64,000 nucleotides of DNA from Sphingopyxis sp. OPL5. GTDB lineage: Bacteria > Pseudomonadota > Alphaproteobacteria > Sphingomonadales > Sphingomonadaceae. The stretch spans positions 3,032,001 to 3,096,000 of the forward strand of contig NZ_CP060725.1 in NCBI RefSeq assembly GCF_003797775.2, given 5' to 3'. Below, one piece after another: positions 1 through 64,000 of this stretch; the first letter of the stretch is position 1, and every line of letters starts with the position of its first letter. A program made the translations under genes and the position numbers. The notes under the pieces were generated by a model that saw only the letters and a program-made list of their open reading frames with translations, searched no databases and had not been told where the DNA came from.

Positions 1-902
1 TTTGCGGGCATGCCCGACGCGATCACCAGCCGCACGGGATTGTCGCGGTCGTCGCTCTTGGGCGGCACCGCGAAGACTTCGGGGATCATTCCGCCGAGCA
101 GGGTAAAGACCGTGCAACGATAGGCCCGGCAGACATCCCATAGCCGGCTCTTGGTGAACTGCCGGCTGAAGACGACCGGCAACTCCATCGCCAGGCCCGC
201 TGCAAGGGTCGAATGGGCATTGGTGTGGCAGAGCGGCAGGCCCGTGTAGAGCGTATCGCCATCGTCGACCCCCAGCGCGCGCAGCCCCTTCATGCCGCGC
301 ATATATTACGCGTGGGTCCGCACGACCGCCTTGGGGTTGCCCGTCGTGCCGGAGGTGAACATCAGATACATCGGCGAGGTCGGGTCGGGGATCACGGGCA
401 CCAGCCCAACGGCGTCGCCGGGGAGGTCGGCGGCGTAATCGGCCGCAGGGAAATTCCGCGGCGCTGAGGCCGTGTCGACCACCAGCACCGGGGGTCGTGA
501 CCCAAGCTGTTCCGCGACGGTGTCGAGTGCGGGCAGCGCGGCCGCTTCCGCGATGATCGCGGTCGCCGCGACATGGTTGATCATATAAGCGAGCTTTTCG
601 CCCATGCTCCGGGTGTCGAGCGGGACGAAGATCGAACCGGTCAATGCCGCCGCCACCATCGCTTCCACGAACTGCGGGCGGTTCTTGAGCATCAGGACTA
701 CGCTGTCGCCGGGGTCGACGCCCCGTTGCTGAAGCCAGAGCGCCAGCCGGGCGCCGCGGTCCCACAGTTCGGCGAAATTGCGCCGCTCGTCGGACAGGCT
801 GCCATCGGGCTCGACATGGACGAAGGTCAGCGCCGGAAAGTCGGGTTTTGCGGCCGCCTTTTGCGCGATCAGTCGGGCGATATCGTTGGCGCGGTTGCTC
901 AT
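1..902 (-). pseudogene. AMP-dependent acyl-CoA ligase, interrupted by an in-frame stop, truncated by window edge
   Basis: This is the N-terminal part of an ANL-superfamily acyl-CoA synthetase. It reads from an ATG at 902 through an adenylation-type fold to the P-loop motif TSGTTGNPKAV. A TAA codon at 306-308 stops it after 198 residues. The same frame then continues without shift to the window edge with family-like sequence (YMRGMKGLRALGV, then YTGLPLCHTNAHST). The break is therefore a single nonsense codon, not a frameshift. It is the last visible gene of the P450-ALDH-ligase unit, 7 bases after the preceding ligase. It could be a real null allele, a sequencing error, or a read-through site. 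The enzyme would activate a carboxylic acid as its CoA thioester; its substrate is unknown. Confidence 0.8.
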
Positions 903-909
903 TCGATCC

Positions 910-2451
910 TCATCCTGCGGCTTGATTTCCGTGTTCGGCGCGTTGCCGATAATCTTCGACCAGCTTCTTCTTGAACAATTTACCCGTCGGCTCGCGCGGC
1001 AATGCGTCGATGAAATCGACCTGCTTCGGCGCCTTGAGGCCGCCGAGCCGGTCGCGGGCGAATCGTCGGATATCCTCGGCAAGTTCGTCCGAGGCCATGA
1101 CGCCCGCGATCAATTCCGCAACCGCGACGACGCGCTCGCCAAAGTCGGGATCGGGCGCACCGAACACCGCGACATCGGCGATGGCGGGATGTTCGCCGAG
1201 CGCATTCTCGATCTCCTGCGGATAGATGTTCACGCCGCCCGAAATGATCGTGAAATTCTTGCGGTCGGTCAGGAACAGATAGCCGTCGGCGTCGAGATAG
1301 CCAATGTCGCCGAGCGTCGACCAGCCCTGGTCGTTAAAGGCGCTGCGCGTCTTGGCGGGGTCGTTGTGATATTCGAAATTCTGTCCCCCAGCAAAATAGA
1401 CGTCGCCGATCACGCCTGCGGGACGCGTTGCACCGTCGTCGTCGCAGATTCTCACTTCGCCGACGAAAGCGCGGCCGACCGAACCGGGCCGCTGCCGCCA
1501 TTCCTCGGGGCCGATCATCGTCAGCCCGTTATTCTCTGTCCCGCCATAATATTCGTGGACGATCGGGCCCCACCAGTCGAGCATGCGCTGCTTGACCGGC
1601 ACCGGGCAAGGGGCGGCGGCGTGCAGTGCGACGGTCAGGCTCGATAGATCATGGGCGGCTCGCACCGTGTCGGGCAGCTGGAGCAGTCGTGAGAAATGGG
1701 TCGGCACCCATTGCGCGACGGTCACGCGGTGTCGCTCGATCGAGGCAAGCGCGGCCTCGGCGTCGAACTTCTCCATCACGACGACCGTCCCGCCCAGCCG
1801 TTGCACCAGCATCGACCAGCGCAGCGGCCCCGCATGATAGAGCGGTGCCGGCGACAGATAGACGCTGTCGGCGCCCATGCCGAAGCGGGTTTGCGCGACA
1901 CCGAGCAGGGGCGACGGGCGAGCGATCGGCAGATCAGGCACGAACGGCTGTTTGACGCCCTTGGGCCGGCCGGTTGTGCCCGACGAATAGAGCATGTCCG
2001 AACCGGCCATTTCATCGGCGATCGGCGTCGCGGGCCAGGTGCCGATCAGTTCGCCGAGCGGTCGCTGCTCGCCCTGCGGCGCGTCGACATACAGCACCGG
2101 ACCATCGAAGGTCGCGGCATCGATGACGGCCTGCGTCGCCTGCGAGCCGATGACCAGCTTCGCGCCGCTGTCGCGGAATATGTAGCCAAGGTCGTCACCC
2201 GACAGACGATAGGACAGGCAGGCGAAATAGACGCCCGCGCGCTGGGCGGCCCACGCCGATATGAACAGCCAGGGCGAATTCTCGAGGACGATCGCGATGG
2301 TGTCGCCAGGCATGACGTCCTGCGCGCGGAGGAAATGGGCCAGCTGGTTCGAACGCGCGTCGAGTTTGCCATAGGTCAGCGCTTCGCCGGTCTCCGCCAT
2401 GATGCAGGCGGGCTTTCCGGGGTGCGTGGCGGCGTGGATCGAAGGATGCAT
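910..2451 (-). CDS. AMP-dependent acyl-CoA synthetase
   Basis: This 513-aa ANL-family ligase forms an acyl-CoA from a carboxylic acid, ATP and CoA in the cytoplasm. The phosphate-binding motif YSSGTTGRPKG is near residues 155-165. The aromatic/acid motif HEYYGGTE, the hinge TLGDIGYLDADGY with TDRKNFTIISGG, and the C-terminal catalytic lysine region PREPTGKLFKK are all present. The length is normal for the family. It lies 10 bases after the aldehyde dehydrogenase stop and just upstream of a second, broken ligase gene, so the two probably arose to handle related acids. The likely role is activation of the acid made by the neighbouring P450 and aldehyde dehydrogenase. The substrate cannot be read from the sequence. 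Confidence 0.9.
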   Translation of the reverse strand: MHPSIHAATHPGKPACIMAETGEALTYGKLDARSNQLAHFLRAQDVMPGDTIAIVLENSPWLFISAWAAQRAGVYFACLSYRLSGDDLGYIFRDSGAKLVIGSQATQAVIDAATFDGPVLYVDAPQGEQRPLGELIGTWPATPIADEMAGSDMLYSSGTTGRPKGVKQPFVPDLPIARPSPLLGVAQTRFGMGADSVYLSPAPLYHAGPLRWSMLVQRLGGTVVVMEKFDAEAALASIERHRVTVAQWVPTHFSRLLQLPDTVRAAHDLSSLTVALHAAAPCPVPVKQRMLDWWGPIVHEYYGGTENNGLTMIGPEEWRQRPGSVGRAFVGEVRICDDDGATRPAGVIGDVYFAGGQNFEYHNDPAKTRSAFNDQGWSTLGDIGYLDADGYLFLTDRKNFTIISGGVNIYPQEIENALGEHPAIADVAVFGAPDPDFGERVVAVAELIAGVMASDELAEDIRRFARDRLGGLKAPKQVDFIDALPREPTGKLFKKKLVEDYRQRAEHGNQAAG

Positions 2452-2461
2452 CGCGCGGGTC

Positions 2462-3883
2462 TCAGGCGCCGATTGTCGAGCGGATCAGTTTGCGCACGGC
2501 ATCGCCATAGGGTGGCCGCAAGGTGAGCAGCGGGCCGAGATCGCGCTTGATCTGGTGATAGACCGCCTTGCGGTGGCTGAATTCGAGAAAGCCGTCGCGG
2601 CCGTGATAGGCGCCCATGCCCGACGGTCCGATGCCGCCGAACGGCAGGTTTTCCTGCGCGCAGTGCATGATGACGTCGTTGACGCAAATGCCGCCCGAGG
2701 TTGTTTGTGTTTGCAGCACGTTGAGCTCTTGGGTGTCGCTGCCGAAATAATAGAGGGCGAGCGGCCGGTCGGCGGCATTTACCTGTTCGACGACGGTGTC
2801 GAGGGCGCGATAGGTCATCACCGGCAACAGCGGGCCGAAAATCTCCTCCTGCATCACCGCCATGTCGGGGGTCGCATCGAGGATGAGCGTCGGTGCGAGC
2901 TTGCGGTGCTCCTGCTGGTCGAGCGCTTCGTTTGCCGGGTTGATTTTGACGATCCTTGCCCCCTTTGCGGCGGCGTCGGCGAGATAGGATTGCAGCCGGC
3001 CGAGGTGCCGGTCGGAGATGATCGCCGTATAATCTTCATTGTCGCGGATCGTGGGCAGCATCTGCGCCGTCGCCGCGGTGGCGGCCGCGACGAAGGCGTC
3101 GCGCTGTTCTTCGGGCACATAGACATGGTCGGGGGCGAGGCAGATCTGGCCGGCGTTCAGCACCTTGCCCGCCATGATACGCGCCGCCGCGGTCGGCATG
3201 TCGACGCCCTTGCCGATGACGACGGGGCTTTTCCCTCCCAGTTCGAGCGTGACGGGGACCAGATTGTCGGCGGCGGCGCGCAGCACATGTGCCGCGACCG
3301 ATCCTGCGCCGGTAAAGATCAAATGATCGAAAGGAAGCGCGGCAAAGGACGCCCCGACATCGGGTCCGCCGGTCACCACCGCGAGTTCGCTCGCGTCGAA
3401 GCGTTGCTCGATCAGTGTCTGCATCAGGTCGGCGGTGCGCGGCGTATATTCGGACGGCTTGACGATCGCCCGGTTGCCGGCGGCCAACACCGACGCAAGC
3501 GGCGAAAAGACCAGACCGACCGGGAAGTTCCAGGGACTGACGACACCGACGACGCCTTTCGGCTGGAACAGGATCCGCGCCTTGGCGCCGAGCAGGCCGA
3601 GCAGCCAGGGATCGACTTGTCGCTTCTCCGGCTTCATCCAGCCGCGCAGATGCTTGCGGGCATGCTGGAGCGCACCGACCGGCGTCATGATATCGGTGAG
3701 CGCAGAGGCGTAAGGCGAGCGATTGCCGAAATCGTCGCTCATCGCCTGCTCGAAGGCCGACGAATTTTCCTTGAGCAGTGCGATGCAGCGATCGATCCGA
3801 TCGATGCGCAAGGCCGCATCGGGCGGACCGTCGGCCAGCTGGGCGCGGCGCTGCCGCTGGAGAAGGGCGAGCATGTCGGTCAT
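2462..3883 (-). CDS. Aldehyde dehydrogenase, coniferyl-aldehyde-dehydrogenase-like
   Basis: This 473-aa NAD(P)-dependent aldehyde dehydrogenase oxidises an aldehyde to an acid. The motif SPWNFP is near 116-121, the general base Glu lies in LELGG near 214, and the nucleophile Cys lies in AGQICLAPDH near 248. The AGQICLAPD form and the short N-terminus are typical of the CalB (coniferyl aldehyde dehydrogenase) subgroup rather than betaine aldehyde dehydrogenases. It sits 21 bases after the P450 and directly before two acyl-CoA ligases, giving a plausible alcohol/alkyl to aldehyde to acid to acyl-CoA route. The true aldehyde is unknown. Confidence 0.92.
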   Translation of the reverse strand: MTDMLALLQRQRRAQLADGPPDAALRIDRIDRCIALLKENSSAFEQAMSDDFGNRSPYASALTDIMTPVGALQHARKHLRGWMKPEKRQVDPWLLGLLGAKARILFQPKGVVGVVSPWNFPVGLVFSPLASVLAAGNRAIVKPSEYTPRTADLMQTLIEQRFDASELAVVTGGPDVGASFAALPFDHLIFTGAGSVAAHVLRAAADNLVPVTLELGGKSPVVIGKGVDMPTAAARIMAGKVLNAGQICLAPDHVYVPEEQRDAFVAAATAATAQMLPTIRDNEDYTAIISDRHLGRLQSYLADAAAKGARIVKINPANEALDQQEHRKLAPTLILDATPDMAVMQEEIFGPLLPVMTYRALDTVVEQVNAADRPLALYYFGSDTQELNVLQTQTTSGGICVNDVIMHCAQENLPFGGIGPSGMGAYHGRDGFLEFSHRKAVYHQIKRDLGPLLTLRPPYGDAVRKLIRSTIGA

Positions 3884-3904
3884 GGGGTTTCCTGCCGGAT
3901 AGGA

Positions 3905-5209
3905 TCAGGCCGCGACAGCGGCGCGGGATGTGTAGCGGACCGGCAGGCTTTTCAGCCCACCCACGAAATTGGTCTGGATCCAGCGCGGATCGCCGTCGAG
4001 TTCGAGCCCGTCGATGCGCGCGAACAGCTCCTCGAAGAATATCCGCATCTCCATCCGGGCGAGATGCTGGCCGAGGCAGACATGTGGACCATAGCCGAAC
4101 GCCAGATGCCGGTGCGGCGGCCGCCCGATGTCGAAGCGGTAAGGCTCGTCGAACACCTCTTCGTCGCGATTGGCCGAGGGGTAGCACATCATCATCGCCT
4201 GGCCGGCGCCGATCGCCTGGCCGCGCAGCTCATAATCCTCGGTCGGCGTGCGGAAGAAATGGGTGACCGGCGAGACCCAGCGGATCATTTCGTCGACCGC
4301 CGACGGCAGGAGCGACATGTCGCCCCGCAGCCGGTCGAACTGCTCGGGATTCTGGAGCAGCGCGAGTGTGCCGCCCGCGATCGAGGCGCTGGTGGTATCG
4401 TGACCGGCGGTCGCGGCGAGGATGAAATAGGACAGCGCTTCCTTCTCGCCGATCTCCGCCTGCGCGAGCAGGGTGGCGAGGTCGTCGGCGGGCGCCGTGC
4501 GGCGCGATTCGAGCAGCGCGCGGAAATAATCGAAAAACCCCTGCACCGTGGAAATGACGTCGATCTTCTCGGTCTTGATTTCGGGGTCGTCGGGACCGAA
4601 CAGCTGCTGCGTCATCTTGAGCATCAGGGCTTCGTCCTCGGCCGGGACGCCGATGATCCGCATGATGACGCGCAGCGGATACCAGCTGGCGACCGCGCGC
4701 ATGAAATCGCAGCGCCCGTCGCCGTCGAGGGTGCGGTCGAACAGGTCGCGCGCATAGCCGCGCAGTTCCTCGTCGAGTATCTTGATCCGCCCCGGGGCGA
4801 ACCAGGCCTGGGTCAGCTTGCGATGCAGCCGATGCTCGTCGCCGTCCATGTTGGGCAGCTGGTTCAACAGGAAGGGGCGCCCGCCCGTCACCTTGCGGAT
4901 CTGCTCGTCGACCGCCGTCTTGCGCAGCATCACGCGCGGGCCGTTGACGAAGATGTCCATCGCCCGCTCCACCTGCATCACATCGGCGTGCCTGGTCACG
5001 ATCCAGAAAGGCGCATAGTCGTCGGGCTCGACCCAGAAAACCGGGGCTTCGGCGCGCAAGCGGCGCAGCAGCGCGTGATAGGCGGCGGGGTCGGAATGAA
5101 AGCGCGGATCGACGAGCAGATTGCCGACGGCTTTTGCCTCCAGGGCCGTCGAGGCGAGGTTGCAGGCGTCATCCAGATCACCAGCGGGGTGTTCGCGCGC
5201 CATATCCAT
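3905..5209 (-). CDS. Cytochrome P450
   Basis: This is a soluble bacterial class I-type P450 monooxygenase of 434 aa from the chosen start. The I-helix motif AGHDTT is near residues 268-273. The K-helix ExxR is EMIR near 307-310. The heme loop FGYGPHVCLGQHLA has the cysteine ligand near 378. The ATG at 5209 is chosen because GGGAG lies six bases upstream; a GTG at 5257 would extend the protein by 16 residues into the presumed operator. No ferredoxin or ferredoxin reductase gene lies beside it, so electron partners must come from elsewhere. It heads the P450-ALDH-ligase-ligase unit and faces a TetR gene. It probably performs the first hydroxylation of the substrate of this pathway. Confidence 0.93.
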   Translation of the reverse strand: MDMAREHPAGDLDDACNLASTALEAKAVGNLLVDPRFHSDPAAYHALLRRLRAEAPVFWVEPDDYAPFWIVTRHADVMQVERAMDIFVNGPRVMLRKTAVDEQIRKVTGGRPFLLNQLPNMDGDEHRLHRKLTQAWFAPGRIKILDEELRGYARDLFDRTLDGDGRCDFMRAVASWYPLRVIMRIIGVPAEDEALMLKMTQQLFGPDDPEIKTEKIDVISTVQGFFDYFRALLESRRTAPADDLATLLAQAEIGEKEALSYFILAATAGHDTTSASIAGGTLALLQNPEQFDRLRGDMSLLPSAVDEMIRWVSPVTHFFRTPTEDYELRGQAIGAGQAMMMCYPSANRDEEVFDEPYRFDIGRPPHRHLAFGYGPHVCLGQHLARMEMRIFFEELFARIDGLELDGDPRWIQTNFVGGLKSLPVRYTSRAAVAA

Positions 5210-5244
5210 TTCAATCTCCCATACGGGTCTGAAGCCCATGATGT

Positions 5245-5280
5245 TGTCATATGACACTAATAGTCCTATGTCAAATGAAG
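5245..5280. promoter_or_regulatory. Candidate TetR operator, copy 1
   Basis: The gap between the P450 and TetR genes holds the perfect 12-base palindrome TGTCATATGACA (5245-5256) and, further along, TATGTCAAATGAAG (5267-5280). Bases 5247-5280 align without gaps to 12025-12058, upstream of the amidohydrolase, with 25 of 34 identities. A shared operator for the adjacent TetR protein is the simplest reading. Confidence 0.6.
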
Positions 5281-5284
5281 GAGA

Positions 5285-5917
5285 ATGGTTGAGCGACCGG
5301 GAAAAATCCTGTCAAAGACACATCACAGGAACATGGGGGAAATTTTGGGTAGCAATAAGAACCCGCTGACGCGCGAGCAGGTGATCGAAGCGGCCACCGA
5401 ATGCCTCGAGCATTTCGGCGTCGCGAAAACGTCGATGATCGACGTCGCGCGCAAGCTGGGCGTGACCCGGCAGACCATTCACCGCCTGTTCGAGACCCGC
5501 ACGATATTGCTGGAGGCCGTGGCGGAGGTTCGGATTCAGGCCGCGGCGAAAAAACTCGTGTCGATGTTTGCCACCCATGACGACATCGAAGAGACGTTGG
5601 TTCACGGCACCCTGCAATCGCTCGCAGTGGGCCGAAGCGACAAGCTTCTGTATGAAATCCAGCAGCAGGCGGACCATGGCGTCGATCAATATATGTTCCG
5701 CGGTTCGCCGATGATCCAGCAGCTGATGCTCGATATCTGGAGTCCCGTTCTGGATCGTGCGCGCGCGGAAGGACGGATTCGCGACGGCATCGACAACGAC
5801 AAGATCGTGCAGTGGGTGCGCAACGTCCACGCGATGATCAACATGCGAAGCGACTATAGCGAGGCGCAGCAGATCGAAATGCTTCGCGACTTCTTCGTCC
5901 CGTCGATCGTCCGATAG
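5285..5917 (+). CDS. TetR/AcrR family transcriptional regulator
   Basis: This 210-aa one-domain repressor has an N-terminal helix-turn-helix (VIEAATECLEHFGV, then KLGVTRQTIHRLFETR) and an alpha-helical ligand-binding C-terminus with no family-specific motif I can name. It is divergent from the P450 unit and nearly abuts the convergent kinase-like gene. The start is uncertain: the ATG at 5285 has AAGGAG only one base away, and an ATG at 5333 is an alternative that removes 16 residues. It probably represses its own promoter and the P450 unit. Because the same element recurs before the amidohydrolase, it may control that unit too. Confidence 0.88.
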   Translation: MVERPGKILSKTHHRNMGEILGSNKNPLTREQVIEAATECLEHFGVAKTSMIDVARKLGVTRQTIHRLFETRTILLEAVAEVRIQAAAKKLVSMFATHDDIEETLVHGTLQSLAVGRSDKLLYEIQQQADHGVDQYMFRGSPMIQQLMLDIWSPVLDRARAEGRIRDGIDNDKIVQWVRNVHAMINMRSDYSEAQQIEMLRDFFVPSIVR

Positions 5918-5923
5918 ACTGGA

Positions 5924-7105
5924 CTATGCGCCGTTCAGGTCGATCGACCCCAGGTCGGCCATCGCCGCAGCGGTCCGCTCGACAAGCCGCCGTGTCGTCT
6001 GCTCGGGCTGCACCGCCTGACCCATGCTGTTGTGACCGATGGTGAAGGCCCAGGCGAGAAAGGCATAGGGGATATGCGCGCTATAGGCGTCCCATGCCGC
6101 GGCGGGATCGAGCGCCGGGCCGCCCGCCGCGGCGAGCTCTTCGATATAGGAGGCTAGCAGCGCGCGCTCCCAATTGCGGCGATCGGCGATTTCGAGGCCG
6201 GTGGACAGAATATAGCTGACGTCCCACGCCCAAGGGCCCCGCAGCATCACCTGCCAGTCGCAAAAGCCCATGGCGCCATCGCCGGTGCGATAGGTTTGCG
6301 CGATATGCGCGTCGCCATGGAGCAGGGTGACATGGCCTTCGCGGGCGTCCTGCGCGTTGCGGCGCACCACCCCGGCCCAGATATCGTCGATCCGTCCGCG
6401 CACGCCGTCAGGAATCAACTGGGGCGCCGCGTCCATGCCGACCCCCGCCCAATGGGCCATGCGCAGGAAGCGATGATTGTCGCCCAGATAGGTCGGCGTG
6501 TCGCGCAGCCAGCGATGCTGCGTCAGCGATGCGTCGCGCCAGAAACGCGCGTGGAGGCGTGCGAGTCCCGACAGCAGGCTCTCCATCTCTTGCTGCGTGA
6601 TCGCGTCGCCGGCCATGTTGAACTCGGCCTGGCGCGTCGCGACGACATCCTCCATCACGATCATCGAGCGCATCGAGCGCGGCGCGACACAGGCCCAATA
6701 GCCGCGCGGCGCCTCCATCTCGATCTCCGGGCGGAAGTCGCGATAGAAGCCGACCTCGCCGAACAGGCAGTTCGACAGCCCGAGCAACAGCCGCTGCATG
6801 AGGATCGGCGTCGACTTGGTGAAGATGCGGTCGGGCACGCCCGCGGCGCGCGCCGCATCGTTGAGGTCGAGGTCGAAGCCCTGCCGGGTCGACGATCCGA
6901 CCGACCCCTCGGTGGCGCGCACGCCCAGCACCGCCCCGCCGGGGACGTCGCGGCACAATGTCGCCGTCAGCCATTCGGGCGTGATCGCTTCCCAGCTCCA
7001 GGGGATGTCGTCTATGCCCCGCGCCGTCGGCCGTGCGGCCGCATCATAGCGCGCGCGGAGCGCAATCTCGGCCTTGCGGAGCGGCAGGGTCAGGCTGGAC
7101 AGCAT
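5924..7105 (-). CDS. Phosphotransferase, APH/ecdysteroid-kinase-like
   Basis: This 393-aa protein kinase-like phosphotransferase contains the Brenner motif LLHGDAHIAQTY and the Mg-binding FCDWQ that follows it, as in APH and EcKinase-like families. It would transfer phosphate from ATP to a small molecule hydroxyl. Members of this group often sit in sphingomonad catabolic clusters beside SDRs and acyl-CoA enzymes, but their substrates are mostly unknown. It is the last gene of the amidohydrolase-receptor-SDR-kinase unit, 24 bases after the SDR, and ends 6 bases from the convergent TetR stop. Confidence 0.8.
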   Translation of the reverse strand: MLSSLTLPLRKAEIALRARYDAAARPTARGIDDIPWSWEAITPEWLTATLCRDVPGGAVLGVRATEGSVGSSTRQGFDLDLNDAARAAGVPDRIFTKSTPILMQRLLLGLSNCLFGEVGFYRDFRPEIEMEAPRGYWACVAPRSMRSMIVMEDVVATRQAEFNMAGDAITQQEMESLLSGLARLHARFWRDASLTQHRWLRDTPTYLGDNHRFLRMAHWAGVGMDAAPQLIPDGVRGRIDDIWAGVVRRNAQDAREGHVTLLHGDAHIAQTYRTGDGAMGFCDWQVMLRGPWAWDVSYILSTGLEIADRRNWERALLASYIEELAAAGGPALDPAAAWDAYSAHIPYAFLAWAFTIGHNSMGQAVQPEQTTRRLVERTAAAMADLGSIDLNGA

Positions 7106-7129
7106 TGGCGCATTCCCCGATCGAAAAGG

Positions 7130-7891
7130 TCAAAGGATCGAATAGCCCCCATCGACCGTCAGTTCGGTCCCGGTGACATAGCGCGCGGCATCGGAGGCAA
7201 GGAACAGGATCGCCCCGGCGACATCGTCGGTCTCGACCCAGCGGCCCATCGGGAACATCGTCGCGACATAGGCTTTGGCCTCGTCTTCGGACCGGAACCG
7301 TCCCGCAGCGATGCCGGGGGCAAGTCCGCTGCGGCCGAGGTCGGTATCGACCGGGCCGGGGTGGACCGAATTGACGCGGATGCCGTTCCCCGCGCGCCCG
7401 AATTCGACCGCCACCGCCTTGCTCAACATGCGCACCGCGCCCTTGCTCGCCGAATAGGCCGCTTGCATCGGGCCGGCGATCTGGCCGTAGATCGACGACA
7501 GATTGATGATCGAGGCCCCTCCCGCCTGCGCCATGAGGGGCGCGGCCGCCTGGATCGAGAACCAGATGCTGTCGACATTGACCGCCTGGACGCGGCGATA
7601 TTCCTCGACCGTCGTCGCGAGCACGGGCTTGTTGAGGATCATCCCGGCATTGTTGACGAGGATATCGAGCCGGCCCTCAGTCGCGGCGATCGAGCCGATC
7701 ACTTCCGCCCATTGCCCGGCATCGGTCACATCCTGGACGAGGAAGCGGCCGCCGTCGGGTGCGGCGCCGGCCGGATCGATATCGGTCGCGACCACCGTCG
7801 CGCCGGCTGCGGCGAGCAGCTTCGCGCTATGCGCGCCGATGCCCTTGGCCGCGCCGGTGACGAGCGCGACCTTGCCGTCGAGTTCAAACAT
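7130..7891 (-). CDS. Short-chain dehydrogenase/reductase
   Basis: This is a classical 253-aa SDR. It has the nucleotide-binding TGAAKGIG, the NNAG motif (VNNAGMI), the catalytic Ser in NLSSIYG, and YSASKGA with Tyr and Lys. The end GTELTVDGGYSIL is typical of FabG-like oxidoreductases. An Asp after the second strand (ATDIDP) favours NAD over NADP. It lies between the TonB receptor and the kinase-like gene in one minus-strand unit and probably interconverts an alcohol and a ketone of the imported substrate. Confidence 0.9.
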   Translation of the reverse strand: MFELDGKVALVTGAAKGIGAHSAKLLAAAGATVVATDIDPAGAAPDGGRFLVQDVTDAGQWAEVIGSIAATEGRLDILVNNAGMILNKPVLATTVEEYRRVQAVNVDSIWFSIQAAAPLMAQAGGASIINLSSIYGQIAGPMQAAYSASKGAVRMLSKAVAVEFGRAGNGIRVNSVHPGPVDTDLGRSGLAPGIAAGRFRSEDEAKAYVATMFPMGRWVETDDVAGAILFLASDAARYVTGTELTVDGGYSIL

Positions 7892-7967
7892 GGCTCATTC
7901 CTTGGCTGTTGGCCGGTCCCGAAGGGGGAGGCGGGGAGAGCCGATATCCCCTTCGGTCACCGACGCG

Positions 7968-10169
7968 TCAGAAATCGACCGACAGCTGTGTGCCCCACGT
8001 CCGCGGCCGGGCGTAATTGCCATAATAGGCGCCGGTGACGAGGTAGGTCGCATTCTGGCGGTAAAGCTGGTCGGTGACATTGTTGACGAAGACGCGCAGC
8101 CGCACCTTGTCGTCGAGGGCGCCGAGCGTCGCCGACAGGTCGACGAGTTCATAGCCCTTCTGGACATCCTGCGGCTGGCCGAAATAGCGCAGCACCGTCT
8201 TGCTGCGATAGGAAGCGTCGGCGCGCAAGGTCAGCGACGACAGGAAACCGCTCGAGAATTCGGTGCGATATTGCGCCCCGATCGACCCCGAGAAATTGGG
8301 CGCGTGGGGCAGCTGCATGCCGTCGAGGTTGATCTGGCCGAGGGCGGGACGCGCATCGTCGATCGACAGGAAGTCGCGGAACCGGGCGTGCAGCCAGTTC
8401 GCCGAGGCGTCGATCGTGAAGGCGTCGTTGACGCGGAATTTGAACTCACCCTCGAGGCCGTAGATCGTCGCCGGCGCATTCTGCACCAGCGTGACCGCCG
8501 GCGGCCGGGTGATCGTGACCTGCAGATTCTTGTAGTCATAATAGAAGCCCGCAAAATTGGCGGTCAGGCGGCGATCGTCGGTCTGCGTCTTGAGGCCGAT
8601 TTCGAACGCGTCGAGGACCTCCGGCCGGTAGATGCCTGCCGCGCCCAGGAGTTCACCACCGCCGCCGGGCAGGTTGGCGCCGCCCGATTTGAAGCCGCGC
8701 GAATATTGCGCATAGGCCGACACGCCGTCCGAGAAATCATATTGCAGATTGACCTTGGGCAGGAAGCGGTTCGCCTTGATCGACGACGGCACGTCGGTCG
8801 CCAGCGGCACGATCGTCCCGTCGGGCAGGCGCAGGAACAGGTCCTGCGAGAAATTCTTCTTCTCGTGGTTGAACCGCAGGCCGAGGTTGATGCGGAACGC
8901 GTCGGTGACCGAATAGGTGCCGTCAGCGAAGATCGCGATCGAATCGGTATCGGTGCCGACGCTCTGCGTCAGCTGGGTGTCGGGCAGGACTCCGAAGCCG
9001 CCCGCCGCCGCCGCGCCGAGGCCGAGCGGCAGTGAATTGCCCGCCTTTTCGGTGAAATAATAGGCGCCGAGGATCCATTCGAACTTGTCGCCATCACCGA
9101 TCAGCGACAGTTCCTGGCCGAAGGATTCGGACGGCCGCTTGAAATTGGTGGCGTAGAAGAAGGGCACGTCGGTCGCATCGGCGTCGAAATCGACGCGGCT
9201 CTTGTGGTCGACATAGCTGGTGATCGAACGCAGCGCGATGCTGTCGGACAACTGTGCGTCGATCTTGCCCGACGCGATGAACGTCTTGGTGTCGAGGATA
9301 TAGGGCCAGTCGCCGTAAATCTGGTTCGGCTCGGTGGTCTGGCCGGTGGTCGGGAGGAAGGTCGGCGTGAACAGCTGCTGATACGCTCCGCCGCCATTGG
9401 ATTCCTCGTAACGCGCCCACAGGTCGATGGTCAGGTCACTGCTCGGCTCGAACTTGATCGCACCCCGGACATATTCGCTGTTCTGATCGCCGATATGGCC
9501 GTTGCCGGGCAGCAGACGGACGAAACCCTTGTCTTCCTCATGGCCGCCGCTCACCCGGACCGAGAGAGTGTCGGACAGCGGGCCCGACACATAAGCGCTG
9601 GCGCCGAACGCGTCGTAGCTACCGGTCGACAGGTTGAAGCCGGCGGTGAAGTCGCGCGTCGGCTCCTTGGCGATGAAGTTGATCGCGCCGCCCGTGGCGT
9701 TGCGCCCATAAAGCGTGCCCTGCGGCCCGCGCAGCACTTCGATCCGGTCGAGATCGACCGCGCGCAGATAGCCCATGGTAGCGCGCGGCATGAAGACGCC
9801 GTCGACATAGGTGGCGACGGTCGGCTCGGTGACGCCCGAATCGACGATCGACCCGACGCCGCGGATCGAGATCAGGGTGGTGCCGGCATGCTCGCCGAAA
9901 TCGAGATTGGGAACCGCGCTGGTCAGGCTCTCGATACTGTCGATCCCGCGCTGCTGAAGCTGCTCGCTCGACACGGCCGAGATAGCGGCGGGAATGTCCT
10001 GCAGATTCTGCGATCGTTTCAGCGCGGTAACGACGATTTCGCCGTCGCTTGATCCACCGTCGTCGCTGCTGGCCGCAGGCGCGGTAGCGTCCGATTGCGC
10101 CATTGCCGGCGTTGCCAATCCTGCCAGCGCCATCGCGGTGCCGGTGCACAGAAGCAGTCTGGTATTCAT
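7968..10169 (-). CDS. TonB-dependent outer-membrane receptor
   Basis: This 733-aa protein has a signal peptide (MNTRLLLCTGTAMALAG, ending near AMAQ) and a TonB box-like EIVVTALKR. A plug domain follows (RGVGSIVDSGVTEPTVATYV, then IEVLRGPQGTLYGRNATGGA), and a long beta-barrel ends in an aromatic terminal strand (TWGTQLSVDF). The ATG at 10169 is preceded by GGGAGGG at good distance. It belongs to the sphingomonad class of receptors for organic substrates rather than obvious siderophores, judged only from its setting between an amidohydrolase and an SDR. It should bring the pathway substrate across the outer membrane. Confidence 0.95.
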   Translation of the reverse strand: MNTRLLLCTGTAMALAGLATPAMAQSDATAPAASSDDGGSSDGEIVVTALKRSQNLQDIPAAISAVSSEQLQQRGIDSIESLTSAVPNLDFGEHAGTTLISIRGVGSIVDSGVTEPTVATYVDGVFMPRATMGYLRAVDLDRIEVLRGPQGTLYGRNATGGAINFIAKEPTRDFTAGFNLSTGSYDAFGASAYVSGPLSDTLSVRVSGGHEEDKGFVRLLPGNGHIGDQNSEYVRGAIKFEPSSDLTIDLWARYEESNGGGAYQQLFTPTFLPTTGQTTEPNQIYGDWPYILDTKTFIASGKIDAQLSDSIALRSITSYVDHKSRVDFDADATDVPFFYATNFKRPSESFGQELSLIGDGDKFEWILGAYYFTEKAGNSLPLGLGAAAAGGFGVLPDTQLTQSVGTDTDSIAIFADGTYSVTDAFRINLGLRFNHEKKNFSQDLFLRLPDGTIVPLATDVPSSIKANRFLPKVNLQYDFSDGVSAYAQYSRGFKSGGANLPGGGGELLGAAGIYRPEVLDAFEIGLKTQTDDRRLTANFAGFYYDYKNLQVTITRPPAVTLVQNAPATIYGLEGEFKFRVNDAFTIDASANWLHARFRDFLSIDDARPALGQINLDGMQLPHAPNFSGSIGAQYRTEFSSGFLSSLTLRADASYRSKTVLRYFGQPQDVQKGYELVDLSATLGALDDKVRLRVFVNNVTDQLYRQNATYLVTGAYYGNYARPRTWGTQLSVDF

Positions 10170-10216
10170 CGATACCCTCCCAATAGTTGTTTTATGTCGT
10201 TGACGGGTCGGCGTGG

Positions 10217-11968
10217 CTATTCGGCCGCGACCGCCCATTCGTCTTGCTCTTCGCCGCCGATCAGCCGTCCAGGCACCGAACCCGTTGGCTTGCCGTCGAT
10301 AAAGGTCGTTTCCCCGTTCACCAGGACGCGGCTGTATCCGCCGGCGTCGACGAGGCGGCGCCAGTCGCCGCCGGGAAGGTCGTGGACGATCCGGTGCCGG
10401 CTGCGGTCGAGGTGCAGCGCGTCCAGATCATAGATGATGATGTCGGCATGATGGCCGGGCAGGATCGCGCCGCGCCCCTCGATCCCGAGCATCCGGGCGA
10501 TCTTGAAGCTGAGCTGATAATGCGCCTCCTCGAGGCTCATCACCTTCTGTTCGCGCACCGTGCGGATCAGGAAGTCGGTACCATAGCATCCGCTGGAAAA
10601 GGCCTTGGTGTGCGCGCCGCCGTCCGAAACGCCGCAGGCGACCGCCGGATGCGCCAGCAGCCGGGCGCCGAGCGAGGCGTCGGTTGCCGAATAGGGAAGC
10701 GACTTGATCTGGAGCTCGAGGCTCGACCGCAGCGCGAGGTCGCACAGCGTCTCGACGACCGATTGGCCGAGCTCTGCGGCGATGCTCGCGAGGTCGCGGT
10801 TCAGATAGGGCTGCAAGTCGGGCGCATCGCCGACTTCGATGACGATCTGCCCTTCGAAGCCGCCGGCGCCATTCGACGGGCCGTTCTGCGCATAATCCTC
10901 GGCGAACTTACGGACGAAATTCTCGTCGGCCAGCAGCGCGCGGATGTCGTCGTCGGTCTGCGCGGCGATCAGGCGGCGAACCCCCCATAGCTGGCCGGCC
11001 GCCGTGTCGAGATCGCGAATGCCCGCTTCGACCCAACCCGCATAGAGAAGGGTCGCGCCGCAGATGTCGAGGCCTTCGCCGCGCAGCTTGTCGAGCCAGG
11101 CAAGGTCGGCATCGATGATCTCGGGCATGCCGTCGATCGCGAGGAAGATATTGTGGATGATCCTTACGCCGCTGCCCTTGGCCATGCGCGCGACCTTTTC
11201 GGTCAGCCCCGGATTGCCGAAGCCGCCGATCTGCGCGAGCAGCTGGATGATGCCTTCGCCGCGGTCGGCGAGCGCGCGGCAGATTTCGACGACATCGTCG
11301 TCGTGCATCGCGTCGGTCGGCATCGCCGTGCCGTCGAAGTCGAGGTGCGAATTGCCGTCGAGGCCCATGATCGACATCGAGATGCCGATGGCGCCGACGT
11401 CCATCGCCTCGTTGATCAGGCGGTGCATCTCGGCGATCTCTGCCGCTGTCGGACGCCGGCTTTTCGCGGCGTCGATGCCCATGACATAGATCAGCAGCGG
11501 GTTGAGCGGTAGATAGGTCATGATGTTCACGCTCTTCGGCAGCGCGCGCATCGTTTCGAGAAATTCGGGAAAGCTCTCCCAATTCCAGGGCAGCGCCAGC
11601 CGCTGCTGCTCGACCGGAATCTGCTCGGTCGTCGAGAGCATCAACATGGTCCGCTCGCGGTCGGCGGCGCGGACCGGTGCGATGCTGAAGCCGCAATTGG
11701 CGTTCAGGATCGAGGTCACACCCTGCTCGCCCGAGTCCATGCACGACGGGCTCCAGAAGACCGCGGCGTCATAATGGGCGTGCTGCGTGATATGGCCCGG
11801 CGCGACGATCTTGCCGGCGGCGTCGATCACTTCGTCGGCGATGGCCGCGGACAGGTTGCCGATCTTGGCGACGCGCCCCGCGATGATGCCGACATCGCCG
11901 CTGCGCTCGGGAGCGCCGGTGCCGTCGATGATGCGGCCGTTGCGAATTACGCAGTCGAATTTTTGCAT
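10217..11968 (-). CDS. Amidohydrolase family 3 protein, N-acyl-D-amino-acid-deacylase-like
   Basis: This 583-aa metal-dependent amidohydrolase has an N-terminal composite domain (CVIRNGRIIDGTG), a TIM barrel and a C-terminal return to the composite domain (GHHADIIIYD). The metal site reads HITQHAHYD where canonical D-aminoacylases have HTHYD, so metal binding or substrate may differ. A conserved SDGGAH occurs late in the barrel. It would hydrolyse an amide, lactam or similar bond in the cytoplasm. It heads the unit with the TonB receptor, SDR and kinase-like genes and starts just downstream of the second candidate TetR operator. Confidence 0.85.
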   Translation of the reverse strand: MQKFDCVIRNGRIIDGTGAPERSGDVGIIAGRVAKIGNLSAAIADEVIDAAGKIVAPGHITQHAHYDAAVFWSPSCMDSGEQGVTSILNANCGFSIAPVRAADRERTMLMLSTTEQIPVEQQRLALPWNWESFPEFLETMRALPKSVNIMTYLPLNPLLIYVMGIDAAKSRRPTAAEIAEMHRLINEAMDVGAIGISMSIMGLDGNSHLDFDGTAMPTDAMHDDDVVEICRALADRGEGIIQLLAQIGGFGNPGLTEKVARMAKGSGVRIIHNIFLAIDGMPEIIDADLAWLDKLRGEGLDICGATLLYAGWVEAGIRDLDTAAGQLWGVRRLIAAQTDDDIRALLADENFVRKFAEDYAQNGPSNGAGGFEGQIVIEVGDAPDLQPYLNRDLASIAAELGQSVVETLCDLALRSSLELQIKSLPYSATDASLGARLLAHPAVACGVSDGGAHTKAFSSGCYGTDFLIRTVREQKVMSLEEAHYQLSFKIARMLGIEGRGAILPGHHADIIIYDLDALHLDRSRHRIVHDLPGGDWRRLVDAGGYSRVLVNGETTFIDGKPTGSVPGRLIGGEEQDEWAVAAE

Positions 11969-12024
11969 GTCACTCTCCCGGGCAGGCCCCCTCTGCGGGC
12001 GCTCTTACCGTCTTCGGAGATAGA

Positions 12025-12058
12025 TCATATAACGATTGATGTCATATGTCAAACGAAG
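12025..12058. promoter_or_regulatory. Candidate TetR operator, copy 2
   Basis: This element lies 57 bases upstream of the amidohydrolase start. It aligns without gaps to 5247-5280 (25 of 34 bases) and includes TATGTCAAACGAAG, which differs from the P450 copy at one base of fourteen. The rest of the 11969-12169 gap shows nothing I can interpret. Confidence 0.55.
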
Positions 12059-12169
12059 AGCGTCCGAAGAGCGTCGGGCGCAGGACTAGGTCTCCCGGCG
12101 CGGTTTTCTGGGTTGCAGGGATAAGTCGTGGGTGGCGCCGGGTGTCAAAGTCGGTGACGTGGCGGAGCG

Positions 12170-12649
12170 CTATGTCGACGTGCGTCCTGAGATCCTCTGG
12201 GACTCGTCGTGCAGATTCTGCGTCACACGCCCCAGCAGCTCGACCAGCGTCCGGATTTCACAGGGAGACAAGCCGCGGCTTGCGACCCGGTCGATCTCAC
12301 CCGCGACGTCGCCGAGCGCGAGCGCGACCGCGTAGCCGCGCTCGGTCGCAAAAACGAGCGTTTCGCGGCGATTGCCGCGGTTGACCCTTCGGTCGAGCAG
12401 GCCAAGCACTTCGAGTCGCCGCACCGCGACGGTGACGGTGGCCTCGGATATTCCGAGCCGGGCGCCCAGGACATGCTGGGCCAGGCCGTTTTCGGCCGAG
12501 AGATTGCAGAGCAGGCTCAATTGGCCGGCGGCCAGGCCATGGCGGGCAATCCGCCGATCGACGACCATCGAAAAGCGGCGGAACGCGATGCGGGCGAGAT
12601 AGCCGATGCTGTCGTCGAGGCCCCAGAACTCGCGTCGCGCCCCTGCCAT
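12170..12649 (-). CDS. MarR family transcriptional regulator
   Basis: This 159-aa winged-helix protein has the MarR core: LAAGQLSLLCNLS, then the recognition helix LGISEATVTVAVRRLEVLGL, then the wing RRVNRGNRRETLVF. The ATG at 12649 has GGGAGG about seven bases upstream, and longer reading frames upstream would overlap the monooxygenase. It starts 13 bases after the monooxygenase stop, so both are probably cotranscribed. A second MarR domain exists in the fusion gene at 13993, so this locus has two MarR-type regulators. Which one binds the nearby GTCAAC inverted repeat is unknown. Confidence 0.85.
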   Translation of the reverse strand: MAGARREFWGLDDSIGYLARIAFRRFSMVVDRRIARHGLAAGQLSLLCNLSAENGLAQHVLGARLGISEATVTVAVRRLEVLGLLDRRVNRGNRRETLVFATERGYAVALALGDVAGEIDRVASRGLSPCEIRTLVELLGRVTQNLHDESQRISGRTST

Positions 12650-12662
12650 CCGCCGGGCCTCC

Positions 12663-13910
12663 CTAGAGGAGCAGCGAGTTAGGCGGCAGCCCGACCAGCG
12701 CGCGACCATGGAGTTCGGTCGCGACATCGAGGTCGTAGACGATGTGGCTCTGCATCACCTGGACGTCGCGGAGCAGGCGCTGCATCGGATTGTCGAGCGC
12801 GTGGACGCTCGACCCGACCGCTTCGCAGCAGGTCCGCACCGCCTCGACACATTGCTGGACGGCGATCGCGATTTCGGCGCGCAGGCGTATCCGCTCGGTC
12901 GTCTGTTCGGGCTCGTCGATTTCGCCAAGCAGCAGATTCTCGCGCGCCGCGGCGCGGATCGTGCGCTCGGCCGAGCGCGCGAGCAGGTCGGCGCGCGCGA
13001 GGCGCATCTGTCCTGCCGGCTTTTCGACACTCGTGCTCGTACTGCCGAGCTTGACGTGCTGCCCGAGCCGCTCGCGGCACAGCTGCACCGCCTGCCGCGC
13101 GGCACCCAGGGCCGGGATGGCGGCGGTAACGCAAAGATTGGGCAGCATCGGCGATCCGTAGAGGCCGGGGCCATGGACCGCGCGGCCGTTGCCGCGGCCC
13201 GAGCGCACCGGCTGCACCGCGAACTGATAGGCTTCGGGAATGAAGACGTCCTCGACGAGGATGTCGTTGCTGCCCGTCGCCGCCATGCCGGCCATCCGCC
13301 AGGTGTCGAGGACGGTCACTTCTTCGGCGCGGAGCAGCATCATGCGCACCACCGGCGGGCCGCCCTCGACGGGTTCGAGCGCGTTGAGCATGATCCAGTC
13401 GGCGTGCATGACGACGGTGCCCCATTTCCAGCGCCCGCTGAGGCGAAAGCCGCCGTCGACGGGGGTGGCGATTCCGGGCGGCGAGGCCGCGCTCGGGGCG
13501 ATGACATAGGGGGTGCGGCCCCAGACTTCGGCCTGCGTCGCCTCGGGCATCTGCGCGATCAGCCAATTATGTTCGGCCGCGAAGCAGGAGGTCCAGCCGG
13601 TCGAGGGACAAGCTTCGGCGATCGGCAAGGTCGCGCTGATATAGGTGTCGGGGTCATATTCGAGCCCGCCGAAGCGGCGCGGCACATAGAGGTAGAAATA
13701 GCCGCTTTTGCGCAGCGCGGCCCACACCTCGTCGTCGGGGCGGCGTTCGCGTTCGGCCGCCGCCGCGCGCTCGGCGACGAGCGGCTTGAGCGCCTGCATC
13801 CGGGCGATAAGCCCTTCGGGAGTGATCGCATCGATTTCGTCGCGCGAGAGGAAATCGTCGCCGGCGGGAATCCGGCGGTCGGCGAGGCGTTCGGGCATCA
13901 TCATCTCCAT
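12663..13910 (-). CDS. Flavin-dependent monooxygenase, acyl-CoA-dehydrogenase fold (HsaA-like)
   Basis: This 415-aa protein has the acyl-CoA dehydrogenase fold. Its start (LADRRIPAGDDFLSRDEI) and middle (GGFRLSGRWKWGTVVMHADW) resemble two-component group D monooxygenases such as HsaA rather than true dehydrogenases. Such enzymes hydroxylate a phenol or similar ring using reduced flavin made by a separate reductase, and a flavin reductase domain is encoded divergently next door. The ATG at 13910 is preferred over 13952 because the longer start would lie in the operator. Neighbouring sulfatase and receptor genes suggest an aromatic substrate released from a sulfate ester; that link is inference. 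Confidence 0.8.
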   Translation of the reverse strand: MEMMMPERLADRRIPAGDDFLSRDEIDAITPEGLIARMQALKPLVAERAAAAERERRPDDEVWAALRKSGYFYLYVPRRFGGLEYDPDTYISATLPIAEACPSTGWTSCFAAEHNWLIAQMPEATQAEVWGRTPYVIAPSAASPPGIATPVDGGFRLSGRWKWGTVVMHADWIMLNALEPVEGGPPVVRMMLLRAEEVTVLDTWRMAGMAATGSNDILVEDVFIPEAYQFAVQPVRSGRGNGRAVHGPGLYGSPMLPNLCVTAAIPALGAARQAVQLCRERLGQHVKLGSTSTSVEKPAGQMRLARADLLARSAERTIRAAARENLLLGEIDEPEQTTERIRLRAEIAIAVQQCVEAVRTCCEAVGSSVHALDNPMQRLLRDVQVMQSHIVYDLDVATELHGRALVGLPPNSLLL

Positions 13911-13947
13911 CCTGTTTGCCCCGGCATAGGACGAAGGCAGGAATAAT

Positions 13948-13962
13948 GTCAACTAGGTTGAC
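13948..13962. promoter_or_regulatory. MarR-type operator GTCAAC-TAG-GTTGAC
   Basis: A perfect inverted repeat with 6-base arms and a 3-base spacer lies between the divergent monooxygenase and flavin reductase-MarR genes, in the only promoter space they share. A 13-of-15 match occurs at 16530-16544. Autoregulation by the fusion protein or by the MarR at 12170 is the likely use. Confidence 0.6.
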
Positions 13963-13992
13963 TAAAATCCTTCGCGCGGGCATGGCGAGAGG

Positions 13993-14988
13993 ATGACAGA
14001 TCAGGCCAATATCTCGCCCGCCGCCGGTCTCCGCGCCGCGCTGCGCACGCTGGTGCGCCCCGTCGCGGTGGTGACCGCCGCGCATGCGGGGCAGCGCTAC
14101 GCGATGGCGGCGACCGCCTTTTGCGAGGTCAGCATGGACCCGCCTTCGATGCTCGTCTGCATCAACCGCGCCAATGCGACGCATAGCGCTGTCGCGGCGG
14201 GCGCCGATCTTTGCGTCAACCTGCTCGCTGCGGACCAGGCCGACATATCGCAGCGCTGCGGCGGCGGCGTCGCGGCCGAAGAGCGTTTCGCGGTCGGCGA
14301 CTGGCGGATCGCGGCCGAGGGGCCGCCGCGGCTCGCCGACGCCTGCGCCAGCATCGTGCTGCGCCCCGTGTCGATCGTCGACCATGCGACCCATGCGGTG
14401 GTGATCGGCGAAGTCGTCGACGTGTGGCAGCGCGGCCTGTTGTCGCCGTTGGGGTTCCACGACGGCGCCTATCTCTTCCCGCTCGCGCAGGCGGCGATCA
14501 ATTTGGTTGCGCAATCGGCGCGGCTGGGCGAAGCGGGCGCGATGCAGGACGGCTATCTGATGCTCGACGTGATGCGCGCCTTCTATTGGTTCGACGAGGG
14601 TCTCCAGTCGGCGCTGCGCGCGCGCGGCTGGGAGGCCGTGTCGCGCTCGCAGTCGATGACCTTCGCCAATATCGCGCTCGGGGTGCGCCGCCCCGCGGAC
14701 CTCGCCCGCAACCTCGGCATCACGCGCCAGGGGGTCAGCAAGATGCTGCAGGAGATGGTCGAGCGCGACTGGATCGTGATCGAGCCCGACCCGACCGACA
14801 AGCGCGCGTCGATCGTCGCCTTCAGCGAAAAATCGCGGCAGCTGCGTGCCGACGCGCTCGAGATATTGGGCAAGATCGACGCGGCGCTCGGCGAGCGGAT
14901 CGGCAGCAAGGCGCTCGACGCGCTGCGCACCACGCTGGCGCGCGACTGGGGTCGGCCCCCCGAGATCCCCGAGCCCGCCGCTCAATAA
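13993..14988 (+). CDS. Flavin reductase-MarR fusion protein
   Basis: This 331-aa protein joins two normally separate proteins. Residues 1 to about 165 form a flavin reductase domain of the HpaC/HsaB/RutF type (LRTLVRPVAVVTA, then AMAATAFCEVSMDPPSMLVCINRANATHSA, here split by me into familiar parts). Residues from about 190 form a MarR winged helix (LARNLGITRQGVSKMLQEMVERDWI, with wing PDPTDKRASIV). The reductase half would supply FMNH2 or FADH2 to the divergent monooxygenase. The MarR half probably binds the inverted repeat at 13948. A protein that is both electron donor and regulator could sense flavin or NAD(P)H state; that is inference. The 3' end overlaps the convergent sulfatase gene by seven bases. 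Confidence 0.88.
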   Translation: MTDQANISPAAGLRAALRTLVRPVAVVTAAHAGQRYAMAATAFCEVSMDPPSMLVCINRANATHSAVAAGADLCVNLLAADQADISQRCGGGVAAEERFAVGDWRIAAEGPPRLADACASIVLRPVSIVDHATHAVVIGEVVDVWQRGLLSPLGFHDGAYLFPLAQAAINLVAQSARLGEAGAMQDGYLMLDVMRAFYWFDEGLQSALRARGWEAVSRSQSMTFANIALGVRRPADLARNLGITRQGVSKMLQEMVERDWIVIEPDPTDKRASIVAFSEKSRQLRADALEILGKIDAALGERIGSKALDALRTTLARDWGRPPEIPEPAAQ

Positions 14989-16370
14989 CCCGCGAGGTGG
15001 CCGTTGCCGCGCAGCTCATAGCTGAACGTCGACGGCAGATAGGGCAGCATGTCGCGGTCCCATGCCGCGAATGCACTTTTGAGCCGGTCGAAGGCCTCGG
15101 GCTGCACGGTCTTCAGATTCGCGACCTCGCGCGGGTCGGCGGCGATGTCGAACAGGAACTCGTGCCCGCTCATCGCCAGATATTTGAGCGAGCCTTCGAT
15201 CGCCGCGCGCTGGTCCTGCGCCTTGTGGCGCCAGAAGAGTTGGCGCGGCGACCCCGTCGTCCCGTCGAGAAGCTGGGGCAGGAGGTTGCGGCCGTCGAGC
15301 GCCGGCCAGTCTTTTTCCGCGACCCCCGCCGCCGCGAGCAGCGTCGGCACCCAGTCCATCGTGATCTGGACAAGCTCGCTGCGCGTGCCGGCCTTTACGC
15401 GTCCGGGCCAGCGCATCAGCGTCGGCACCCTGATCCCGCCCTCGAGCAATTCGCCCTTCATCCCGCGTAGCGGCCAGACCTTCGAGAAACGCTCGCCGCC
15501 ATTGTCGCTGGTGAAGATCACGATCGTGTTGTCGGCCTGGCCATTGGCCGCGAGTGCCGCGAGCAATTGCCCGACCCCGCGATCGAGGCTTTCGACCATC
15601 GCGGCGTAGACGGCGTTGCTGCCGCCGTCATAGTGAAACGAATCGCGGATCGTCTTCGCCACCTCCTCGTCGGCCGGCCCCTCCCACGGCCAGTGCGGCG
15701 CGGTGTAATGCGCGCTGAGCAGAAAGGGGCGCCCCGCCTCCTTGAAGCGGCCGAGTTCGGCGACGCAGCGTTCGGTGATCAGGTCGGTGAGATAGCCGCT
15801 GCGGCGGATCTCGGTCTCATTCTCCCACAGGTCGTGGCGGAAATTGCCGCGAATCGTCATGCCATGCTCGAAATAATCGGCGCCGCCCTGATAGATGCCG
15901 AAGAAACGGTCGTAGCCGCTCTTGCGCGGGCCATGGTCGGGCAGGCCGCCAAGATGCCATTTGCCGACGAGCGAGGTGTCATAGCCCGCGCGCTTCAACA
16001 GGTCGGGCAGGGTGACCACCTCGTCGCCAAGCCCGAGTTCGGGGTGGACGCCGAGCGGTTCGTCGAGCCCCGCCGGAAAGCGATATTGATAGCGGCCGGT
16101 CATCAGCGCCAGCCGGGTCGGCGAACAGACGCTGCTGTTCGAATAGGAGCGATGCAGCGCGACGCCGCCGGCCGCGAGTGTGTCGAGCGCGGGGGTCGCG
16201 ATATCGTCGCGGCCGAAACAGCCGAGGTCGGCAAAGCCGAGATCGTCGGCGAGGATGAAGACGATATTGGGGGCCGTGGCGGCCGCCGGACGGGCGACCG
16301 CCGGCGCACCGAGCAACCCGGTGATCGCCGATGCCGCACCTGCCTTCACCAAGGTCCGCCTGCTCAACAT
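14982..16370 (-). CDS. Type I sulfatase (arylsulfatase family), exported
   Basis: This 462-aa sulfatase has the formylglycine signature CSPTR at 82-86 (Cys to be modified) and the metal-binding ADDLGFADLG near 41-50. Family-wide motifs GKWHLGG and TSDNGG also occur. The N-terminus SRRTLVKAGAASAITG looks like a Tat signal, so it probably acts in the periplasm after export of the folded enzyme. It hydrolyses a sulfate ester. A maturase (formylglycine-generating enzyme or anSME) is not in this window. It is divergent from a TonB receptor and convergent with the reductase-MarR fusion, which suggests uptake and desulfation of an organic sulfate. Confidence 0.92.
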   Translation of the reverse strand: MLSRRTLVKAGAASAITGLLGAPAVARPAAATAPNIVFILADDLGFADLGCFGRDDIATPALDTLAAGGVALHRSYSNSSVCSPTRLALMTGRYQYRFPAGLDEPLGVHPELGLGDEVVTLPDLLKRAGYDTSLVGKWHLGGLPDHGPRKSGYDRFFGIYQGGADYFEHGMTIRGNFRHDLWENETEIRRSGYLTDLITERCVAELGRFKEAGRPFLLSAHYTAPHWPWEGPADEEVAKTIRDSFHYDGGSNAVYAAMVESLDRGVGQLLAALAANGQADNTIVIFTSDNGGERFSKVWPLRGMKGELLEGGIRVPTLMRWPGRVKAGTRSELVQITMDWVPTLLAAAGVAEKDWPALDGRNLLPQLLDGTTGSPRQLFWRHKAQDQRAAIEGSLKYLAMSGHEFLFDIAADPREVANLKTVQPEAFDRLKSAFAAWDRDMLPYLPSTFSYELRGNGHLAGY

Positions 16371-16529
16371 GATGCCATCCTCTCTCTCGTTTCCCGCCGC
16401 AATATCGGCCGGTTTTGCTCCGCGCGATCCGATTTTTCCGCGTCGCTTACGGCGAAGCGATCGAAATGAAATCGCGGCGGTTTTTGGCTCTTTCGTGGCC
16501 GAGCCATGCTCCCTCAGATCGAAAATTAT

Positions 16530-16544
16530 GTCAACCTACTTTAC
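16530..16544. promoter_or_regulatory. Second MarR-type operator, GTAAAGTAGGTTGAC on the minus strand
   Basis: The sequence matches the 13948 operator at 13 of 15 positions, including the whole TAGGTTGAC half. It sits in the 256-base gap between the divergent sulfatase (16370) and TonB receptor (16627). The rest of that gap shows no other feature I can support. Confidence 0.5.
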
Positions 16545-16626
16545 AATATATGCTTAGAACACTAAACGAATGGTCGAAGCAACGGACCGCACCGGCAAAA
16601 TCAGGGCGGCCAGAGGGAGAGAGTGG

Positions 16627-18813
16627 ATGACGGCCAAGGCAGCGCAATTTTGTTCGGTCCGCCTGTGCTTGCTGGCGTCGGCGGGGGCGATGTTTTTCGC
16701 GGTCCCGGCACTGGCGCAGCAGGCCGACGACACCGCCGCGTCGGACGACAGCAACATCATCGTGGTGACCGCGCAGAAGCGCGAGCAGGATGTGCAGGAC
16801 GTCCCGATCTCGATGACCGTCGTCGGCGGCGAGCAGCTCACCGAGCTCGGCATCAAGGACTTCAACGAACTCGACCGCTACGTCCCCAATTTCTATGTCC
16901 AGACGACCCCGGGGAATAACGCTTTCTACATCCGCGGGATCGGCTCGACCCCGGGTAATCTGGCGTTCGAACAGACCGTCGGCCTGTTCGTCGACGGCAT
17001 CTATGGCGGCCATGCGCGCCAGTTCCAGGCACCCTTCCTCGACGTCGAACGGATCGAGATATTGCGCGGGCCGCAGGGCGCGCTCGTCGGCAAGAATACC
17101 AGCGCCGGCGCGATCAGCGTCGTCAGCGCGCGGCCGACGCGCGATTTCCGCGCGACGCTCGAGGGTAGCTATGAATTCGAACTCGGCGGCACGCGGCTGT
17201 TCGGCATGGTGTCGGGGCCGGTGTCCGACGCGGTCAGCGTGCGCGTCGCGGCGCAATATGAAGACAGCGACGGTTATATCGAAAACACCTTGCTTGGCGG
17301 CAACGAAACCAAGCGCGAAAGCCTCTTCGGCCGCGCCTCGGTCCTGATCGATCCGGGCAATGGCGCCGACCTGTTGATCCGGGTCGAGGGGGGCAAGGTC
17401 GACCTGACGGGTACCGCCGTCGAACGTTTCCTGACCGCGAACGATCCCGACCGCGAACGCCAGACCGGCGGCTTCCCCGGCTTTATGGACAAGGATTTCG
17501 ACAACACCGACAATCTCAACGCCAGCGCGACCGCCAATATCGACATCGGCGACCATGTGCTGACCTCGGTCACCGGCTTCTCCTCCTATGATTTCGAGAA
17601 GAAGGTCGATGCCGATTTCGGGCCGAACCCGTCCTTCGCATCGAGCTTTGCCGAGAAGTTCAGCCAGATGTCGCAGGAAATCCGCCTCGCCTCGCCGACG
17701 ACGGGCCGCATCGAATATATCCTCGGCGGCTATTTCCATGTGAACGACTATGACCTGTTCCAGACCACGCTGATCCGCTTCGGGCCGTTCAACGGGCGCT
17801 CCGACCGCAGTTTTCGGCAGGAAAATGTCGCGCTTTCGGGCTTCGGCAGCGCGACCTGGCACGTCGCCGACAGCCTGCGCCTGATCGGTAGCCTGCGTTA
17901 CACCTATGACCGCAAGACCGCCGACCAGACGCGCGTCAACACGGGGGTTGTCCAGCCGACCTGGCTCGCGACCCCGCTGTCGGGGCATCGCGTCGAGCGC
18001 GAATGGGACCCTTCGGTCGCGCTGCAATGGGACGCGACCCCCGACGCGATGCTCTACGCCTCCTATGGCCAGGGCTCGAAGGCGGGCGGCTTCATCGGCG
18101 CGCAGGCGACGACGACGCAGGCGCAGTTCGAGATCGAGCCCGAGGCGGCCGAGACCTTCGAAGTCGGGGCCAAGCTCGCGCTCTTCGATCGCCGCCTGCG
18201 CTTCAACATCGCCGCGTTCCGGACCGATTTCACCAATTTGCAGGTCTCCTCCTTCGACGCGGTGAGCAACAGCTTCATCACCACCAATGCCGGCGAAGCG
18301 CGCAGCCAGGGGGTCGAGAGCGATTTCAGCTGGCAGATCGCCGACGGCGTGTCGCTCAACGGCTCGCTTGCCTATCTCGATGCCAAATTCATCGAATTCC
18401 CCGGCGCGCCGTGCCCGTTCACCAACCCGACCTGCGTGCCGGCGAACAACAATGCCGCCGGACGACCGCTGCCGCGCTCTCCCAAATGGAGCGGGACGCT
18501 GTTCGCCGATATTGCGGTGCCGGTCAGCGATTCGGTCGATTTCGTCGCCAACGGCGGCATGACCTATCGCAGCAGCGCGTTCCTCGAAGAAAGCTATAAT
18601 CCGGCGGCGGCGCAGGACAGCTACGCCAAATTCGATCTTCGGCTCGGCATTCGCGCATCGAACAAGAAATGGGAACTCGCGATCGTGGGCAAGAATCTGA
18701 CCGACGAACTGACCGCGAGCCACGCCTTCAACACGCCGCTCGCCGCCGGGGTCATTTCGAAGTTCATCCAGCCGCCGCGCACGATCGCGGTGCAGGCGAA
18801 GTGGCAATATTGA
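16627..18813 (+). CDS. TonB-dependent outer-membrane receptor
   Basis: This 728-aa receptor has a signal peptide ending near PALAQQ, a TonB box-like region NIIVVTAQKREQD, a plug (YIRGIGSTPGNLAFEQTV, then IEILRGPQGALVGKNTSAGA) and a beta-barrel ending PRTIAVQAKWQY. The ATG at 16627 follows a GGGAGAG ribosome site; a start at 16570 lacks one. It has the usual length for sphingomonad substrate receptors. It is divergent from the sulfatase with a shared candidate operator, so it likely imports the sulfated compound or its product. The exact ligand is not readable from sequence. Confidence 0.95.
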   Translation: MTAKAAQFCSVRLCLLASAGAMFFAVPALAQQADDTAASDDSNIIVVTAQKREQDVQDVPISMTVVGGEQLTELGIKDFNELDRYVPNFYVQTTPGNNAFYIRGIGSTPGNLAFEQTVGLFVDGIYGGHARQFQAPFLDVERIEILRGPQGALVGKNTSAGAISVVSARPTRDFRATLEGSYEFELGGTRLFGMVSGPVSDAVSVRVAAQYEDSDGYIENTLLGGNETKRESLFGRASVLIDPGNGADLLIRVEGGKVDLTGTAVERFLTANDPDRERQTGGFPGFMDKDFDNTDNLNASATANIDIGDHVLTSVTGFSSYDFEKKVDADFGPNPSFASSFAEKFSQMSQEIRLASPTTGRIEYILGGYFHVNDYDLFQTTLIRFGPFNGRSDRSFRQENVALSGFGSATWHVADSLRLIGSLRYTYDRKTADQTRVNTGVVQPTWLATPLSGHRVEREWDPSVALQWDATPDAMLYASYGQGSKAGGFIGAQATTTQAQFEIEPEAAETFEVGAKLALFDRRLRFNIAAFRTDFTNLQVSSFDAVSNSFITTNAGEARSQGVESDFSWQIADGVSLNGSLAYLDAKFIEFPGAPCPFTNPTCVPANNNAAGRPLPRSPKWSGTLFADIAVPVSDSVDFVANGGMTYRSSAFLEESYNPAAAQDSYAKFDLRLGIRASNKKWELAIVGKNLTDELTASHAFNTPLAAGVISKFIQPPRTIAVQAKWQY

Positions 18814-18878
18814 TTGGGTTTGGCTCCTGTCCGTCAACGCGGTGCGGGGTTAGATCCAATCCCGGCTTCCTTCCTGCC

Positions 18879-19106
18879 ATGGCCGCTGAAGAGTTAGCCT
18901 TTTGCGATGCCTTGGCAGAGAATGGATCAGCCGGAGACTGGATGGAGCGCGAAATGCTCCGCACCCTCGCTCAACTGTTGGTCAAGACAATCCGCAGCAC
19001 GGTGACTGTCGATTGGACGCAGAAAGAAAGTTCCCGCGCAAAAATGCGGATTGAGCTTCGAAAGCTGCTGGTGCGTTATGGCTATCCGCCCGATTTGCAG
19101 AAGGCG
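18879..19106 (+). pseudogene. Relic of type I restriction subunit HsdR (C-terminus only)
   Basis: The 18814-19114 stretch has no intact gene, but one frame carries about 76 residues that read like the extreme C-terminus of HsdR. The stretch AAEELAFCDALAEN is followed by TVTVDWTQKESSRAKMRIEL and then LLVRYGYPPDLQKA. HsdR proteins end in VTIDWTxKESxRAK...RKYGYPPD, so recognition is good although from memory. No helicase or nuclease part, HsdM or HsdS is present. The remnant abuts the stop of the HNH gene on the opposite strand. It marks a lost restriction system or a recombination scar. Confidence 0.7.
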
Positions 19107-19114
19107 CCGTCCGA

Positions 19115-19453
19115 TCAACGTTGTTTCTTGGCCGTGGTTGCGGTGAAATCGGGATCTTTTTTCGCCACCCAATCGACAAATTTGCGCACATTGGGGTGGG
19201 CCAGCAGGCCCTCCACATCCATCCCGTAGCGCTGCAGCTCGGAATTCGTGAAATTGGCGATCAGCGTCTGCTGGCAAATCGAATGCATGGGAACAACATC
19301 GCGGCCGCCCCGGCTTTTGGGGACGGGATGGTGCCAGACGATGGTTTTGCCGGTGGGCCGGCCGCAGAGCCAGCAGGACGGTATCGTCGCCGGCGGTGTC
19401 TCCTCGCGGTGCAGGTCTCCATAGGGATCATGTTTCGAATGTCTGCGGGCCAT
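19115..19453 (-). CDS. Small HNH endonuclease-like protein
   Basis: This 112-aa protein has a zinc-type CWLCGRP followed by an HNH core (VWHHPVPKSRGGRDVVPMH) and NLxC-like ending SICQQTLIANFTN. HNH proteins of this size act as nicking or double-strand nucleases, and some are phage- or restriction-linked. The ATG at 19453 is preferred over the 12-residue longer start. It lies beside the HsdR remnant, which hints at a former defence or mobile region, but it could also be a housekeeping HNH of the kind common in Alphaproteobacteria. Confidence 0.75.
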   Translation of the reverse strand: MARRHSKHDPYGDLHREETPPATIPSCWLCGRPTGKTIVWHHPVPKSRGGRDVVPMHSICQQTLIANFTNSELQRYGMDVEGLLAHPNVRKFVDWVAKKDPDFTATTAKKQR

Positions 19454-19603
19454 GGTTCTACCTGAAGGATCTGAATTTGCGCCGCACACCTATCCCGATG
19501 CGATGCGCATTGCCACAGGCGTATCTCCGGCCTGGCCGTTCACCGGAATGTCATCGCTACGGGGACGCCAGATGCCCAAAGGCGTCACGCTCCGCCATCG
19601 CTC

Positions 19604-20377
19604 CTAACGCCGTCCGTTGCTGTAATCGATTCGGATCCTGACCCAACTGCCCACCATGGGTTGGCCCCCGCGTCGCGGAGCCCGTACCCTAAACTGCCAC
19701 GCCGCGGCGAGCACCGCGCGATTGATCTGCGATCCGGTCGGATATTCGTCGAGCCCGACGCAATCCTCGACACGATAATCCGGCGCCGTGCGGCAGGCGA
19801 TCAGCCCCCAGCCGGGGCCGCTGGCGGTGGACAAATAACCGCGCAACTCGTCATTGCTCGGCTCGCGATACCAGGCCGCGGCATAGAGCGGCTCGCCATT
19901 GGGCGCGGTTCCCACCCGCGCCGTGTCGCTGGACGAGGACGAGCCTCCCTTGTTGGGCGGCCCGTAGACAGCCCCGCCGGGGGGGCGAACGCCGATCCGC
20001 GGAACCGTCGGCAAGGGTGGCGGTTCGGATGGCGGCGCTATGGTCGGCGCGGTCCTCGGTTCGACGGCTGTCGGGGGTAAGGGTTTGGCCGGTTCCGCGG
20101 GCGTCGGCTGCGGCGGCACGGGCTTGTCCTCGGCCTGCTTGCTCTTCGGGCTACTTGGTTCGGGCGCTTCCTCGGCGATCTCGCTGGCCGGGAGGCTGAC
20201 CACGCTGACATATTCTTCCTTCTTCTTCAGCGGCTGGTCGCGGCCAAAGGAGAGCAGGAGCAGCAGCAGAAGCCCCGTGATCGAGACCGTCAGACCTATG
20301 GCAAGCGCACGGGGCCCCCGCCCGATGCTGAGCTGCTTGACATAGGGCGTGGCTGGAACAGGGCTCAGGGGACGCAA
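19604..20377 (-). CDS. TonB-like inner-membrane protein with proline-rich spacer
   Basis: The protein is about 257 aa. One N-terminal membrane segment (ALAIGLTVSITGLLLLLLL) is followed by a long Pro/Glu/Lys-rich spacer (PVPPQPTPAEPAKPLPPTAV) and a globular C-terminus ending in a TonB_C-like strand region (INRAVLAAAWQFRVRAPRR, then WVRIRIDY). This is the layout of TonB energy transducers, though ExbB/ExbD are absent here. No ATG fits: the first reasonable start in frame is a TTG at 20377, with a poor ribosome site, so the start is uncertain. It follows the DUF6445-like gene on the same strand. Confidence 0.65.
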   Translation of the reverse strand: MRPLSPVPATPYVKQLSIGRGPRALAIGLTVSITGLLLLLLLSFGRDQPLKKKEEYVSVVSLPASEIAEEAPEPSSPKSKQAEDKPVPPQPTPAEPAKPLPPTAVEPRTAPTIAPPSEPPPLPTVPRIGVRPPGGAVYGPPNKGGSSSSSDTARVGTAPNGEPLYAAAWYREPSNDELRGYLSTASGPGWGLIACRTAPDYRVEDCVGLDEYPTGSQINRAVLAAAWQFRVRAPRRGGQPMVGSWVRIRIDYSNGRR

Positions 20378-20496
20378 TCTTGGGTCGCGGCGACCGCTGG
20401 TCGAGGGGCCGGGGGCTTCATCCGCGCGGAATAGTGGGGCGCCAGGCCTTTGACAAGAGTGAGCGCCGACCGATGAACCCCATGGCGGCCGGCCGC

Positions 20497-21177
20497 TCAG
20501 CCGATCGACAGGAACGCCGTGATCGTCAGTCGCCCCTGGCGCGGATCGGGCGACAGCGCGGCCTCGGGCGAGATCGCGCCGCTGTGAAGGTTGCTGCTGC
20601 GATAGAGCAGTGCGCGGTTGTAACGCGCCGCCGCGACATGGGCTTGCGCGAACAGCGCCGTATCGCCCGCGACATAGGCGGCCGGCGGCGGGCCGCGATG
20701 GCGCAGTTCGGTGTCGAGCTGGCGGAAATAAAGCGCGCGCCGTTCCTCGGTCACCGTCTCGAACCCCGTTGAACGGTGGCGGAAAAAGGCGGTCCCATCG
20801 CCGCCTTCCGGCGACAGATAGTGGATGAAGGCGATGCGGTCGGGGGTGAAGGCATCGACATGCGGCAGGCGCTGCGCGATGCTGAGGGTCTCCGGCGGCG
20901 TGGTGACGATCGAGAAACTCGCGTCGATGATCGTCACCGGTCCGGTGCGGCCAAAGGCGTGCGCCGCCGTCTCGGTGATCGCGGGCAGTGCCGTGTCGAA
21001 ATATCCGGCCGGCAGCGCGGCGCGGATGCCCGGATAATGGTGGAGCGCGGGTTCGAACGCGGCGGTGGCAGCGAAACCGCGCAGGGCGTCGGGGTCGGGC
21101 GCGAAATCGTCGAGGATGCACAGCGGCTGCGCCTCGCCGCCGATCGTCTCGATCCGGACCGGCATAGCCGCCATCAT
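20497..21177 (-). CDS. DUF6445-like protein, possible 2-oxoglutarate/Fe(II) oxygenase fold
   Basis: This 226-aa protein resembles sphingomonad and Caulobacter DUF6445 proteins, often found near TonB receptors and halogenase-like genes. It carries LPHVDAF (an HxD-type pair) and a later LHSGAI with His near the C-terminus, matching the metal facial triad of 2-oxoglutarate oxygenases; an Arg follows nearby. Activity is unproven. Its start overlaps the stop of the 770-aa gene in an ATGA arrangement, so translational coupling is likely. Confidence 0.65.
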   Translation of the reverse strand: MMAAMPVRIETIGGEAQPLCILDDFAPDPDALRGFAATAAFEPALHHYPGIRAALPAGYFDTALPAITETAAHAFGRTGPVTIIDASFSIVTTPPETLSIAQRLPHVDAFTPDRIAFIHYLSPEGGDGTAFFRHRSTGFETVTEERRALYFRQLDTELRHRGPPPAAYVAGDTALFAQAHVAAARYNRALLYRSSNLHSGAISPEAALSPDPRQGRLTITAFLSIG

Positions 21178-23486
21178 CGGCGCGGCGGGCGGAGCCGCGC
21201 CAGCCGCGCCGCGATCCAGTCGCCGAGCCGCGTGCCGCGCAGCCGCGTCCAGAGGATGTCGGAGGCGATATAGAGAAGCGCGAAGATAAAGAGGATCAGC
21301 GCATAGGCCATGACCGTCTCGGTCGCGTGCATGATCTGCGGTCCCGTCAGCTCGACGCCGGGCAGCCCCAGATAGTCGAGCGTGACGGGTTTCGAATCGG
21401 CGGTGGCGCTGGTGCCGCCGACGGCGGTGTCGCCGATCCAGTAGATCATCTGCCCGGCGCCGAAGACCCCGGTGCCGCCGAGCAGGATGTTGAACTGGGT
21501 CTCGCGCCGGGCCGCCGCACGGTCGGCGTCGGCCTGGTGGCGTCGCTGCAGATCGCTGGCATGATCCTCGAGGCTCGCCACCGCGAGCGCCAGCGCATCC
21601 TTCTTGCGCTTCGTGCCGCGCAGTTCCTCCAGCTTGGTGAAGACGTCGCGCTCGGTGTCGTAGCGAAAGGGGTTGGCGTATCGGAACCGCTCATACTCCC
21701 TGTACTCGGCCAGCTTGGCCTGGTTGATCGCGGTTTCGGCCTTGTCGAAATCGTCGTGACCGGTCAGCTGCTCGCGTTCGTTCAGCCGCGCGACCGCCTC
21801 GCTCGGCGGCGCGGGCGCTTGTTGCCGGCGCTTGTCGGCCTGCCATTCGCCGTTGGCGACATGCCATTCGATGCGCTCGATCCGCGCCATGCTCTTCGCT
21901 TCATGCTCGCGCGCGAGGAACTCGTTGTGCAGCGACATGGCGTGGATCAGGAACGCATAGGGGCAGGTGCCGATATAGTCGTTGCCGGTTTCGAGACTGC
22001 GGCTGCGCGGCACATAGCTGATCATCGCGCGGTGGTTGGCATAGCGGACGAAGAAGCGCTCGTCGGACTGTTCGCTGCTGTCGGGATAGATGGGGTCGAT
22101 GCTGTCGAGGATCTCCGACGTGTCCTGGTTCATGAAATCGATGATATTCTGGTTGAACCCGGCGAGGAACAGATAGTCGAGGCAATCGGTCCGGCCCGCT
22201 TCGAAGGCCGGGATCCTCGCCATCGGGGTGACCGATGCGACCTGGCCGGTCGCATCATATTCCGCCCATTCGGCGCCGTCGGCACGGATCGCCTCAGCCA
22301 GCGCGCCGACGCTCGCAAAAGCGCCGCCGCCGACGGCCCGCAAATTCGGGCGGGCGCCGCCGATCCAGTCCGCATAGTCGGGCCGCGCCTTCACCCAGTC
22401 CCAGAATGTCGTGTCGAGCTGGACGACGCCCTTGCCCTTCGACGCCTTGTCGACGCGCTCGGCGAGCTCGTCCTGATAGGGCTGGTAACAGGGTTCCTGC
22501 ACCATCGCCTTGCGCGCCGCGCTCTCCCCCGACGCGGGATCGAGCGGCATCAGCCGTTTGAAGAAGCGCTCGTCGTGGATCAGGAACATGAAGCGCGACT
22601 TGGGGACCTTCAGCCCCGGCACCTCGATGAACGGCACCTTGTCGATCAGGACATCGCTCAGGTCGGCCATCGGCGTCGTGCCGGTGACCCTGGCCAGGCG
22701 TTGGAACAGCCGTTCGCCGTCGCCCAGCAATTGTTCACGGACAAAGGGCCAGAACCGCTCGGCCTTGCCGCGCGCGCCGCGGACCGTGATGTCGTCGAGC
22801 GGCGCGATCCCCAGCTTGTCGTCGAATACCGACGCCTCGCCCCCGTGGCGCGCGTCGAGTTCGAACTCCTTGGGCGCCGCAAGCTTTTGCAGCAGCGACA
22901 GGAAATAATAAGTTGCGGGATCATAGCCGCCTTCGTCGCCGGGCGCAGCGAGCGAGGCATAATGGTGGCTGAAGCTCAGATGATAGCTCAGCCCGCCATT
23001 GTTGTGCGCCAGCCAGAAGCGGCGAAAGCGCACCGCCCGATCGTCCTTCAGCCCCGGCGGCGCGGCGCGATAGGACAGCCCTTCGGTCGACCATTCGATC
23101 GCGGGCGGCAGCTTGAAGATCAGCCGTTCGTGACGGCGGATCGCCCGGTCGGCCGACTTGCGCCGCGCGCGCTCCCCCGCCGGGGTGGTGGGATAGTCGC
23201 CCGCGGGCGCATCGATCGCGGCGATCAGATGCTCCTGCACCTCGCCCTGCACCTCGCGGTCGGCGATGTCGTTGAACAGCGGATCGATCGCGTTGCGCAA
23301 CATCACCGACGGCAGGTGGTCGCGCTGGACCGCGCCGAACTGGCCGTGCGCGACGGGCTTGCCCTTTTGCCCGACCGCCTCGGCGACGCGGTCGGGATCG
23401 ATATAGAGCGACAGCGTCCAATAGAGCGTGCCCGACTTCGCGCTTTCAAAGCCCTGCGCATCGTCCCAGTCGCCCCGCACCGCCAT
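21174..23486 (-). CDS. Unknown 770-aa protein with C-terminal membrane anchor
   Basis: I do not recognise this family. Residues 1 to about 640 are soluble-looking and rich in aromatic and charged residues (GTLYWTLSLYIDPD early, FWLAHNNGGLSYHLSFSHHY near 160). A charged, probably helical segment with KLEELRGTKRKKDALALAV follows near 620-650. Two hydrophobic stretches follow, a weak one at NILLGGTGVFGAGQMIYWIG and a strong one at VMAYALILFIFALLYIASDI, then a basic tail. The arrangement loosely recalls CorA-type proteins, but no GMN motif is seen. It starts three bases after the GNAT-like stop and overlaps the DUF6445-like gene, so these form one operon. Its role is unknown. Confidence 0.8.
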   Translation of the reverse strand: MAVRGDWDDAQGFESAKSGTLYWTLSLYIDPDRVAEAVGQKGKPVAHGQFGAVQRDHLPSVMLRNAIDPLFNDIADREVQGEVQEHLIAAIDAPAGDYPTTPAGERARRKSADRAIRRHERLIFKLPPAIEWSTEGLSYRAAPPGLKDDRAVRFRRFWLAHNNGGLSYHLSFSHHYASLAAPGDEGGYDPATYYFLSLLQKLAAPKEFELDARHGGEASVFDDKLGIAPLDDITVRGARGKAERFWPFVREQLLGDGERLFQRLARVTGTTPMADLSDVLIDKVPFIEVPGLKVPKSRFMFLIHDERFFKRLMPLDPASGESAARKAMVQEPCYQPYQDELAERVDKASKGKGVVQLDTTFWDWVKARPDYADWIGGARPNLRAVGGGAFASVGALAEAIRADGAEWAEYDATGQVASVTPMARIPAFEAGRTDCLDYLFLAGFNQNIIDFMNQDTSEILDSIDPIYPDSSEQSDERFFVRYANHRAMISYVPRSRSLETGNDYIGTCPYAFLIHAMSLHNEFLAREHEAKSMARIERIEWHVANGEWQADKRRQQAPAPPSEAVARLNEREQLTGHDDFDKAETAINQAKLAEYREYERFRYANPFRYDTERDVFTKLEELRGTKRKKDALALAVASLEDHASDLQRRHQADADRAAARRETQFNILLGGTGVFGAGQMIYWIGDTAVGGTSATADSKPVTLDYLGLPGVELTGPQIMHATETVMAYALILFIFALLYIASDILWTRLRGTRLGDWIAARLARLRPPRR

Positions 23487-23489
23487 CGG

Positions 23490-24401
23490 CTAGTCCCCCC
23501 TCTCGTCCGCCGCCGCCGCCGCGAGCGCGCGGAAGCCGTCATGGCCCGCGGTCCGTCGCCCGGCGCGCAGCCAGGCGATCGCGGGTTCCATCGGCAGCAG
23601 CGCCACCGGGGCGCCGCGCGATGCCAGCGCCGCGAGCTGCGCCGCCGCCACTCCGCCCGGCGCCTCGTCTTCGCCCTTGCGCACCGAAATGCCGAAAAAG
23701 CTTTCGAGATGGTCGTGGAGCAGCCTCGCGTCGACCGCATCGCCGGGATAGTCGACCGCCGCGTAAATCAGCCCGTCGTCGGCTTGCTGCCCGGCCGACA
23801 GCGCCGGCTGGACATAGGGAAAGTCGACGATCCGCGTGCCGACGCGTGCCCAGATTGCAAGCCGGTCGACCTGGTCGGTGCCCGAATGCGCGGTGTCGGC
23901 GGCATATTCCTCGGCGGTCAGCCGCAGTGGGTCATTCTGTTCGATGAAGACCGCCGGCGCCGGCCCGTCGGGATCGAGCCCGAGCGCGAGGAGCGCGAGC
24001 TGCCGCACCGCGCCGAGGATGACGCGCAGCATGCCGCGCCCGCGCGCCGCCTCCTCGACATAGACATAGTTGAGCGCGACCGCCGCCGGGGGCAGCGCGG
24101 CCCCGCGGTTGATCGCGGTCGCAAGGAAGTTCGCGCCGCCGAGCAACGTCCCGCCTTCATCCTCGAAGATCGCGACTAGCTCGCTATGGGTGCGGCCATA
24201 GGCGTGGCGATGGCTTGCGTTGAGCGCTAGGCACGCTGCGAACCCGCCCAGTTCCTCGCGCTCGTCGGGCAGCACGAAGGCGCGGTCGTAACCCGCAAAG
24301 AAGCGCGCCAGCACTGGCGATGCCGGGTCGTCCGACGCGGTGACGCGTACCCCGCCCGGCAAATCCAGCCTTATCAATCGATTGTCCGCCCCGCCCGTCA
24401 T
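23490..24401 (-). CDS. GNAT-like acetyltransferase domain protein
   Basis: This 303-aa protein has a GNAT-like core: YVYVEEAARGRGMLRVILGAV matches the acetyl-CoA-binding region (R/Q-x-x-G-x-G/A). The rest, about 150 residues at the C-terminus, is not recognised. The ATG at 24401 is chosen over a TTG two codons upstream. It is the first gene of the compact set with the 770-aa and DUF6445-like proteins and starts 44 bases after the TetR stop on the same strand, so TetR control of the set is possible. Confidence 0.65.
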   Translation of the reverse strand: MTGGADNRLIRLDLPGGVRVTASDDPASPVLARFFAGYDRAFVLPDEREELGGFAACLALNASHRHAYGRTHSELVAIFEDEGGTLLGGANFLATAINRGAALPPAAVALNYVYVEEAARGRGMLRVILGAVRQLALLALGLDPDGPAPAVFIEQNDPLRLTAEEYAADTAHSGTDQVDRLAIWARVGTRIVDFPYVQPALSAGQQADDGLIYAAVDYPGDAVDARLLHDHLESFFGISVRKGEDEAPGGVAAAQLAALASRGAPVALLPMEPAIAWLRAGRRTAGHDGFRALAAAAADERGD

Positions 24402-24445
24402 GCGCAAATCTTGCCATGCGGCCGGTCGCGCCGCAAGGCGCCGCT

Positions 24446-25111
24446 TCAGGTCACCCCATAGGCCGCCTGCACCATCGACCGGAACAGCCGCAGCTGGCGC
24501 CCCATCAGCCGGTGGTCGCCGAGTGCACGGGTCAGCACGATCGATCCTTCGATCACCGCGCTGAAACTGTCGGCGATCGTGTCGAGGTCGATCGGTGCGA
24601 CGGGGCGATGGCGTTCGCCGATCGCGATGAACCAGATGCGGAACCGCGCACGCCAGCGCATCGCCGCTTCGAACAGCAACGCGCGCACCTCGCGGTCGAA
24701 AGCCTGCTCCTGATAGATGATCGCCGCGACAAGGCAGCCCGGATGCACGTCCTCCATCTCGTCCATCATGTCGGCATAGAGGTCGAGGAAGATCAGGAAG
24801 CGCTGCATCGGGTCTTCGGCCAGGTCGTGCGCGCGGTCGGTGAGCACGTCCATCGCGGCGTCGTCTTCCTCCAGGAAACGCTGCAGCAATTGCCGGGCAA
24901 GGTCGCCCTTGTCGCGGAAATGATAGAAGAAGCCGCCCTTGGTGATGCCCGCCGCTTCGACCAGTTCGTCGATCGAGGTCGCGGCAAAGCCCTTGGTCAA
25001 TATCGCGTCATTGGCGGCATCGAGCAGCCGCTCGCGCGTCCGCTTGCCCTTCGCCAGCGGCGCCGGGGCCGCATCCGCCGCGGCGGACGCTCCACTATCC
25101 AATCCCTCCAT
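24446..25111 (-). CDS. TetR family transcriptional regulator
   Basis: This 221-aa regulator has a Ser/Ala-rich leader, then the helix-turn-helix KGKRTRERLLDAANDAIL with FAATSIDELVEAAGITKGG and FFYHFRDKGDLARQLL, typical of TetR proteins. The C-terminal domain resembles the TetR_C group with PGCLVAAI, found in NemR/AcuR-like regulators. The ATG at 25111 is used because sequence upstream of it is non-coding in character. It is divergent from the hydroxylase-family gene and upstream of the GNAT-770-DUF6445 set, so it may control one or both. Confidence 0.9.
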   Translation of the reverse strand: MEGLDSGASAAADAAPAPLAKGKRTRERLLDAANDAILTKGFAATSIDELVEAAGITKGGFFYHFRDKGDLARQLLQRFLEEDDAAMDVLTDRAHDLAEDPMQRFLIFLDLYADMMDEMEDVHPGCLVAAIIYQEQAFDREVRALLFEAAMRWRARFRIWFIAIGERHRPVAPIDLDTIADSFSAVIEGSIVLTRALGDHRLMGRQLRLFRSMVQAAYGVT

Positions 25112-25175
25112 CGCCGACGCCTCTTCGTCCTTGCCGGAAAGCCCGTATTTCTGCGGGAAAATAAAAGCGACCGCA

Positions 25176-25183
25176 AGTATACT
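25176..25183. promoter_or_regulatory. Candidate TetR operator core AGTATACT
   Basis: A perfect 8-base palindrome lies in the 135-base gap between the divergent TetR and hydroxylase-family genes, flanked by similar GCGACCG and CGACCGG blocks. It is short and could be chance; position is the main support. Confidence 0.3.
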
Positions 25184-25246
25184 ATCGCCGACCGGGACGA
25201 TGCCATAGCAAGGCCGGACCAAAGCCAGCAGCCAGGGGGCACCGCG

Positions 25247-25969
25247 ATGTTCGGCATCTATCATGTAATCGCGCTGTCGATGTTCGGGGTCTTCGCCGCG
25301 CTCGACCTGTTGTTTCGCGCGCGGAATTTCCCCGACGTGCCGCTGTGGCGCGCGAAGGGGCTCGTCTTCACCGCGCTCTATTTCGGCGTCACCACCTATT
25401 CGCCTTTGCTCTGGGATACGACGCTCGGGCAATATCAGCTGGTCGACGGGTCGCGCTGGCCCTTCTGGGCGCAGGTCGTGATCGGCTTCTTCGCCTATGA
25501 ATTCCTGATCTATGCCTGGCACCGGACGATGCACAAGGTTCAGCCGCTGTGGCGCTGGCTGCATCAGATGCACCACAGCGCCGAACGCGTCGACATCTGG
25601 GGTACTTTCTATTTCCACCCGTTCGACATGATCGGCTGGGCGCTCATCGGCAGCTGCGCGCTGGTGCTCGGCATCGGCCTGACGGCGGAGGCGGCGCTGG
25701 TGGTGTCGGTCGTCGCGACCTTCTGCACCATTTTCCAGCACGCCAATGTCCGCACCCCGCACTGGCTCGGCTATCTGGTCACGCGTCCCGAAAGCCATTC
25801 GGTGCATCACGAACGCGGGCTGCACGCCTATAATTATGGCGACATCCCGATCTTCGACATCCTGCTCGGCACCTTTCGCAACCCGCGCGAATGGCATGGC
25901 GAGGCGGGCTTTTTCGACGGCTCGTCGCGGCAGATGGGCAAGATGCTGGTCGGCAAGGAAATCGCGTGA
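25247..25969 (+). CDS. Sterol desaturase/fatty acid hydroxylase family protein
   Basis: This 240-aa integral membrane di-iron oxygenase has the expected histidine clusters HRTMH, HQMHHSAE and HSVHHE, several hydrophobic segments (VIGFFAYEFLIYAW, then ALVLGIGLTAEAALVV), and the usual family length. It would hydroxylate or desaturate a lipid at the inner membrane. The ATG at 25247 follows a GGGGGC stretch; longer frames upstream run into the TetR gene. It is divergent from TetR and followed by a small lipoprotein gene. Confidence 0.9.
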   Translation: MFGIYHVIALSMFGVFAALDLLFRARNFPDVPLWRAKGLVFTALYFGVTTYSPLLWDTTLGQYQLVDGSRWPFWAQVVIGFFAYEFLIYAWHRTMHKVQPLWRWLHQMHHSAERVDIWGTFYFHPFDMIGWALIGSCALVLGIGLTAEAALVVSVVATFCTIFQHANVRTPHWLGYLVTRPESHSVHHERGLHAYNYGDIPIFDILLGTFRNPREWHGEAGFFDGSSRQMGKMLVGKEIA

Positions 25970-25992
25970 GGAACAACAGGGGAGACAGGGGC

Positions 25993-26415
25993 ATGAAAAC
26001 AGGGATGATGATCGCGTTGCTCGCGGTCGGGCTGGCCGGCTGCGGCGAATCGGCCGAGCAGAAGGCGGAAAAAGCCAAGGCGGCGTCGGCCGAGATCGAC
26101 ACGGCGGGCTATGACATCGCGGTCCGCTGCCAGGCCAGTTTCGACGCGGTGGCGCGGCTCTACAAAGTGTTGTCCGAGCAGGGCGGCGACGCGGAGATGG
26201 CGGCCACCGCGACCCAGCGCGCGGCGGCGGCCGAAGCCTATCGCGGCATCGCGCGCAATGTCGGGGGGAATATCGGTCACAAGCCCGAACAGGTCGACGC
26301 TGCGATCAAGGCGGCGGCCGACGCGGTCGACGCCGAGTTCCAGAAACGGCCGTTCGAGGATTTCGCGGTCTGGGCCGGGCAGGAGGCCGACCGCTGCCCG
26401 CCGCCGTCGGCCTAG
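25993..26415 (+). CDS. Small predicted lipoprotein, unknown function
   Basis: This 140-aa protein begins MKTGMMIALLAVGLAGCG, a clear lipobox (LAGC), so it should be lipid-anchored after the Cys. The mature part is Ala/Lys/Glu-rich and helical (SAEQKAEKAKAASAEID), with two later Cys. I do not recognise a family. The ATG at 25993 follows CAGGGG. It lies 23 bases after the hydroxylase-family gene on the same strand. Confidence 0.8.
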   Translation: MKTGMMIALLAVGLAGCGESAEQKAEKAKAASAEIDTAGYDIAVRCQASFDAVARLYKVLSEQGGDAEMAATATQRAAAAEAYRGIARNVGGNIGHKPEQVDAAIKAAADAVDAEFQKRPFEDFAVWAGQEADRCPPPSA

Positions 26416-26449
26416 GCGAGCGCGCTTCGACGACACGAAAGGAAAGATC

Positions 26450-26785
26450 ATGGCCCACGACCTGCGCCCTGGTGAACAGGCGATCGACAGCTGGACGCTC
26501 TTCTATCACCCGCCCGGCGGCGGCAAATATAATGGCAAGCTGACGGTGACGAATCAGCGCCTGCTTTACGATGCAAAGCTGGAGGCGAGCCTGATCGGCG
26601 TGCTGACGAACCATGTCGTCGCGGGTCAGCTGGCGATCGAAAAGGACGCGATCGCGGGCATCGAGGTCCAGCGCAAATTGTTCAGCAAAAAGGCGACGGT
26701 GACCCTCACCGACGGCAGCCGGCACATCTTCGACTATGGCGCGCTGAACATCGACAAATGCGTCGCGGCGATGGAGGCACGTTGA
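26450..26785 (+). CDS. Small unknown protein, GRAM/PH-like
   Basis: This 111-aa protein has a pattern of GRAM or bacterial PH domains: YNGKLTVTNQRLLYDAKL near 25-45 followed by beta-strands (VEVQRKLFSKKATVTLTDG, read loosely) and a terminal helix. Such domains bind lipids or proteins. AAAGGAAAG precedes the ATG at 26450. Its stop abuts the next gene's ATG directly, indicating coupling. Confidence 0.6.
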   Translation: MAHDLRPGEQAIDSWTLFYHPPGGGKYNGKLTVTNQRLLYDAKLEASLIGVLTNHVVAGQLAIEKDAIAGIEVQRKLFSKKATVTLTDGSRHIFDYGALNIDKCVAAMEAR

Positions 26786-27247
26786 ATGGTCCGCGGCGCG
26801 GCGGTGGCGGCGAAGACGGCCGTCGTCCTGACCGGCTGGCTCGTCGTCATCGATATCGTCGGGGTGATCGTCTGCACGCTGTTCGACATCGCGCCGCTGC
26901 GCGCCAACAGCGGGCTGCTGCTCTATGCGATCTGGTTCGTCCTCGGGCTTTTCTGCGGCATGTTCGCCTATCAGAGTGCGGGGGCATGGGCCTTCGCCGA
27001 CCGCGACGGCGAATGGAGCGACCAGCCCGGGGCGTTTCGCGCCGGCAACGTCATCGTCGCGACGGGCGCGGTGCTGGTCGGCCTGTTGCTGTTGTTTTTC
27101 CGGCATATTTACTGGAGCAGGGGCGTCGCGGGCGAATATTATGTACCCGACAGCGCACCGCATTCGATCCTGTTCGGGCTGTGTGTGCTGGCGGCGATGG
27201 CGGGCACGCACTTCCTGTTGCTGCCGACGCCGGGGCAGGAATCCTGA
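26786..27247 (+). CDS. Small integral membrane protein, unknown function
   Basis: This 153-aa protein has four predicted membrane segments: VVLTGWLVVIDIVGVIVCTL, LLYAIWFVLGLFCGMFAY, VIVATGAVLVGLLLLFF and ILFGLCVLAAMAGTHFLLL. No motif links it to a known family. It starts at the base after the stop of the GRAM-like gene, so both are one unit. Confidence 0.75.
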   Translation: MVRGAAVAAKTAVVLTGWLVVIDIVGVIVCTLFDIAPLRANSGLLLYAIWFVLGLFCGMFAYQSAGAWAFADRDGEWSDQPGAFRAGNVIVATGAVLVGLLLLFFRHIYWSRGVAGEYYVPDSAPHSILFGLCVLAAMAGTHFLLLPTPGQES

Positions 27248-27257
27248 TGTTGCGCCA

Positions 27258-27278
27258 TTGATCGATATTTTCGATCAA
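27258..27278. promoter_or_regulatory. Inverted repeat upstream of ahpC, candidate oxidative-stress operator
   Basis: Perfect 8-base arms TTGATCGA and TCGATCAA flank the 5-base spacer TATTT, 79 bases before the ahpC ATG. An OxyR-type or other peroxide regulator site is plausible by position. No T-run follows, which argues against a terminator of the upstream gene. Confidence 0.45.
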
Positions 27279-27357
27279 AGCGTCGGACTTTTTCACTTTC
27301 CGCACTGCAACAAACATGACTAGGGGAGGGCTCCAACAACAAAAGGAAGCTCTCCCA

Positions 27358-27921
27358 ATGTCCGTTCTGAACACGACCATCAAACCCTTCAACGCGACCG
27401 CTTACAAGGACGGCAAGTTCGTCGACGTCAGCGACGAGAGCGTCAAGGGCAAGTGGGCGGTCTTCTTCTTCTACCCGGCCGACTTCACCTTCGTCTGCCC
27501 GACCGAACTCGAAGACCTCGCCGACATCTACCCGACGCTGCAGAAGATGGACGTCGAGGTTTATGCCGTGTCGACCGACACGCATTTCAGCCACAAGGCT
27601 TGGCACGACACCTCGCCGGCGATCGGCAAGATCAACTATTACATGGTCGGCGACCAGAACCACGTGATTTCGAACAATTTCGAAGTCTTGCGTCCGGGCG
27701 TCGGCCTCGCCGACCGCGGCACCTTTGTCCTCGACCCTAATGGCGAAATCCAGTTGCTCGAAATCACCCCCGAGGGTGTGGGCCGCAACGCCGCCGAACT
27801 GCTCCGCAAGATCAAGGCGCTGCAATATTGGGTTAGCCACCCGGGCGAAGTCTGCCCCGCGAAGTGGGAAGAAGGCGCCGAAACCCTCGCGCCCTCGCTC
27901 GACCTCGTCGGCAAGATCTAA
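27358..27921 (+). CDS. ahpC: Alkyl hydroperoxide reductase subunit C (peroxiredoxin)
   Basis: This 187-aa typical 2-Cys peroxiredoxin reduces H2O2, organic hydroperoxides and peroxynitrite. The peroxidatic Cys47 lies in DFTFVCPTE and the resolving Cys166 in GEVCPAKW, both in the expected places. The ATG at 27358 gives the normal AhpC length and start ([16 protein letters not shown]). It lies 80 bases upstream of ahpF, which reduces it, with a strong hairpin in the gap. Confidence 0.98.
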
Positions 27922-27941
27922 GGCGACCGCATAATGCCGGA

Positions 27942-27966
27942 GGGGCGGCGGCACGACCGCCGCCCC
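27942..27966 (+). terminator. Hairpin between ahpC and ahpF (partial terminator or stabiliser)
   Basis: Perfect 10-base arms GGGGCGGCGG and CCGCCGCCCC enclose the loop CACGA, with only a weak T-rich stretch after. It may set the ahpC:ahpF ratio by attenuating read-through or by protecting ahpC mRNA. Confidence 0.6.
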
Positions 27967-28001
27967 ACGGTTTCTCTCCCCCTCTCGCAGGAGCTCTCCT
28001 C

Positions 28002-29585
28002 ATGCTCGACGCCAATCTGAAGCAGCAGCTTCAAGGCCTCCTCACGAACCTTCGTGAACCGATCGAACTGATTTCGTCGCTCGGCGACGATGCCAAATCG
28101 GCCGAGCTGGCGACCCTGCTCGATGACATCGCCGCGCTCTCGGACAAGGTTAGCGTGACCCGGGCCGACGACGACGCGCGCCGGCCCAGCTTCCTCATCC
28201 GCCGCACCAGCGATGCCGCGGTCGCCGTGCGCTTTGCCGGCATCCCGATGGGGCATGAATTCACCTCGCTCGTCCTCGCTTTGCTTCAGGTCGGCGGCCA
28301 TCCGCCGAAGGTCGCGCCCGAGGTGATCGAGCAAGTCGCCGCGCTCGATGGCGACTATCATTTCGAAACCTATTTCTCGCTGTCGTGTCAGAATTGCCCC
28401 GACATCGTGCAGGCGCTCAACCTGATGTCGGTCGTCAATCCGCGCATCACCCACACCGCGATCGACGGCGGCCTGTTCCAGGCCGAGGTCGAGACCCGCA
28501 AGATCATGGCGGTGCCGACGATCTTCCTCAATGGCGAGATATTCGGGCAGGGCCGCATGGAGCTCGAACAGATCATCGCCAAGCTCGACACCGGCGCTGC
28601 GGCCAAGGCGGCCGAGAAAATCGCCGCCAAGGACGCGTTCGACGTGCTCGTCGTCGGCGGCGGCCCCGCCGGCGCCGCGGCGGCGATCTATGCCGCGCGC
28701 AAGGGTATCCGCACCGGCATCGCCGCCGAACGCTTCGGCGGGCAGGTGCTCGACACGATGGCGATCGAGAATTTCATCTCGGTCCAGCACACCGAAGGGC
28801 CGAAGCTCGTCGCGCAGCTCGAGCGCCATGTGAAGGACTATGACGTCGACGTCATGAACCTCCAGCGCGCCGAAAAACTGATCCCGGCGAAGGCCCCCGG
28901 CGGGCTGCACGAGGTCAAGCTGGCGAGCGGCGCGTCGCTCAAGGCGCGCACGGTGATCCTGTCGACCGGCGCGCGCTGGCGCCAGATCGGCGTCCCCGGC
29001 GAAGAGCAATATCGCAACAAGGGTGTCGCCTATTGTCCGCATTGCGACGGCCCGCTCTACAAGGGCAAGCGCGTCGCGGTGATCGGCGGCGGCAACAGCG
29101 GCGTCGAGGCGGCGATCGACCTTGCGGGCCTTGTCGCGCATGTCACGCTGATCGAATATGACAGCCAGCTGCGCGCCGACGCGGTGCTCCAGCGGAAACT
29201 GGCGAGCCTGCCCAACGTCCGGATCATCACCTCGGCGCTGACCACCGAAGTGCTCGGCGACGGCGAGAAGGTGACGGGCCTCAGCTACAAGGATCGGGGC
29301 AAGGACAATCTGCACCAGGTCGAACTCGAAGGCATCTTCGTCCAGATCGGCCTCGTCCCCAACACCGAATGGCTCGGCGGCGACATCGCGCTGTCGCGCC
29401 ATGGCGAGATCGAGGTCGACCATCGCGGCGAAACCAGCCAGGCGGGCATCTTCGCCGCGGGCGACTGCACGACGGTGCCGTACAAGCAGATCGTCATCGC
29501 GATGGGTGAAGGCTCGAAGGCGGCGCTATCGGCGTTCGATTACATGATCCGCCTGCCGGCCGAGGAAGAAGCCGAAGCGGCGTAA
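28002..29585 (+). CDS. ahpF: Alkyl hydroperoxide reductase subunit F
   Basis: This 527-aa flavoprotein disulfide reductase passes electrons from NADH through FAD to AhpC. The N-terminal tandem thioredoxin-fold domain has CQNC (in [11 protein letters not shown]). The FAD site is [12 protein letters not shown] near 216-230. The thioredoxin-reductase-like CPHC lies in YCPHCDGP, followed by the NAD site [12 protein letters not shown] and the closing FAD motif GIFAAGDCT. The length matches E. coli AhpF. AGGAG precedes the ATG at 28002. Confidence 0.98.
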
Positions 29586-29593
29586 GACACTAT

Positions 29594-29668
29594 CGTCATC
29601 CCGGGCTTGACCCGGGACCCGCCTTGTCTCCAGGATCAGGCAGGCCCCGGGTCAAGCCCGGGGTGACG
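29594..29668. repeat. Intergenic inverted-repeat element, CCCGGGCTTGACCCGGG family, copy 1
   Basis: Two arms (about 24 bases each) read as CGTCATCCCGGGCTTGAC and its inverse GTCAAGCCCGGGGTGACG. The same family occurs at 50821-50910. It follows ahpF and may act as a transcript end or mRNA-stabilising hairpin. Confidence 0.85.
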
Positions 29669-29677
29669 AGGGTGCTT

Positions 29678-29806
29678 ATGCCTGAACCGAAAAAACCGCC
29701 CGCACCGATTCCGCTCTGCCGCTTCGAGGAACTGGCGCAGCGCGAGAACCGGCTGCGCGACGAAGCATCGCGCAAGCGCAAAAAGCCGGATCCCAAGCCC
29801 GCCTAG
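29678..29806 (+). CDS. Possible 42-aa small basic protein
   Basis: An ATG at 29678 opens a 42-residue frame (begins MPEPKKPPAPIPLCRFEELA; later RKRKKPDPKPA). It is basic and proline-rich with a central helix. No strong ribosome site is seen and it ends overlapping the convergent AraC gene by four bases. It may be a spurious frame. Confidence 0.3.
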   Translation: MPEPKKPPAPIPLCRFEELAQRENRLRDEASRKRKKPDPKPA

Positions 29807-30702
29807 CCCGCCGCCATCGCAAACCGCTTCGGCGGCACCCCGACGTGCCGCGCGAACGCCGTGCTGAACGCGCTCGCCGACCCGTAACCAACCCGCTCGG
29901 CAATTTCCTCGATCCGCCCGGCGCCGCGGCGAAGCAGATCCTTCGCCAGGCTCATCCGCCAGCCGAGCAGATATTCCATCGGCGGCACCCCGACGATGCG
30001 CGCGAAGCGGTCGAAGAAGGCCGAGCGCGACAGCGCCGCCTCCTTCGCCATCTCGGCGGTGGTCCACGCCCGCGCGGGTTCGGCGTGCATCCGGCGGATC
30101 GCCGCCGCGAGCCGTGGATCGCTCAAGCCCCGCAGCAGCCCCGGAGGGGTGTCCTCGCCGCCGACCGCGCGCAGCGCCTCGACCAGCAGGATCTCGACCA
30201 GCCGCGCGAGCAGCAGATCGCGGCCCGGCCGCTCGGCGCCCGTCTCCTCGCGGACCATCGCGACCAGCGCCGACAGTCGCTCGGCGCCGCGGAGGTGGAT
30301 CATCGCGGGCAATTGCGACACCAGCAGCCCCGCCTCGGGCGAGGCGAAGGCGAAATGGCCGCCCATCATCCGCACATCGGGTTCGCCATCCTGCCTCCCG
30401 TGCCGCACCTCGCCGCTGATCCCCGCCGTCGCATGCGGATCGAGCGCTATCGGTTCGGCCGCCTCGAAGCCCGACAGGGTGAAGCCCGGCGTCGCCGGCA
30501 GCAGCACGAAATCGCCCGCTTCCAAGGTCACCGGCGCCTGTCCATCGACCGCGAGCCGGCACGACCCCTCGAGGATGGTGCAAAAACCCGGATGCCCGAA
30601 ATCCGAATAGCGCACCGCCCAGCGCCCGGCGCCGCTGATCCCTTTCGAAAAGACGGTGCTGGGCCGCAGCAAGGCGATGAGGTCGGAGAGCGGGTCGAGC
30701 AT
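29803..30702 (-). CDS. AraC family transcriptional regulator with N-terminal cupin
   Basis: This 299-aa activator-type protein has a cupin-like sensor (GFCTILEGSCRLAVDGQ, then LEAGDFVLLPATPGF) and a C-terminal double helix-turn-helix (MAKEAALSRSAFFDRFARIV, then IAERVGYGSASAFSTAFARH, ending VPPKRFA). It matches the cupin_6/AraC group that sits beside the oxidoreductase it controls. It is divergent from the SDR at 30802 with an inverted repeat between them, so SDR control is likely. Confidence 0.93.
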   Translation of the reverse strand: MLDPLSDLIALLRPSTVFSKGISGAGRWAVRYSDFGHPGFCTILEGSCRLAVDGQAPVTLEAGDFVLLPATPGFTLSGFEAAEPIALDPHATAGISGEVRHGRQDGEPDVRMMGGHFAFASPEAGLLVSQLPAMIHLRGAERLSALVAMVREETGAERPGRDLLLARLVEILLVEALRAVGGEDTPPGLLRGLSDPRLAAAIRRMHAEPARAWTTAEMAKEAALSRSAFFDRFARIVGVPPMEYLLGWRMSLAKDLLRRGAGRIEEIAERVGYGSASAFSTAFARHVGVPPKRFAMAAG

Positions 30703-30711
30703 ATCGGGACG

Positions 30712-30745
30712 ATCTATAAATAAATATGGATTTCAGATTATAGAT
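30712..30745. promoter_or_regulatory. Inverted repeat ATCTATAA...TTATAGAT, candidate AraC/SDR operator
   Basis: Perfect 8-base arms are separated by 18 bases in the 99-base divergent gap of the AraC and SDR genes. The surrounding sequence is AT-rich compared with the window, as expected for promoters. Confidence 0.5.
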
Positions 30746-30801
30746 AGTCCTGACCTTCGCGTCCATAGGTCTTTCACCGCCAACCGAAAGGAACGACCTC
30801 C

Positions 30802-31545
30802 ATGAAAACCATCCTGATCACCGGCTGCTCGTCGGGCTACGGTCTTGAAACCGCCCGCCATTTCCACGCTCGCGGCTGGAAAGTCATCGCCAGCATGCGC
30901 ACACCCTCCGCGGCACCTTTGCAGGCTTCCGAAAATCTCCGCCTCCTCCCCCTCGACGTCACCGACGAGGCCAGCATCGCCGCCGCGATCGATGCCGCGG
31001 GTCCGATCGACGTGCTCGTCAACAACGCCGGCATCGGCCTGTTCGGCGCGCTCGAAGCCTCGCTGATGGCGAAGATCCGCGACGTCTATGCGACCAACAC
31101 CCTCGGCACGATCGCGATGACGCGGGCGGTGATCCCCGGGATGCGCGCGCGCGGGTCGGGCACGATCGTCAACGTCACCTCTTCGGCGACGCTCGCGCCC
31201 TTTCCGCTGGCGGCCGCCTATACCGGCAGCAAGTCGGCGATCCAGGGCTTCACCGGCAGCCTCGTGCATGAACTCGCGCCGCTCGGCATCGCGGTGAAGC
31301 TGGTCGAACCTGGCTATGGCCCGACCACCGCCTTTGCCCAGAATACCGCCATCAGGCTCGAGGACGTGCTGCCCGAGCCCTATTGGACCTACGCCCAGCC
31401 GATTCTCGCGGGCATGGCCGAACCGGCGCTGTTCACCACCGAAGCCGATGTCGCCGAAGCGGTGTGGCAGGCGGTGCACGACGAGGGCGGACGCCTGCAT
31501 TTCCCGGCGGGTGCCGATGCGCTGGCGATCATGGCAGGGGCTTAG
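30802..31545 (+). CDS. Short-chain dehydrogenase/reductase
   Basis: This 247-aa classical SDR has the cofactor motif ITGCSSGYGLETA (TGxxxGxG with Gly pattern), VNNAGIG, the Ser in NVTSSATLA and catalytic YTGSKSA. Its ending is unlike FabG and resembles SDRs acting on aldehydes or quinone-like compounds. The arginine SMR after the second strand suggests NADP. It is divergent from the AraC regulator. Its stop overlaps the convergent glpD stop by four bases. Confidence 0.9.
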   Translation: MKTILITGCSSGYGLETARHFHARGWKVIASMRTPSAAPLQASENLRLLPLDVTDEASIAAAIDAAGPIDVLVNNAGIGLFGALEASLMAKIRDVYATNTLGTIAMTRAVIPGMRARGSGTIVNVTSSATLAPFPLAAAYTGSKSAIQGFTGSLVHELAPLGIAVKLVEPGYGPTTAFAQNTAIRLEDVLPEPYWTYAQPILAGMAEPALFTTEADVAEAVWQAVHDEGGRLHFPAGADALAIMAGA

Positions 31546-33044
31546 CGCGGATATTCCGTGAGATGGGCCGTGAGCTTCGCCACCTCATCGGCGTTGAAAT
31601 GCAACCCGAGCTTGCTCCGCCGCCACAATATATCGTCGGTCGTCCGCGCCCATTCGTGCGTCACCAGCCAGCCGACCTCGGCGGCACTCAGGCCATGCGT
31701 GATTTCGCCGCCGAGGTCGTCCCAGCCCTCGGCCTTGCCCAGCCACGCCCGCGCCTCGGTGCCATAGGCCTTGACGATGCGATCGACCGTCGCGGCGGGC
31801 AGGAAGGGGTGGGCGAGCTTGATATCGGCCTTGAGCGCGGCGGCGCCGTTGGTCGGAAAATCACCGCCGGGCAGCGGTTCGGTCGCCGTCCAGCGCCGGA
31901 CCGACACCGCCTCCAGATGATCGGACAGTTCGTCGACCGCATGTTCGGCGACATGGCGATAACTGGTGATCTTGCCGCCATAGATAGTGAGCAGCGGCGC
32001 GCCTTCGTCCATGTCGACGTCGATGCGGTAACCACGGGTCGCGGCCTCGGGGCGCCCCGACCCGTCCTCGATCAGCGGACGCACCCCCGAATAGGTCCAC
32101 ACGACATCGGCGGGAGTGATCGGCTCGCGGAAATATTGGCTCGCACCCTCGCAGAGGTAAGCGATTTCTTCGTCGCTCGCCTTCACCTCGCCGAGCGGCC
32201 CGTCATGGTCGAGGTCGGTGGTGCCGATCAGCGTGAAGTCGCGCTCATAGGGAATGGCGAAAAAGATGCGTCCGTCGGGCAGCTGGAAAAAATAGGCATA
32301 GGCGTGCGCGAACAAGCGCCGCACGACGATATGCGACCCGCGCACCAGCCGCATCCTGTGGTCGGGTTCGGCATCGGCGCGCTTCAAGAGGTCGAGCACC
32401 GCCGGCCCTGCCGCATTGACGACGCTCTTGCCCGTGAAGCGATAGCTGCGGTCGTTGTCGCCACTCGCCTCGACGATCCACAGCCCGTCTTCGCAGCGCA
32501 GCATCTCGGCGCGCATATGCGTGCGGACCTTCGCGCCGCGTTTCGCGGCGTCGCGGGCGTTGAGCACCACCAGCCTGGCATCGTCGACCCAGCCGTCCGA
32601 ATATTCGAACCCGTGCCTATATTGGCTTTGCAGCGGCTCGCCGGCTTCGTGGCGCAGCAGGTCGATCGAGCGCGTCGCGGGCAGTTTCTTGCGCCCGCCG
32701 ATATGGTCGTAAAGGAACAGCCCGAGCCGCAGCAGCCAGCGCGGACGCAGCCCCGGCCGGTGCGGCAACACGAAACGCAGCGGCCAGATGATATGCGGCG
32801 CGATACTCCACAGCACTTCGCGTTCCTTGAGCGCCTCGCGCACCAGGCCGAATTCATAATGTTCGAGATAGCGCAGTCCGCCATGGATCAGCTTGGTCGA
32901 GGCCGAGGAGGTGCCCTGCGCGAGGTCGCCCTGCTCGATCAGCAGCACCCGCGCCCCGCGTCCGGCGGCATCGCGCGCCACCCCCGCGCCATTGACCCCG
33001 CCGCCGATCACGATGACATCATAGGGCTGGGCGCTGTCGGGCAT
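31542..33044 (-). CDS. glpD: Glycerol-3-phosphate dehydrogenase (FAD-dependent, aerobic)
   Basis: This 500-aa peripheral membrane flavoprotein oxidises glycerol-3-phosphate to DHAP and passes electrons to ubiquinone. The FAD-binding motif YDVIVIGGGVNGAGVARDA begins the protein, followed by the family signature STKLIHGGLRYLE. The length is normal for GlpD. It converges with the SDR gene. Together with gpsA at 46662 it gives the cell both directions of the G3P/DHAP step, relevant to the acylglycerol genes downstream. Confidence 0.96.
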   Translation of the reverse strand: MPDSAQPYDVIVIGGGVNGAGVARDAAGRGARVLLIEQGDLAQGTSSASTKLIHGGLRYLEHYEFGLVREALKEREVLWSIAPHIIWPLRFVLPHRPGLRPRWLLRLGLFLYDHIGGRKKLPATRSIDLLRHEAGEPLQSQYRHGFEYSDGWVDDARLVVLNARDAAKRGAKVRTHMRAEMLRCEDGLWIVEASGDNDRSYRFTGKSVVNAAGPAVLDLLKRADAEPDHRMRLVRGSHIVVRRLFAHAYAYFFQLPDGRIFFAIPYERDFTLIGTTDLDHDGPLGEVKASDEEIAYLCEGASQYFREPITPADVVWTYSGVRPLIEDGSGRPEAATRGYRIDVDMDEGAPLLTIYGGKITSYRHVAEHAVDELSDHLEAVSVRRWTATEPLPGGDFPTNGAAALKADIKLAHPFLPAATVDRIVKAYGTEARAWLGKAEGWDDLGGEITHGLSAAEVGWLVTHEWARTTDDILWRRSKLGLHFNADEVAKLTAHLTEYPR

Positions 33045-33181
33045 GACGTTTCCCTATGCCAGCGCCGCCTGATTTGCCAAGGGGCGACGTCGCCAGCACC
33101 TTCGTATCCGGCCTACGTATGCGCGTTGCATTCACGCGGTCCCTCCGCCATTTCTGCCGACGGATATTCAAGGGGACGATT

Positions 33182-34645
33182 GTGAGCGTCAAAGTCGAGA
33201 CATTGATCCTGTTCGGGGCAACGGGCGACCTTGCTCAGCGCATGCTCTTTCCCTCGCTCTATAATCTCCACCTCGACGGGCTGCTCGCCGATGGGCTGAC
33301 GATCATCGCGTCGGGTCGCTCGCAAATGGACCGTGCGACGTGCCATCAAATGGTCCGCACAGCGCTCGGCGAGCACTTGCCCGAAGACCGGCTCGACAAT
33401 GCGGCGATTGCAGCCTTTCTCGACCGGATCGATTATTGCCCGGTCGATGCGGGGGCGGGCACCGGCTATGACGCGCTCGCGGCGCTGCTCGGCGACCGGC
33501 TCGGCCGCCCCATCGGGGCCTATCTGTCGACCCCGCCGTCGATGTTCGGCCCGATCGCGCAGGGACTGAAAGCCGCCGGCATCGCCTGCACCGAATGCCG
33601 CATCGCGATGGAAAAACCGATCGGCCACGATCTCGCCTCGTCGCATGCGGTAAATGCCGAGGTCGGAGACGCCTTTGCCGAAGACCATGTGTTCCGCATC
33701 GACCATTATCTCGGCAAGGAAACCGTCCAGAACCTCCTCGCTTTGCGCTTTGCCAACATGTTGTTCGAACCGCTGTGGAACGCGCAGGCGATCGACCATG
33801 TTCAGATCACGGTGGCCGAAACAGTCGGTCTCGAAGGCCGCGTGTCTTATTACGACGGCGTCGGCGCGCTCAAGGACATGGTCCAGAACCATATGCTGCA
33901 ACTGCTCGCGATCATCGCGATGGAGCCGCCGGCCAGCGTCACCTCGACCGCCGTGCGCGATGAAAAGGTCAAATTGCTCCGCAGTTTGCGCAAGATGAAG
34001 CCCGAGGATGCGAAGACGCACAGCGTCAAGGGCCAGTACGTCAGCGGCGCTGTCGGAGGCGCGGCGGTGACCGGATATGCCGACGAGCTGGGCCAGCCGT
34101 CGAACACCGAGACTTTCGTCGCGATCAAGGCGTTCATCGACAATTGGCGCTGGAAGGGGGTGCCCTTTTACCTCCGCACCGGCAAGCGAATGCCCGAGCG
34201 CAAGTCGGAGGTGCTGATCCAGTTCAAACCCGTGCCGCATAATATCTTCGCACGCGTCGGCGCGCCGAAGCTCGACGCCAACAGCATGATCATCAATCTC
34301 CAGCCCGAAGAGAATATCCGGGTCAAGGTGATGGCCAAGCAGCCGGGGCTGGATCGCGACGGCGTGAAGTTGAAAGAGGTGACGATGGACGTCTCGCTGT
34401 CGCACAGCTTTGCCGGCGAGCGGCGGCGCATTGCCTATGAGCGGCTGCTGCTCGACTTCATCGAGGGCGACCAGACCCTGTTCGTGCGCCGCGACGAGGT
34501 CGAGGCGCAATGGCAGTGGATCGATTCGATCCGCGACGCCTGGGCGGCGGTCGACCTGGCGCCGCAAAATTACACTGCGGGCAGCTGGGGACCGAGCGCG
34601 GCGATCGCGTTGATCGAACGCGATGGGGCGAGCTGGCATGATTGA
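33182..34645 (+). CDS. zwf: Glucose-6-phosphate 1-dehydrogenase
   Basis: This 487-aa enzyme oxidises glucose-6-phosphate to 6-phosphogluconolactone, the entry to Entner-Doudoroff and pentose phosphate pathways. The N-terminal cofactor motif LFGATGDLAQRML and the substrate-binding RIDHYLGKE are present. The GTG at 33182 follows AAGGGGA and gives the usual start. It leads the zwf-edd-eda order, separated from edd by a repeat element. No pgl (lactonase) gene lies here. Confidence 0.97.
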   Translation: MSVKVETLILFGATGDLAQRMLFPSLYNLHLDGLLADGLTIIASGRSQMDRATCHQMVRTALGEHLPEDRLDNAAIAAFLDRIDYCPVDAGAGTGYDALAALLGDRLGRPIGAYLSTPPSMFGPIAQGLKAAGIACTECRIAMEKPIGHDLASSHAVNAEVGDAFAEDHVFRIDHYLGKETVQNLLALRFANMLFEPLWNAQAIDHVQITVAETVGLEGRVSYYDGVGALKDMVQNHMLQLLAIIAMEPPASVTSTAVRDEKVKLLRSLRKMKPEDAKTHSVKGQYVSGAVGGAAVTGYADELGQPSNTETFVAIKAFIDNWRWKGVPFYLRTGKRMPERKSEVLIQFKPVPHNIFARVGAPKLDANSMIINLQPEENIRVKVMAKQPGLDRDGVKLKEVTMDVSLSHSFAGERRRIAYERLLLDFIEGDQTLFVRRDEVEAQWQWIDSIRDAWAAVDLAPQNYTAGSWGPSAAIALIERDGASWHD

Positions 34646-34657
34646 TCGGGCTCCTTC

Positions 34658-34838
34658 CCTTCTCCCCTTGAGGGAGAAGGATACGGAGCCTTGCGCCGCA
34701 GGCGCTAGGCGCAGTTGGACGAGGGGTTGCGAGCCCTTGGCTCGCGCGGTCGCTGGGCGACCGCAACCCCTCACCCAGCTTCGACTAAGCGGCTGCGCCG
34801 CCAAGTCTTCGCAACCCTCTCCCTCAAGGGGAGAGGGG
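34658..34838. repeat. Intergenic inverted-repeat element, CTCCCTCAAGGGGAG family, copy 1
   Basis: A roughly 180-base imperfect palindrome begins CCTTCTCCCCTTGAGGG and ends CCCTCAAGGGGAGAGG. It closely matches, in opposite orientation, the element at 53453-53628. It fills nearly the entire zwf-edd gap and runs to within 15 bases of the edd start, so its right end may form part of the edd leader. Confidence 0.85.
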
Positions 34839-34852
34839 ATCAGGAAATACCC

Positions 34853-36694
34853 ATGACCAGTCTCCACCCCACCATCGCCGCGGTCACCGACCGCATCATC
34901 GAACGCAGCGCCACGCGCCGCGCGGCCTATCTCGACCTGATGGACCGCCAGCGCGAGGCGGGAACGAACCGCGGCAACCTGTCGTGCGGCAACCTCGCGC
35001 ACGGCTTTGCGGCCTCGGGCGAGGACAAGCCCGCGATCCGGTCGGGCGCCGAAATGAACATCGGCATCGTCACCAGCTACAACGACATGCTGTCGGCGCA
35101 TCAGCCCTATGGCCGGTATCCCGAGCAGATCAAATTGTTCGCACGCGAAGTGGGCGCGACGGCGCAGGTCGCGGGCGGCGTTCCCGCGATGTGCGACGGC
35201 GTGACGCAGGGGCAGGCGGGCATGGACCTGTCCTTGTTCAGCCGCGACAATATCGCGCAGGGCACCGTGATCGCGCTCAGCCATGCGATGTTCGAGAGCG
35301 CGCTGCTACTCGGCATCTGCGACAAGATCGTTCCGGGGCTGCTCATCGGCGCGCTGCGTTTCGGGCACCTGCCGCAGATTTTGATCCCCGCCGGGCCGAT
35401 GCCCTCGGGCCTCGCGAACAAGGAAAAGCAGCGCGTCCGCCAGCTTTATGCTGAAGGGAAAGCCACTCGCGACGAACTGCTCGAAGCCGAGGCGGCGAGC
35501 TATCATGGCGCGGGTACCTGCACTTTCTACGGCACCGCGAACAGCAATCAGATGATGATGGAGCTGATGGGGCTGCATATTCCCGGCAGCGCCTTCACCA
35601 ATCCCGGTACCAAGCTGCGGCAGGAACTGACGCGCGCCGCGACGCATCGCATCGCGGAGATCGGCTGGGACGGTGAGGATTATCGCCCGCTGTCGCGCTG
35701 CGTCGATGAGAAAGCGATCGTCAACGCGGCGATCGGCCTGCTCGCGACCGGCGGATCGACCAACCATGCGATCCATCTGCCCGCGATCGCGCGCGCGGCG
35801 GGGATTATCATCGACTGGCAGGATTTTGACGAATTCAGCCACGCGGTGCCGCTGCTGGCGCGCGTCTATCCGAACGGCGCGGGCGATGTGAACAATTTCC
35901 ATGCGGCGGGCGGCATCGGCTTTGTGGTGCGCGAACTGCTCGATGCGGGGCTGCTGCATGACGACGTGTTGACCGTCGGTGGGACGATGGCCGATTATTC
36001 GGCCGAGCCCATGCTGGTCGAGGACGAACTTCACTGGCAGGCGGCGCCCGCGAAAAGCCGCGACGACGCCATCCTCCGCCCCGTCGCGACGCCTTTTTCG
36101 CCCGATGGCGGGATGCGCCTGCTCGCGGGCAATCTCGGCCGCGCGATCATCAAGACCAGCGCGGTCGCCGAGGATCGCTGGACGATCGAGGCGCCGTGCC
36201 GGATCTTCGATACCCAGGACGCGGTGCTCGCGGCGTTCAAGGCGGGCGAACTCGAACGCGATGTGATCGTCGTCGTGCGCTTTCAAGGACCGCGCGCCAA
36301 CGGCATGCCCGAACTGCACAAGCTGACCCCGGCATTGGGCGTGTTGCAAGATCGCGGTTTCCGCGTTGCTCTCCTCACTGACGGCCGCATGTCCGGCGCC
36401 AGCGGCAAGGTGCCGGCGGTGATCCATTTGTCGCCCGAGGCCCTGCCGGGGACCGACGGTGTCAGCGGCCCGCTCGCCTATTTGCAGGACGGCGACATCG
36501 TCCGTGTCTGCGCGGTGACCGGCGAAGTCGTGGCGCTCGTGGACGAAACCCTATGGGCCGCCCGCACGCCCGCCGTCGCCCCGCCGCCCGCGCTGGGCGT
36601 CGGCCGCGAATTGTTCGCGCTGTTCCGCATCCATGCCGATGAAGCCGAAAAGGGCGGGTCGGCGGTCTTGGCGGCGATGGAGACCGTGACCTAA
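34853..36694 (+). CDS. edd: Phosphogluconate dehydratase
   Basis: This 613-aa iron-sulfur dehydratase (IlvD/Edd family) converts 6-phosphogluconate to KDPG. Family marks include the Cys-containing [24 protein letters not shown] and GGSTNHAIH, with [15 protein letters not shown] near the C-terminus. The length fits Edd rather than the shorter IlvD. The ATG at 34853 is preceded by CAGGA. It is followed by eda after a short palindromic repeat. Confidence 0.97.
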
Positions 36695-36696
36695 TC

Positions 36697-36774
36697 CGTC
36701 GCCCCCGCGAAGGCGGGGGCCGCCATCGGCCTCGCGCCACCTTGCCAACGGCCCCCGCCTTCGCGGGGGCGACG
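36697..36774. repeat. Palindromic repeat between edd and eda (GCCCCCGCGAAGGCGGGGGC type)
   Basis: Perfect 25-base arms at 36697-36721 and 36750-36774 can form a very stable hairpin. It lies just downstream of edd and 12 bases before the eda ATG. Its GC-rich stem could limit read-through or protect the edd transcript. Confidence 0.85.
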
Positions 36775-36786
36775 AAGGAAAAAGAC

Positions 36787-37410
36787 ATGACCGACAAGTC
36801 CATCGACCAGATCATGCGCCTCGCCCCCGTCATTCCGGTGATCGTCATCGACCGGGTCGAAGACGCGGTGCCGATGGCGGAAGCGCTCGTCGCGGGCGGC
36901 CTGCCGGTGCTCGAAGTCACGCTGCGCACCCCCGCCGCGCTCGATGCGCTGACCGCGATGAAGGCGGTGAAGGGCGCGATCGTCGGCGCGGGCACCGTGC
37001 TCGACCCCGCGATGCTCGCCAGTGCGATCCATGCCGGCGCCGAATTCATTGTGTCGCCAGGGCTCACCGACAATCTCGGCAAGGCGGCGGTGGCGAGCGG
37101 CATTCCTTTCCTGCCCGGCACCGCGAACGCCGGCGATATCATGCGCGGGATGGACCTCGGCCTCGACCGCTTCAAATTCTTTCCCGCTGCGACCAGCGGG
37201 GGCATCCCGGCCTTGAAAGCGCTCGCGGGCCCCTTCGGCCAGGCGCGTTTCTGCCCGACCGGCGGCATCACCCCCGCGACGGCGCTCGACTGGCTCGCCC
37301 TCGACGCCGTGCTGTGCGTCGGCGGCAGCTGGGTGGTTCCGTCGGGGCCGCTCGACCCGGCGCGGATCGAGGGGCTGGCACGGGAGGCGTCGGCGCTTTC
37401 GCGCCATTGA
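36787..37410 (+). CDS. eda: KDPG aldolase (2-dehydro-3-deoxyphosphogluconate aldolase)
   Basis: This 207-aa class I aldolase cleaves KDPG to pyruvate and glyceraldehyde-3-phosphate. It carries LEVTLRTPAAL, the Glu/Lys active-site stretches VGAGTVLD and RFKFFPAATSGG (Schiff-base Lys in FKFFPA), and CPTGGI. AAGGA precedes the ATG at 36787. It closes the Entner-Doudoroff set. Confidence 0.97.
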   Translation: MTDKSIDQIMRLAPVIPVIVIDRVEDAVPMAEALVAGGLPVLEVTLRTPAALDALTAMKAVKGAIVGAGTVLDPAMLASAIHAGAEFIVSPGLTDNLGKAAVASGIPFLPGTANAGDIMRGMDLGLDRFKFFPAATSGGIPALKALAGPFGQARFCPTGGITPATALDWLALDAVLCVGGSWVVPSGPLDPARIEGLAREASALSRH

Positions 37411-37477
37411 TTAACCCCATTTTACCTGTCATCGTGCAGGGATAAGCGGCAATATAGCCGTTCGTGGGGAGACAGGC

Positions 37478-39049
37478 GTGCCGAGACCGCAGCCGCATCT
37501 GGAAGAAGTTCTCGCGTCCGAGCCCGGGCCGCATATCGCTGCGCTGTTCGATTTCGACGGCACGATCATCTCGGGCTACTCGGCGACCGCGATGCTGCGC
37601 GAGAAATTCCAGCGCCGCGAAATGTCGGTCGAGGAAATCGCCGAAACCGCACAGATTATCGCGCAGCACAGCCTCGGCACGATCGGCTTTTCGGGGCTGA
37701 TGTCGGGCGCTGCAAAGTTCATGAAGGGTGTCGAAGAAGAAAGCTTCATCGAGTTCGGCGAGGAACTCTACAAGAAGCATATCGCGCGCAAAATCTATCC
37801 CGAAGCGCGCGCGATCATCGAGGCGCATCAGGCCAAGGGCCACCGCGTCGCGATCATTTCGTCAGCGACGATCTACCAGATCGAACCGACCGCGCGCGAC
37901 CTTGGCATCGAACATATCAAATGCTCGGCCTATGAGATCGAGGATGGGGTGTTCACCGGCGACATCATCCGGCCTTTGTGCTTCGGCGAGGGCAAGGTGC
38001 TCGCCGCCGAGGAACTGGCCGCAGAGTTCGGCCTCGATCTCGATCAGAGCTTTTTCTATTCGGACAGCGACGACGATATCGAACTGCTCGAACGCGTCGG
38101 CAAACCGCGCCCGCTCAACCCGAACCTCAAGCTGAAAGCCATCGCCGAGGAAAACGGCTGGCCGGTGCAGCGCTTCGGCAGCCGCGGTACCCCGTCGTGG
38201 GTCGACTATACCCGCACCATTTATGCCACCGGGTCACTCGTCGGCGCCTTTGCCGCGGGCCTGCCGATCTGGGCGCTGACCCGCTCGCAGCGCGAGGCGG
38301 CGAATTTCTCGATCGGGCTGTTCGGCGACTTCGCGACCGCGATCACCGGCGTCGAGCTCGAGGTCGAGGACGAGAAAAATCTCTGGTCGTCGCGCCCTTG
38401 CGTCTTCATTTTCAACCACCAGAGCAAGGCGGACGTGATGATCCTCGCCAAGCTTATCCGCCGCGACATGGGCGGGGTGGGCAAGAAAGAGATCAAGGAC
38501 ATCCCCATCCTCGGCAAGCTGATGGAATGGGGCGGCACCGTCTTCGTCGATCGCGCCGACGGCAAGAGCGCGATCAAGGCGATGGAGCCCTTGGTCGACG
38601 CGATCAAGGTCGAAGGCAAGTCGATCTGCATCTCGCCCGAGGGTACGCGCAGCCTGACGCCGAAGCTCGAGCCGTTCAAGAAGGGCGCTTTTCATTTGGC
38701 GATGCAGGCGGGGGTGCCGATCGTCCCGATCGTCATTCATAACGCCACCGACGTCGCGCCGAAGAATGAGTTCGTGATGCGCCCCGCGACGGTACGGGTC
38801 ACCGTGCTGCCGCCGGTCGACACGTCGGAATGGACGCCGCGGACGATCAATGGTCATGTTCGCGATGTGCGGAACATGTTCCTGCGCACGCTCGGCCAGC
38901 CCGAAGAGACGGTGGCGGAATCGGTGGCGACCGAACCTGCACCCGAGGCGCACGCGAAAAAGGCGCCGAAGAAGCCCGCGGCGAAACCCGCAGCCAAGAA
39001 AAAGCCGCACGCGAAAAAGCCGGCGGCCCGCAAGGGAAAGACCGGCTAA
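37478..39049 (+). CDS. Bifunctional HAD-IB hydrolase/1-acylglycerol-3-phosphate acyltransferase (PlsC)
   Basis: This 523-aa fusion has a HAD subfamily IB phosphatase domain (nucleophile motif FDFDGTI at 24-30; SSAT near 128-131; DSDDD near 196-200). A PlsC acyltransferase domain follows, with NHQSKAD at 313-319 (HX4D) and SPEGTR near 386-391. From about residue 490 it ends in a Lys/Ala/Pro tail of histone H1 type. PlsC acylates lysophosphatidate to phosphatidate; the HAD half may dephosphorylate a lipid phosphate, which is inference. The GTG at 37478 follows GGGGAGACAG. The same fusion is known from M. tuberculosis Rv2483c beside plsB2. It starts the acylglycerol locus, three bases before plsB. 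Confidence 0.93.
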   Translation: MPRPQPHLEEVLASEPGPHIAALFDFDGTIISGYSATAMLREKFQRREMSVEEIAETAQIIAQHSLGTIGFSGLMSGAAKFMKGVEEESFIEFGEELYKKHIARKIYPEARAIIEAHQAKGHRVAIISSATIYQIEPTARDLGIEHIKCSAYEIEDGVFTGDIIRPLCFGEGKVLAAEELAAEFGLDLDQSFFYSDSDDDIELLERVGKPRPLNPNLKLKAIAEENGWPVQRFGSRGTPSWVDYTRTIYATGSLVGAFAAGLPIWALTRSQREAANFSIGLFGDFATAITGVELEVEDEKNLWSSRPCVFIFNHQSKADVMILAKLIRRDMGGVGKKEIKDIPILGKLMEWGGTVFVDRADGKSAIKAMEPLVDAIKVEGKSICISPEGTRSLTPKLEPFKKGAFHLAMQAGVPIVPIVIHNATDVAPKNEFVMRPATVRVTVLPPVDTSEWTPRTINGHVRDVRNMFLRTLGQPEETVAESVATEPAPEAHAKKAPKKPAAKPAAKKKPHAKKPAARKGKTG

Positions 39050-39052
39050 GCG

Positions 39053-41401
39053 GTGGCCGACGGCACGCCCCGCATTCCGATCGTGGCGGAAGAGGCGGCC
39101 GACCGGCTCTATATCATCGACGCGCGCAATGGCGTCGAGCGCCGGTTGCTGCTCGACTGGATTCACGCGACCGCGGGGGACAGCGAGCCCGCCTGGACCA
39201 GCCTCGACATCGAGGATGACGATCATGCACTGCCGCTCGACATGCTGCGGGCGCGGCTCGACGGATCGCCGTCGCGCCAGGTCGTGCCGCTGCGCGTCGC
39301 CTGGCGCATCCCTGGGTTCGAGCGCGACCGTGCGCTCAAATTCCGCCACCTGATTTTCGGCGATCCGCGCCATCCCGGGCCGCTCCGCTCGCGCCTGATC
39401 CTGCTCCGCGACCGGCGGCGCGCGCAGATTCTGGTCGGCGAGGCGGCGTCGCTCGACACGCTGCGGACCCGCTATTGCGCGCAGACCGGCGGCGGCGATG
39501 GCGAGGGGACCGACAGCCCCGAATTCGCGGGCTTTGTCGCGCGGCAGGCCGCGCTCGCGCTCGACGTCGCCGAACGCGGGGTACGCGGCACGCGCTACAA
39601 GGTGCCGCGCTTCGTCGCCGACTCCTTACGCACCAATCCCAAGTTCCGCGCCGCGCTCGCCGAGCTGGCCGTGACGCTTGGGCGCCCCGTCGGCGACCTC
39701 TACCGCGAGGCGCGACCGCTGATGAAAGAGGTCATCGCGCGGCCTTCGGCGCTGTTCCTCGACCTGCGCGCGCGCGTCGACCGCATGATGTTCGGCGGCT
39801 ACGCGCCCGAGATGGAGGTCGACGCCGCCGAAATCGCCAAGCTGCGCTCGATCCTGCGCGAACATCCCACCGCGATCCTGTTCACCCACAAGACCTATAT
39901 CGACGGCGCGACCCCCAGCCGGCTCGCCTATGAGAATGACCTGCCGATGCTGCACCTGTTCGGGGGTGCGAACCTCGACATCGCGGTGATGGGCGAGTTC
40001 TACCGCCGCTCGGGCATGATCTTCGTGCGCCGCAGCTTCCAGGACCAGCCGGTCTACAAGCTGGTGCTGCGCCATTACATTGCCTGGCTGCTCGCCAAGC
40101 GCTTCCCGCTCAGCTGGGCGTTCGAGGGAACGCGGTCGCGCCTCGGCAAGCTGATGCCGCCGAAGTACGGCCTGATGAAATATGTCCTCGACGCCGCGCA
40201 TGCGACGGGGACCAAGGGGGTGCATTTCGTGCCCTTCGTCACCAGCTTCGACCTGATCCTCGACGTCGAGGAATATGCCGCCGAGCAGACGGGGCGGGTG
40301 AAAAAGGCCGAAAGCCTCGGCTGGTTCGTCGGCTATATGCGCAACCTCAAGAAACCGTCGGGGCGTATCCGGCTCGACATCGGCAAGCCGGTGGTGATCG
40401 AGGATGCGCCGGGACCCGAAGACAAGCGCGCGCTCGAAAAGATCGCTTTCTCGGTCGCGGTCGAGGCCAATCGCGTCACCCCGCTGACCGTGTCGTCGGT
40501 GATGTGCCTGATCCTGCTCGGTACCGCACCGCGCGGCGTCACCGCCGCGGAACTGCTCGCAACGATCGGAGCGCTCAAGGAATGGGCGCGCGCGCGCGGC
40601 ATCCGGCTGAGCAAGGAACTCGAAAGCGCCGACGACCGGGCGCTGTCGAGCACCGTCGACACGCTGGTCGAGAGCGGGCTGCTGACGCGATACGAAGCGG
40701 GCAGCGAAAATGTCTATTCGATCGACCCCGCCAAGCATCCGATGGCGAGCTATTACCGCAATATCATCGTCCATCATTTCCTCGACCGTGCGATGATCGA
40801 GATCGCGCTGTTTCAGCTCCGCGATGCCGACAGCGGCGATGCGACCGCCGCTTTCTGGGCGCATGTCGATCGCCTGCGCGACCTGTTCAAATTCGAATTC
40901 TTCTATCCGCCGCGCGACGAACATCATGCCGCGATCGCGGCCGAACTGGCACGCATCGACCCGACCTGGGCGAAGCGGCTCGCGAGCGGCGACCGCGGCG
41001 TGGCGCAGCTCATCCGCCGCTGCCAGCCGCTCGTCGGCCATGCGGTGCTGCTTTCCTTTGCCGAGGCCTATTCGGTGGTTGCCGACATCTTGTCGCGCGC
41101 GCGGCCGGGCGAGGCGGTCGATGACAAGGCCATCGAGGCGGCCGCGCTGGTCGAGGGCAAGCAGGCCTGGCTGCTCCGCCGAATCAGCAGCGAGGCGGCG
41201 ATCGGCAAATTGCTCTTTGCCAACGGCTTGTCGCTGATGCGCCATATGGGGCTCGCCGAACCCGCGACCCCCAACATCCTCGCCGCGCGTCGCGCGCTGC
41301 TGATGGAACTGCGCGGGCTCGCCAACGTCATGGAATCGATGCGCCTCGCAACTCTGGCGCTCGCCGACCGATTGCCGACCACAGGAGGACAGGATGCTTA
41401 A
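39053..41401 (+). CDS. plsB: Glycerol-3-phosphate acyltransferase
   Basis: This 782-aa PlsB-family enzyme puts the first acyl chain on glycerol-3-phosphate at the membrane. The HX4D catalytic motif appears as FTHKTYIDGATPSRLAYE, followed by GMIFVRRSFQD and the WAFEGTRSR block (family motif III), with VPFVTSFD after. The size is that of PlsB (about 800 aa), not PlsY. A GTG at 39053 begins it three bases after the HAD-PlsC stop. Its 3' end overlaps the acyltransferase gene by eight bases. The C-terminal 300 residues are the regulatory-type PlsB extension. Confidence 0.93.
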   Translation: MADGTPRIPIVAEEAADRLYIIDARNGVERRLLLDWIHATAGDSEPAWTSLDIEDDDHALPLDMLRARLDGSPSRQVVPLRVAWRIPGFERDRALKFRHLIFGDPRHPGPLRSRLILLRDRRRAQILVGEAASLDTLRTRYCAQTGGGDGEGTDSPEFAGFVARQAALALDVAERGVRGTRYKVPRFVADSLRTNPKFRAALAELAVTLGRPVGDLYREARPLMKEVIARPSALFLDLRARVDRMMFGGYAPEMEVDAAEIAKLRSILREHPTAILFTHKTYIDGATPSRLAYENDLPMLHLFGGANLDIAVMGEFYRRSGMIFVRRSFQDQPVYKLVLRHYIAWLLAKRFPLSWAFEGTRSRLGKLMPPKYGLMKYVLDAAHATGTKGVHFVPFVTSFDLILDVEEYAAEQTGRVKKAESLGWFVGYMRNLKKPSGRIRLDIGKPVVIEDAPGPEDKRALEKIAFSVAVEANRVTPLTVSSVMCLILLGTAPRGVTAAELLATIGALKEWARARGIRLSKELESADDRALSSTVDTLVESGLLTRYEAGSENVYSIDPAKHPMASYYRNIIVHHFLDRAMIEIALFQLRDADSGDATAAFWAHVDRLRDLFKFEFFYPPRDEHHAAIAAELARIDPTWAKRLASGDRGVAQLIRRCQPLVGHAVLLSFAEAYSVVADILSRARPGEAVDDKAIEAAALVEGKQAWLLRRISSEAAIGKLLFANGLSLMRHMGLAEPATPNILAARRALLMELRGLANVMESMRLATLALADRLPTTGGQDA

Positions 41402-42983
41402 ACAGCTCAGCGCGCAGGACGCCCAGTTCCTCTACACCCAGACCGCGAACAATCTGACCCACATCATGGGCGTCTATATCTACGATCCCTCGACCGCGCC
41501 GGGCGGCTTCGTGCGCTTCAAGGACATCATCCGCCACGTCGAAAGCCGCGTCCACACCTCGCCCCTGTTCAAGCGGCGGCTGCACCGGCTGCCCTTCGAC
41601 ATGGACCATCCCTATTGGGTCGAGGACGAGCATTTCGACATCGAGGCGCATATGAGTCATGCGCGCCTGCCCGAGCCCGGCGACTGGCGGCAGTTCTGCA
41701 TCGCGGTCGCGCGCTATTTCTCGAAGCCGATGGATATGAACCGCCCGCTGTGGGACATTTATATCATCGAGGGGCTCGACCGGATTCCGGGGATTCCGAA
41801 GGGCAGCTTCGCGATGCTCCACCGCGTCCACCATGCCGCGGTCGACGGCGCCTCGGGCGCGCACGCCTTCATCGCGATGAGCGACATCGACGCACAGGGT
41901 ACGCCAGCGATTCCCGAGCCGCCGCCGTCGGAGGATCTTGGCCGGGCACCGTCGAGCGCCGAGACGCTGACCCGCGCCTGGTCGGCATCGATGCAGTCGC
42001 CGGTGAAGTTCGTGAACGCGCTGCTCAAGGTTTCGCCCGCGATCGTCGCCTCGGCGCGCAAGTCGATGGCCGAGGGCGGGATGACCGCCGGGGTCCCCGA
42101 AACGCGCTTCAATGCGCCCGTCGGCCCGCACAAGATGTTCGACGCGACCACCGTCGCGCTCGCCGATGTCGCGGCGATCCGCAAGAAGGTGCCGGGCGCG
42201 ACGGTCAATGACGTCGTGCTCACCACCGTCGGCGGCGCGCTGCGCAAATATCTCGCGAAGCACAAGGAACTGCCGAAGGAGAGCCTCGTCGCGGTCGCGC
42301 CGATCAATCTGCGCGGTAAGGAAAAGGGAGCAGGGAAAGCATCGACCCCCGGCAACCAGGTGTCGGCGATGAGCGTGCCGATCCGCACCGATATCGCCGA
42401 TCCGCTGGAGCGGCTCGCGGCGGTGCGCGACTATACGGTCGAGGCCAAGGAAGCGAAGGCCGGGGTCAGCGCGCGGATCATGACAGACCTGTCGCAGCAT
42501 ATTCCGGGCGCGACGATGGCGGCGGTCGCGCGCATCCTGACCAGCGAACGCTTCGCCGTGCGCGGCACCAACCTCTTCATCTCGAACGTGCCTGGCGCGC
42601 AGGTGCCGCTCTATCTCGCGGGTGCGCAACTGGTGCAGCAGCATGGCATGGCGCCGCTCGCGAACAATATGGGGCTGTTCATCGCGACGCCGAGCTATAA
42701 CGGCCGCATTGCCTTTTCGATCATCGGCGAGCGCGCGATCATGCCCGACATCGCCTTTTTCCGTGCGTGCATCGACGAAAGTTTCGCCGACCTGATGGCG
42801 GCGGAACCCAAGCCCGAAAAGCCCGCACCAACACCCAAAGCCGCTACGGCAAAGCCGAAAGTGGCGGCCAAACCCAAGGCTGCAGTGAAGCCCGCGGCCA
42901 AAAGCGGGACGAAACCCACCGCCAAGCCCGCACGGAAACCGGTTGCCAAAGGCAACGCAACCCGCAAGACTCCGAAAAAATAA
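41394..42983 (+). CDS. Wax ester synthase/acyl-CoA:diacylglycerol acyltransferase (WS/DGAT)
   Basis: This 529-aa member of the Acinetobacter AtfA/mycobacterial Tgs family makes triacylglycerol from diacylglycerol and acyl-CoA, or wax ester from a fatty alcohol. The condensation motif HHAAVDG (HHxxxDG) lies at 146-152, and the family PLW (RPLWDIYIIEGL) is near 117-128. The C-terminal block NLFISNVPGAQVPLYLAGA is also present. The last 60 residues are a Lys/Ala/Pro-rich tail (KPKVAAKPKAAVKPAAKSG) like that of the HAD-PlsC protein. An overlap of eight bases couples it to plsB. Confidence 0.94.
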   Translation: MLKQLSAQDAQFLYTQTANNLTHIMGVYIYDPSTAPGGFVRFKDIIRHVESRVHTSPLFKRRLHRLPFDMDHPYWVEDEHFDIEAHMSHARLPEPGDWRQFCIAVARYFSKPMDMNRPLWDIYIIEGLDRIPGIPKGSFAMLHRVHHAAVDGASGAHAFIAMSDIDAQGTPAIPEPPPSEDLGRAPSSAETLTRAWSASMQSPVKFVNALLKVSPAIVASARKSMAEGGMTAGVPETRFNAPVGPHKMFDATTVALADVAAIRKKVPGATVNDVVLTTVGGALRKYLAKHKELPKESLVAVAPINLRGKEKGAGKASTPGNQVSAMSVPIRTDIADPLERLAAVRDYTVEAKEAKAGVSARIMTDLSQHIPGATMAAVARILTSERFAVRGTNLFISNVPGAQVPLYLAGAQLVQQHGMAPLANNMGLFIATPSYNGRIAFSIIGERAIMPDIAFFRACIDESFADLMAAEPKPEKPAPTPKAATAKPKVAAKPKAAVKPAAKSGTKPTAKPARKPVAKGNATRKTPKK

Positions 42984-42988
42984 ACCAA

Positions 42989-43254
42989 GCGGGGAGAGTG
43001 CAGGGAATGCGCCATCGAGGTTTGAAGCGATTTTGTTCAGGTCTAGGAAGCAAGGCGAAGGCATATGTCAATATTCCGAGGCTTGCTGACGACGACATGG
43101 ACAAAATCGGTCAAATCCCGAAGGGACGTCAAAATGGCTTCGATCTCGGACGGAAATGCCCTTGGAAACAGAACCACTGTTCCCGGCGGACATTTCCGTC
43201 CGATATCTTCGCCATTTTGACGCCTCGAAGGCGCATTCCCTGCACTCTCCCCGC
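42989..43254. repeat. Large structured non-coding element with nested inverted repeats
   Basis: Outer arms of 32 bases (42989-43020 and 43223-43254) match with one mismatch. Inside, 43127-43222 forms a second long imperfect hairpin (left arm CGTCAAAATGGCTTCGAT, right arm end GCCATTTTGACG), with loop near AACCA. The hairpin abuts the outer right arm. No open frame or transposase lies within. It separates the WS/DGAT gene from the patatin gene and resembles a MITE or an RNA structure. Confidence 0.75.
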
Positions 43255-43272
43255 CTCTCGCAGGATCACTGA

Positions 43273-44721
43273 ATGCTTTTCACCCCGACGCTCAGCGCCG
43301 ACCGCGATCTCGTGACCGCGTCCGATTATATCGCCTGGACCAAGGCGGCGCGCGAGCATGACAAGAAATCGGGGATGCAGGTCTGGCGCGATGCCGACGA
43401 AAGCAAGCATTTCGATTATAAGGCGATCCGCGCGCGGCTCGAACGGCTGCGCAGCCTGTCGGCGGCGGGTGACGTCAAGGGGCTGCTCTTCGTTCTCAAC
43501 GAGGGCATCCACGGCAATATCGACGGCATGGGGCACGAGCGCCTCTATTCGAAGGCGCGGTTTGGTACGAAGCGGCTGATCGAGGAGTATGTCGCAGAGG
43601 TTGTAGCGGCGCTCGACAGGATCGCGGCGTCGCGCAGCATCGGACGCGAGGAAAAACGCGACTTTTTCCGCCGCGCCCAGCATTGCTACGGCCGCTCGGC
43701 ACTGTTGCTCTCGGGCTCGGGAAGCTTTCTTTTTTTCCATATCGGCGTCGTGAAAGCGCTTTGGGAAGAGGGCGTGCTGCCCGCGATCATGTCGGGGGCC
43801 AGCGGTGGGTCGATCGTCGCGGCGGTCGTCTGCACCCGCAAGGATGCTGACATCGGCGCCTTCCTCGAAAGCGACCGCCTCGCCAACCCGGCGCGCGGGC
43901 CCGACACGCGGCGTCTCGCGCCCGACGAGGTCCGCGCCCGGCTTGCCGACCTGATCCCCGACCTGACCTTTCAGGAGGCCTATGAGGTCAGCGGCCGCCA
44001 CCTCAACGTCTCGGTCGCGCCCGCCGAGAAGCATCAGAACGGGCGGCTGCTCAATGCGATCACCGCACCGAACGTCCTGATCCGCGAAGCCGTACTCGCG
44101 TCCTGCGCGGTGCCCGGCGTCTTCCCGCCGGTGATGCTGATGGCGCGCGACGACAAGGGCGCGCGCGTGCCGTACCAGCCCGACCGGCGCTGGGTCGACG
44201 GGTCGGTGACGCACGACATCCCGACCAAAAGGCTCGAACGCCTGTATGGCGTCAATCATCATATCGTCAGCCAGGCGAACCCGATCGCGCTGCCCTTCGC
44301 CAGCGACACCCGCAAGCAGATGGCGCCGATCGAGGCCATCCAGCATGCGTCGATGGCGACCTTCAAGGCGTGGCTGAACGCCAATATGGTGATCTTCCAG
44401 AAACCGCTCGAGATGATCCCGCCGCTCAACAGCATCGCGAACATGGCGCGCTCGGTGATCAATCAGGAATATACCGGTGACATCAACATCATCCGCCCGC
44501 CCAAATTCTGGTCGCCGACCAAGATTTTGAGCGACCTGGCGCAGGACGATATCGACGAACTGATCGACACCGGCCAGCGCACCGCCTGGCCCAAGGTCGA
44601 AATGGTGCGCACCCAGACCGCGATCAGCCGCGCGCTCGAAGGGATTTTGGCGAAGCTCGACAAGGCGGGCGACGATGGTCCCGGCCACCGCAGCACGGCG
44701 CTGAAAAAGGCGGTGCGCTGA
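43273..44721 (+). CDS. DUF3336/patatin triacylglycerol-lipase-like protein
   Basis: This 482-aa protein has an N-terminal DUF3336 region (about 10-130) and a patatin domain, the architecture of yeast Tgl3/4/5 and plant SDP1 triacylglycerol lipases. The nucleophile Ser177 lies in GASGG, and the dyad Asp309 in WVDGSVTHDIP. The oxyanion segment reads LLLSGSGSFLFFHIG where relatives have a Gly-rich GGxxxG, so activity may be altered. It would hydrolyse stored acylglycerols. It follows the structured element and directly precedes the monoacylglycerol-lipase-like gene, two bases away. Confidence 0.9.
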   Translation: MLFTPTLSADRDLVTASDYIAWTKAAREHDKKSGMQVWRDADESKHFDYKAIRARLERLRSLSAAGDVKGLLFVLNEGIHGNIDGMGHERLYSKARFGTKRLIEEYVAEVVAALDRIAASRSIGREEKRDFFRRAQHCYGRSALLLSGSGSFLFFHIGVVKALWEEGVLPAIMSGASGGSIVAAVVCTRKDADIGAFLESDRLANPARGPDTRRLAPDEVRARLADLIPDLTFQEAYEVSGRHLNVSVAPAEKHQNGRLLNAITAPNVLIREAVLASCAVPGVFPPVMLMARDDKGARVPYQPDRRWVDGSVTHDIPTKRLERLYGVNHHIVSQANPIALPFASDTRKQMAPIEAIQHASMATFKAWLNANMVIFQKPLEMIPPLNSIANMARSVINQEYTGDINIIRPPKFWSPTKILSDLAQDDIDELIDTGQRTAWPKVEMVRTQTAISRALEGILAKLDKAGDDGPGHRSTALKKAVR

Positions 44722-44723
44722 CG

Positions 44724-45575
44724 ATGGCCTCGGGCGCGCTCGTTCTGCCTCAAGGGTCGGCGGGCGCGGGGGCCGCGCTCTACGTCACCCACTGGCTGCC
44801 TGCCGGATTGCCCAAGGCGGTCGTGCTGCTCGCGCATGGCTACGCCGAACATGCCGGGCGCTATGAGCATGTCGCGAAGCGACTCACCGATGCGGGATAT
44901 GCCGTCTACGCGGTCGACCATTGGGGCCATGGCCGGTCCGACGGGACGCCGGGCTTCGTGCCGCGCTTTACCGCGTTCACCGATGGCATGGCCGAACTGC
45001 TGACCCTCGTCGAGGTCAACCATGGCGATACGCCGCGGCTGCTGCTCGGGCACAGCATGGGCGGGCTGATCTCGACGCTGTTCCTGATCGAGCGGCAGTC
45101 GGCGTTCGTCGCCGCCGCTTTGTCGGGACCCGCGATCGTCCCCGGCGCGCCGCCGTCGCGCTTCACCGTCTGGATCAGCCGGTTCCTGTCGCGTTTCTTC
45201 CCGCGGCTCGGGGTGCTGGCTTTGGATGCCAATGGCGTCAGCCGCGATCCCGCTGTGGTCGCTGCCTATCTCGCCGACCCGCTGGTCTACACCGGCAAGA
45301 TCGGCGCGCGGCTCGGCAAGGAGTTCATGGACGCGATGGCTGCGGCGCAGGCCGGCGCGCCGAAAATCACGCTGCCGATCCTGCTCCAGCATGGTGAGAA
45401 GGACAGCCTGGCGTCGGTCGCGGGGTCGCAATATCTGTTCGACCATGTCGGATCGGCGGACAAGATTCTCAAAATCTATCCCGGCCTGTTCCACGAAGTC
45501 TACAACGAGCCTGAACAGGGTGCGGTGCTGGACGATCTGGTGGGCTGGTTCGACGCGCATGTTCCGCCGCGTTGA
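44724..45575 (+). CDS. Alpha/beta hydrolase, monoacylglycerol-lipase-like (serine aminopeptidase S33 family)
   Basis: This 283-aa enzyme has the family pattern VVLLAHGYAEHAGRYEHVAKRL, DHWGHGRSDG and nucleophile LLLGHSMGGLI (GHSMGG). The later Asp and His (LLQHGEKDSLA and LFHEVYNEPE) complete the triad. It resembles human and mycobacterial monoacylglycerol lipases (Hydrolase_4). It would release the last fatty acid from monoacylglycerol, completing the chain begun by the patatin two bases upstream. Confidence 0.88.
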   Translation: MASGALVLPQGSAGAGAALYVTHWLPAGLPKAVVLLAHGYAEHAGRYEHVAKRLTDAGYAVYAVDHWGHGRSDGTPGFVPRFTAFTDGMAELLTLVEVNHGDTPRLLLGHSMGGLISTLFLIERQSAFVAAALSGPAIVPGAPPSRFTVWISRFLSRFFPRLGVLALDANGVSRDPAVVAAYLADPLVYTGKIGARLGKEFMDAMAAAQAGAPKITLPILLQHGEKDSLASVAGSQYLFDHVGSADKILKIYPGLFHEVYNEPEQGAVLDDLVGWFDAHVPPR

Positions 45576-45591
45576 GCTCACCCCAAATCGC

Positions 45592-45667
45592 GTTTGTGTC
45601 GAGCGTCGTCGAGACACGCGAAGGCACGCGCTCCCTATAAGTGTCTCGACTACGCTCGACACGAACG
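45592..45667. repeat. Intergenic inverted repeat, GTGTCGAGCGT/ACGCTCGACAC type
   Basis: Arms of about 26 bases (45592-45617 and 45641-45666) are nearly perfect inverse copies with a short spacer. It lies between the two alpha/beta hydrolase genes. It belongs to a different family from the other repeats in this window. Confidence 0.8.
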
Positions 45668-45691
45668 GATTGAGAGGACAGTCTTAAAGTC

Positions 45692-46624
45692 ATGCGTATC
45701 CTCCTCATCCTGATCTTCGCGCCGCTGATCGCGCTGGCGTTGCTCTATTTCCTATTCCCCGGTCGCCTTGTCGCCTTCGCCCGCTGGGCGCTGCGCAAGC
45801 GCGGCGGCACGGTGCAGAAGAGCGTCGCGGTCGACGGCCGCGACTGGCCCTACCTCGAGGGCGGCGACCCCGCCAAACCCTTGCTGCTGCTCGTCCACGG
45901 CTTTGCTGGCGACAAGGACAACTGGTCGATGATCGCGCCTTACCTGACGCGCGACTACCATATCGTCGCGCCCGACCTGCCGGGCTTCGGGCAGAACGAG
46001 CGCAACCCGCAGCTCGCCTATGACATCGCGGCGCAGACCGCGCGGCTCAAGCAATTCGCCGATGCGCTCGGCCTCGACCGCCCGCATGTCGCAGGCAACA
46101 GCATGGGCGGCTGGATCGCGCTACGCTATGCGATCGATTATCCGGACGCGCTCGCGACGCTGACCCTGCTCGACAACGCCGGGGTCAACGGCGCGAACGA
46201 AAGCGACCTGCAGAAACAGGCGGCGAACGAGGATTACAACCCGCTCATCATCGCCAATCTGGAAGATGCCGACCGGCTGGTCGCGATGGTGGTCCATAAA
46301 CCGCCCTATCTACCGCCGCGGCTCAAGCCTGTCTTTTATGCGGACGCGCTCAAATATCGCGACCAGCTCGACGCCATCTTCTGGGTCATCGCGACCGAGG
46401 GCCGCGACCATCCGCTCAACGACCGGCTCGGCGAGGTCAAGGTGCCGACGCAGATCATCTGGGGCCGCCATGACCGGCTGCTCGACGTCAGCTGCGTGCC
46501 GGTGCTCGAAGCCGGGATCGCGGGGAGCGAGAGCCATATCTTCGAGCATGTCGGCCATGTCCCGATGATCGAGGACCCCAAGGCAACTGCCGCGGTGATG
46601 AAGGGCTTTCTTGCCAAGCACTGA
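45692..46624 (+). CDS. Alpha/beta hydrolase with N-terminal membrane segment
   Basis: This 310-aa hydrolase begins with a hydrophobic segment (MRILLILIFAPLIALALLYF) that may anchor it to the membrane. The family core follows: LLLVHGFAGDKDNW, DLPGFGQNE, nucleophile GNSMGGW, and a late Asp/His pair (WGRHDRLLD, EHVGHVPMIED). The Ser motif is GNSMGG, typical of lipase/esterase-like hydrolases. The substrate is unknown, but position next to the lipid genes suggests an ester. gpsA follows 37 bases later. Confidence 0.88.
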   Translation: MRILLILIFAPLIALALLYFLFPGRLVAFARWALRKRGGTVQKSVAVDGRDWPYLEGGDPAKPLLLLVHGFAGDKDNWSMIAPYLTRDYHIVAPDLPGFGQNERNPQLAYDIAAQTARLKQFADALGLDRPHVAGNSMGGWIALRYAIDYPDALATLTLLDNAGVNGANESDLQKQAANEDYNPLIIANLEDADRLVAMVVHKPPYLPPRLKPVFYADALKYRDQLDAIFWVIATEGRDHPLNDRLGEVKVPTQIIWGRHDRLLDVSCVPVLEAGIAGSESHIFEHVGHVPMIEDPKATAAVMKGFLAKH

Positions 46625-46661
46625 TTGAGCCGCCACTCTCCCGAAAAACAGGGAGAGGTTC

Positions 46662-47663
46662 ATGCGGTTGAAGGTGGGGCTGCTCGGCGGGGGGAGCTGG
46701 GGCACGACGGTGGCGTCGGTGGTGTCGCGCAATGCGCCGATCACTTTATGGGCGCGCGATGCCGAGACGGTCGAGAGCATCAACAGCGCGCGCGAGAACC
46801 GCAAATATCTCCCCGGCATCACCCTGCCGTCGGCGCTCCGCGCGACGAACGACATGGCCGAGGTCGTCGCGGGTGCCGACGTCCTCATCATGGGCGTCCC
46901 CTCGCACAGCTTCCGCGGCGTGCTCGAAGAAGCCAGAGCGCATCTCCGCCCCTGGGTTCCGGTGATCAGCCTGACCAAGGGCCTCGAACTGTCGTCGGGC
47001 AAGCGCATGACCCAGCTGATCGAGGAAATCCTCCCCGGCCATCCCGTCGGCGTCCTCACCGGCCCGAACCTCGCGCGCGAGATCATGAGCGGGCAGGCGG
47101 CGGCGAGCGTGCTGTCGATGGAGGACGAGATCGTCGTCCGCGCGCTGCAGCCGGTGTTCCACTCGGGCCTGTTCCGCGTCTACACCAACACCGACCTGCT
47201 CGGCTGCGAACTCGGCGGGGTGCTCAAGAATATCATCGCGATCGCGGTCGGCATGGGCGACGGGCTGGGGGCAGGCGACAACACCCGCTCGGCGTTGATG
47301 ACGCGCGGGCTCGCCGAGATCACGCGGCTGGGCGTCGCGATGGGCGGGCGCGCCGAGACCTTCGCCGGGCTCACCGGCATGGGCGACCTGATCGCGACCT
47401 GCACCAGTCCCTTGAGCCGCAACCGCCATGTCGGGGTCGAGTTGGGCAAGGGGCGCAAGATCGACGAGATCATCGCGGGCATGAACATGGTCGCCGAAGG
47501 GGTGAAGAGCGCGCCGACGGTGATCGCGCTCGCCGAAAAACACGGGCTCGCGATGCCGATCGCGCAGGATGTCTATGACGTGACGCAGGGCAAACGCGAC
47601 GCGCAGGAGGTGTTTCGCGGGCTGCTGCGATCGTCGGTGGGGGACGAAGCGCATCCCGGTTGA
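46662..47663 (+). CDS. gpsA: Glycerol-3-phosphate dehydrogenase [NAD(P)+]
   Basis: This 333-aa soluble enzyme makes glycerol-3-phosphate from DHAP, the backbone for phospholipids and acylglycerols. It has the cofactor motif LLGGGSWGTTVA, VPSHSFR, the strongly conserved GPNLAREI, and GLTGMGDLIATC. The length is normal. The upstream GGGAGAGG gives a good ribosome site for ATG 46662. It supplies substrate to the plsB gene in the same strand run. Confidence 0.97.
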   Translation: MRLKVGLLGGGSWGTTVASVVSRNAPITLWARDAETVESINSARENRKYLPGITLPSALRATNDMAEVVAGADVLIMGVPSHSFRGVLEEARAHLRPWVPVISLTKGLELSSGKRMTQLIEEILPGHPVGVLTGPNLAREIMSGQAAASVLSMEDEIVVRALQPVFHSGLFRVYTNTDLLGCELGGVLKNIIAIAVGMGDGLGAGDNTRSALMTRGLAEITRLGVAMGGRAETFAGLTGMGDLIATCTSPLSRNRHVGVELGKGRKIDEIIAGMNMVAEGVKSAPTVIALAEKHGLAMPIAQDVYDVTQGKRDAQEVFRGLLRSSVGDEAHPG

Positions 47664-47777
47664 GGCGATTCCACCGCGAGCCGTTCCGAATCCCCGTCAA
47701 GCTGCGAAGAAAATCGCGGTCTGGCTCGTTCCTGTTCCGACCCCCGGCAACGGGGCGTGTCAATCAGGAGATGGACG

Positions 47778-48113
47778 ATGAAAAAGTGGACCACCCTAGC
47801 TATTCTTGTGGCTCTCCCGGCCACCACCCTCGCCGCCGTGCCCTATGGATCAAAGCCGCCGGGGTTCGAGACGCCGCACATCCGCACCGCGCCGATCGCG
47901 GGCGTCGTCAACCAATATTGGTATAATTACAAGGCCGACATCCTCGAGGCCGAAAAGGAGCTGGTCAGCGACCTGCGCCATTCGACCGACCGCGAGGACC
48001 GCTGGGACGCGTGGGACGAATGGGAAACTGAAGTCGTCGATGCCGACAAGGATTATGTCAAGGAAATGCGCAAGAAGGGCTATCGCAGCGGCCGCGTGAC
48101 GGTCGGCGGATAA
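47778..48113 (+). CDS. Small secreted protein, unknown function
   Basis: This 111-aa protein has a signal peptide (MKKWTTLAILVALPATTLAA). The mature part has many charged and aromatic residues and a helical segment (ADILEAEKELVSDLRHSTD). I recognise no family. The ATG at 47778 is preceded by AGGAG. It follows gpsA by 114 bases and is followed by a terminator-like hairpin. Confidence 0.8.
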   Translation: MKKWTTLAILVALPATTLAAVPYGSKPPGFETPHIRTAPIAGVVNQYWYNYKADILEAEKELVSDLRHSTDREDRWDAWDEWETEVVDADKDYVKEMRKKGYRSGRVTVGG

Positions 48114-48158
48114 GCTTTCGCAAGACTTCCCCAAGGGCTCGCTCTTGGGTCGCAAGGG

Positions 48159-48190
48159 AAGGGCGGGTGTCACATGGGGCGCCCGCCCTT
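48159..48190 (+). terminator. Rho-independent-type terminator after the 47778 gene
   Basis: Perfect 9-base arms AAGGGCGGG and CCCGCCCTT (loop of 14 bases) are followed by a T-rich tail (TCTCTT). It would end the plus-strand acylglycerol/gpsA run. Confidence 0.6.
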
Positions 48191-48231
48191 TCTCTTGGGC
48201 ATCACGGGCGAGCGTGAACGTTTAAAATCCG

Positions 48232-48382
48232 CCCTGTGGCCGCAGGCCATGGGGAGGGGGACCGCTCGCGAAGCGAGTGGTGGAGGGGCCGACAGGTTGC
48301 ACGACGCCTGACGGCGTCGGCCCCTCCGTCAGCGGCTTCGCCGCTGCCACCTCCCCATCGCTTCGCGACAGGGAGGATATTG
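48232..48382. repeat. Intergenic palindromic element, CCTCCCC/GGGGAGG type
   Basis: A nested set of inverted repeats, including GGCCGACAGGTTG...CGTCGGCC and GCGAAGCGAG...CTTCGCCGC, fills this 290-base gap (48114-48406) together with the terminator. It resembles the other sphingomonad intergenic elements in this window but is not the same sequence. Confidence 0.6.
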
Positions 48383-48406
48383 GATCGGCATCCCACTCCG
48401 CCGCCT

Positions 48407-49561
48407 TCAATAGCTCCGCGGCAGCCCCAACACATGTTCCGCCACGTACGACAGGATCATGTTCGTGCTGATCGGCGCAACCTGATAGAGCCGCGTTTCG
48501 CGGAACTTGCGTTCGATGTCATATTCGGCGGCAAAGCCGAAGCCGCCGTGCGTCTGGATGCAGGCCTCGCCCGCCGCCCAGCTTGCCTCGGCGGCCAGCA
48601 TCTTGGCCATATTCGCCTCGGCCCCGGCATTGTCGCCCGCTTCATATTTGGCGATGCCGTCGTGGACGAGCAGTTCGGCGGCGCGCATCTGCGCATAGGC
48701 GCGCGCAATCGGGAATTGCACACCCTGGTTCTGGCCGATCGGGCGGCCGAAGAGCACGCGCTCCTTCGCGTATGAACTCGCCTTGTCGATGAACCACTTG
48801 GCATCGCCGATGCATTCGGCGGCGATCAGCAGCCGTTCGGCGTTCATGCCCGACAGGATGTAGCGGAACCCCTTGCCCTCTTCGCCGATCAGGTTCGCGG
48901 CGGGGATGCGCATATTGTCGAAGAAGATTTCGGTCGTCGCATGGTTCATCATCGTGTCGATCGGACGGATCGACAGCGTGCCCGCGGCGAGCGCTTCCTT
49001 CATGTCGACGAGGAAGACCGACAGGCCCTCGGTGCGGCTTGCCGCCTCTTCGCGCGGGGTGGTGCGCGCGAGCAGGATCATCAGGTCGCTATGCTCGGCG
49101 CGGCTGGTCCACAGCTTCTGGCCGTTGACGATATAGTCGTCGCCGTCCTTCTTCGCGACGGTCTTGAGGCTCAGCGTGTCGGTGCCGCTCGTCGGTTCGG
49201 TGACCCCGAACGCCTGCAGCCGCAATTCGCCCGTCGCGACGCGCGGAAGGTAACGCGCCTTCTGCTCCTCCGACCCGTGGCGCAGCACGGTGCCCATCAC
49301 ATACATTTGCGCGTGCACCGCACCGCCGTTGCATCCCTGGCGCTGGATCTCCTCAAGGATCGCGGCGGCTGCCGAAAGCGGTAGCCCCGCGCCGCCATAT
49401 TCCTCGGGGATCAGCGCTGCGAGATAACCCGCCTCGCCGAGCGCCGCGACGAATTCGCTCGGATAGGCGCGGACCTTGTCTTTCGCCTGCCAATAGGGGC
49501 CGGGAAACTGAGCGCAGAGCTTGGCGACCTCTTCGCGGATGTCCGAATAATCCTGCATCAT
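48407..49561 (-). CDS. Acyl-CoA dehydrogenase
   Basis: This 384-aa FAD enzyme introduces the alpha-beta double bond in an acyl-CoA. The family stretches are LIPEEYGGAGLPLS, the FAD-binding VTEPTSGTDT, and the C-terminal TRLYQVAPISTNMILS with its catalytic-type Glu region (IQTHGGFGFAAEYDIERKFRE). The chosen ATG at 49561 overlaps the thiolase stop as ATGA, so the pair is translationally coupled. It is the last gene of the large beta-oxidation run. Confidence 0.94.
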   Translation of the reverse strand: MMQDYSDIREEVAKLCAQFPGPYWQAKDKVRAYPSEFVAALGEAGYLAALIPEEYGGAGLPLSAAAAILEEIQRQGCNGGAVHAQMYVMGTVLRHGSEEQKARYLPRVATGELRLQAFGVTEPTSGTDTLSLKTVAKKDGDDYIVNGQKLWTSRAEHSDLMILLARTTPREEAASRTEGLSVFLVDMKEALAAGTLSIRPIDTMMNHATTEIFFDNMRIPAANLIGEEGKGFRYILSGMNAERLLIAAECIGDAKWFIDKASSYAKERVLFGRPIGQNQGVQFPIARAYAQMRAAELLVHDGIAKYEAGDNAGAEANMAKMLAAEASWAAGEACIQTHGGFGFAAEYDIERKFRETRLYQVAPISTNMILSYVAEHVLGLPRSY

Positions 49562-50769
49562 GCTGCCTCGAAAATCGCGGCGATGCCTTGGCCGCCGCCG
49601 ATGCACATCGTCTCCAGACCGTAGCGTCCGCCGCGCCGATGCAGTTCGCGGGTCAGGTTGGCGAGAATGCGCCCGCCGGTCGCGCCGATCGGATGGCCGA
49701 GCGAGATCCCCGATCCGTTGACGTTGAGCATCGCCATACGGCTGTCGTCCTCCGACCAGCCCCAACCCTTGAGGCAGGCGAGCACCTGCGGCGCAAAGGC
49801 CTCGTTGAGCTCGACCAGGTCGATGTCGTTCCAGCCAAGGCCGTTGCGTGCGAAAAGCCGTTCGACCGCGGGAACCGGGCCGATGCCCATGCGGCTGGGA
49901 TCGCAGCCCGCCGCCGCCGAGCTGTGATAGAAGGCGATGGGTTCGAGGCCGAGTTCCTCGAGCTTGTCCTCGGCGACGACGAGGCAGGCCGCCGCCGCAT
50001 CATTCTGCTGGCTCGCATTGCCCGCGGTGACGACACCGCCTTCGAGCGGGCGGAGCTTGCCGAGGCTTTCGAGTGTCGCATCGGCGCGGTAGCCTTCGTC
50101 ATGGTCGAAGATGACCGGATCGCCCTTTTTCTGCGGCACCGAGACGGGCACGAGTTCGTCGTCGAACAGGCCCTTTTTCCATGCCGCCGCCGCGTTCTGG
50201 TGGCTGCGCACCGCATAGGCGTCGCATGCTTCGCGGCTGATGCCATAATCCTTGGCGAGGTTCTCGGCGGTCTCGATCATGCCGCTGATGACGCCGAAGC
50301 GCTCGACCGGCTGCGACATCACGCGCCCGCGCGTCAGCCGGTCGTGGAGCGTCAGATTGCCCGCGCGCACGCCCTTGCGGATGTCGGTGCTGTAATGTTC
50401 GACGTTCGACATCGATTCGACCCCGCCCGCGATGACGACGTCGGACATGCCGGTCTGGACCATCATCGCGGCGTTGACGATCGCTTGCAGTCCCGATCCG
50501 CAACGGCGGTCGAGCTGATAGCCCGGCACCTCGATCGGCAGGCCCGCGGCGAGCCACGACCAGTGACCGATGCACGGCGCCTCGCCATTACCATAGCCTT
50601 GCGAAAAGACGACGTCGTCGACGCGTGCCGGATCGATCTTGGTGCGTTCGACCAGCGCCTTCAGGATGACGGCGCCGAGGTCGCCCGCGGTCAGGCTCGA
50701 CAGCGCGCCGCCGAATTTGCCGACGGGGGTACGGATGGGGGCGACGATGGCGGCGCGGCGAAGGGTCAT
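49558..50769 (-). CDS. Acetyl-CoA C-acyltransferase (thiolase)
   Basis: This 403-aa degradative thiolase has the nucleophile Cys in LDRRCGSGLQA, the His motif GHPIGATGGR and the second Cys in MCIGGGQGIA. It cleaves a beta-ketoacyl-CoA with CoA to release acetyl- or propionyl-CoA. It is one of two thiolase genes in this cluster; the other is of SCP2 type. Its ATG follows the CoA-transferase run after a repeat. Confidence 0.95.
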   Translation of the reverse strand: MTLRRAAIVAPIRTPVGKFGGALSSLTAGDLGAVILKALVERTKIDPARVDDVVFSQGYGNGEAPCIGHWSWLAAGLPIEVPGYQLDRRCGSGLQAIVNAAMMVQTGMSDVVIAGGVESMSNVEHYSTDIRKGVRAGNLTLHDRLTRGRVMSQPVERFGVISGMIETAENLAKDYGISREACDAYAVRSHQNAAAAWKKGLFDDELVPVSVPQKKGDPVIFDHDEGYRADATLESLGKLRPLEGGVVTAGNASQQNDAAAACLVVAEDKLEELGLEPIAFYHSSAAAGCDPSRMGIGPVPAVERLFARNGLGWNDIDLVELNEAFAPQVLACLKGWGWSEDDSRMAMLNVNGSGISLGHPIGATGGRILANLTRELHRRGGRYGLETMCIGGGQGIAAIFEAA

Positions 50770-50820
50770 GTCAGTCTCCGAATTGGACGGCGGTCAAAGT
50801 CTGTCGGGCGGTAATTTCAT

Positions 50821-50910
50821 CGTCACCCCGGACTTGATCCGGGGGCCCGCTGCCCGATGGACAATCATCCTCACCAAAAAGCGGGACCCCGGGTCAAGCC
50901 CGGGGTGACG
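50821..50910. repeat. Intergenic inverted-repeat element, copy 2 of the CCCGGGCTTGACCCGGG family
   Basis: Bases 50821-50844 (CGTCACCCCGGACTTGATCC) and their inverse at 50886-50910 enclose a short loop. The family occurs also at 29594-29668. It lies between thiolase and CoA transferase. Confidence 0.85.
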
Positions 50911-50928
50911 AAAGAGTGGGGATGCATG

Positions 50929-52125
50929 CTAAATCACACCTACGATACCGGCGTCGATCAGCCGCGCGATCTCGCCCGACGGCAGCGACAGGCGCTCTGC
51001 GAGGATTTCTTCGCTATGCTGGCCGTTGCGCGGGGCCGCAGCGGGCGGTACGCGTTCGGCCTGCGGAATAGTCGCAAAGGCGCCCGCGGCGGGATAGGCA
51101 AAGCCGCTGGGGTTGGCCGCCGCACCGAAGATTGGGTTGTCCGCGACGAGCGCGGGATCGTTCGCGGCGTCGAGCATCGTGCGATAGGGCGAATGGACGA
51201 TCCCGCCCGCGTCGAAGGCGGCGGCGAGGTCGACATGATCGCGCGCGGCGATGGCGGCCTCGAACAACGGATAGAGCGCGTCGCGATGGTCGAAACGCAG
51301 CCCGTCGTCCTTGGCGAAGGACACGCCGCGCGCCGTTTCGATCGCGGCGACCGCGTCGCCGAGATCCAATGCGGCGATCAAATTCGCCCATTGCCGCGGG
51401 GTGACGACGACGATCATCGTCCGCTCCCCGTCGCGCGTCACGAAGTCGCGGCCGAACAGGCCATAGACGGCGTTGCCGAGCCGCGGGCGGTTCGCCCCGC
51501 CGTACATCACCTCGGCGATGCCGCCGAGATTGGCGACGGTGCCGATCGCGATGTCGGAGAGCGGCAGCCGCACCTCGCCGCCTTCGCCGGTCGCGGCGCG
51601 CCGCTGGATCGCCGCCATCAGTGCGAAGGCGGCATAGGCGCCGGTGAGCAGATCCCAGGCGGGCAGCACATGATTGACCGGTTCGGGACCATTACCGGTG
51701 AGCATCGGATAACCGACCGAATTGTTGACCGTATAGTCGAGCGCGGGCGAACCGTCGGCCCAGCCCATCACGCGGACGGTGACCAGGTCGGGGCGGCCTT
51801 CCGCCAGTAGCTCGTGCGACAGGAAGCCGCCGACGGGGAAGTTGGTGACGAACTGGCCCGTCGCGCGGACCAGCGCCTGCAACAGTTCGCGCCCCTCGGG
51901 CCGGCCGAGGTCGAGCGCGACCGACTTTTTCGCGCGGTTGAGATTCTCCCAATAAAGGGAGTCGTTGTTCTCGGTGACCGGCCAGCGGCGGAAATCGGGG
52001 CCGCCGCCGATCTGGTCGACGCGGATCACTTCCGCCCCCATCTGTGCGAGATAAAGGCCCGCCGTCGGCGAGGCGACGAAAGACGACGCCTCTATGACCG
52101 AGAGATTGGGAAGGAGGTTATACAT
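50929..52125 (-). CDS. Family III CoA transferase (CaiB/BaiF)
   Basis: This 398-aa transferase moves CoA between acids. The family N-terminal block LSVIEASSFVASPTAGLYLA, then MGAEVIRVDQIGGG and the nucleophile-region Asp (GDRT-like) pattern are recognisable, and the fold's interlocked dimer style is implied by the length. Such enzymes activate or recycle acids in bile-acid, steroid and racemase pathways. It fits the beta-oxidation cluster here; its acid is unknown. Confidence 0.9.
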   Translation of the reverse strand: MYNLLPNLSVIEASSFVASPTAGLYLAQMGAEVIRVDQIGGGPDFRRWPVTENNDSLYWENLNRAKKSVALDLGRPEGRELLQALVRATGQFVTNFPVGGFLSHELLAEGRPDLVTVRVMGWADGSPALDYTVNNSVGYPMLTGNGPEPVNHVLPAWDLLTGAYAAFALMAAIQRRAATGEGGEVRLPLSDIAIGTVANLGGIAEVMYGGANRPRLGNAVYGLFGRDFVTRDGERTMIVVVTPRQWANLIAALDLGDAVAAIETARGVSFAKDDGLRFDHRDALYPLFEAAIAARDHVDLAAAFDAGGIVHSPYRTMLDAANDPALVADNPIFGAAANPSGFAYPAAGAFATIPQAERVPPAAAPRNGQHSEEILAERLSLPSGEIARLIDAGIVGVI

Positions 52126-52131
52126 GCATCA

Positions 52132-52220
52132 CCGCTCCCCGACGAAAGCCGGGGCCCAGAGCGTCATGGAGCCACGGCTGCCCGGTGCCGCATGGGTCCC
52201 GGCTTTCGCCGGGGAGCGGC
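52132..52220. repeat. Intergenic inverted repeat, GCTCCCCGACGAAAGCCGGGG family
   Basis: Near-inverse arms at 52132-52154 and 52199-52219 lie between the CoA transferase and SCP2-thiolase genes. The family differs from the other repeats in this window. Confidence 0.8.
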
Positions 52221-52226
52221 ATTAGC

Positions 52227-53432
52227 TCAGGCATCGGCTCGCCCGATGATCGCGATCGACGACACATTCTGGTTCGGCATGCCGCCCAGATTATGGCTGA
52301 GCGCAAACACCGGACTATCCTGCCGCTGCCGCTCGCCCGCGCGCCCCAAAATCTGCAGGTAATTTTCGTAAATCATCCGCAGCCCCGAGGCGCCGATCGG
52401 GTGGCCGAAACATTTGAGCCCGCCGTCGATCTGGCACGGGATCGCGCCGTCGCTATCGTAGAAGCCGTCGAGCACGTCGCGCCAGCCCTGGCCTTCCTTC
52501 GAGATGTGCAGATCCTCCATCGTCACCAGTTCGGTGACCGAGAAACAGTCATGAACCTCGATCAGGCTGAGCTGCGACCGCGGATCGGTGATCCCCGCCT
52601 CGTCATAGGCCTTGGTCGCGGCGACGCGCGTGGTGTGGAAATAGCTGCCGTTCCAGCCCTGCGCCTGCATCTCCCACCCGTTCGAGGTCGCGAGCTGCAG
52701 CGCCTTCACCGTCACGATGTCGGTCTTGCCGAGTGCGCGGGCGATTTCGGGGGTGGTGACGATCGCGCAGGCGGCGCCGTCGCTGACCCCGCAGCAGTCG
52801 AACAGGCCGAGCGGTTCGGCGATCATCGGCGCGTTCAGCACCTGCTCCATCGTCACCGCTTTCTGCAGATGCGCCTTGGGGTTCTTTGCGCCATTGGCAT
52901 GGCTCTTGACCGAGACATGCGCCATCGCGCGCTTGAGGTCGTCCTTGCCGACGCCATGGACACCGCGATAGGCGCTGGCGAGCTGGGCGAAATTGCCCGG
53001 CGCCGAGCCGGTGATGCCGACCATGTCGTGCGTCGTGCCGCGGGTGCGGACGGGCAGCCCGCCATAGCCGGTGTCCTTGAGCTTTTCGGCGCCCATCGCG
53101 AGCGCGATATCGCACGCGCCCGAGGCGACGGCATAGACCGCGCCGCGAAAGCTTTCGGTGCCGCTGGCGCAATAATTTTCGACCTTGGTAACGCCGATGT
53201 CGGGCAGGCGCAGCGCGACCGCGAGCGGGATGCCGCTCGGCCCGATATTCTGCGCGTCGAACGCGGCGCCGAGCCAGGCGGCGTCGATCTGGCTCGCCTC
53301 GATCCCGGCGTCGGCCATCGCCTCTTCATAGGCTTCGAGCATGAGCTGGTCTTCGTCCTTGTCCCAGCGTTCGCCGAACTTGGCGCAGCCCATGCCCAAA
53401 ATGGCGACCTTGTCGCGGATACCCTTGGCCAT
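52227..53432 (-). CDS. SCP2-type thiolase/lipid-transfer protein
   Basis: This 401-aa enzyme belongs to the thiolase superfamily, SCP2-thiolase subgroup: ENYCASGTESFRGA carries the nucleophile Cys near 88, LIEVHDCFSVTELV a later conserved His/Cys region, and GGLKCFGHPIGASGLR the His motif. Mycobacterial steroid side-chain enzymes (Ltp1/Ltp2) are of this type; they act with a DUF35 partner as thiolase or retro-aldolase. The downstream-encoded DUF35-bearing fusion at 53629 makes that partnership plausible here. Confidence 0.92.
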   Translation of the reverse strand: MAKGIRDKVAILGMGCAKFGERWDKDEDQLMLEAYEEAMADAGIEASQIDAAWLGAAFDAQNIGPSGIPLAVALRLPDIGVTKVENYCASGTESFRGAVYAVASGACDIALAMGAEKLKDTGYGGLPVRTRGTTHDMVGITGSAPGNFAQLASAYRGVHGVGKDDLKRAMAHVSVKSHANGAKNPKAHLQKAVTMEQVLNAPMIAEPLGLFDCCGVSDGAACAIVTTPEIARALGKTDIVTVKALQLATSNGWEMQAQGWNGSYFHTTRVAATKAYDEAGITDPRSQLSLIEVHDCFSVTELVTMEDLHISKEGQGWRDVLDGFYDSDGAIPCQIDGGLKCFGHPIGASGLRMIYENYLQILGRAGERQRQDSPVFALSHNLGGMPNQNVSSIAIIGRADA

Positions 53433-53452
53433 AAATAAACCTCCAACTAACC

Positions 53453-53628
53453 CCCTCTCCCCTTGAGGGAGAGGGTTGCGAAGACTTGCGAGCTTGCTCG
53501 CTAGTCGTAGCTGGGTGAGGGGTTGCGGTCCAAAGGACCGCGCGAGCTTCGCTCACAACCCCTCATCCAAGTCCGCCTCATCGCTTCGCGATAAGGCTCC
53601 CTATCCTTCTCCCTCAAGGGGAGAAGGA
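53453..53628. repeat. Intergenic inverted-repeat element, CTCCCTCAAGGGGAG family, copy 2
   Basis: A roughly 175-base imperfect palindrome, opposite in orientation to the copy at 34658-34838 and closely similar (shared CTTGAGGGAGA, GGTTGCG and CCTCATCC blocks). It fills the whole gap between the SCP2-thiolase and the HMGS-DUF35 gene. Confidence 0.85.
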
Positions 53629-55068
53629 TCAAAACGCCGGCGCGGCCTTCCAGAAATAGCGGCGGAACCCGCGGTTCTCGTCAAACGCCTTGATGCGGAA
53701 CATCATCCGCAAATCGGCGCCGACGTCGAGTGCGCCGCCCGCAAAATCGGTGAACTCGGTCATCATGCGCCCGCCGCCGACAAAGTCGATATTGCCATAA
53801 TAGCTCGGCGGGTCGGGCGAGTAGGTGAGCGCGTCGGCGGTCCAGGTCATCACCTTGGCGGGCACTTCGGCCAGCGGATAATCCTCCTGCGTGCCGACCG
53901 CATGGTCGTTGGCGTTGACGCTGACCTCGCTCTTCGGGAATTGCACCGTCCCGGTCTTGGTACAGCGCCCGCCGACAAGCCCAAGCACCGCCTTGCGGTT
54001 GCGCCACAAGGCGGTCAGCGCGGTCTTGCTGTCATGCTCGGCGCGCGCACCGCGGTCGAGCTGAAGCAGTCCGCGATGGAACAGATATTTGGCGTAGTTC
54101 GTCGACTCGTTGCGCCGCGCGAGCCAGCCCGAGACACCGAGCCGCGGTTTGATCGAACCGATCTTGTCGGTGACCTCGAACAGCAGCAGGTCGCAGCCCT
54201 GCCCGAAACTCGCGAGCAGGATGCGCTCGCCGGCCTTGGCGGTTTCGAGCGCCGCGCTTAGCATCACCAGCGCATGCGCGGCGCCGGCATGGCCGAGCGT
54301 CGCGGTGAGGGCGTCGGCGACCGTGCTATCTGCAACCCCGGCCTTTTTCGCGAGCATTTCGGGCACGCCCTTGACCGCGACGGGCACCAGGAAATGGTCG
54401 ATCGCGTCGCCCTTCACGCCCGCCTTGGTCAGCAAAGCGGCGATCGCCGGGGTCATGATCCTGGCGAATCCCTCGTCGCGGACCCAGCGCGCTTCCCAGT
54501 CATAGTCGTGCGCTTCGCCCGCCTCGCGGAAATGATCGACGAAATCGACCGTGACGCTGTGGCTGGCGACCAGCTTGGCGAGCGGTTCCCCGGTGCCGAC
54601 GAGCACCGCCGCCGCCGCGTCGCCGCTGGTCATCTCGCGCTCCGATGCGGGTTTGGGGGTGGTGATTTCGGCGGCGGTCACCAGCGTCGTTTCGCTGCCG
54701 CCGAGCGCGGCGAGCAGCGCGGATGTCGCCGCGCGCTGCGATCCCGCGACGTCCAGCGCGCCGACCGCATCGGGCAGGTTCAGCGCTTCCTTGACGATCC
54801 CCGCATTCTGGCGGTCGGCGAAGGGCAGGGTGGTCGAGGCGATGACAACGCGCTCGACCTTGGTCCGATCGATGCCGTCCAGCGCATCGCGTGCGGCTTC
54901 GAGCGCCATGGTGACGCTGTCCTCGTCCCAGTTGGCGACGGCCTTTTCACCCTTGGCGAGCCCGCGCAGGCCGCCGGCGAACCAGCCGTTCGTCGCGTGG
55001 ATCGCGCTGCGCTGCAGCCGGGTGATCGGCACATAGGCGCCGAACGACAGGATTCCGAACTCGCTCAT
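53629..55068 (-). CDS. HMG-CoA synthase/KAS III-like protein fused to a DUF35 OB-fold domain
   Basis: This 479-aa protein has a thiolase-fold N-terminal part (about 1-320; LEAARDALDGIDRTKVERVV, then TLGHAGAAHALVML) and a C-terminal DUF35-like region after about 340. The latter has GGRCTKTGTVQFPKSE where typical members have a CxxC zinc ribbon; only one Cys remains. The nucleophile Cys of KAS III/HMG-CoA synthase is absent: the equivalent stretch reads DVAGSQRAATSALLAAL. It is probably non-catalytic, a scaffold for the SCP2 thiolase next door. It overlaps the MaoC gene by four bases. Confidence 0.75.
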   Translation of the reverse strand: MSEFGILSFGAYVPITRLQRSAIHATNGWFAGGLRGLAKGEKAVANWDEDSVTMALEAARDALDGIDRTKVERVVIASTTLPFADRQNAGIVKEALNLPDAVGALDVAGSQRAATSALLAALGGSETTLVTAAEITTPKPASEREMTSGDAAAAVLVGTGEPLAKLVASHSVTVDFVDHFREAGEAHDYDWEARWVRDEGFARIMTPAIAALLTKAGVKGDAIDHFLVPVAVKGVPEMLAKKAGVADSTVADALTATLGHAGAAHALVMLSAALETAKAGERILLASFGQGCDLLLFEVTDKIGSIKPRLGVSGWLARRNESTNYAKYLFHRGLLQLDRGARAEHDSKTALTALWRNRKAVLGLVGGRCTKTGTVQFPKSEVSVNANDHAVGTQEDYPLAEVPAKVMTWTADALTYSPDPPSYYGNIDFVGGGRMMTEFTDFAGGALDVGADLRMMFRIKAFDENRGFRRYFWKAAPAF

Positions 55069-55901
55069 GCCGTCTCCGCATAGCCGTTGGTGAAGATGAT
55101 CTTGTCGCGCTCGACGACGCGGGCGCGGAAGGCGAGCTTGCCACCTTCCTCGTCCCAGATCGAGGTCTCGATCGTTTCGCCGGGGTAGACCGGCGACGAA
55201 AAGCGGCCGTCGAGGCGCTTGAGGCGCGCGGGTTCGTTGCCGCAGCGCGCCGCGAGCAGCGCGCGGCCAATTACGCCATAGGTGGCAAGGCCATGCAGGA
55301 TCGGTCCGTCGAACCCCGCACCCGTCGCGACGTCGCTATCGATGTGCAGCGGATTGAGGTCGCCCGACAGCCGATAGATTTGCGCTTGGTTCGCCGCGGT
55401 TGTCAGCGTCAAGACGCTGTCGGGGGCGCGGTCGGGCACCTGGTGCGGCACCGGCGCACCCTCGCTCGATCCGCCAAAGCCGCCGTCGCCGCGCAGGAAG
55501 GTCACCGCGCGCGACGTCGCCAGATGCGTGCCCGCGCCGTCGTGGATCTCGCGCGCCACCAGCGCCAGCGCGCCCTTGTCGGCGCCCTTGTCGAACAAGG
55601 CCTCGATCCGCGTCGAGCCGACAATCTCGCCCTCGACCGGAAGCGGCGCGTGCAGGATCGTCGACTGTTCGCCGTGCAGCACCTTTTGCCAGTTCGCCCC
55701 GAGCGCCGGATCGCGCCAGATGAAGCCGGGATAACCCAGCGTCACCGCCATCGTCGGCAGCGCCTTCAGCCGTTCCTCGAACAGGAAGTCGAGTTCACTC
55801 GCCCCGACGCCGAGCGCGTAGAGGATCGTATCGCGCTTGGTCAGCGTCTGCCGCGTGACGATCGGCGGCATCGACAGCAGCTTGTCGGGGTCGATCGTCA
55901 T
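55065..55901 (-). CDS. MaoC-like enoyl-CoA hydratase
   Basis: This 278-aa double hot-dog protein contains the hydratase 2 motif YRLSGDLNPLHIDSDVA with GPILHGLATYG in the second half. It hydrates an enoyl-CoA, as in multifunctional enzyme 2 of peroxisomes, whose dehydrogenase half is matched by the SDR gene just upstream. Its start overlaps the SDR stop at 55901, indicating coupled translation. Confidence 0.93.
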   Translation of the reverse strand: MTIDPDKLLSMPPIVTRQTLTKRDTILYALGVGASELDFLFEERLKALPTMAVTLGYPGFIWRDPALGANWQKVLHGEQSTILHAPLPVEGEIVGSTRIEALFDKGADKGALALVAREIHDGAGTHLATSRAVTFLRGDGGFGGSSEGAPVPHQVPDRAPDSVLTLTTAANQAQIYRLSGDLNPLHIDSDVATGAGFDGPILHGLATYGVIGRALLAARCGNEPARLKRLDGRFSSPVYPGETIETSIWDEEGGKLAFRARVVERDKIIFTNGYAETA

Positions 55902-56815
55902 CAGATCGGGTCGTAGCCGAAGACGTCTCCCGAACGCTCGGCCGGGTCGGCGAAGCTGCCGCGGAACGCCGGCAGCATTTCGTCGGCGATCGCCTGCGGC
56001 GTCCAGCCCTCATTCTTCTGCATCGAGCGGATCGGGCGCGGCTTGGAGAAGAGGAAAATCTCGTTCTTGCGCACGCCGAAGACCTGGTTCGACACCTCCT
56101 GTGACGCGTCGCTGGCGAGGAAGGCGACGAGCGGGGCGATCTTGTCGGCGGTCATCGTCTTCATGCGCTCGATACGCAGCGCTTCGGCTTCATTGGTCGC
56201 GGGGATCGTCGCGATCAGCCGGCTCCACGCAAAGGGCGCGATGCAGTTCGAGCGCACCCCGGCGCGCGCCATGTCGAGCGCGATCGATTGCGACAGCCCG
56301 ACGATGCCCAGCTTCGCCGCCGAATAATTGGCCTGGCCGAAATTGCCGATCAGCCCGCTGGTCGAGGTGAAGTGGATAAAACTGCCCGACTGCTGGTCGC
56401 GAAAATAGGGCGTCGCGGCCTTCGACACGTTGAAACAGCCGTTGAGGTGAACGTCGATGACGGCATTCCAATCCTCGTGGCTCATCTTGTGCCAGATGCG
56501 GTCGCGCAGGATGCCGGCGTTGTTGACCACCGCGTCGATGCGACCGAACGCCTGCACCGCATCCTCGATGATGCTCGCCGCGCCCTTGGGGTCCGAGACG
56601 CTGGCGCCGTTGGCCAGCGCCTTGCCGCCGGCGGCCTTGATGTCGTTGACGGTTTCCTGCGCGGGGCTCAGGTCGGCGCCTTCGCCCTCGGCGCTGCCGC
56701 CGAGGTCGTTGACGACGACCGATGCGCCTTCCTTCGCGCAGAGCAGCGCGATTTCGCGCCCGACGCCGCGTCCCGCGCCCGTCACCGCGACCACCTTGCC
56801 GTCCAGCATACCCAT
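55901..56815 (-). CDS. SDR, 3-hydroxyacyl-CoA dehydrogenase (MFE-2 type)
   Basis: This 304-aa SDR has VAVTGAGRGVGREIALL, NNAGILRD, the Ser of HFTSTSGLIGN and YSAAKLG. The longer loop VVVNDLGGSAEGEG and the terminal extension with ADEMLPAFRGSFADP match the dehydrogenase domain of MFE-2 enzymes. It oxidises 3-hydroxyacyl-CoA to the keto form. It leads the minus-strand beta-oxidation run and faces the IclR gene. Confidence 0.93.
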   Translation of the reverse strand: MGMLDGKVVAVTGAGRGVGREIALLCAKEGASVVVNDLGGSAEGEGADLSPAQETVNDIKAAGGKALANGASVSDPKGAASIIEDAVQAFGRIDAVVNNAGILRDRIWHKMSHEDWNAVIDVHLNGCFNVSKAATPYFRDQQSGSFIHFTSTSGLIGNFGQANYSAAKLGIVGLSQSIALDMARAGVRSNCIAPFAWSRLIATIPATNEAEALRIERMKTMTADKIAPLVAFLASDASQEVSNQVFGVRKNEIFLFSKPRPIRSMQKNEGWTPQAIADEMLPAFRGSFADPAERSGDVFGYDPI

Positions 56816-56886
56816 GCGACTCTCCCTTGATTGGCTGAGGATCGGCTAGTTGAGCTTTCCGGAATATTCAATATAAAGAATAGTGA

Positions 56887-56902
56887 TTTCATATTTGTGA
56901 AA
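56887..56902. promoter_or_regulatory. Candidate IclR operator, TTTCA-TATTTG-TGAAA
   Basis: Perfect 5-base arms with a 6-base spacer lie between the divergent SDR and IclR starts. The palindromic GGAATATTC region at 56861-56869 is close by. Both are AT-rich islands in a GC-rich window, as promoters would be. Confidence 0.4.
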
Positions 56903-56912
56903 AGAGGCGCGT

Positions 56913-57644
56913 GTGGCAGGTGAAGTTCGGTCGGTGTCTCAGGCGTTCGCGGTGCTGCGGCTGCTCGCCGACAGCGATCCGCTCACGCTGTCGGACATCG
57001 GTCGCTCGCTCGGACTCGGCGCCTCCTCCTGTTTCAACCTGCTCGGAACATTGGTCGCCGAAGGTGCTGTGGTGCGCGACCAGCCGGGCAAGCGCTATCG
57101 TCTGTCCGATGGCTGGGCGCGGGCGGGGCTGCTCCGCGACGGCGATGCGCGGCGAATGATCGACCGGCTGCGCCCGCTGATGGCGCGCTTCGCGCAGGCG
57201 CATGAAGTGACCACCGGCCTGTGGCAGGTCGCGTCGCGCGACCGGTTGCAACTCGTCGCGCACGCCGAGAGCAAGGCGGTGCTGCGCATCCACCTCGCGC
57301 AGGGCCAGCGCCAGCCGCTCGGCGGCGGCGCCGTCGGGCGCGCGATCGCGGCGGCGCAGGCGCCGGGCGACGAGGAGGTCGCACGGCGCTTTGCCGCAGT
57401 GCGCTGGGAAAAGGCGATCGCCTTCGCCGATTATCGTGAGCAGGTGCGGGTTGCGAGCGGGACCGGCTTCGCGGTCGACGACGGCTATACCCATATCGGC
57501 ATCTGCACGCTCGCGGCGGTCATCCCGCAGCGCGGCGCCGAATATTGCCTGTCGGCGAGCTGCTTCGCGGGGGTCCGAAAATCGGCCGACCTGACCGCGC
57601 TGGGTAGGGCGCTGGTCGATCTGGCGGACTCGGCGGTCGCCTAG
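56913..57644 (+). CDS. IclR family transcriptional regulator
   Basis: This 243-aa regulator has an N-terminal winged helix (VSQAFAVLRLLADSD, then LTLSDIGRSLGLGASSCFNLL and RDQPGKRYRLSDGW) and a C-terminal GAF-type ligand domain (TGFAVDDGYTHIGICTLAAVI). GTG at 56913 is preceded by AAGAGG. It is divergent from the beta-oxidation run and most likely controls it in response to a CoA-linked or acid metabolite. It converges with tlpA by a four-base overlap. Confidence 0.92.
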   Translation: MAGEVRSVSQAFAVLRLLADSDPLTLSDIGRSLGLGASSCFNLLGTLVAEGAVVRDQPGKRYRLSDGWARAGLLRDGDARRMIDRLRPLMARFAQAHEVTTGLWQVASRDRLQLVAHAESKAVLRIHLAQGQRQPLGGGAVGRAIAAAQAPGDEEVARRFAAVRWEKAIAFADYREQVRVASGTGFAVDDGYTHIGICTLAAVIPQRGAEYCLSASCFAGVRKSADLTALGRALVDLADSAVA

Positions 57645-58270
57645 GCCCCGGCCTCGGCGAGCAGCGCCTTTGCCTCGGTACCCTGCCAGTCGATCGCGCC
57701 GATGATGCGCCAGACCTCGCGCCCCTCGGCATCGTAAAGGATCGTCGTCGGCAGCGCGCTGTTATAGGCGAGGAGCAGGCCGTTTTCGGGGTCGAGATAG
57801 GGCTGGAGCGTCGTCAGCCCCGCGGTCTGGAACCACGGATCGACGACCTTGGCGCCCTGCAGATCCTGTGCGACCGCGATCACCGTGAGCTTGTCGGCCT
57901 GCGCGGCGGCGAGCTTGTCGAGCGTCGGCATTTCGGCGACACACGGCGCGCACCAGGTCGCCCACAGATTGACGAGCAACGGCTTGCCGCGGAACGCCGC
58001 GAGCGTCGTCGGCGCATCGTCGGGGCCGACGAAGGTCGCGGCGGGGGCGGCCTTGCCCTTGTTCTCGCGCATCACCTGGTGGACGAAGCGTTCGACGCCC
58101 GCACCCTTCGCTTGCGCGCCCGAAACATTTGCTTGGCCCGCTCCCGCTTGCTCCCCCGCAGCCTTTTCCCTATCGCAGCCCGCGATCGATCCGGCCAGAA
58201 ACACGGCGAGGATTGCAGGGACAAGGCTTGGGACGCGGCGGATGGCGGAATCTCCGAACAGCAACAGCAT
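57641..58270 (-). CDS. TlpA-like periplasmic thioredoxin lipoprotein
   Basis: This 209-aa protein begins [12 protein letters not shown] and a hydrophobic stretch ([17 protein letters not shown]) with lipobox GSIAGC, so it is probably an outer- or inner-membrane lipoprotein in the periplasm. The thioredoxin domain has the redox motif [13 protein letters not shown]. It resembles TlpA/ResA proteins that reduce apocytochrome c or scavenge disulfides. The start at 58270 overlaps the divergent argH start region, and no shorter start keeps the signal sequence. Confidence 0.9.
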
Positions 58271-59639
58271 GTGGGGCGGCCGCTTCGGTGCCGCTCCCGC
58301 GGCGATCATGCAAGAGATAAACGCGTCGATCCCCGTCGATAAGCGCCTGTGGGAAGAAGATATCGCGGCCAGCCGCGCGCATGCGGCGATGATCGGCGCG
58401 GCCGGGATCATCGCGGCCGACGATGCGGCGAAGATCGACGCCGGCCTCGCGCAGATCGCGGAGGAGTTCGCGGCGAACGGCGTGCCCGTCGACCTCGCGC
58501 TCGAAGATATTCACATGACTGTCGAATCGCGGCTGAAGGAGATCGTCGGCGAGGCCGCCGGGCGGCTCCATACCGCGCGTTCGCGCAACGATCAGGTCGC
58601 GACCGACTTCCGTCTTTGGACGCGCACCGCCTGCGCGCGCATCGACGACGGGTTGAAGGCGATCCAGACCGCGCTCCTCGCACGCGCCGACGAACATGCC
58701 GCCAGCATCATGCCGGGCTTCACCCACCTGCAGGTCGCGCAGCCGGTGACGCTTGGCCATCATCTGCTCGCCTATGTCGAGATGTTCGGTCGCGACCGGT
58801 CGCGCTTCGCCGATGCGGCGAAGCGGCTCAACGAATCGCCGCTTGGCGCCGCCGCGCTTGCGGGCACCAGCTTCCCGCTCGATCGCGCTGCGACCGCCGC
58901 TGCGCTCGGTTTCGACCGCCCGATGGCGAACAGCATCGACGCGGTGTCCGACCGCGACTTCGCACTGGAGTTTTGCGCCTCGGCCTCGATCGCCGCGATT
59001 CATCTGTCGCGGCTCGCCGAGGAAATCGTCATCTGGGCGAGCCAGCCCTTCGGCTTCATCAGCCTGCCCGACGCCTGGTCGACCGGCAGCTCGATCATGC
59101 CGCAAAAGCGCAACCCCGATGCCGCCGAACTGGTGCGCGGGCGGGCCGGCTTGCTGCTCGGGGCGTTCCAGCGCCTCGCCGTGATCGTGAAGGGCCTGCC
59201 GCTCACCTATTCGAAGGATCTGCAGGACGACAAGGAAACCGTCTTCGGCGCGTTCGACGCGCTCGCGCTGTCGCTCGCGGCGATGACCGGCATGGTCGAG
59301 ACCCTGACCTTCCGCACCGACCGCATGCGCGCGCTCGCGGCGTCGGGCTTCTCGACCGCGACCGACCTCGCCGACTGGCTGGTGCGCGAGGCGGGGGTGC
59401 CGTTCCGCGAGGCGCATCATATCGTCGGCGCCTGCGTGAAACGATCCGAGGAACTCGGCGTTGAGCTGTCGGCGCTGCCCGCCGAAGACGCCGCCGCCAT
59501 CCATGCCGCGGTGACGCCCGCGGCGCTGGCGGCGCTGACCGTCGAGGCATCGGTCGCCAGCCGCACCAGCTATGGCGGCACGGCACCCGAACGGGTAAGG
59601 CAGGCCATCGCAGCGGCACGCGCCGCGCTGGAGGATTAG
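58242..59639 (+). CDS. argH: Argininosuccinate lyase
   Basis: This 465-aa fumarase-superfamily enzyme splits argininosuccinate into arginine and fumarate, the last step of arginine synthesis. It has [20 protein letters not shown] at the start, [16 protein letters not shown], and the signature [19 protein letters not shown]. The ATG at 58242 gives nine residues before MWGGRF, as is usual in this group. It starts inside the coding start of the divergent tlpA gene and is followed by the LptM-like and lysA genes. Confidence 0.97.
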
Positions 59640-59642
59640 GAT

Positions 59643-59903
59643 ATGGCAACGGCGAAAGCCCTCGCACTGCTCGCGGCCGGTGCCGTTTGCGTCGCGGCGC
59701 TCGGCGCCTGCGGCAAGCAGGCGGACCTGAAGCCCGTCGCTGGCCAGGCCCCGCCGCCGCTGCCCGTCGGTGCCAAGAAACAACCAACCACGGAGGAACT
59801 CACGACGCCTGACGCGCAGGCCCGGCCCGCGCGCAGCGACGAACTTCTCAAACGGTCGGAACAGCGCGAACCCGACGATTTTGATTTGCCCCCTCCGGGC
59901 TGA
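59643..59903 (+). CDS. LptM-like small lipoprotein
   Basis: This 86-aa lipoprotein has a signal and lipobox (AALGACGKQADLKP), followed by a proline-rich disordered region. LptM (YifL) of Enterobacteria is a similar short lipoprotein with CG.KGPL.P after the Cys, and lies beside lysA in many Proteobacteria, as here. It helps LptDE assembly in E. coli. The match here is by position and motif only. Confidence 0.65.
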   Translation: MATAKALALLAAGAVCVAALGACGKQADLKPVAGQAPPPLPVGAKKQPTTEELTTPDAQARPARSDELLKRSEQREPDDFDLPPPG

Positions 59904-59921
59904 GTTTCAGGACTTTCTCCA

Positions 59922-61181
59922 ATGAACCATTTTGACCTTCGTGACGGCGTGATGCACGCCGAAGATATTCCGCTGCCGCGCATTGCCGAGGAAATCGGCA
60001 CCCCCGTCTATGTCTATTCGCGCGCCACGCTGGAGCGCCATGCGCAGGCGTTTCGTGACGGGCTGAAGGATGTGCCCAGGAAGCACCTCGCCTTCGCGAT
60101 CAAGTGCAACCCCAACCTCGGCGTGCTGCGCGTGCTCGCGCGGCAGGGCTATGGCGCCGACGTCGTGTCGGGCGGCGAACTCGAACGCGCGCTCGCGGCG
60201 GGCATGGCGGCCGAGGACATCGTCTTCTCGGGCGTCGGCAAGACGCGCGCCGAACTGGCGCAGGGCCTCGACCGCGGTATCGGCCAGTTCAACATCGAAC
60301 ATGAGCCCGAGGGTGTCGCGCTCGCCGAAATCGCGCTTGCCAAGGAAATGACCGCGCCGGCGGTGCTGCGCGTCAATCCGGATGTCGATGCGGGCACTCA
60401 TGCCAAGATTTCGACCGGCAAGGCGGAGAACAAGTTCGGCGTCGGCATCGACGTCGCACCCGAAATCTTCGCGCGGCTGTCGGCGCTGCCGGGGCTCAAC
60501 ATGCGCGGGATCGCCGTCCATATCGGCAGCCAGCTCACCAGCCTCGACCCGCTCGAAGCCGCCTTCGAACGCGTCGGCCAGCTCGTCGCCGAACTGCGCG
60601 CCGCCGGCCACAGCATCACCCATGTCGATCTCGGCGGCGGTCTCGGCGTGCCGTACAAGGCCGAGGACAATCCGCCGAGCCCCGCCGAATATGGGGCGAT
60701 GGTCGCGCGCGTGACCCGCGACTGGGACGTCACGCTGATGTTCGAACCTGGCCGGGTGATCGCGGGCAACACCGGGGTGCTGCTGACCGAGGTGCTGTGG
60801 GTCAAGCCCGGCGCCGCCAATCCGTTCGTGATCGTCGATGCCGCGATGAACGATCTCGCGCGCCCCGCGCTCTATGATGCTTACCATGACTTCGTTGCGG
60901 TGAAGCCGTCGGGCGAAAGGATGACCGCGTCGATCGTCGGACCGGTGTGCGAGACCGGCGACACCTTCGCGCGCGACCGCGAGACCGACAAGGTCGAGCC
61001 GGGCGACCTCGCGGTGTTCCGCACCGCGGGTGCCTATGGCGCGACGATGGCGTCGACCTACAACAGCCGCAGCCTCGTTCCCGAGGTACTCGTCGACGGC
61101 GACCGCTATGCCGTCGTCGCCGACCGTATCGCGGCGGGCACGATCATGGCCGCCGAACGCGTGCCCGACTGGATCGACTGA
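59922..61181 (+). CDS. lysA: Diaminopimelate decarboxylase
   Basis: This 419-aa PLP fold III enzyme decarboxylates meso-diaminopimelate to lysine. The PLP lysine is in FAIKCNPNLGVLRVL. Family features include GADVVSGGELERAL, the HIGSQL motif, GGGLGVPY, EPGRVIAGN and GPVCETGDTFARDR. The length is normal. It follows the LptM-like gene and is followed by the siroheme-related gene four bases later. Confidence 0.97.
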   Translation: MNHFDLRDGVMHAEDIPLPRIAEEIGTPVYVYSRATLERHAQAFRDGLKDVPRKHLAFAIKCNPNLGVLRVLARQGYGADVVSGGELERALAAGMAAEDIVFSGVGKTRAELAQGLDRGIGQFNIEHEPEGVALAEIALAKEMTAPAVLRVNPDVDAGTHAKISTGKAENKFGVGIDVAPEIFARLSALPGLNMRGIAVHIGSQLTSLDPLEAAFERVGQLVAELRAAGHSITHVDLGGGLGVPYKAEDNPPSPAEYGAMVARVTRDWDVTLMFEPGRVIAGNTGVLLTEVLWVKPGAANPFVIVDAAMNDLARPALYDAYHDFVAVKPSGERMTASIVGPVCETGDTFARDRETDKVEPGDLAVFRTAGAYGATMASTYNSRSLVPEVLVDGDRYAVVADRIAAGTIMAAERVPDWID

Positions 61182-61185
61182 GGCC

Positions 61186-61953
61186 GTGGAGCAGCTTCCC
61201 ATCTTCCTCAACCTGCGCGGCCGCACGGTCGTGCTGGTCGGGGAAGGGGAGGCTGCCGATGCCAAGGCGCGGTTGATTGTCCGCGCGGGCGGGCGGATCG
61301 TGCCGGTGTGGGAGGCCGGCGCGACGATCGCTTTCGTCGCGCTCGCCGACGATGCCGAAGCCCGCGTCGCCGCCGAAGCGCTGCGCGCGCGCGGCCTGCT
61401 CGTCAATGTCGTCGACCGCCCCGATCTGTGCGATTTCACCACCCCCGCGATCGTCGATCGCGCGCCGGTGACGATCGCGATCGGGACGGGCGGTGCGTCG
61501 GCGGGGCTCGCGAAGGCGGTACGCCAGCGAATCGAGGCCCTGTTGCCCGCGCGCCTGGGCGCGCTGGCGTCGGCGCTGTACGCCGCGCGCGATGCGATGA
61601 AGGCGCGCTGGCCGGCCGCCGCCGACCGCCGCCGGGCGATCGACGCGGCGCTGGCGCAGGGCGGTGTGCTCGATCCGCTCGCGGCCGATGCGGTGGACGG
61701 GGTTGAAACCTGGCTCGCCAGCGACACGACCCTCCCGTCAAGCCGCCTCGAAACGATCGTGCTGACCAGCCCGAACCCCGACGACCTGACCCTGCGCGCC
61801 GCACGTCTGCTGGGCGAGGCCGATCATATCTTCCATCCGGCGGACGCACCCGTCGCGATCCTCGCTCGCGCCCGGGCCGACGCGGTGCGGCACGCCATTG
61901 ACGCCCGGCCGAAGACCCCGCCGCCAGGCTTGTCGCTCTGGCTCGACTATTAG
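61186..61953 (+). CDS. Siroheme synthase-like protein (precorrin-2 dehydrogenase domain) with truncated C-terminus
   Basis: This 255-aa protein has the CysG N-terminal dehydrogenase/ferrochelatase layout: LPIFLNLRGRTVVLVGEGEA (FLxLxGRxVLVVGGG-like), then AKARLIVRAGGRI, then GGASAGLAKAVRQRIEALLP, which is the sirohydrochlorin-ferrochelatase region. The end (TSPNPDDLTLRAARLLGEAD) resembles the start of the SUMT methyltransferase domain (PGDPDLLTLRAL..L..AD) but stops soon after, so it looks like a SUMT remnant. GTG at 61186 is used. It acts in siroheme synthesis, needed for sulfite or nitrite reductase. Confidence 0.85.
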   Translation: MEQLPIFLNLRGRTVVLVGEGEAADAKARLIVRAGGRIVPVWEAGATIAFVALADDAEARVAAEALRARGLLVNVVDRPDLCDFTTPAIVDRAPVTIAIGTGGASAGLAKAVRQRIEALLPARLGALASALYAARDAMKARWPAAADRRRAIDAALAQGGVLDPLAADAVDGVETWLASDTTLPSSRLETIVLTSPNPDDLTLRAARLLGEADHIFHPADAPVAILARARADAVRHAIDARPKTPPPGLSLWLDY

Positions 61954-61993
61954 ATATCGGGTTGGCCGCTGACGACGGGTTGTGGCCATATTG

Positions 61994-62141
61994 CTCTCTC
62001 CCCTTCAGGGGAGAGGTACGCAGGCTTGCCAGCTTGCTGGCTAGCCTAAGTAGAGAGGGGTTTGGCTGCGTTCCCCTCTCCAAGCTTCACTAGCTCCTGA
62101 CGGAGCAAGCTGCGCTATCCTCTCCCCTCAAGGGGAGAGGG
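61994..62141. repeat. Intergenic inverted repeat, CTCTCCCCTTCAGGGGAGAG family
   Basis: Two hairpins (61994-62015 and about 62119-62141) flank a larger nearly palindromic middle. It is related in its arm sequence to the 34658 and 53453 elements. It sits between the convergent siroheme and YVTN genes. Confidence 0.8.
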
Positions 62142-62179
62142 CTTTCGGCGGCTTCTATGTCCAGAACAGCGGCCCTTGG

Positions 62180-63130
62180 CTATGGCGCGATCGCCAGCCC
62201 GTCGCCATTTTTGCCCGCCGCGATCCGGCGCAGCACTTCGCCGCTCGCGACGTCGATTTCCGCGATCATGTCGTGCCCCGTCTCGGCCGCGTAAAGCCGC
62301 TTCGAATCGGCGCTGAACAACAGGGTCACCTGTCCCTTTTCCTGCTCGCCCGATACCTTGATCGTCTTGAGCGGCGCGCGCGTTTCGGCGTCGAACAGGC
62401 TGATCGTTCCCGCGCCGATATTGCTCGTCGCGATCAGTCTGCCGTCGGGGCTGGCGAGCACGCGTATCGCGACCGGATCCACGGGTAATTCGACGATCTT
62501 CTCGCCCGTCGCGACATCCCACACCGACACCCGCGGCGCTTCGAGGTCGCCGACCCACAATTCGCGCCCGCCCTTCGCCAGCGCCAGCCCCTCGGGTTTG
62601 CCGCCGACGGGCAGGTCGCGCAGCTTTTTCGCGTCCTTCAAATCGAGTATGCTGACCGTGCCCGACGCGATATTGGCGGTGTAAGCCGTGCGATTGTCGG
62701 GCGCGACGACGATCATGTGCGTGCCCTGTTGCCCTGTGGCAATCGAGGTCACCGCGCCGTCGGGCGCGACCACCGCGACCGACTGGCTCGCCTCCGCCGT
62801 CGCGACCAGCCGCCCGTCGGACAGCCACACCAGCCCGTGTGGCCGCTGGTTCGGGCTGAGGTCGATCGTCCGCAACTTCTTGCGCCCCGCGACATCGAAC
62901 ACGTCGATCGTCGTCGCGCCATAGGCGACCACCGCGGCCTGCTTGCCGTCGGGAGAGATGGCGATCTCGTGCGGCATCTTGCCGGTCGGCAGGCGCGCCA
63001 GTTCGGCGCCGGTGTCGAGCGCGACGAGGCTCAGCGTATCCTCGCCCTTGTTGCCGATCAGCAAGGTTTCGGCCGCAACCGGCGCGGCGGCGAGCAGCAG
63101 GGTGGAAAGGACGGTGATGGCGTGGCGCAT
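62180..63130 (-). CDS. Secreted YVTN beta-propeller repeat protein
   Basis: This 316-aa protein has a signal peptide (MRHAITVLSTLLLAAAPVAA) and about seven repeats of a 40-residue YVTN/YncE-like unit, each with a LIGNKGEDTLSLV or SPDGKQAAVV style blade. Such propellers bind DNA, redox partners or quinoprotein partners. No catalytic residues are visible. It probably acts in the periplasm. GGGAG precedes the ATG at 63130. Confidence 0.85.
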   Translation of the reverse strand: MRHAITVLSTLLLAAAPVAAETLLIGNKGEDTLSLVALDTGAELARLPTGKMPHEIAISPDGKQAAVVAYGATTIDVFDVAGRKKLRTIDLSPNQRPHGLVWLSDGRLVATAEASQSVAVVAPDGAVTSIATGQQGTHMIVVAPDNRTAYTANIASGTVSILDLKDAKKLRDLPVGGKPEGLALAKGGRELWVGDLEAPRVSVWDVATGEKIVELPVDPVAIRVLASPDGRLIATSNIGAGTISLFDAETRAPLKTIKVSGEQEKGQVTLLFSADSKRLYAAETGHDMIAEIDVASGEVLRRIAAGKNGDGLAIAP

Positions 63131-63306
63131 GGAGCGTCTCCCGGTGGCTGTCGCGGCCATCCTAGGCGCCGTGCCGGTGGCGGCAACCGCGCTTCGACGA
63201 ACGGCCTTACTCCCATATTACGATAAGTTAACTGGCGTCGGCTCCGCCTGCTTCGCACCATCCGTCGGCGGCCGATCCGCGCCGCCATTGACTGGGGAGC
63301 GAAGCT

Positions 63307-63453
63307 ATGAACCTGCCATCCATCGACATCGACGCCATACCGTTGCTCGACACCGCGGTCGGGCTGTTCGGCTCGCTCGCGGCGCCGACCGCGTCTTCGG
63401 GGCCATCGGTCTTCGAGGTGTCGGTCACCGTCGTGCTGATCATCTACGACTGA
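63307..63453 (+). CDS. Small 48-aa protein gene, unknown function
   Basis: An ATG at 63307 follows GGGGAGCGAAGCT, a good ribosome site, and opens a 48-residue frame that begins MNLPSIDIDAIPLLDTAVG and ends VSVTVVLIIYD. The middle (FGSLAAPTASSGPSV) is small-residue-rich, and the end is hydrophobic with an acidic tail. It is not a signal peptide in the usual order. Codon use fits the window. It lies 52 bases before the next CDS. It could be a peptide precursor, a small regulator, or an unrecognised short protein. Confidence 0.6.
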   Translation: MNLPSIDIDAIPLLDTAVGLFGSLAAPTASSGPSVFEVSVTVVLIIYD

Positions 63454-63505
63454 CCGGGCCGCGGGCGCGCGCTTCAATGCCGCGCCCGCATTCGGTGACC
63501 GCGCC

Positions 63506-64000
63506 ATGCCCGTCCCGTCCCGTCACGATCATTATCCGCGCGCCGATACCCTGCGCACCGCTGCGATCCGTGCCACCGCGAGCGATCTCGCCGCGGGATG
63601 GCGGGCGGCCGATACGGCGCCCGCCGGCCTGCTCACGGCGCTCGCCGCCGCGAGCGATGCCGAACCCGACCAGGCCATCGTGCGCCTCCGCCCATGGCTC
63701 GCCGACCCGCGCTGGCTCGGGGTACGGCTGGCCGAGGCGCTTGCCCTGCTCGCCGCCGATCCGTTTGCCCGGCCGCCGCTGCGCATCGTCGGCGGGGGCG
63801 GCGGACCGGGCGGTCTGATGCTTGCCGAATGCGGCGCGATCCGCCTGTCGCTGCAATTGCTGCCATTCGAGGCGGCGGCGGCTCCGACGACCGCGCTCTT
63901 CGTGCCCGGCCGCGCCGCGATCCGCGTGCTGGCCGCGGGCGGCGCGCGGCTGACGCTCCACCATGTCCCGCTCTCGGCCGCCGAGGAGGGCGGCGCCTTC
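63506..64000 (+). CDS. Unknown protein, partial (runs off right edge)
   Basis: An ATG at 63506 opens a frame that stays open to the window end (165 codons). The visible part starts MPVPSRHDHYPRADTLRTAA and is Ala/Leu-rich with a Gly-rich turn (IVGGGGGPGGLMLAECGA). I recognise no domain. It may be cotranscribed with the 48-aa gene 52 bases upstream, which is the main clue to its role. Confidence 0.65.
   Translation, partial: MPVPSRHDHYPRADTLRTAAIRATASDLAAGWRAADTAPAGLLTALAAASDAEPDQAIVRLRPWLADPRWLGVRLAEALALLAADPFARPPLRIVGGGGGPGGLMLAECGAIRLSLQLLPFEAAAAPTTALFVPGRAAIRVLAAGGARLTLHHVPLSAAEEGGAF

Follow-up and report, generated by a model that had tools for sequence, protein, structure and literature searches.

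Discussion of storage in sphingomonads centres on polyhydroxyalkanoate. The genome of Sphingopyxis sp. OPL5 has a block of seven genes that looks equipped to make and break down neutral lipid, and two of its synthesis enzymes end in histone-H1-like tails. The block lies on the plus strand at positions 37478-47663 of the window, the stretch of 64,000 nucleotides that was analysed. It encodes, in order, a HAD-PlsC fusion, PlsB, a wax ester synthase/diacylglycerol acyltransferase (WS/DGAT), a DUF3336-patatin, a monoacylglycerol-lipase-like (MGL-like) hydrolase, a third alpha/beta hydrolase and GpsA. This gene set had been proposed in an earlier sequence-only reading and is borne out, with all of the ORFs present on one strand, intact motifs, and Pfam or NCBIfam matches. 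That reading also described the first three genes as adjacent and overlapping, which is correct for PlsB and WS/DGAT, where the overlap is 8 bases, but not for HAD-PlsC and PlsB, which are separated by a 3-base gap. The later spacings are 289 bases between WS/DGAT and the patatin, about 265 of which belong to a MITE-like insertion, 2 bases between the patatin and the MGL-like gene, 116 bases to the third hydrolase, and 37 bases from there to gpsA. A promoter and terminator scan of the locus gave no signal exceeding that of shuffled sequence.

The catalytic residues of the window genes are intact and, in our alignments, nearly invariant among relatives. HAD-PlsC (37478..39049) joins an N-terminal HAD phosphatase domain (PF12710, 120 bits) to a C-terminal 1-acylglycerol-3-phosphate acyltransferase domain (PF01553, 109 bits), and the AlphaFold2 model of the protein has two confident domains. 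Conserved residues include D25, D27 and K173 of the HAD domain and H314 and D319 of the HX4D motif. We propose that the HAD domain acts as a phosphatidate phosphatase; a phosphatase role has been proposed for the equivalent domain of the actinobacterial AGPAT-HAD fusion (PMC4850399). PlsB (39053..41401) is a glycerol-3-phosphate acyltransferase (GPAT) of the long form with a GPAT_C domain, scoring 920 bits against NF002886 (cut-off 721 bits), with the HX4D motif in 95/95 alignment rows. WS/DGAT (41394..42983) has both the catalytic and C-terminal family domains (PF03007 and PF06974), scores 396 bits against TIGR02946 (cut-off 310 bits) and matches the solved diacylglycerol O-acyltransferase 6chj with an E-value of 6e-45; its HHxxxDG motif is found in all 50 rows of the alignment. 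Thus GPAT, AGPAT, a phosphatase domain and WS/DGAT are encoded together, as a Kennedy-pathway triacylglycerol (TAG) block. The NAD(P)H glycerol-3-phosphate dehydrogenase gene gpsA (46662..47663) scores 531 bits against NF009098 (cut-off 436 bits), and a second gpsA, 42% identical to it, is found in the genome at G000:C1:2260463. Matches to PF07993, the fatty acyl reductase family relevant to wax esters, occur in 14/14 control genomes and are not discriminating.

The three genes between WS/DGAT and gpsA encode candidate lipases. In the patatin (43273..44721) a DUF3336 domain (PF11815, 113 bits) precedes a patatin domain (PF01734, 76 bits) with GxSxG and DG motifs; GxSxG and D309 are present in 29 of 30 alignment rows, the remaining row being gapped. 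The Tgl/SDP1 architecture assigned by the sequence-only reading is therefore confirmed by both domains and the catalytic motifs, and a sequence search of the structure database returned no solved relative at E 0.001. Tgl3/4/5 and SDP1, which are eukaryotic DUF3336-patatin lipases, share this architecture and the catalytic dyad; the window protein differs from them in being bacterial and embedded in a synthesis block, and its lipase activity, proposed here to be that of a TAG lipase, is putative. The MGL-like protein (44724..45575; Hydrolase_4) has S111 and H257 in 35/35 rows, and the solved structures that match it best are entries for monoacylglycerol lipase from mycobacteria (E about 1e-59). 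The third hydrolase (45692..46624; Abhydrolase_1) has an N-terminal hydrophobic segment and is probably membrane-anchored. It matches 6i8w, which we take to be the membrane phospholipase PlaF, with 215 bits over residues 2-307, and ABHD6 (7ots) with 118 bits.

The identical seven-gene order is found in 8/249 sampled Sphingomonadaceae genomes, four of Sphingopyxis (the window included) and four of a second genus. Because the order is kept in three other Sphingopyxis and four genomes of the second genus, it is not due to chance, and the linkage for which a neighbourhood survey had been suggested is conserved. Genes for filling and emptying a putative store, comprising a complete TAG/wax-type synthesis set, lipases and gpsA, are encoded together, as had been claimed, and are conserved as a unit. 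Within Sphingopyxis the Entner-Doudoroff genes edd and eda (34853..37410, plus strand; edd-type dehydratase domains and KDPG aldolase) are conserved neighbours of the block. The earlier view that such loci are atypical for sphingomonads holds for the block, PlsB of this type being present in 10/249 Sphingomonadaceae genomes and absent from 239, but not for WS/DGAT itself, which is present in 75/249. DUF3336 occurs in 9/10 PlsB-bearing genomes versus 3/239 others (Fisher p 2e-13, uncorrected for relatedness).

The curated families, intact motifs, conserved order, DUF3336-PlsB association and second gpsA support a self-contained neutral-lipid unit, and we consider it likely that the locus combines TAG synthesis and mobilisation, with tails on two of the enzymes that may serve as anchors. 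Judged from what is known of these families, GpsA would supply glycerol-3-phosphate, which PlsB and the PlsC domain would acylate to phosphatidate; the fused HAD domain would then take off the phosphate, and WS/DGAT would add the third acyl group to give TAG, or a wax ester only if given a fatty alcohol. The patatin, the MGL-like protein and the probably membrane-anchored hydrolase would return the store to glycerol and fatty acids. The K/A/P-rich tails of the diacylglycerol- (DAG-) and TAG-making enzymes may tether a droplet to an anionic surface as it grows; DNA is the likeliest such surface, and the phospholipid shell of the droplet or polyphosphate are possible ones. The genome has two further WS/DGAT genes and two PHA synthases, and these could carry the main storage.

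The same genes might instead form a housekeeping operon that feeds membrane phospholipid, with TAG incidental and the lipases turning over membrane lipid. The closeness of the third hydrolase to 6i8w, presumably PlaF, fits this account. So does the corresponding atf9-plsB-plsC operon of R. jostii, which is reported to be expressed under nitrogen excess and lower under nitrogen limitation, and is termed housekeeping (PMC4850399). We nevertheless regard it as improbable, as PlsY is encoded elsewhere in the genome, so that PlsB is probably unneeded for membrane lipid, alongside three further PF01553 acyltransferase genes; the 239 family genomes without PlsB of the block type must also make membrane lipid, and the DUF3336-patatin is tied to PlsB. 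Also in favour of the neutral-lipid unit, Rv2483c (PlsC) and Rv2484c (triacylglycerol synthase) of M. tuberculosis are listed among lipid-inclusion proteins (PMC10699116).

A locus of this kind is already known, as a 2023 paper describes a Kennedy-pathway block from Sphingomonadaceae (PMC10351704). There, Parasphingorhabdus halotolerans JK6 and scaffold S1-6153 have a complete Kennedy set next to WS/DGAT, with adjoining beta-oxidation genes; the sections consulted name no lipase for Sphingomonadaceae and mention no tails, the text does not contain the word 'patatin', and the gene list of the published block may hold more. The paper also describes gammaproteobacterial Kennedy clusters, one with gpsA adjoining GPAT and another with an alpha/beta hydrolase and a putative lipase (PMC10351704). 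Among the 25 gammaproteobacterial loci we examined, where many contigs are short, gpsA lies near PlsB in 18, with WS/DGAT relatives in 9, MGL-like genes in 3 and a patatin in 1, and tails are found on many.

The block had been read as mycobacterial in type. Its gene content is indeed alike, with WS/DGAT, PlsB and an AGPAT-HAD fusion also in one operon in R. jostii RHA1 and the Rv2483c-Rv2484c neighbourhood (PMC4850399), but phylogeny and gene order differ, and the set is proteobacterial in type. The HAD-PlsC, PlsB and WS/DGAT trees are concordant: in all three the closest relatives of the block are a Kordiimonadaceae MAG and versions from Gammaproteobacteria (Halieaceae, Woeseiaceae, Arenicella), and the block lies far from Rhodococcus and its kin, with Actinomycetes separated by well-supported branches. 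Actinomycetes were represented by Rhodococcus, Antrihabitans and Lolliginicoccus in the HAD-PlsC and PlsB trees, with no Mycobacterium sampled, and by Rhodococcus alone, on a flagged very long branch, in the WS/DGAT tree. Near-identical Sphingopyxis and second-genus rows were dropped (13 loci, for the HAD-PlsC and WS/DGAT trees and for the counts of neighbouring genes and of tail state changes), as were further such rows for PlsB (52 of 95 rows used), and fragments were left out (HAD-PlsC of L124 and L158; WS/DGAT of L158 and L128). Identities to the window agree with the trees: HAD-PlsC 62% and PlsB 47% for the Kordiimonadaceae MAG, 50-62% and 39-49% for 19 gammaproteobacterial loci with near-full HAD-PlsC (in one more such locus, L172, PlsB identity is only 34%), and 37-41% and 32-34% for three Actinomycetes loci. 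The 80 named relative loci were ranked by likeness to the first alignment row (a G352 protein), not to the window. The flanks examined at the three Actinomycetes loci hold no window-like patatin or gpsA, and in Rhodococcus xishaensis (one locus, with a weak WS/DGAT match of 26%) the order is reversed, WS/DGAT, PlsB, HAD-PlsC.

Acquisition from Actinobacteria is thus very improbable, and we reject a mycobacterial origin on the three core trees with the few Actinomycetes that they include. In its favour are the mycobacterial solved relatives of the MGL-like protein and the scores of gpsA and PlsB above the cut-offs of NF009098 and NF002886, which we take to be mycobacterial models. These scores are uninformative about origin, since no actinobacteria were searched with either model; the top NF002886 score among the genomes searched, none of them actinobacterial, is that of a Sphingopyxis (949 bits). 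Rhodococcus and mycobacteria also have these enzyme types encoded in clusters (PMC4850399, PMC10351704). Against acquisition, the block GC of 0.635-0.668 is similar to that of the remaining window, and on the same ground a recent transfer judged by composition was rejected.

HAD-PlsC ends in a histone-H1-like, KPAA-rich segment (about residues 481-523; 38918..39046) with three KPAA motifs and a net charge of +10 over the last 60 residues; residues 480-523 have pLDDT below 50 in the AlphaFold2 model, a low confidence of the kind seen for disorder, but few alignment rows extend there. The last 60 residues of WS/DGAT (42801..42980) hold 16 K, 15 A and 12 P, with a net charge of +16. These are K/A/P-rich C-terminal tails with KPAA or PAKKA, of the type found in AlgP, PhaF and MLDS. 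By one fixed rule, tails are nearly restricted to the two enzymes: in related loci they occur on 29/58 HAD-PlsC and 23/44 WS/DGAT proteins (near-copies and fragments kept, and one genome counted twice as L028 and L115), versus 1/27 patatins, 0/173 PlsB, GpsA, MGL-like and third-hydrolase proteins, and 3/787 other genes, called crudely from codon-position composition. With the same crude calls, a sample made up of the window and one tenth of the genome has 4 tail-positive genes among 424. Two are the HAD-PlsC and WS/DGAT of the block; of the others, one is probably called in the wrong frame and one encodes an RF-1-domain protein. In the Sphingopyxis rows WS/DGAT passes in 14/14 and HAD-PlsC fails in 5/14. 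Both tails fail in 14/45 loci having both genes, and the HAD-PlsC of the three Actinomycetes loci examined has no tail by this rule. Failure of the rule in roughly one of every two HAD-PlsC and WS/DGAT proteins examined was counted against a unit with anchoring tails. Among the papers listed by a limited search of open-licence literature, none describes tailed lipid enzymes, and such tails on HAD-PlsC and WS/DGAT are apparently undescribed so far.

Storage granules elsewhere have proteins with H1-like tails. AlgP, PhaF and MLDS are such proteins, with a lysine-rich C-terminal region, and to our knowledge none is a granule-synthesis enzyme; here, the tails are on biosynthetic enzymes. By analogy, we tentatively suggest that the DAG- and TAG-making enzymes of sphingomonads and of their alpha- and gammaproteobacterial relatives carry their own H1-like tails and that droplets may be synthesised tethered to the nucleoid. 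One protein would then serve both synthesis and positioning or partition, and no additional phasin or MLDS-type adaptor would be involved. A ligand other than DNA, such as the droplet phospholipid shell, the inner membrane or polyphosphate, is also a possibility, if a doubtful one: phosphoinositides are bound by the methylated, lysine-rich end of HBHA, which lipid inclusions also require (PMC6176652), and AlgP is located on polyphosphate granules (PMC9239181), but DNA binding in vitro is known for KPAA peptides, and AlgP, PhaF and MLDS all have links to DNA. The tails could also be neutral. K/A/P-rich ends arising by codon-repeat slippage, or tolerated at unstructured C-termini, would agree with the free variation in tail length and sequence, the patchy presence across loci, and the at least 6 and at least 7 state changes on the two trees. 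We think this rather unlikely given the near-confinement of the tails to two enzymes, a composition maintained across very different lengths, and the DNA beneath them, which has no tandem repeat at a score of 30 or more. Also against it, tails are present on 14/20 WS/DGATs of other sphingomonads; these regions were picked by hand, mostly from the best-scoring of the 75 genomes, and as far as possible each came from a different genus.

A conserved unit for making and burning TAG offers a clear genetic target in sphingomonads. If the proposed nucleoid anchoring is true, the tails would link lipid-droplet biogenesis with nucleoid organisation in Proteobacteria, and simple tail truncation would make the placement of bacterial droplets and their sharing at division directly testable. 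The MITE-like element between WS/DGAT and the patatin (42989..43254) has inverted-repeat arms of 32 nt that are 97% complementary; three other Sphingopyxis compared have an empty site at this position, and three more partial copies (220-228 of 273 bases, 75-79% identity) are present in the genome.

The lipid genes of the window form a block of seven on the forward strand (37478-47663), assigned from gene calls and from matches to domain and family profiles: a HAD-PlsC fusion, PlsB, WS/DGAT, a DUF3336-patatin, a monoacylglycerol lipase (MGL)-like hydrolase, a third alpha/beta hydrolase and gpsA. The source genome, of the genus Sphingopyxis, is a single contig of 4.68 Mb. HAD-PlsC and PlsB are separated by 3 bases, PlsB and WS/DGAT share an 8-base overlap, and 2 bases separate the patatin and MGL-like genes. 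Alignments show that the window proteins retain their catalytic residues, which are nearly invariant among relatives: the HAD nucleophile Asp in 65 of 67 rows (two gaps) and the PlsC-domain HX4D in 66 of 67 rows (one gap) of the HAD-PlsC alignment, HX4D of PlsB in 95/95, HHxxxDG of WS/DGAT in 50/50, GxSxG of the patatin in 29/30 (one gap), and, for the MGL-like protein, both Ser and His in 35/35. A MITE-like element with 32-nt inverted-repeat ends is inserted between WS/DGAT and the patatin (42989-43254); three further partial copies are found in this genome, and the site is empty in three other Sphingopyxis. In this strain the element may uncouple the filling half of the block from the emptying half in their expression.

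Among solved structures the MGL-like protein best matches monoacylglycerol lipases of mycobacteria (7p0y at 204 bits and 6eic, an entry named for M. tuberculosis, at 203 bits); monoglyceride lipase entries, presumably human, come next at around 151 bits. Almost the full length of the third hydrolase, including the hydrophobic N-terminus, aligns with 6i8w (215 bits), presumably PlaF, a membrane phospholipase of P. aeruginosa; the hydrolase scores 118 bits against ABHD6. A sequence search at E 0.001 returned no solved relative of the DUF3336-patatin.

Among 249 Sphingomonadaceae genomes, PlsB of the window type occurs in 10 (4 of 91 genera; nine exceed the curated cut-off), DUF3336 in 12 and WS/DGAT in 75. 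PlsB and DUF3336 occur together in nine genomes, PlsB alone in one and DUF3336 alone in three; the Fisher p of 2e-13 ignores kinship and is not a clean probability because the genomes are related. All seven genes are found in one order in eight of the ten PlsB-bearing genomes: that of the window, three other Sphingopyxis and four of g84, a second sphingomonad genus. In one of the eight (L022), for which the fetched stretch ends inside gpsA, about 1.4 kb lies between the MGL-like gene and the third hydrolase. Genomes G061 and G207 (loci L030 and L031) carry a divergent version in which the gpsA, PlsB, MGL-like and HAD-PlsC genes have neither WS/DGAT nor patatin next to them; on a separate contig of G061, a tailed WS/DGAT and a DUF3336-patatin lie together. 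This version clusters with two alphaproteobacterial metagenome-assembled genomes (MAGs) in the HAD-PlsC and PlsB trees. Two small genomes assigned to the window's genus lack PlsB of the window type, DUF3336 and WS/DGAT. PlsB exceeds 690 bits in 7 of 337 genomes of the class, the window's included, and in a phylum draw of 348 genomes it passes the cut-off in two, both of the window's genus, the others scoring at most 253 bits. Named proteins among the 120 matches listed for the window PlsB are nearly all from Sphingopyxis, at 82-95% identity. Sphingomonadales bacterium EhC05 (L029/L158) has a second, diverged block in the order PlsC without a HAD domain, patatin, PlsB, WS/DGAT; its neighbors resemble, by eye, a TonB-dependent receptor and an acyl-CoA synthetase.

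The sequence-only reading had called the locus mycobacterial in type, and the trees place it elsewhere. A scan of named genomes with the PlsB alignment gave, among the best 80 of 467 confirmed relatives, loci from gammaproteobacteria, Myxococcota, Binatia, Nitrospinota, Acidimicrobiia, Actinomycetes, Sphingomonadales and other alphaproteobacteria. Within these 80 and outside Sphingomonadales, a Kordiimonadaceae MAG, a Lysobacterales MAG and Halieaceae show high identity to the window; Actinomycetes loci are among the lowest. The Kordiimonadaceae MAG has HAD-PlsC, PlsB, WS/DGAT, patatin and MGL-like genes in the window's order (62, 47, 59, 49 and 50% identity, respectively). Unrooted trees of HAD-PlsC (52 rows), WS/DGAT (34 rows) and PlsB (52 rows, quick method) concur in uniting Sphingopyxis, g84 and two Novosphingobium MAGs in one group, which adjoins the Kordiimonadaceae and Lysobacterales MAGs inside a mainly gammaproteobacterial set, with Actinomycetes distant. 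The Actinomycetes HAD-PlsC rows and the Rhodococcus WS/DGAT were flagged as long branches, and the WS/DGAT tree alone therefore says little on Actinobacteria. These core genes appear to have moved together, and the block is of proteobacterial type; sphingomonads may have acquired it from gammaproteobacteria, or it may be older. L124, a contig titled gammaproteobacterial and placed among sphingomonads, may be mis-binned.

According to passages of PMC10351704, a Sphingomonadaceae scaffold and P. halotolerans JK6 encode a complete Kennedy set, together with beta-oxidation genes, next to WS/DGAT. Comparable sets are reported there from Actinomycetota and from gammaproteobacteria, where one includes a gene for glycerol-3-phosphate dehydrogenase and another an alpha/beta hydrolase plus a putative lipase; Sphingomonas sp. 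EGY1 is cited as a triacylglycerol (TAG) accumulator. Parts of PMC4850399 report that atf9-plsB-plsC is an operon, propose the HAD domain as the phosphatase, and find atf9 reduced under nitrogen limitation. The block is therefore not the first of its kind and belongs to an already published type of locus, of which its lipases and tails make it a variant.

The tails are K/A/P-rich, histone-H1-like C-terminal ends: the last 60 residues hold 12 K, 13 A, 8 P and three KPAA in HAD-PlsC, and 16 K, 15 A, 12 P and one KPAA in WS/DGAT. Under a fixed rule (best 40-residue stretch within the last 160, at least 5 K and a score of at least 6, where the score is K+R minus 2(D+E) minus hydrophobic and aromatic residues), tails across 91 loci are carried by 29/58 HAD-PlsC, 23/44 WS/DGAT, 1/27 patatins, 0/87 PlsB, 0/42 gpsA, 0/27 MGL-like proteins, 0/17 third hydrolases and 3/787 other called genes. 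A second rule at three thresholds gave the same contrast between gene classes. When the same score is applied without the K condition to the window and a sampled tenth of its genome, it picks out 4 of 424 genes from crude gene calls: HAD-PlsC, WS/DGAT, an RF-1-domain protein of 184 aa and what is probably a wrong frame.

The other two WS/DGATs of this genome have no tail. Outside the seven-gene block, 14 of 20 WS/DGATs from other sphingomonad genomes (L213-L232, G061 included) pass the fixed rule, the six failures having shorter K/A/P ends or scores just below threshold. The 45 loci with both genes, the window's included, divide into 17 with both tails, 14 with one and 14 with none; their 14 Sphingopyxis-type rows have the WS/DGAT tail in every case and the HAD-PlsC tail in nine. 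At L098, from an alphaproteobacterium (G451), it is the DUF3336-patatin that carries the tail, and neither HAD-PlsC nor WS/DGAT does. Tail state changes at least six times on the HAD-PlsC tree and at least seven on that of WS/DGAT, and no tandem DNA repeat scoring 30 or more underlies the tails. The AlphaFold2 model of HAD-PlsC has two confident domains (mean pLDDT 82); residues 480-523 fall below 50 where few alignment rows extend, so that this is weak evidence for disorder.

Four studies bear on what the tails may do. The KPAA tail of P. aeruginosa AlgP is required for normal spacing of polyphosphate granules, which its authors speculate AlgP ties to the chromosome (PMC9239181); R. jostii MLDS, whose C-terminal PAKKA region binds DNA, brings DNA to lipid droplets (PMC5504291); the methylated lysine-rich end of HBHA binds phosphoinositides and is required for lipid inclusions (PMC6176652); and Rv2483c and Rv2484c appear among lipid-inclusion proteins (PMC10699116). 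These observations lead us to propose that the synthesizing enzymes HAD-PlsC and WS/DGAT would themselves bear an anchor, in the form of their C-terminal tails; analogy and enrichment suggest this role and are not proof of it. A limited literature search found no earlier description of such tails on lipid-synthesis enzymes.

Directly upstream of the block lie a glpD-like gene (31542-33044, reverse strand), zwf, edd and eda (together 31542-37410). Both edd and eda adjoin the block in 10 of 17 Sphingomonadales loci, all of Sphingopyxis type, and these genes may be a source of NADPH and triose for lipid. Downstream, on the reverse strand (48407-56815), genes for an acyl-CoA dehydrogenase, a thiolase, a CoA-transferase III, a thiolase-like protein, an OB-fold protein, a MaoC hydratase and an SDR look like a set for degradation of fatty acids or CoA esters. 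Two PHA synthase matches are present elsewhere in the genome (G000:C1:1177637 and 619335), and this strain may store PHA alongside TAG.
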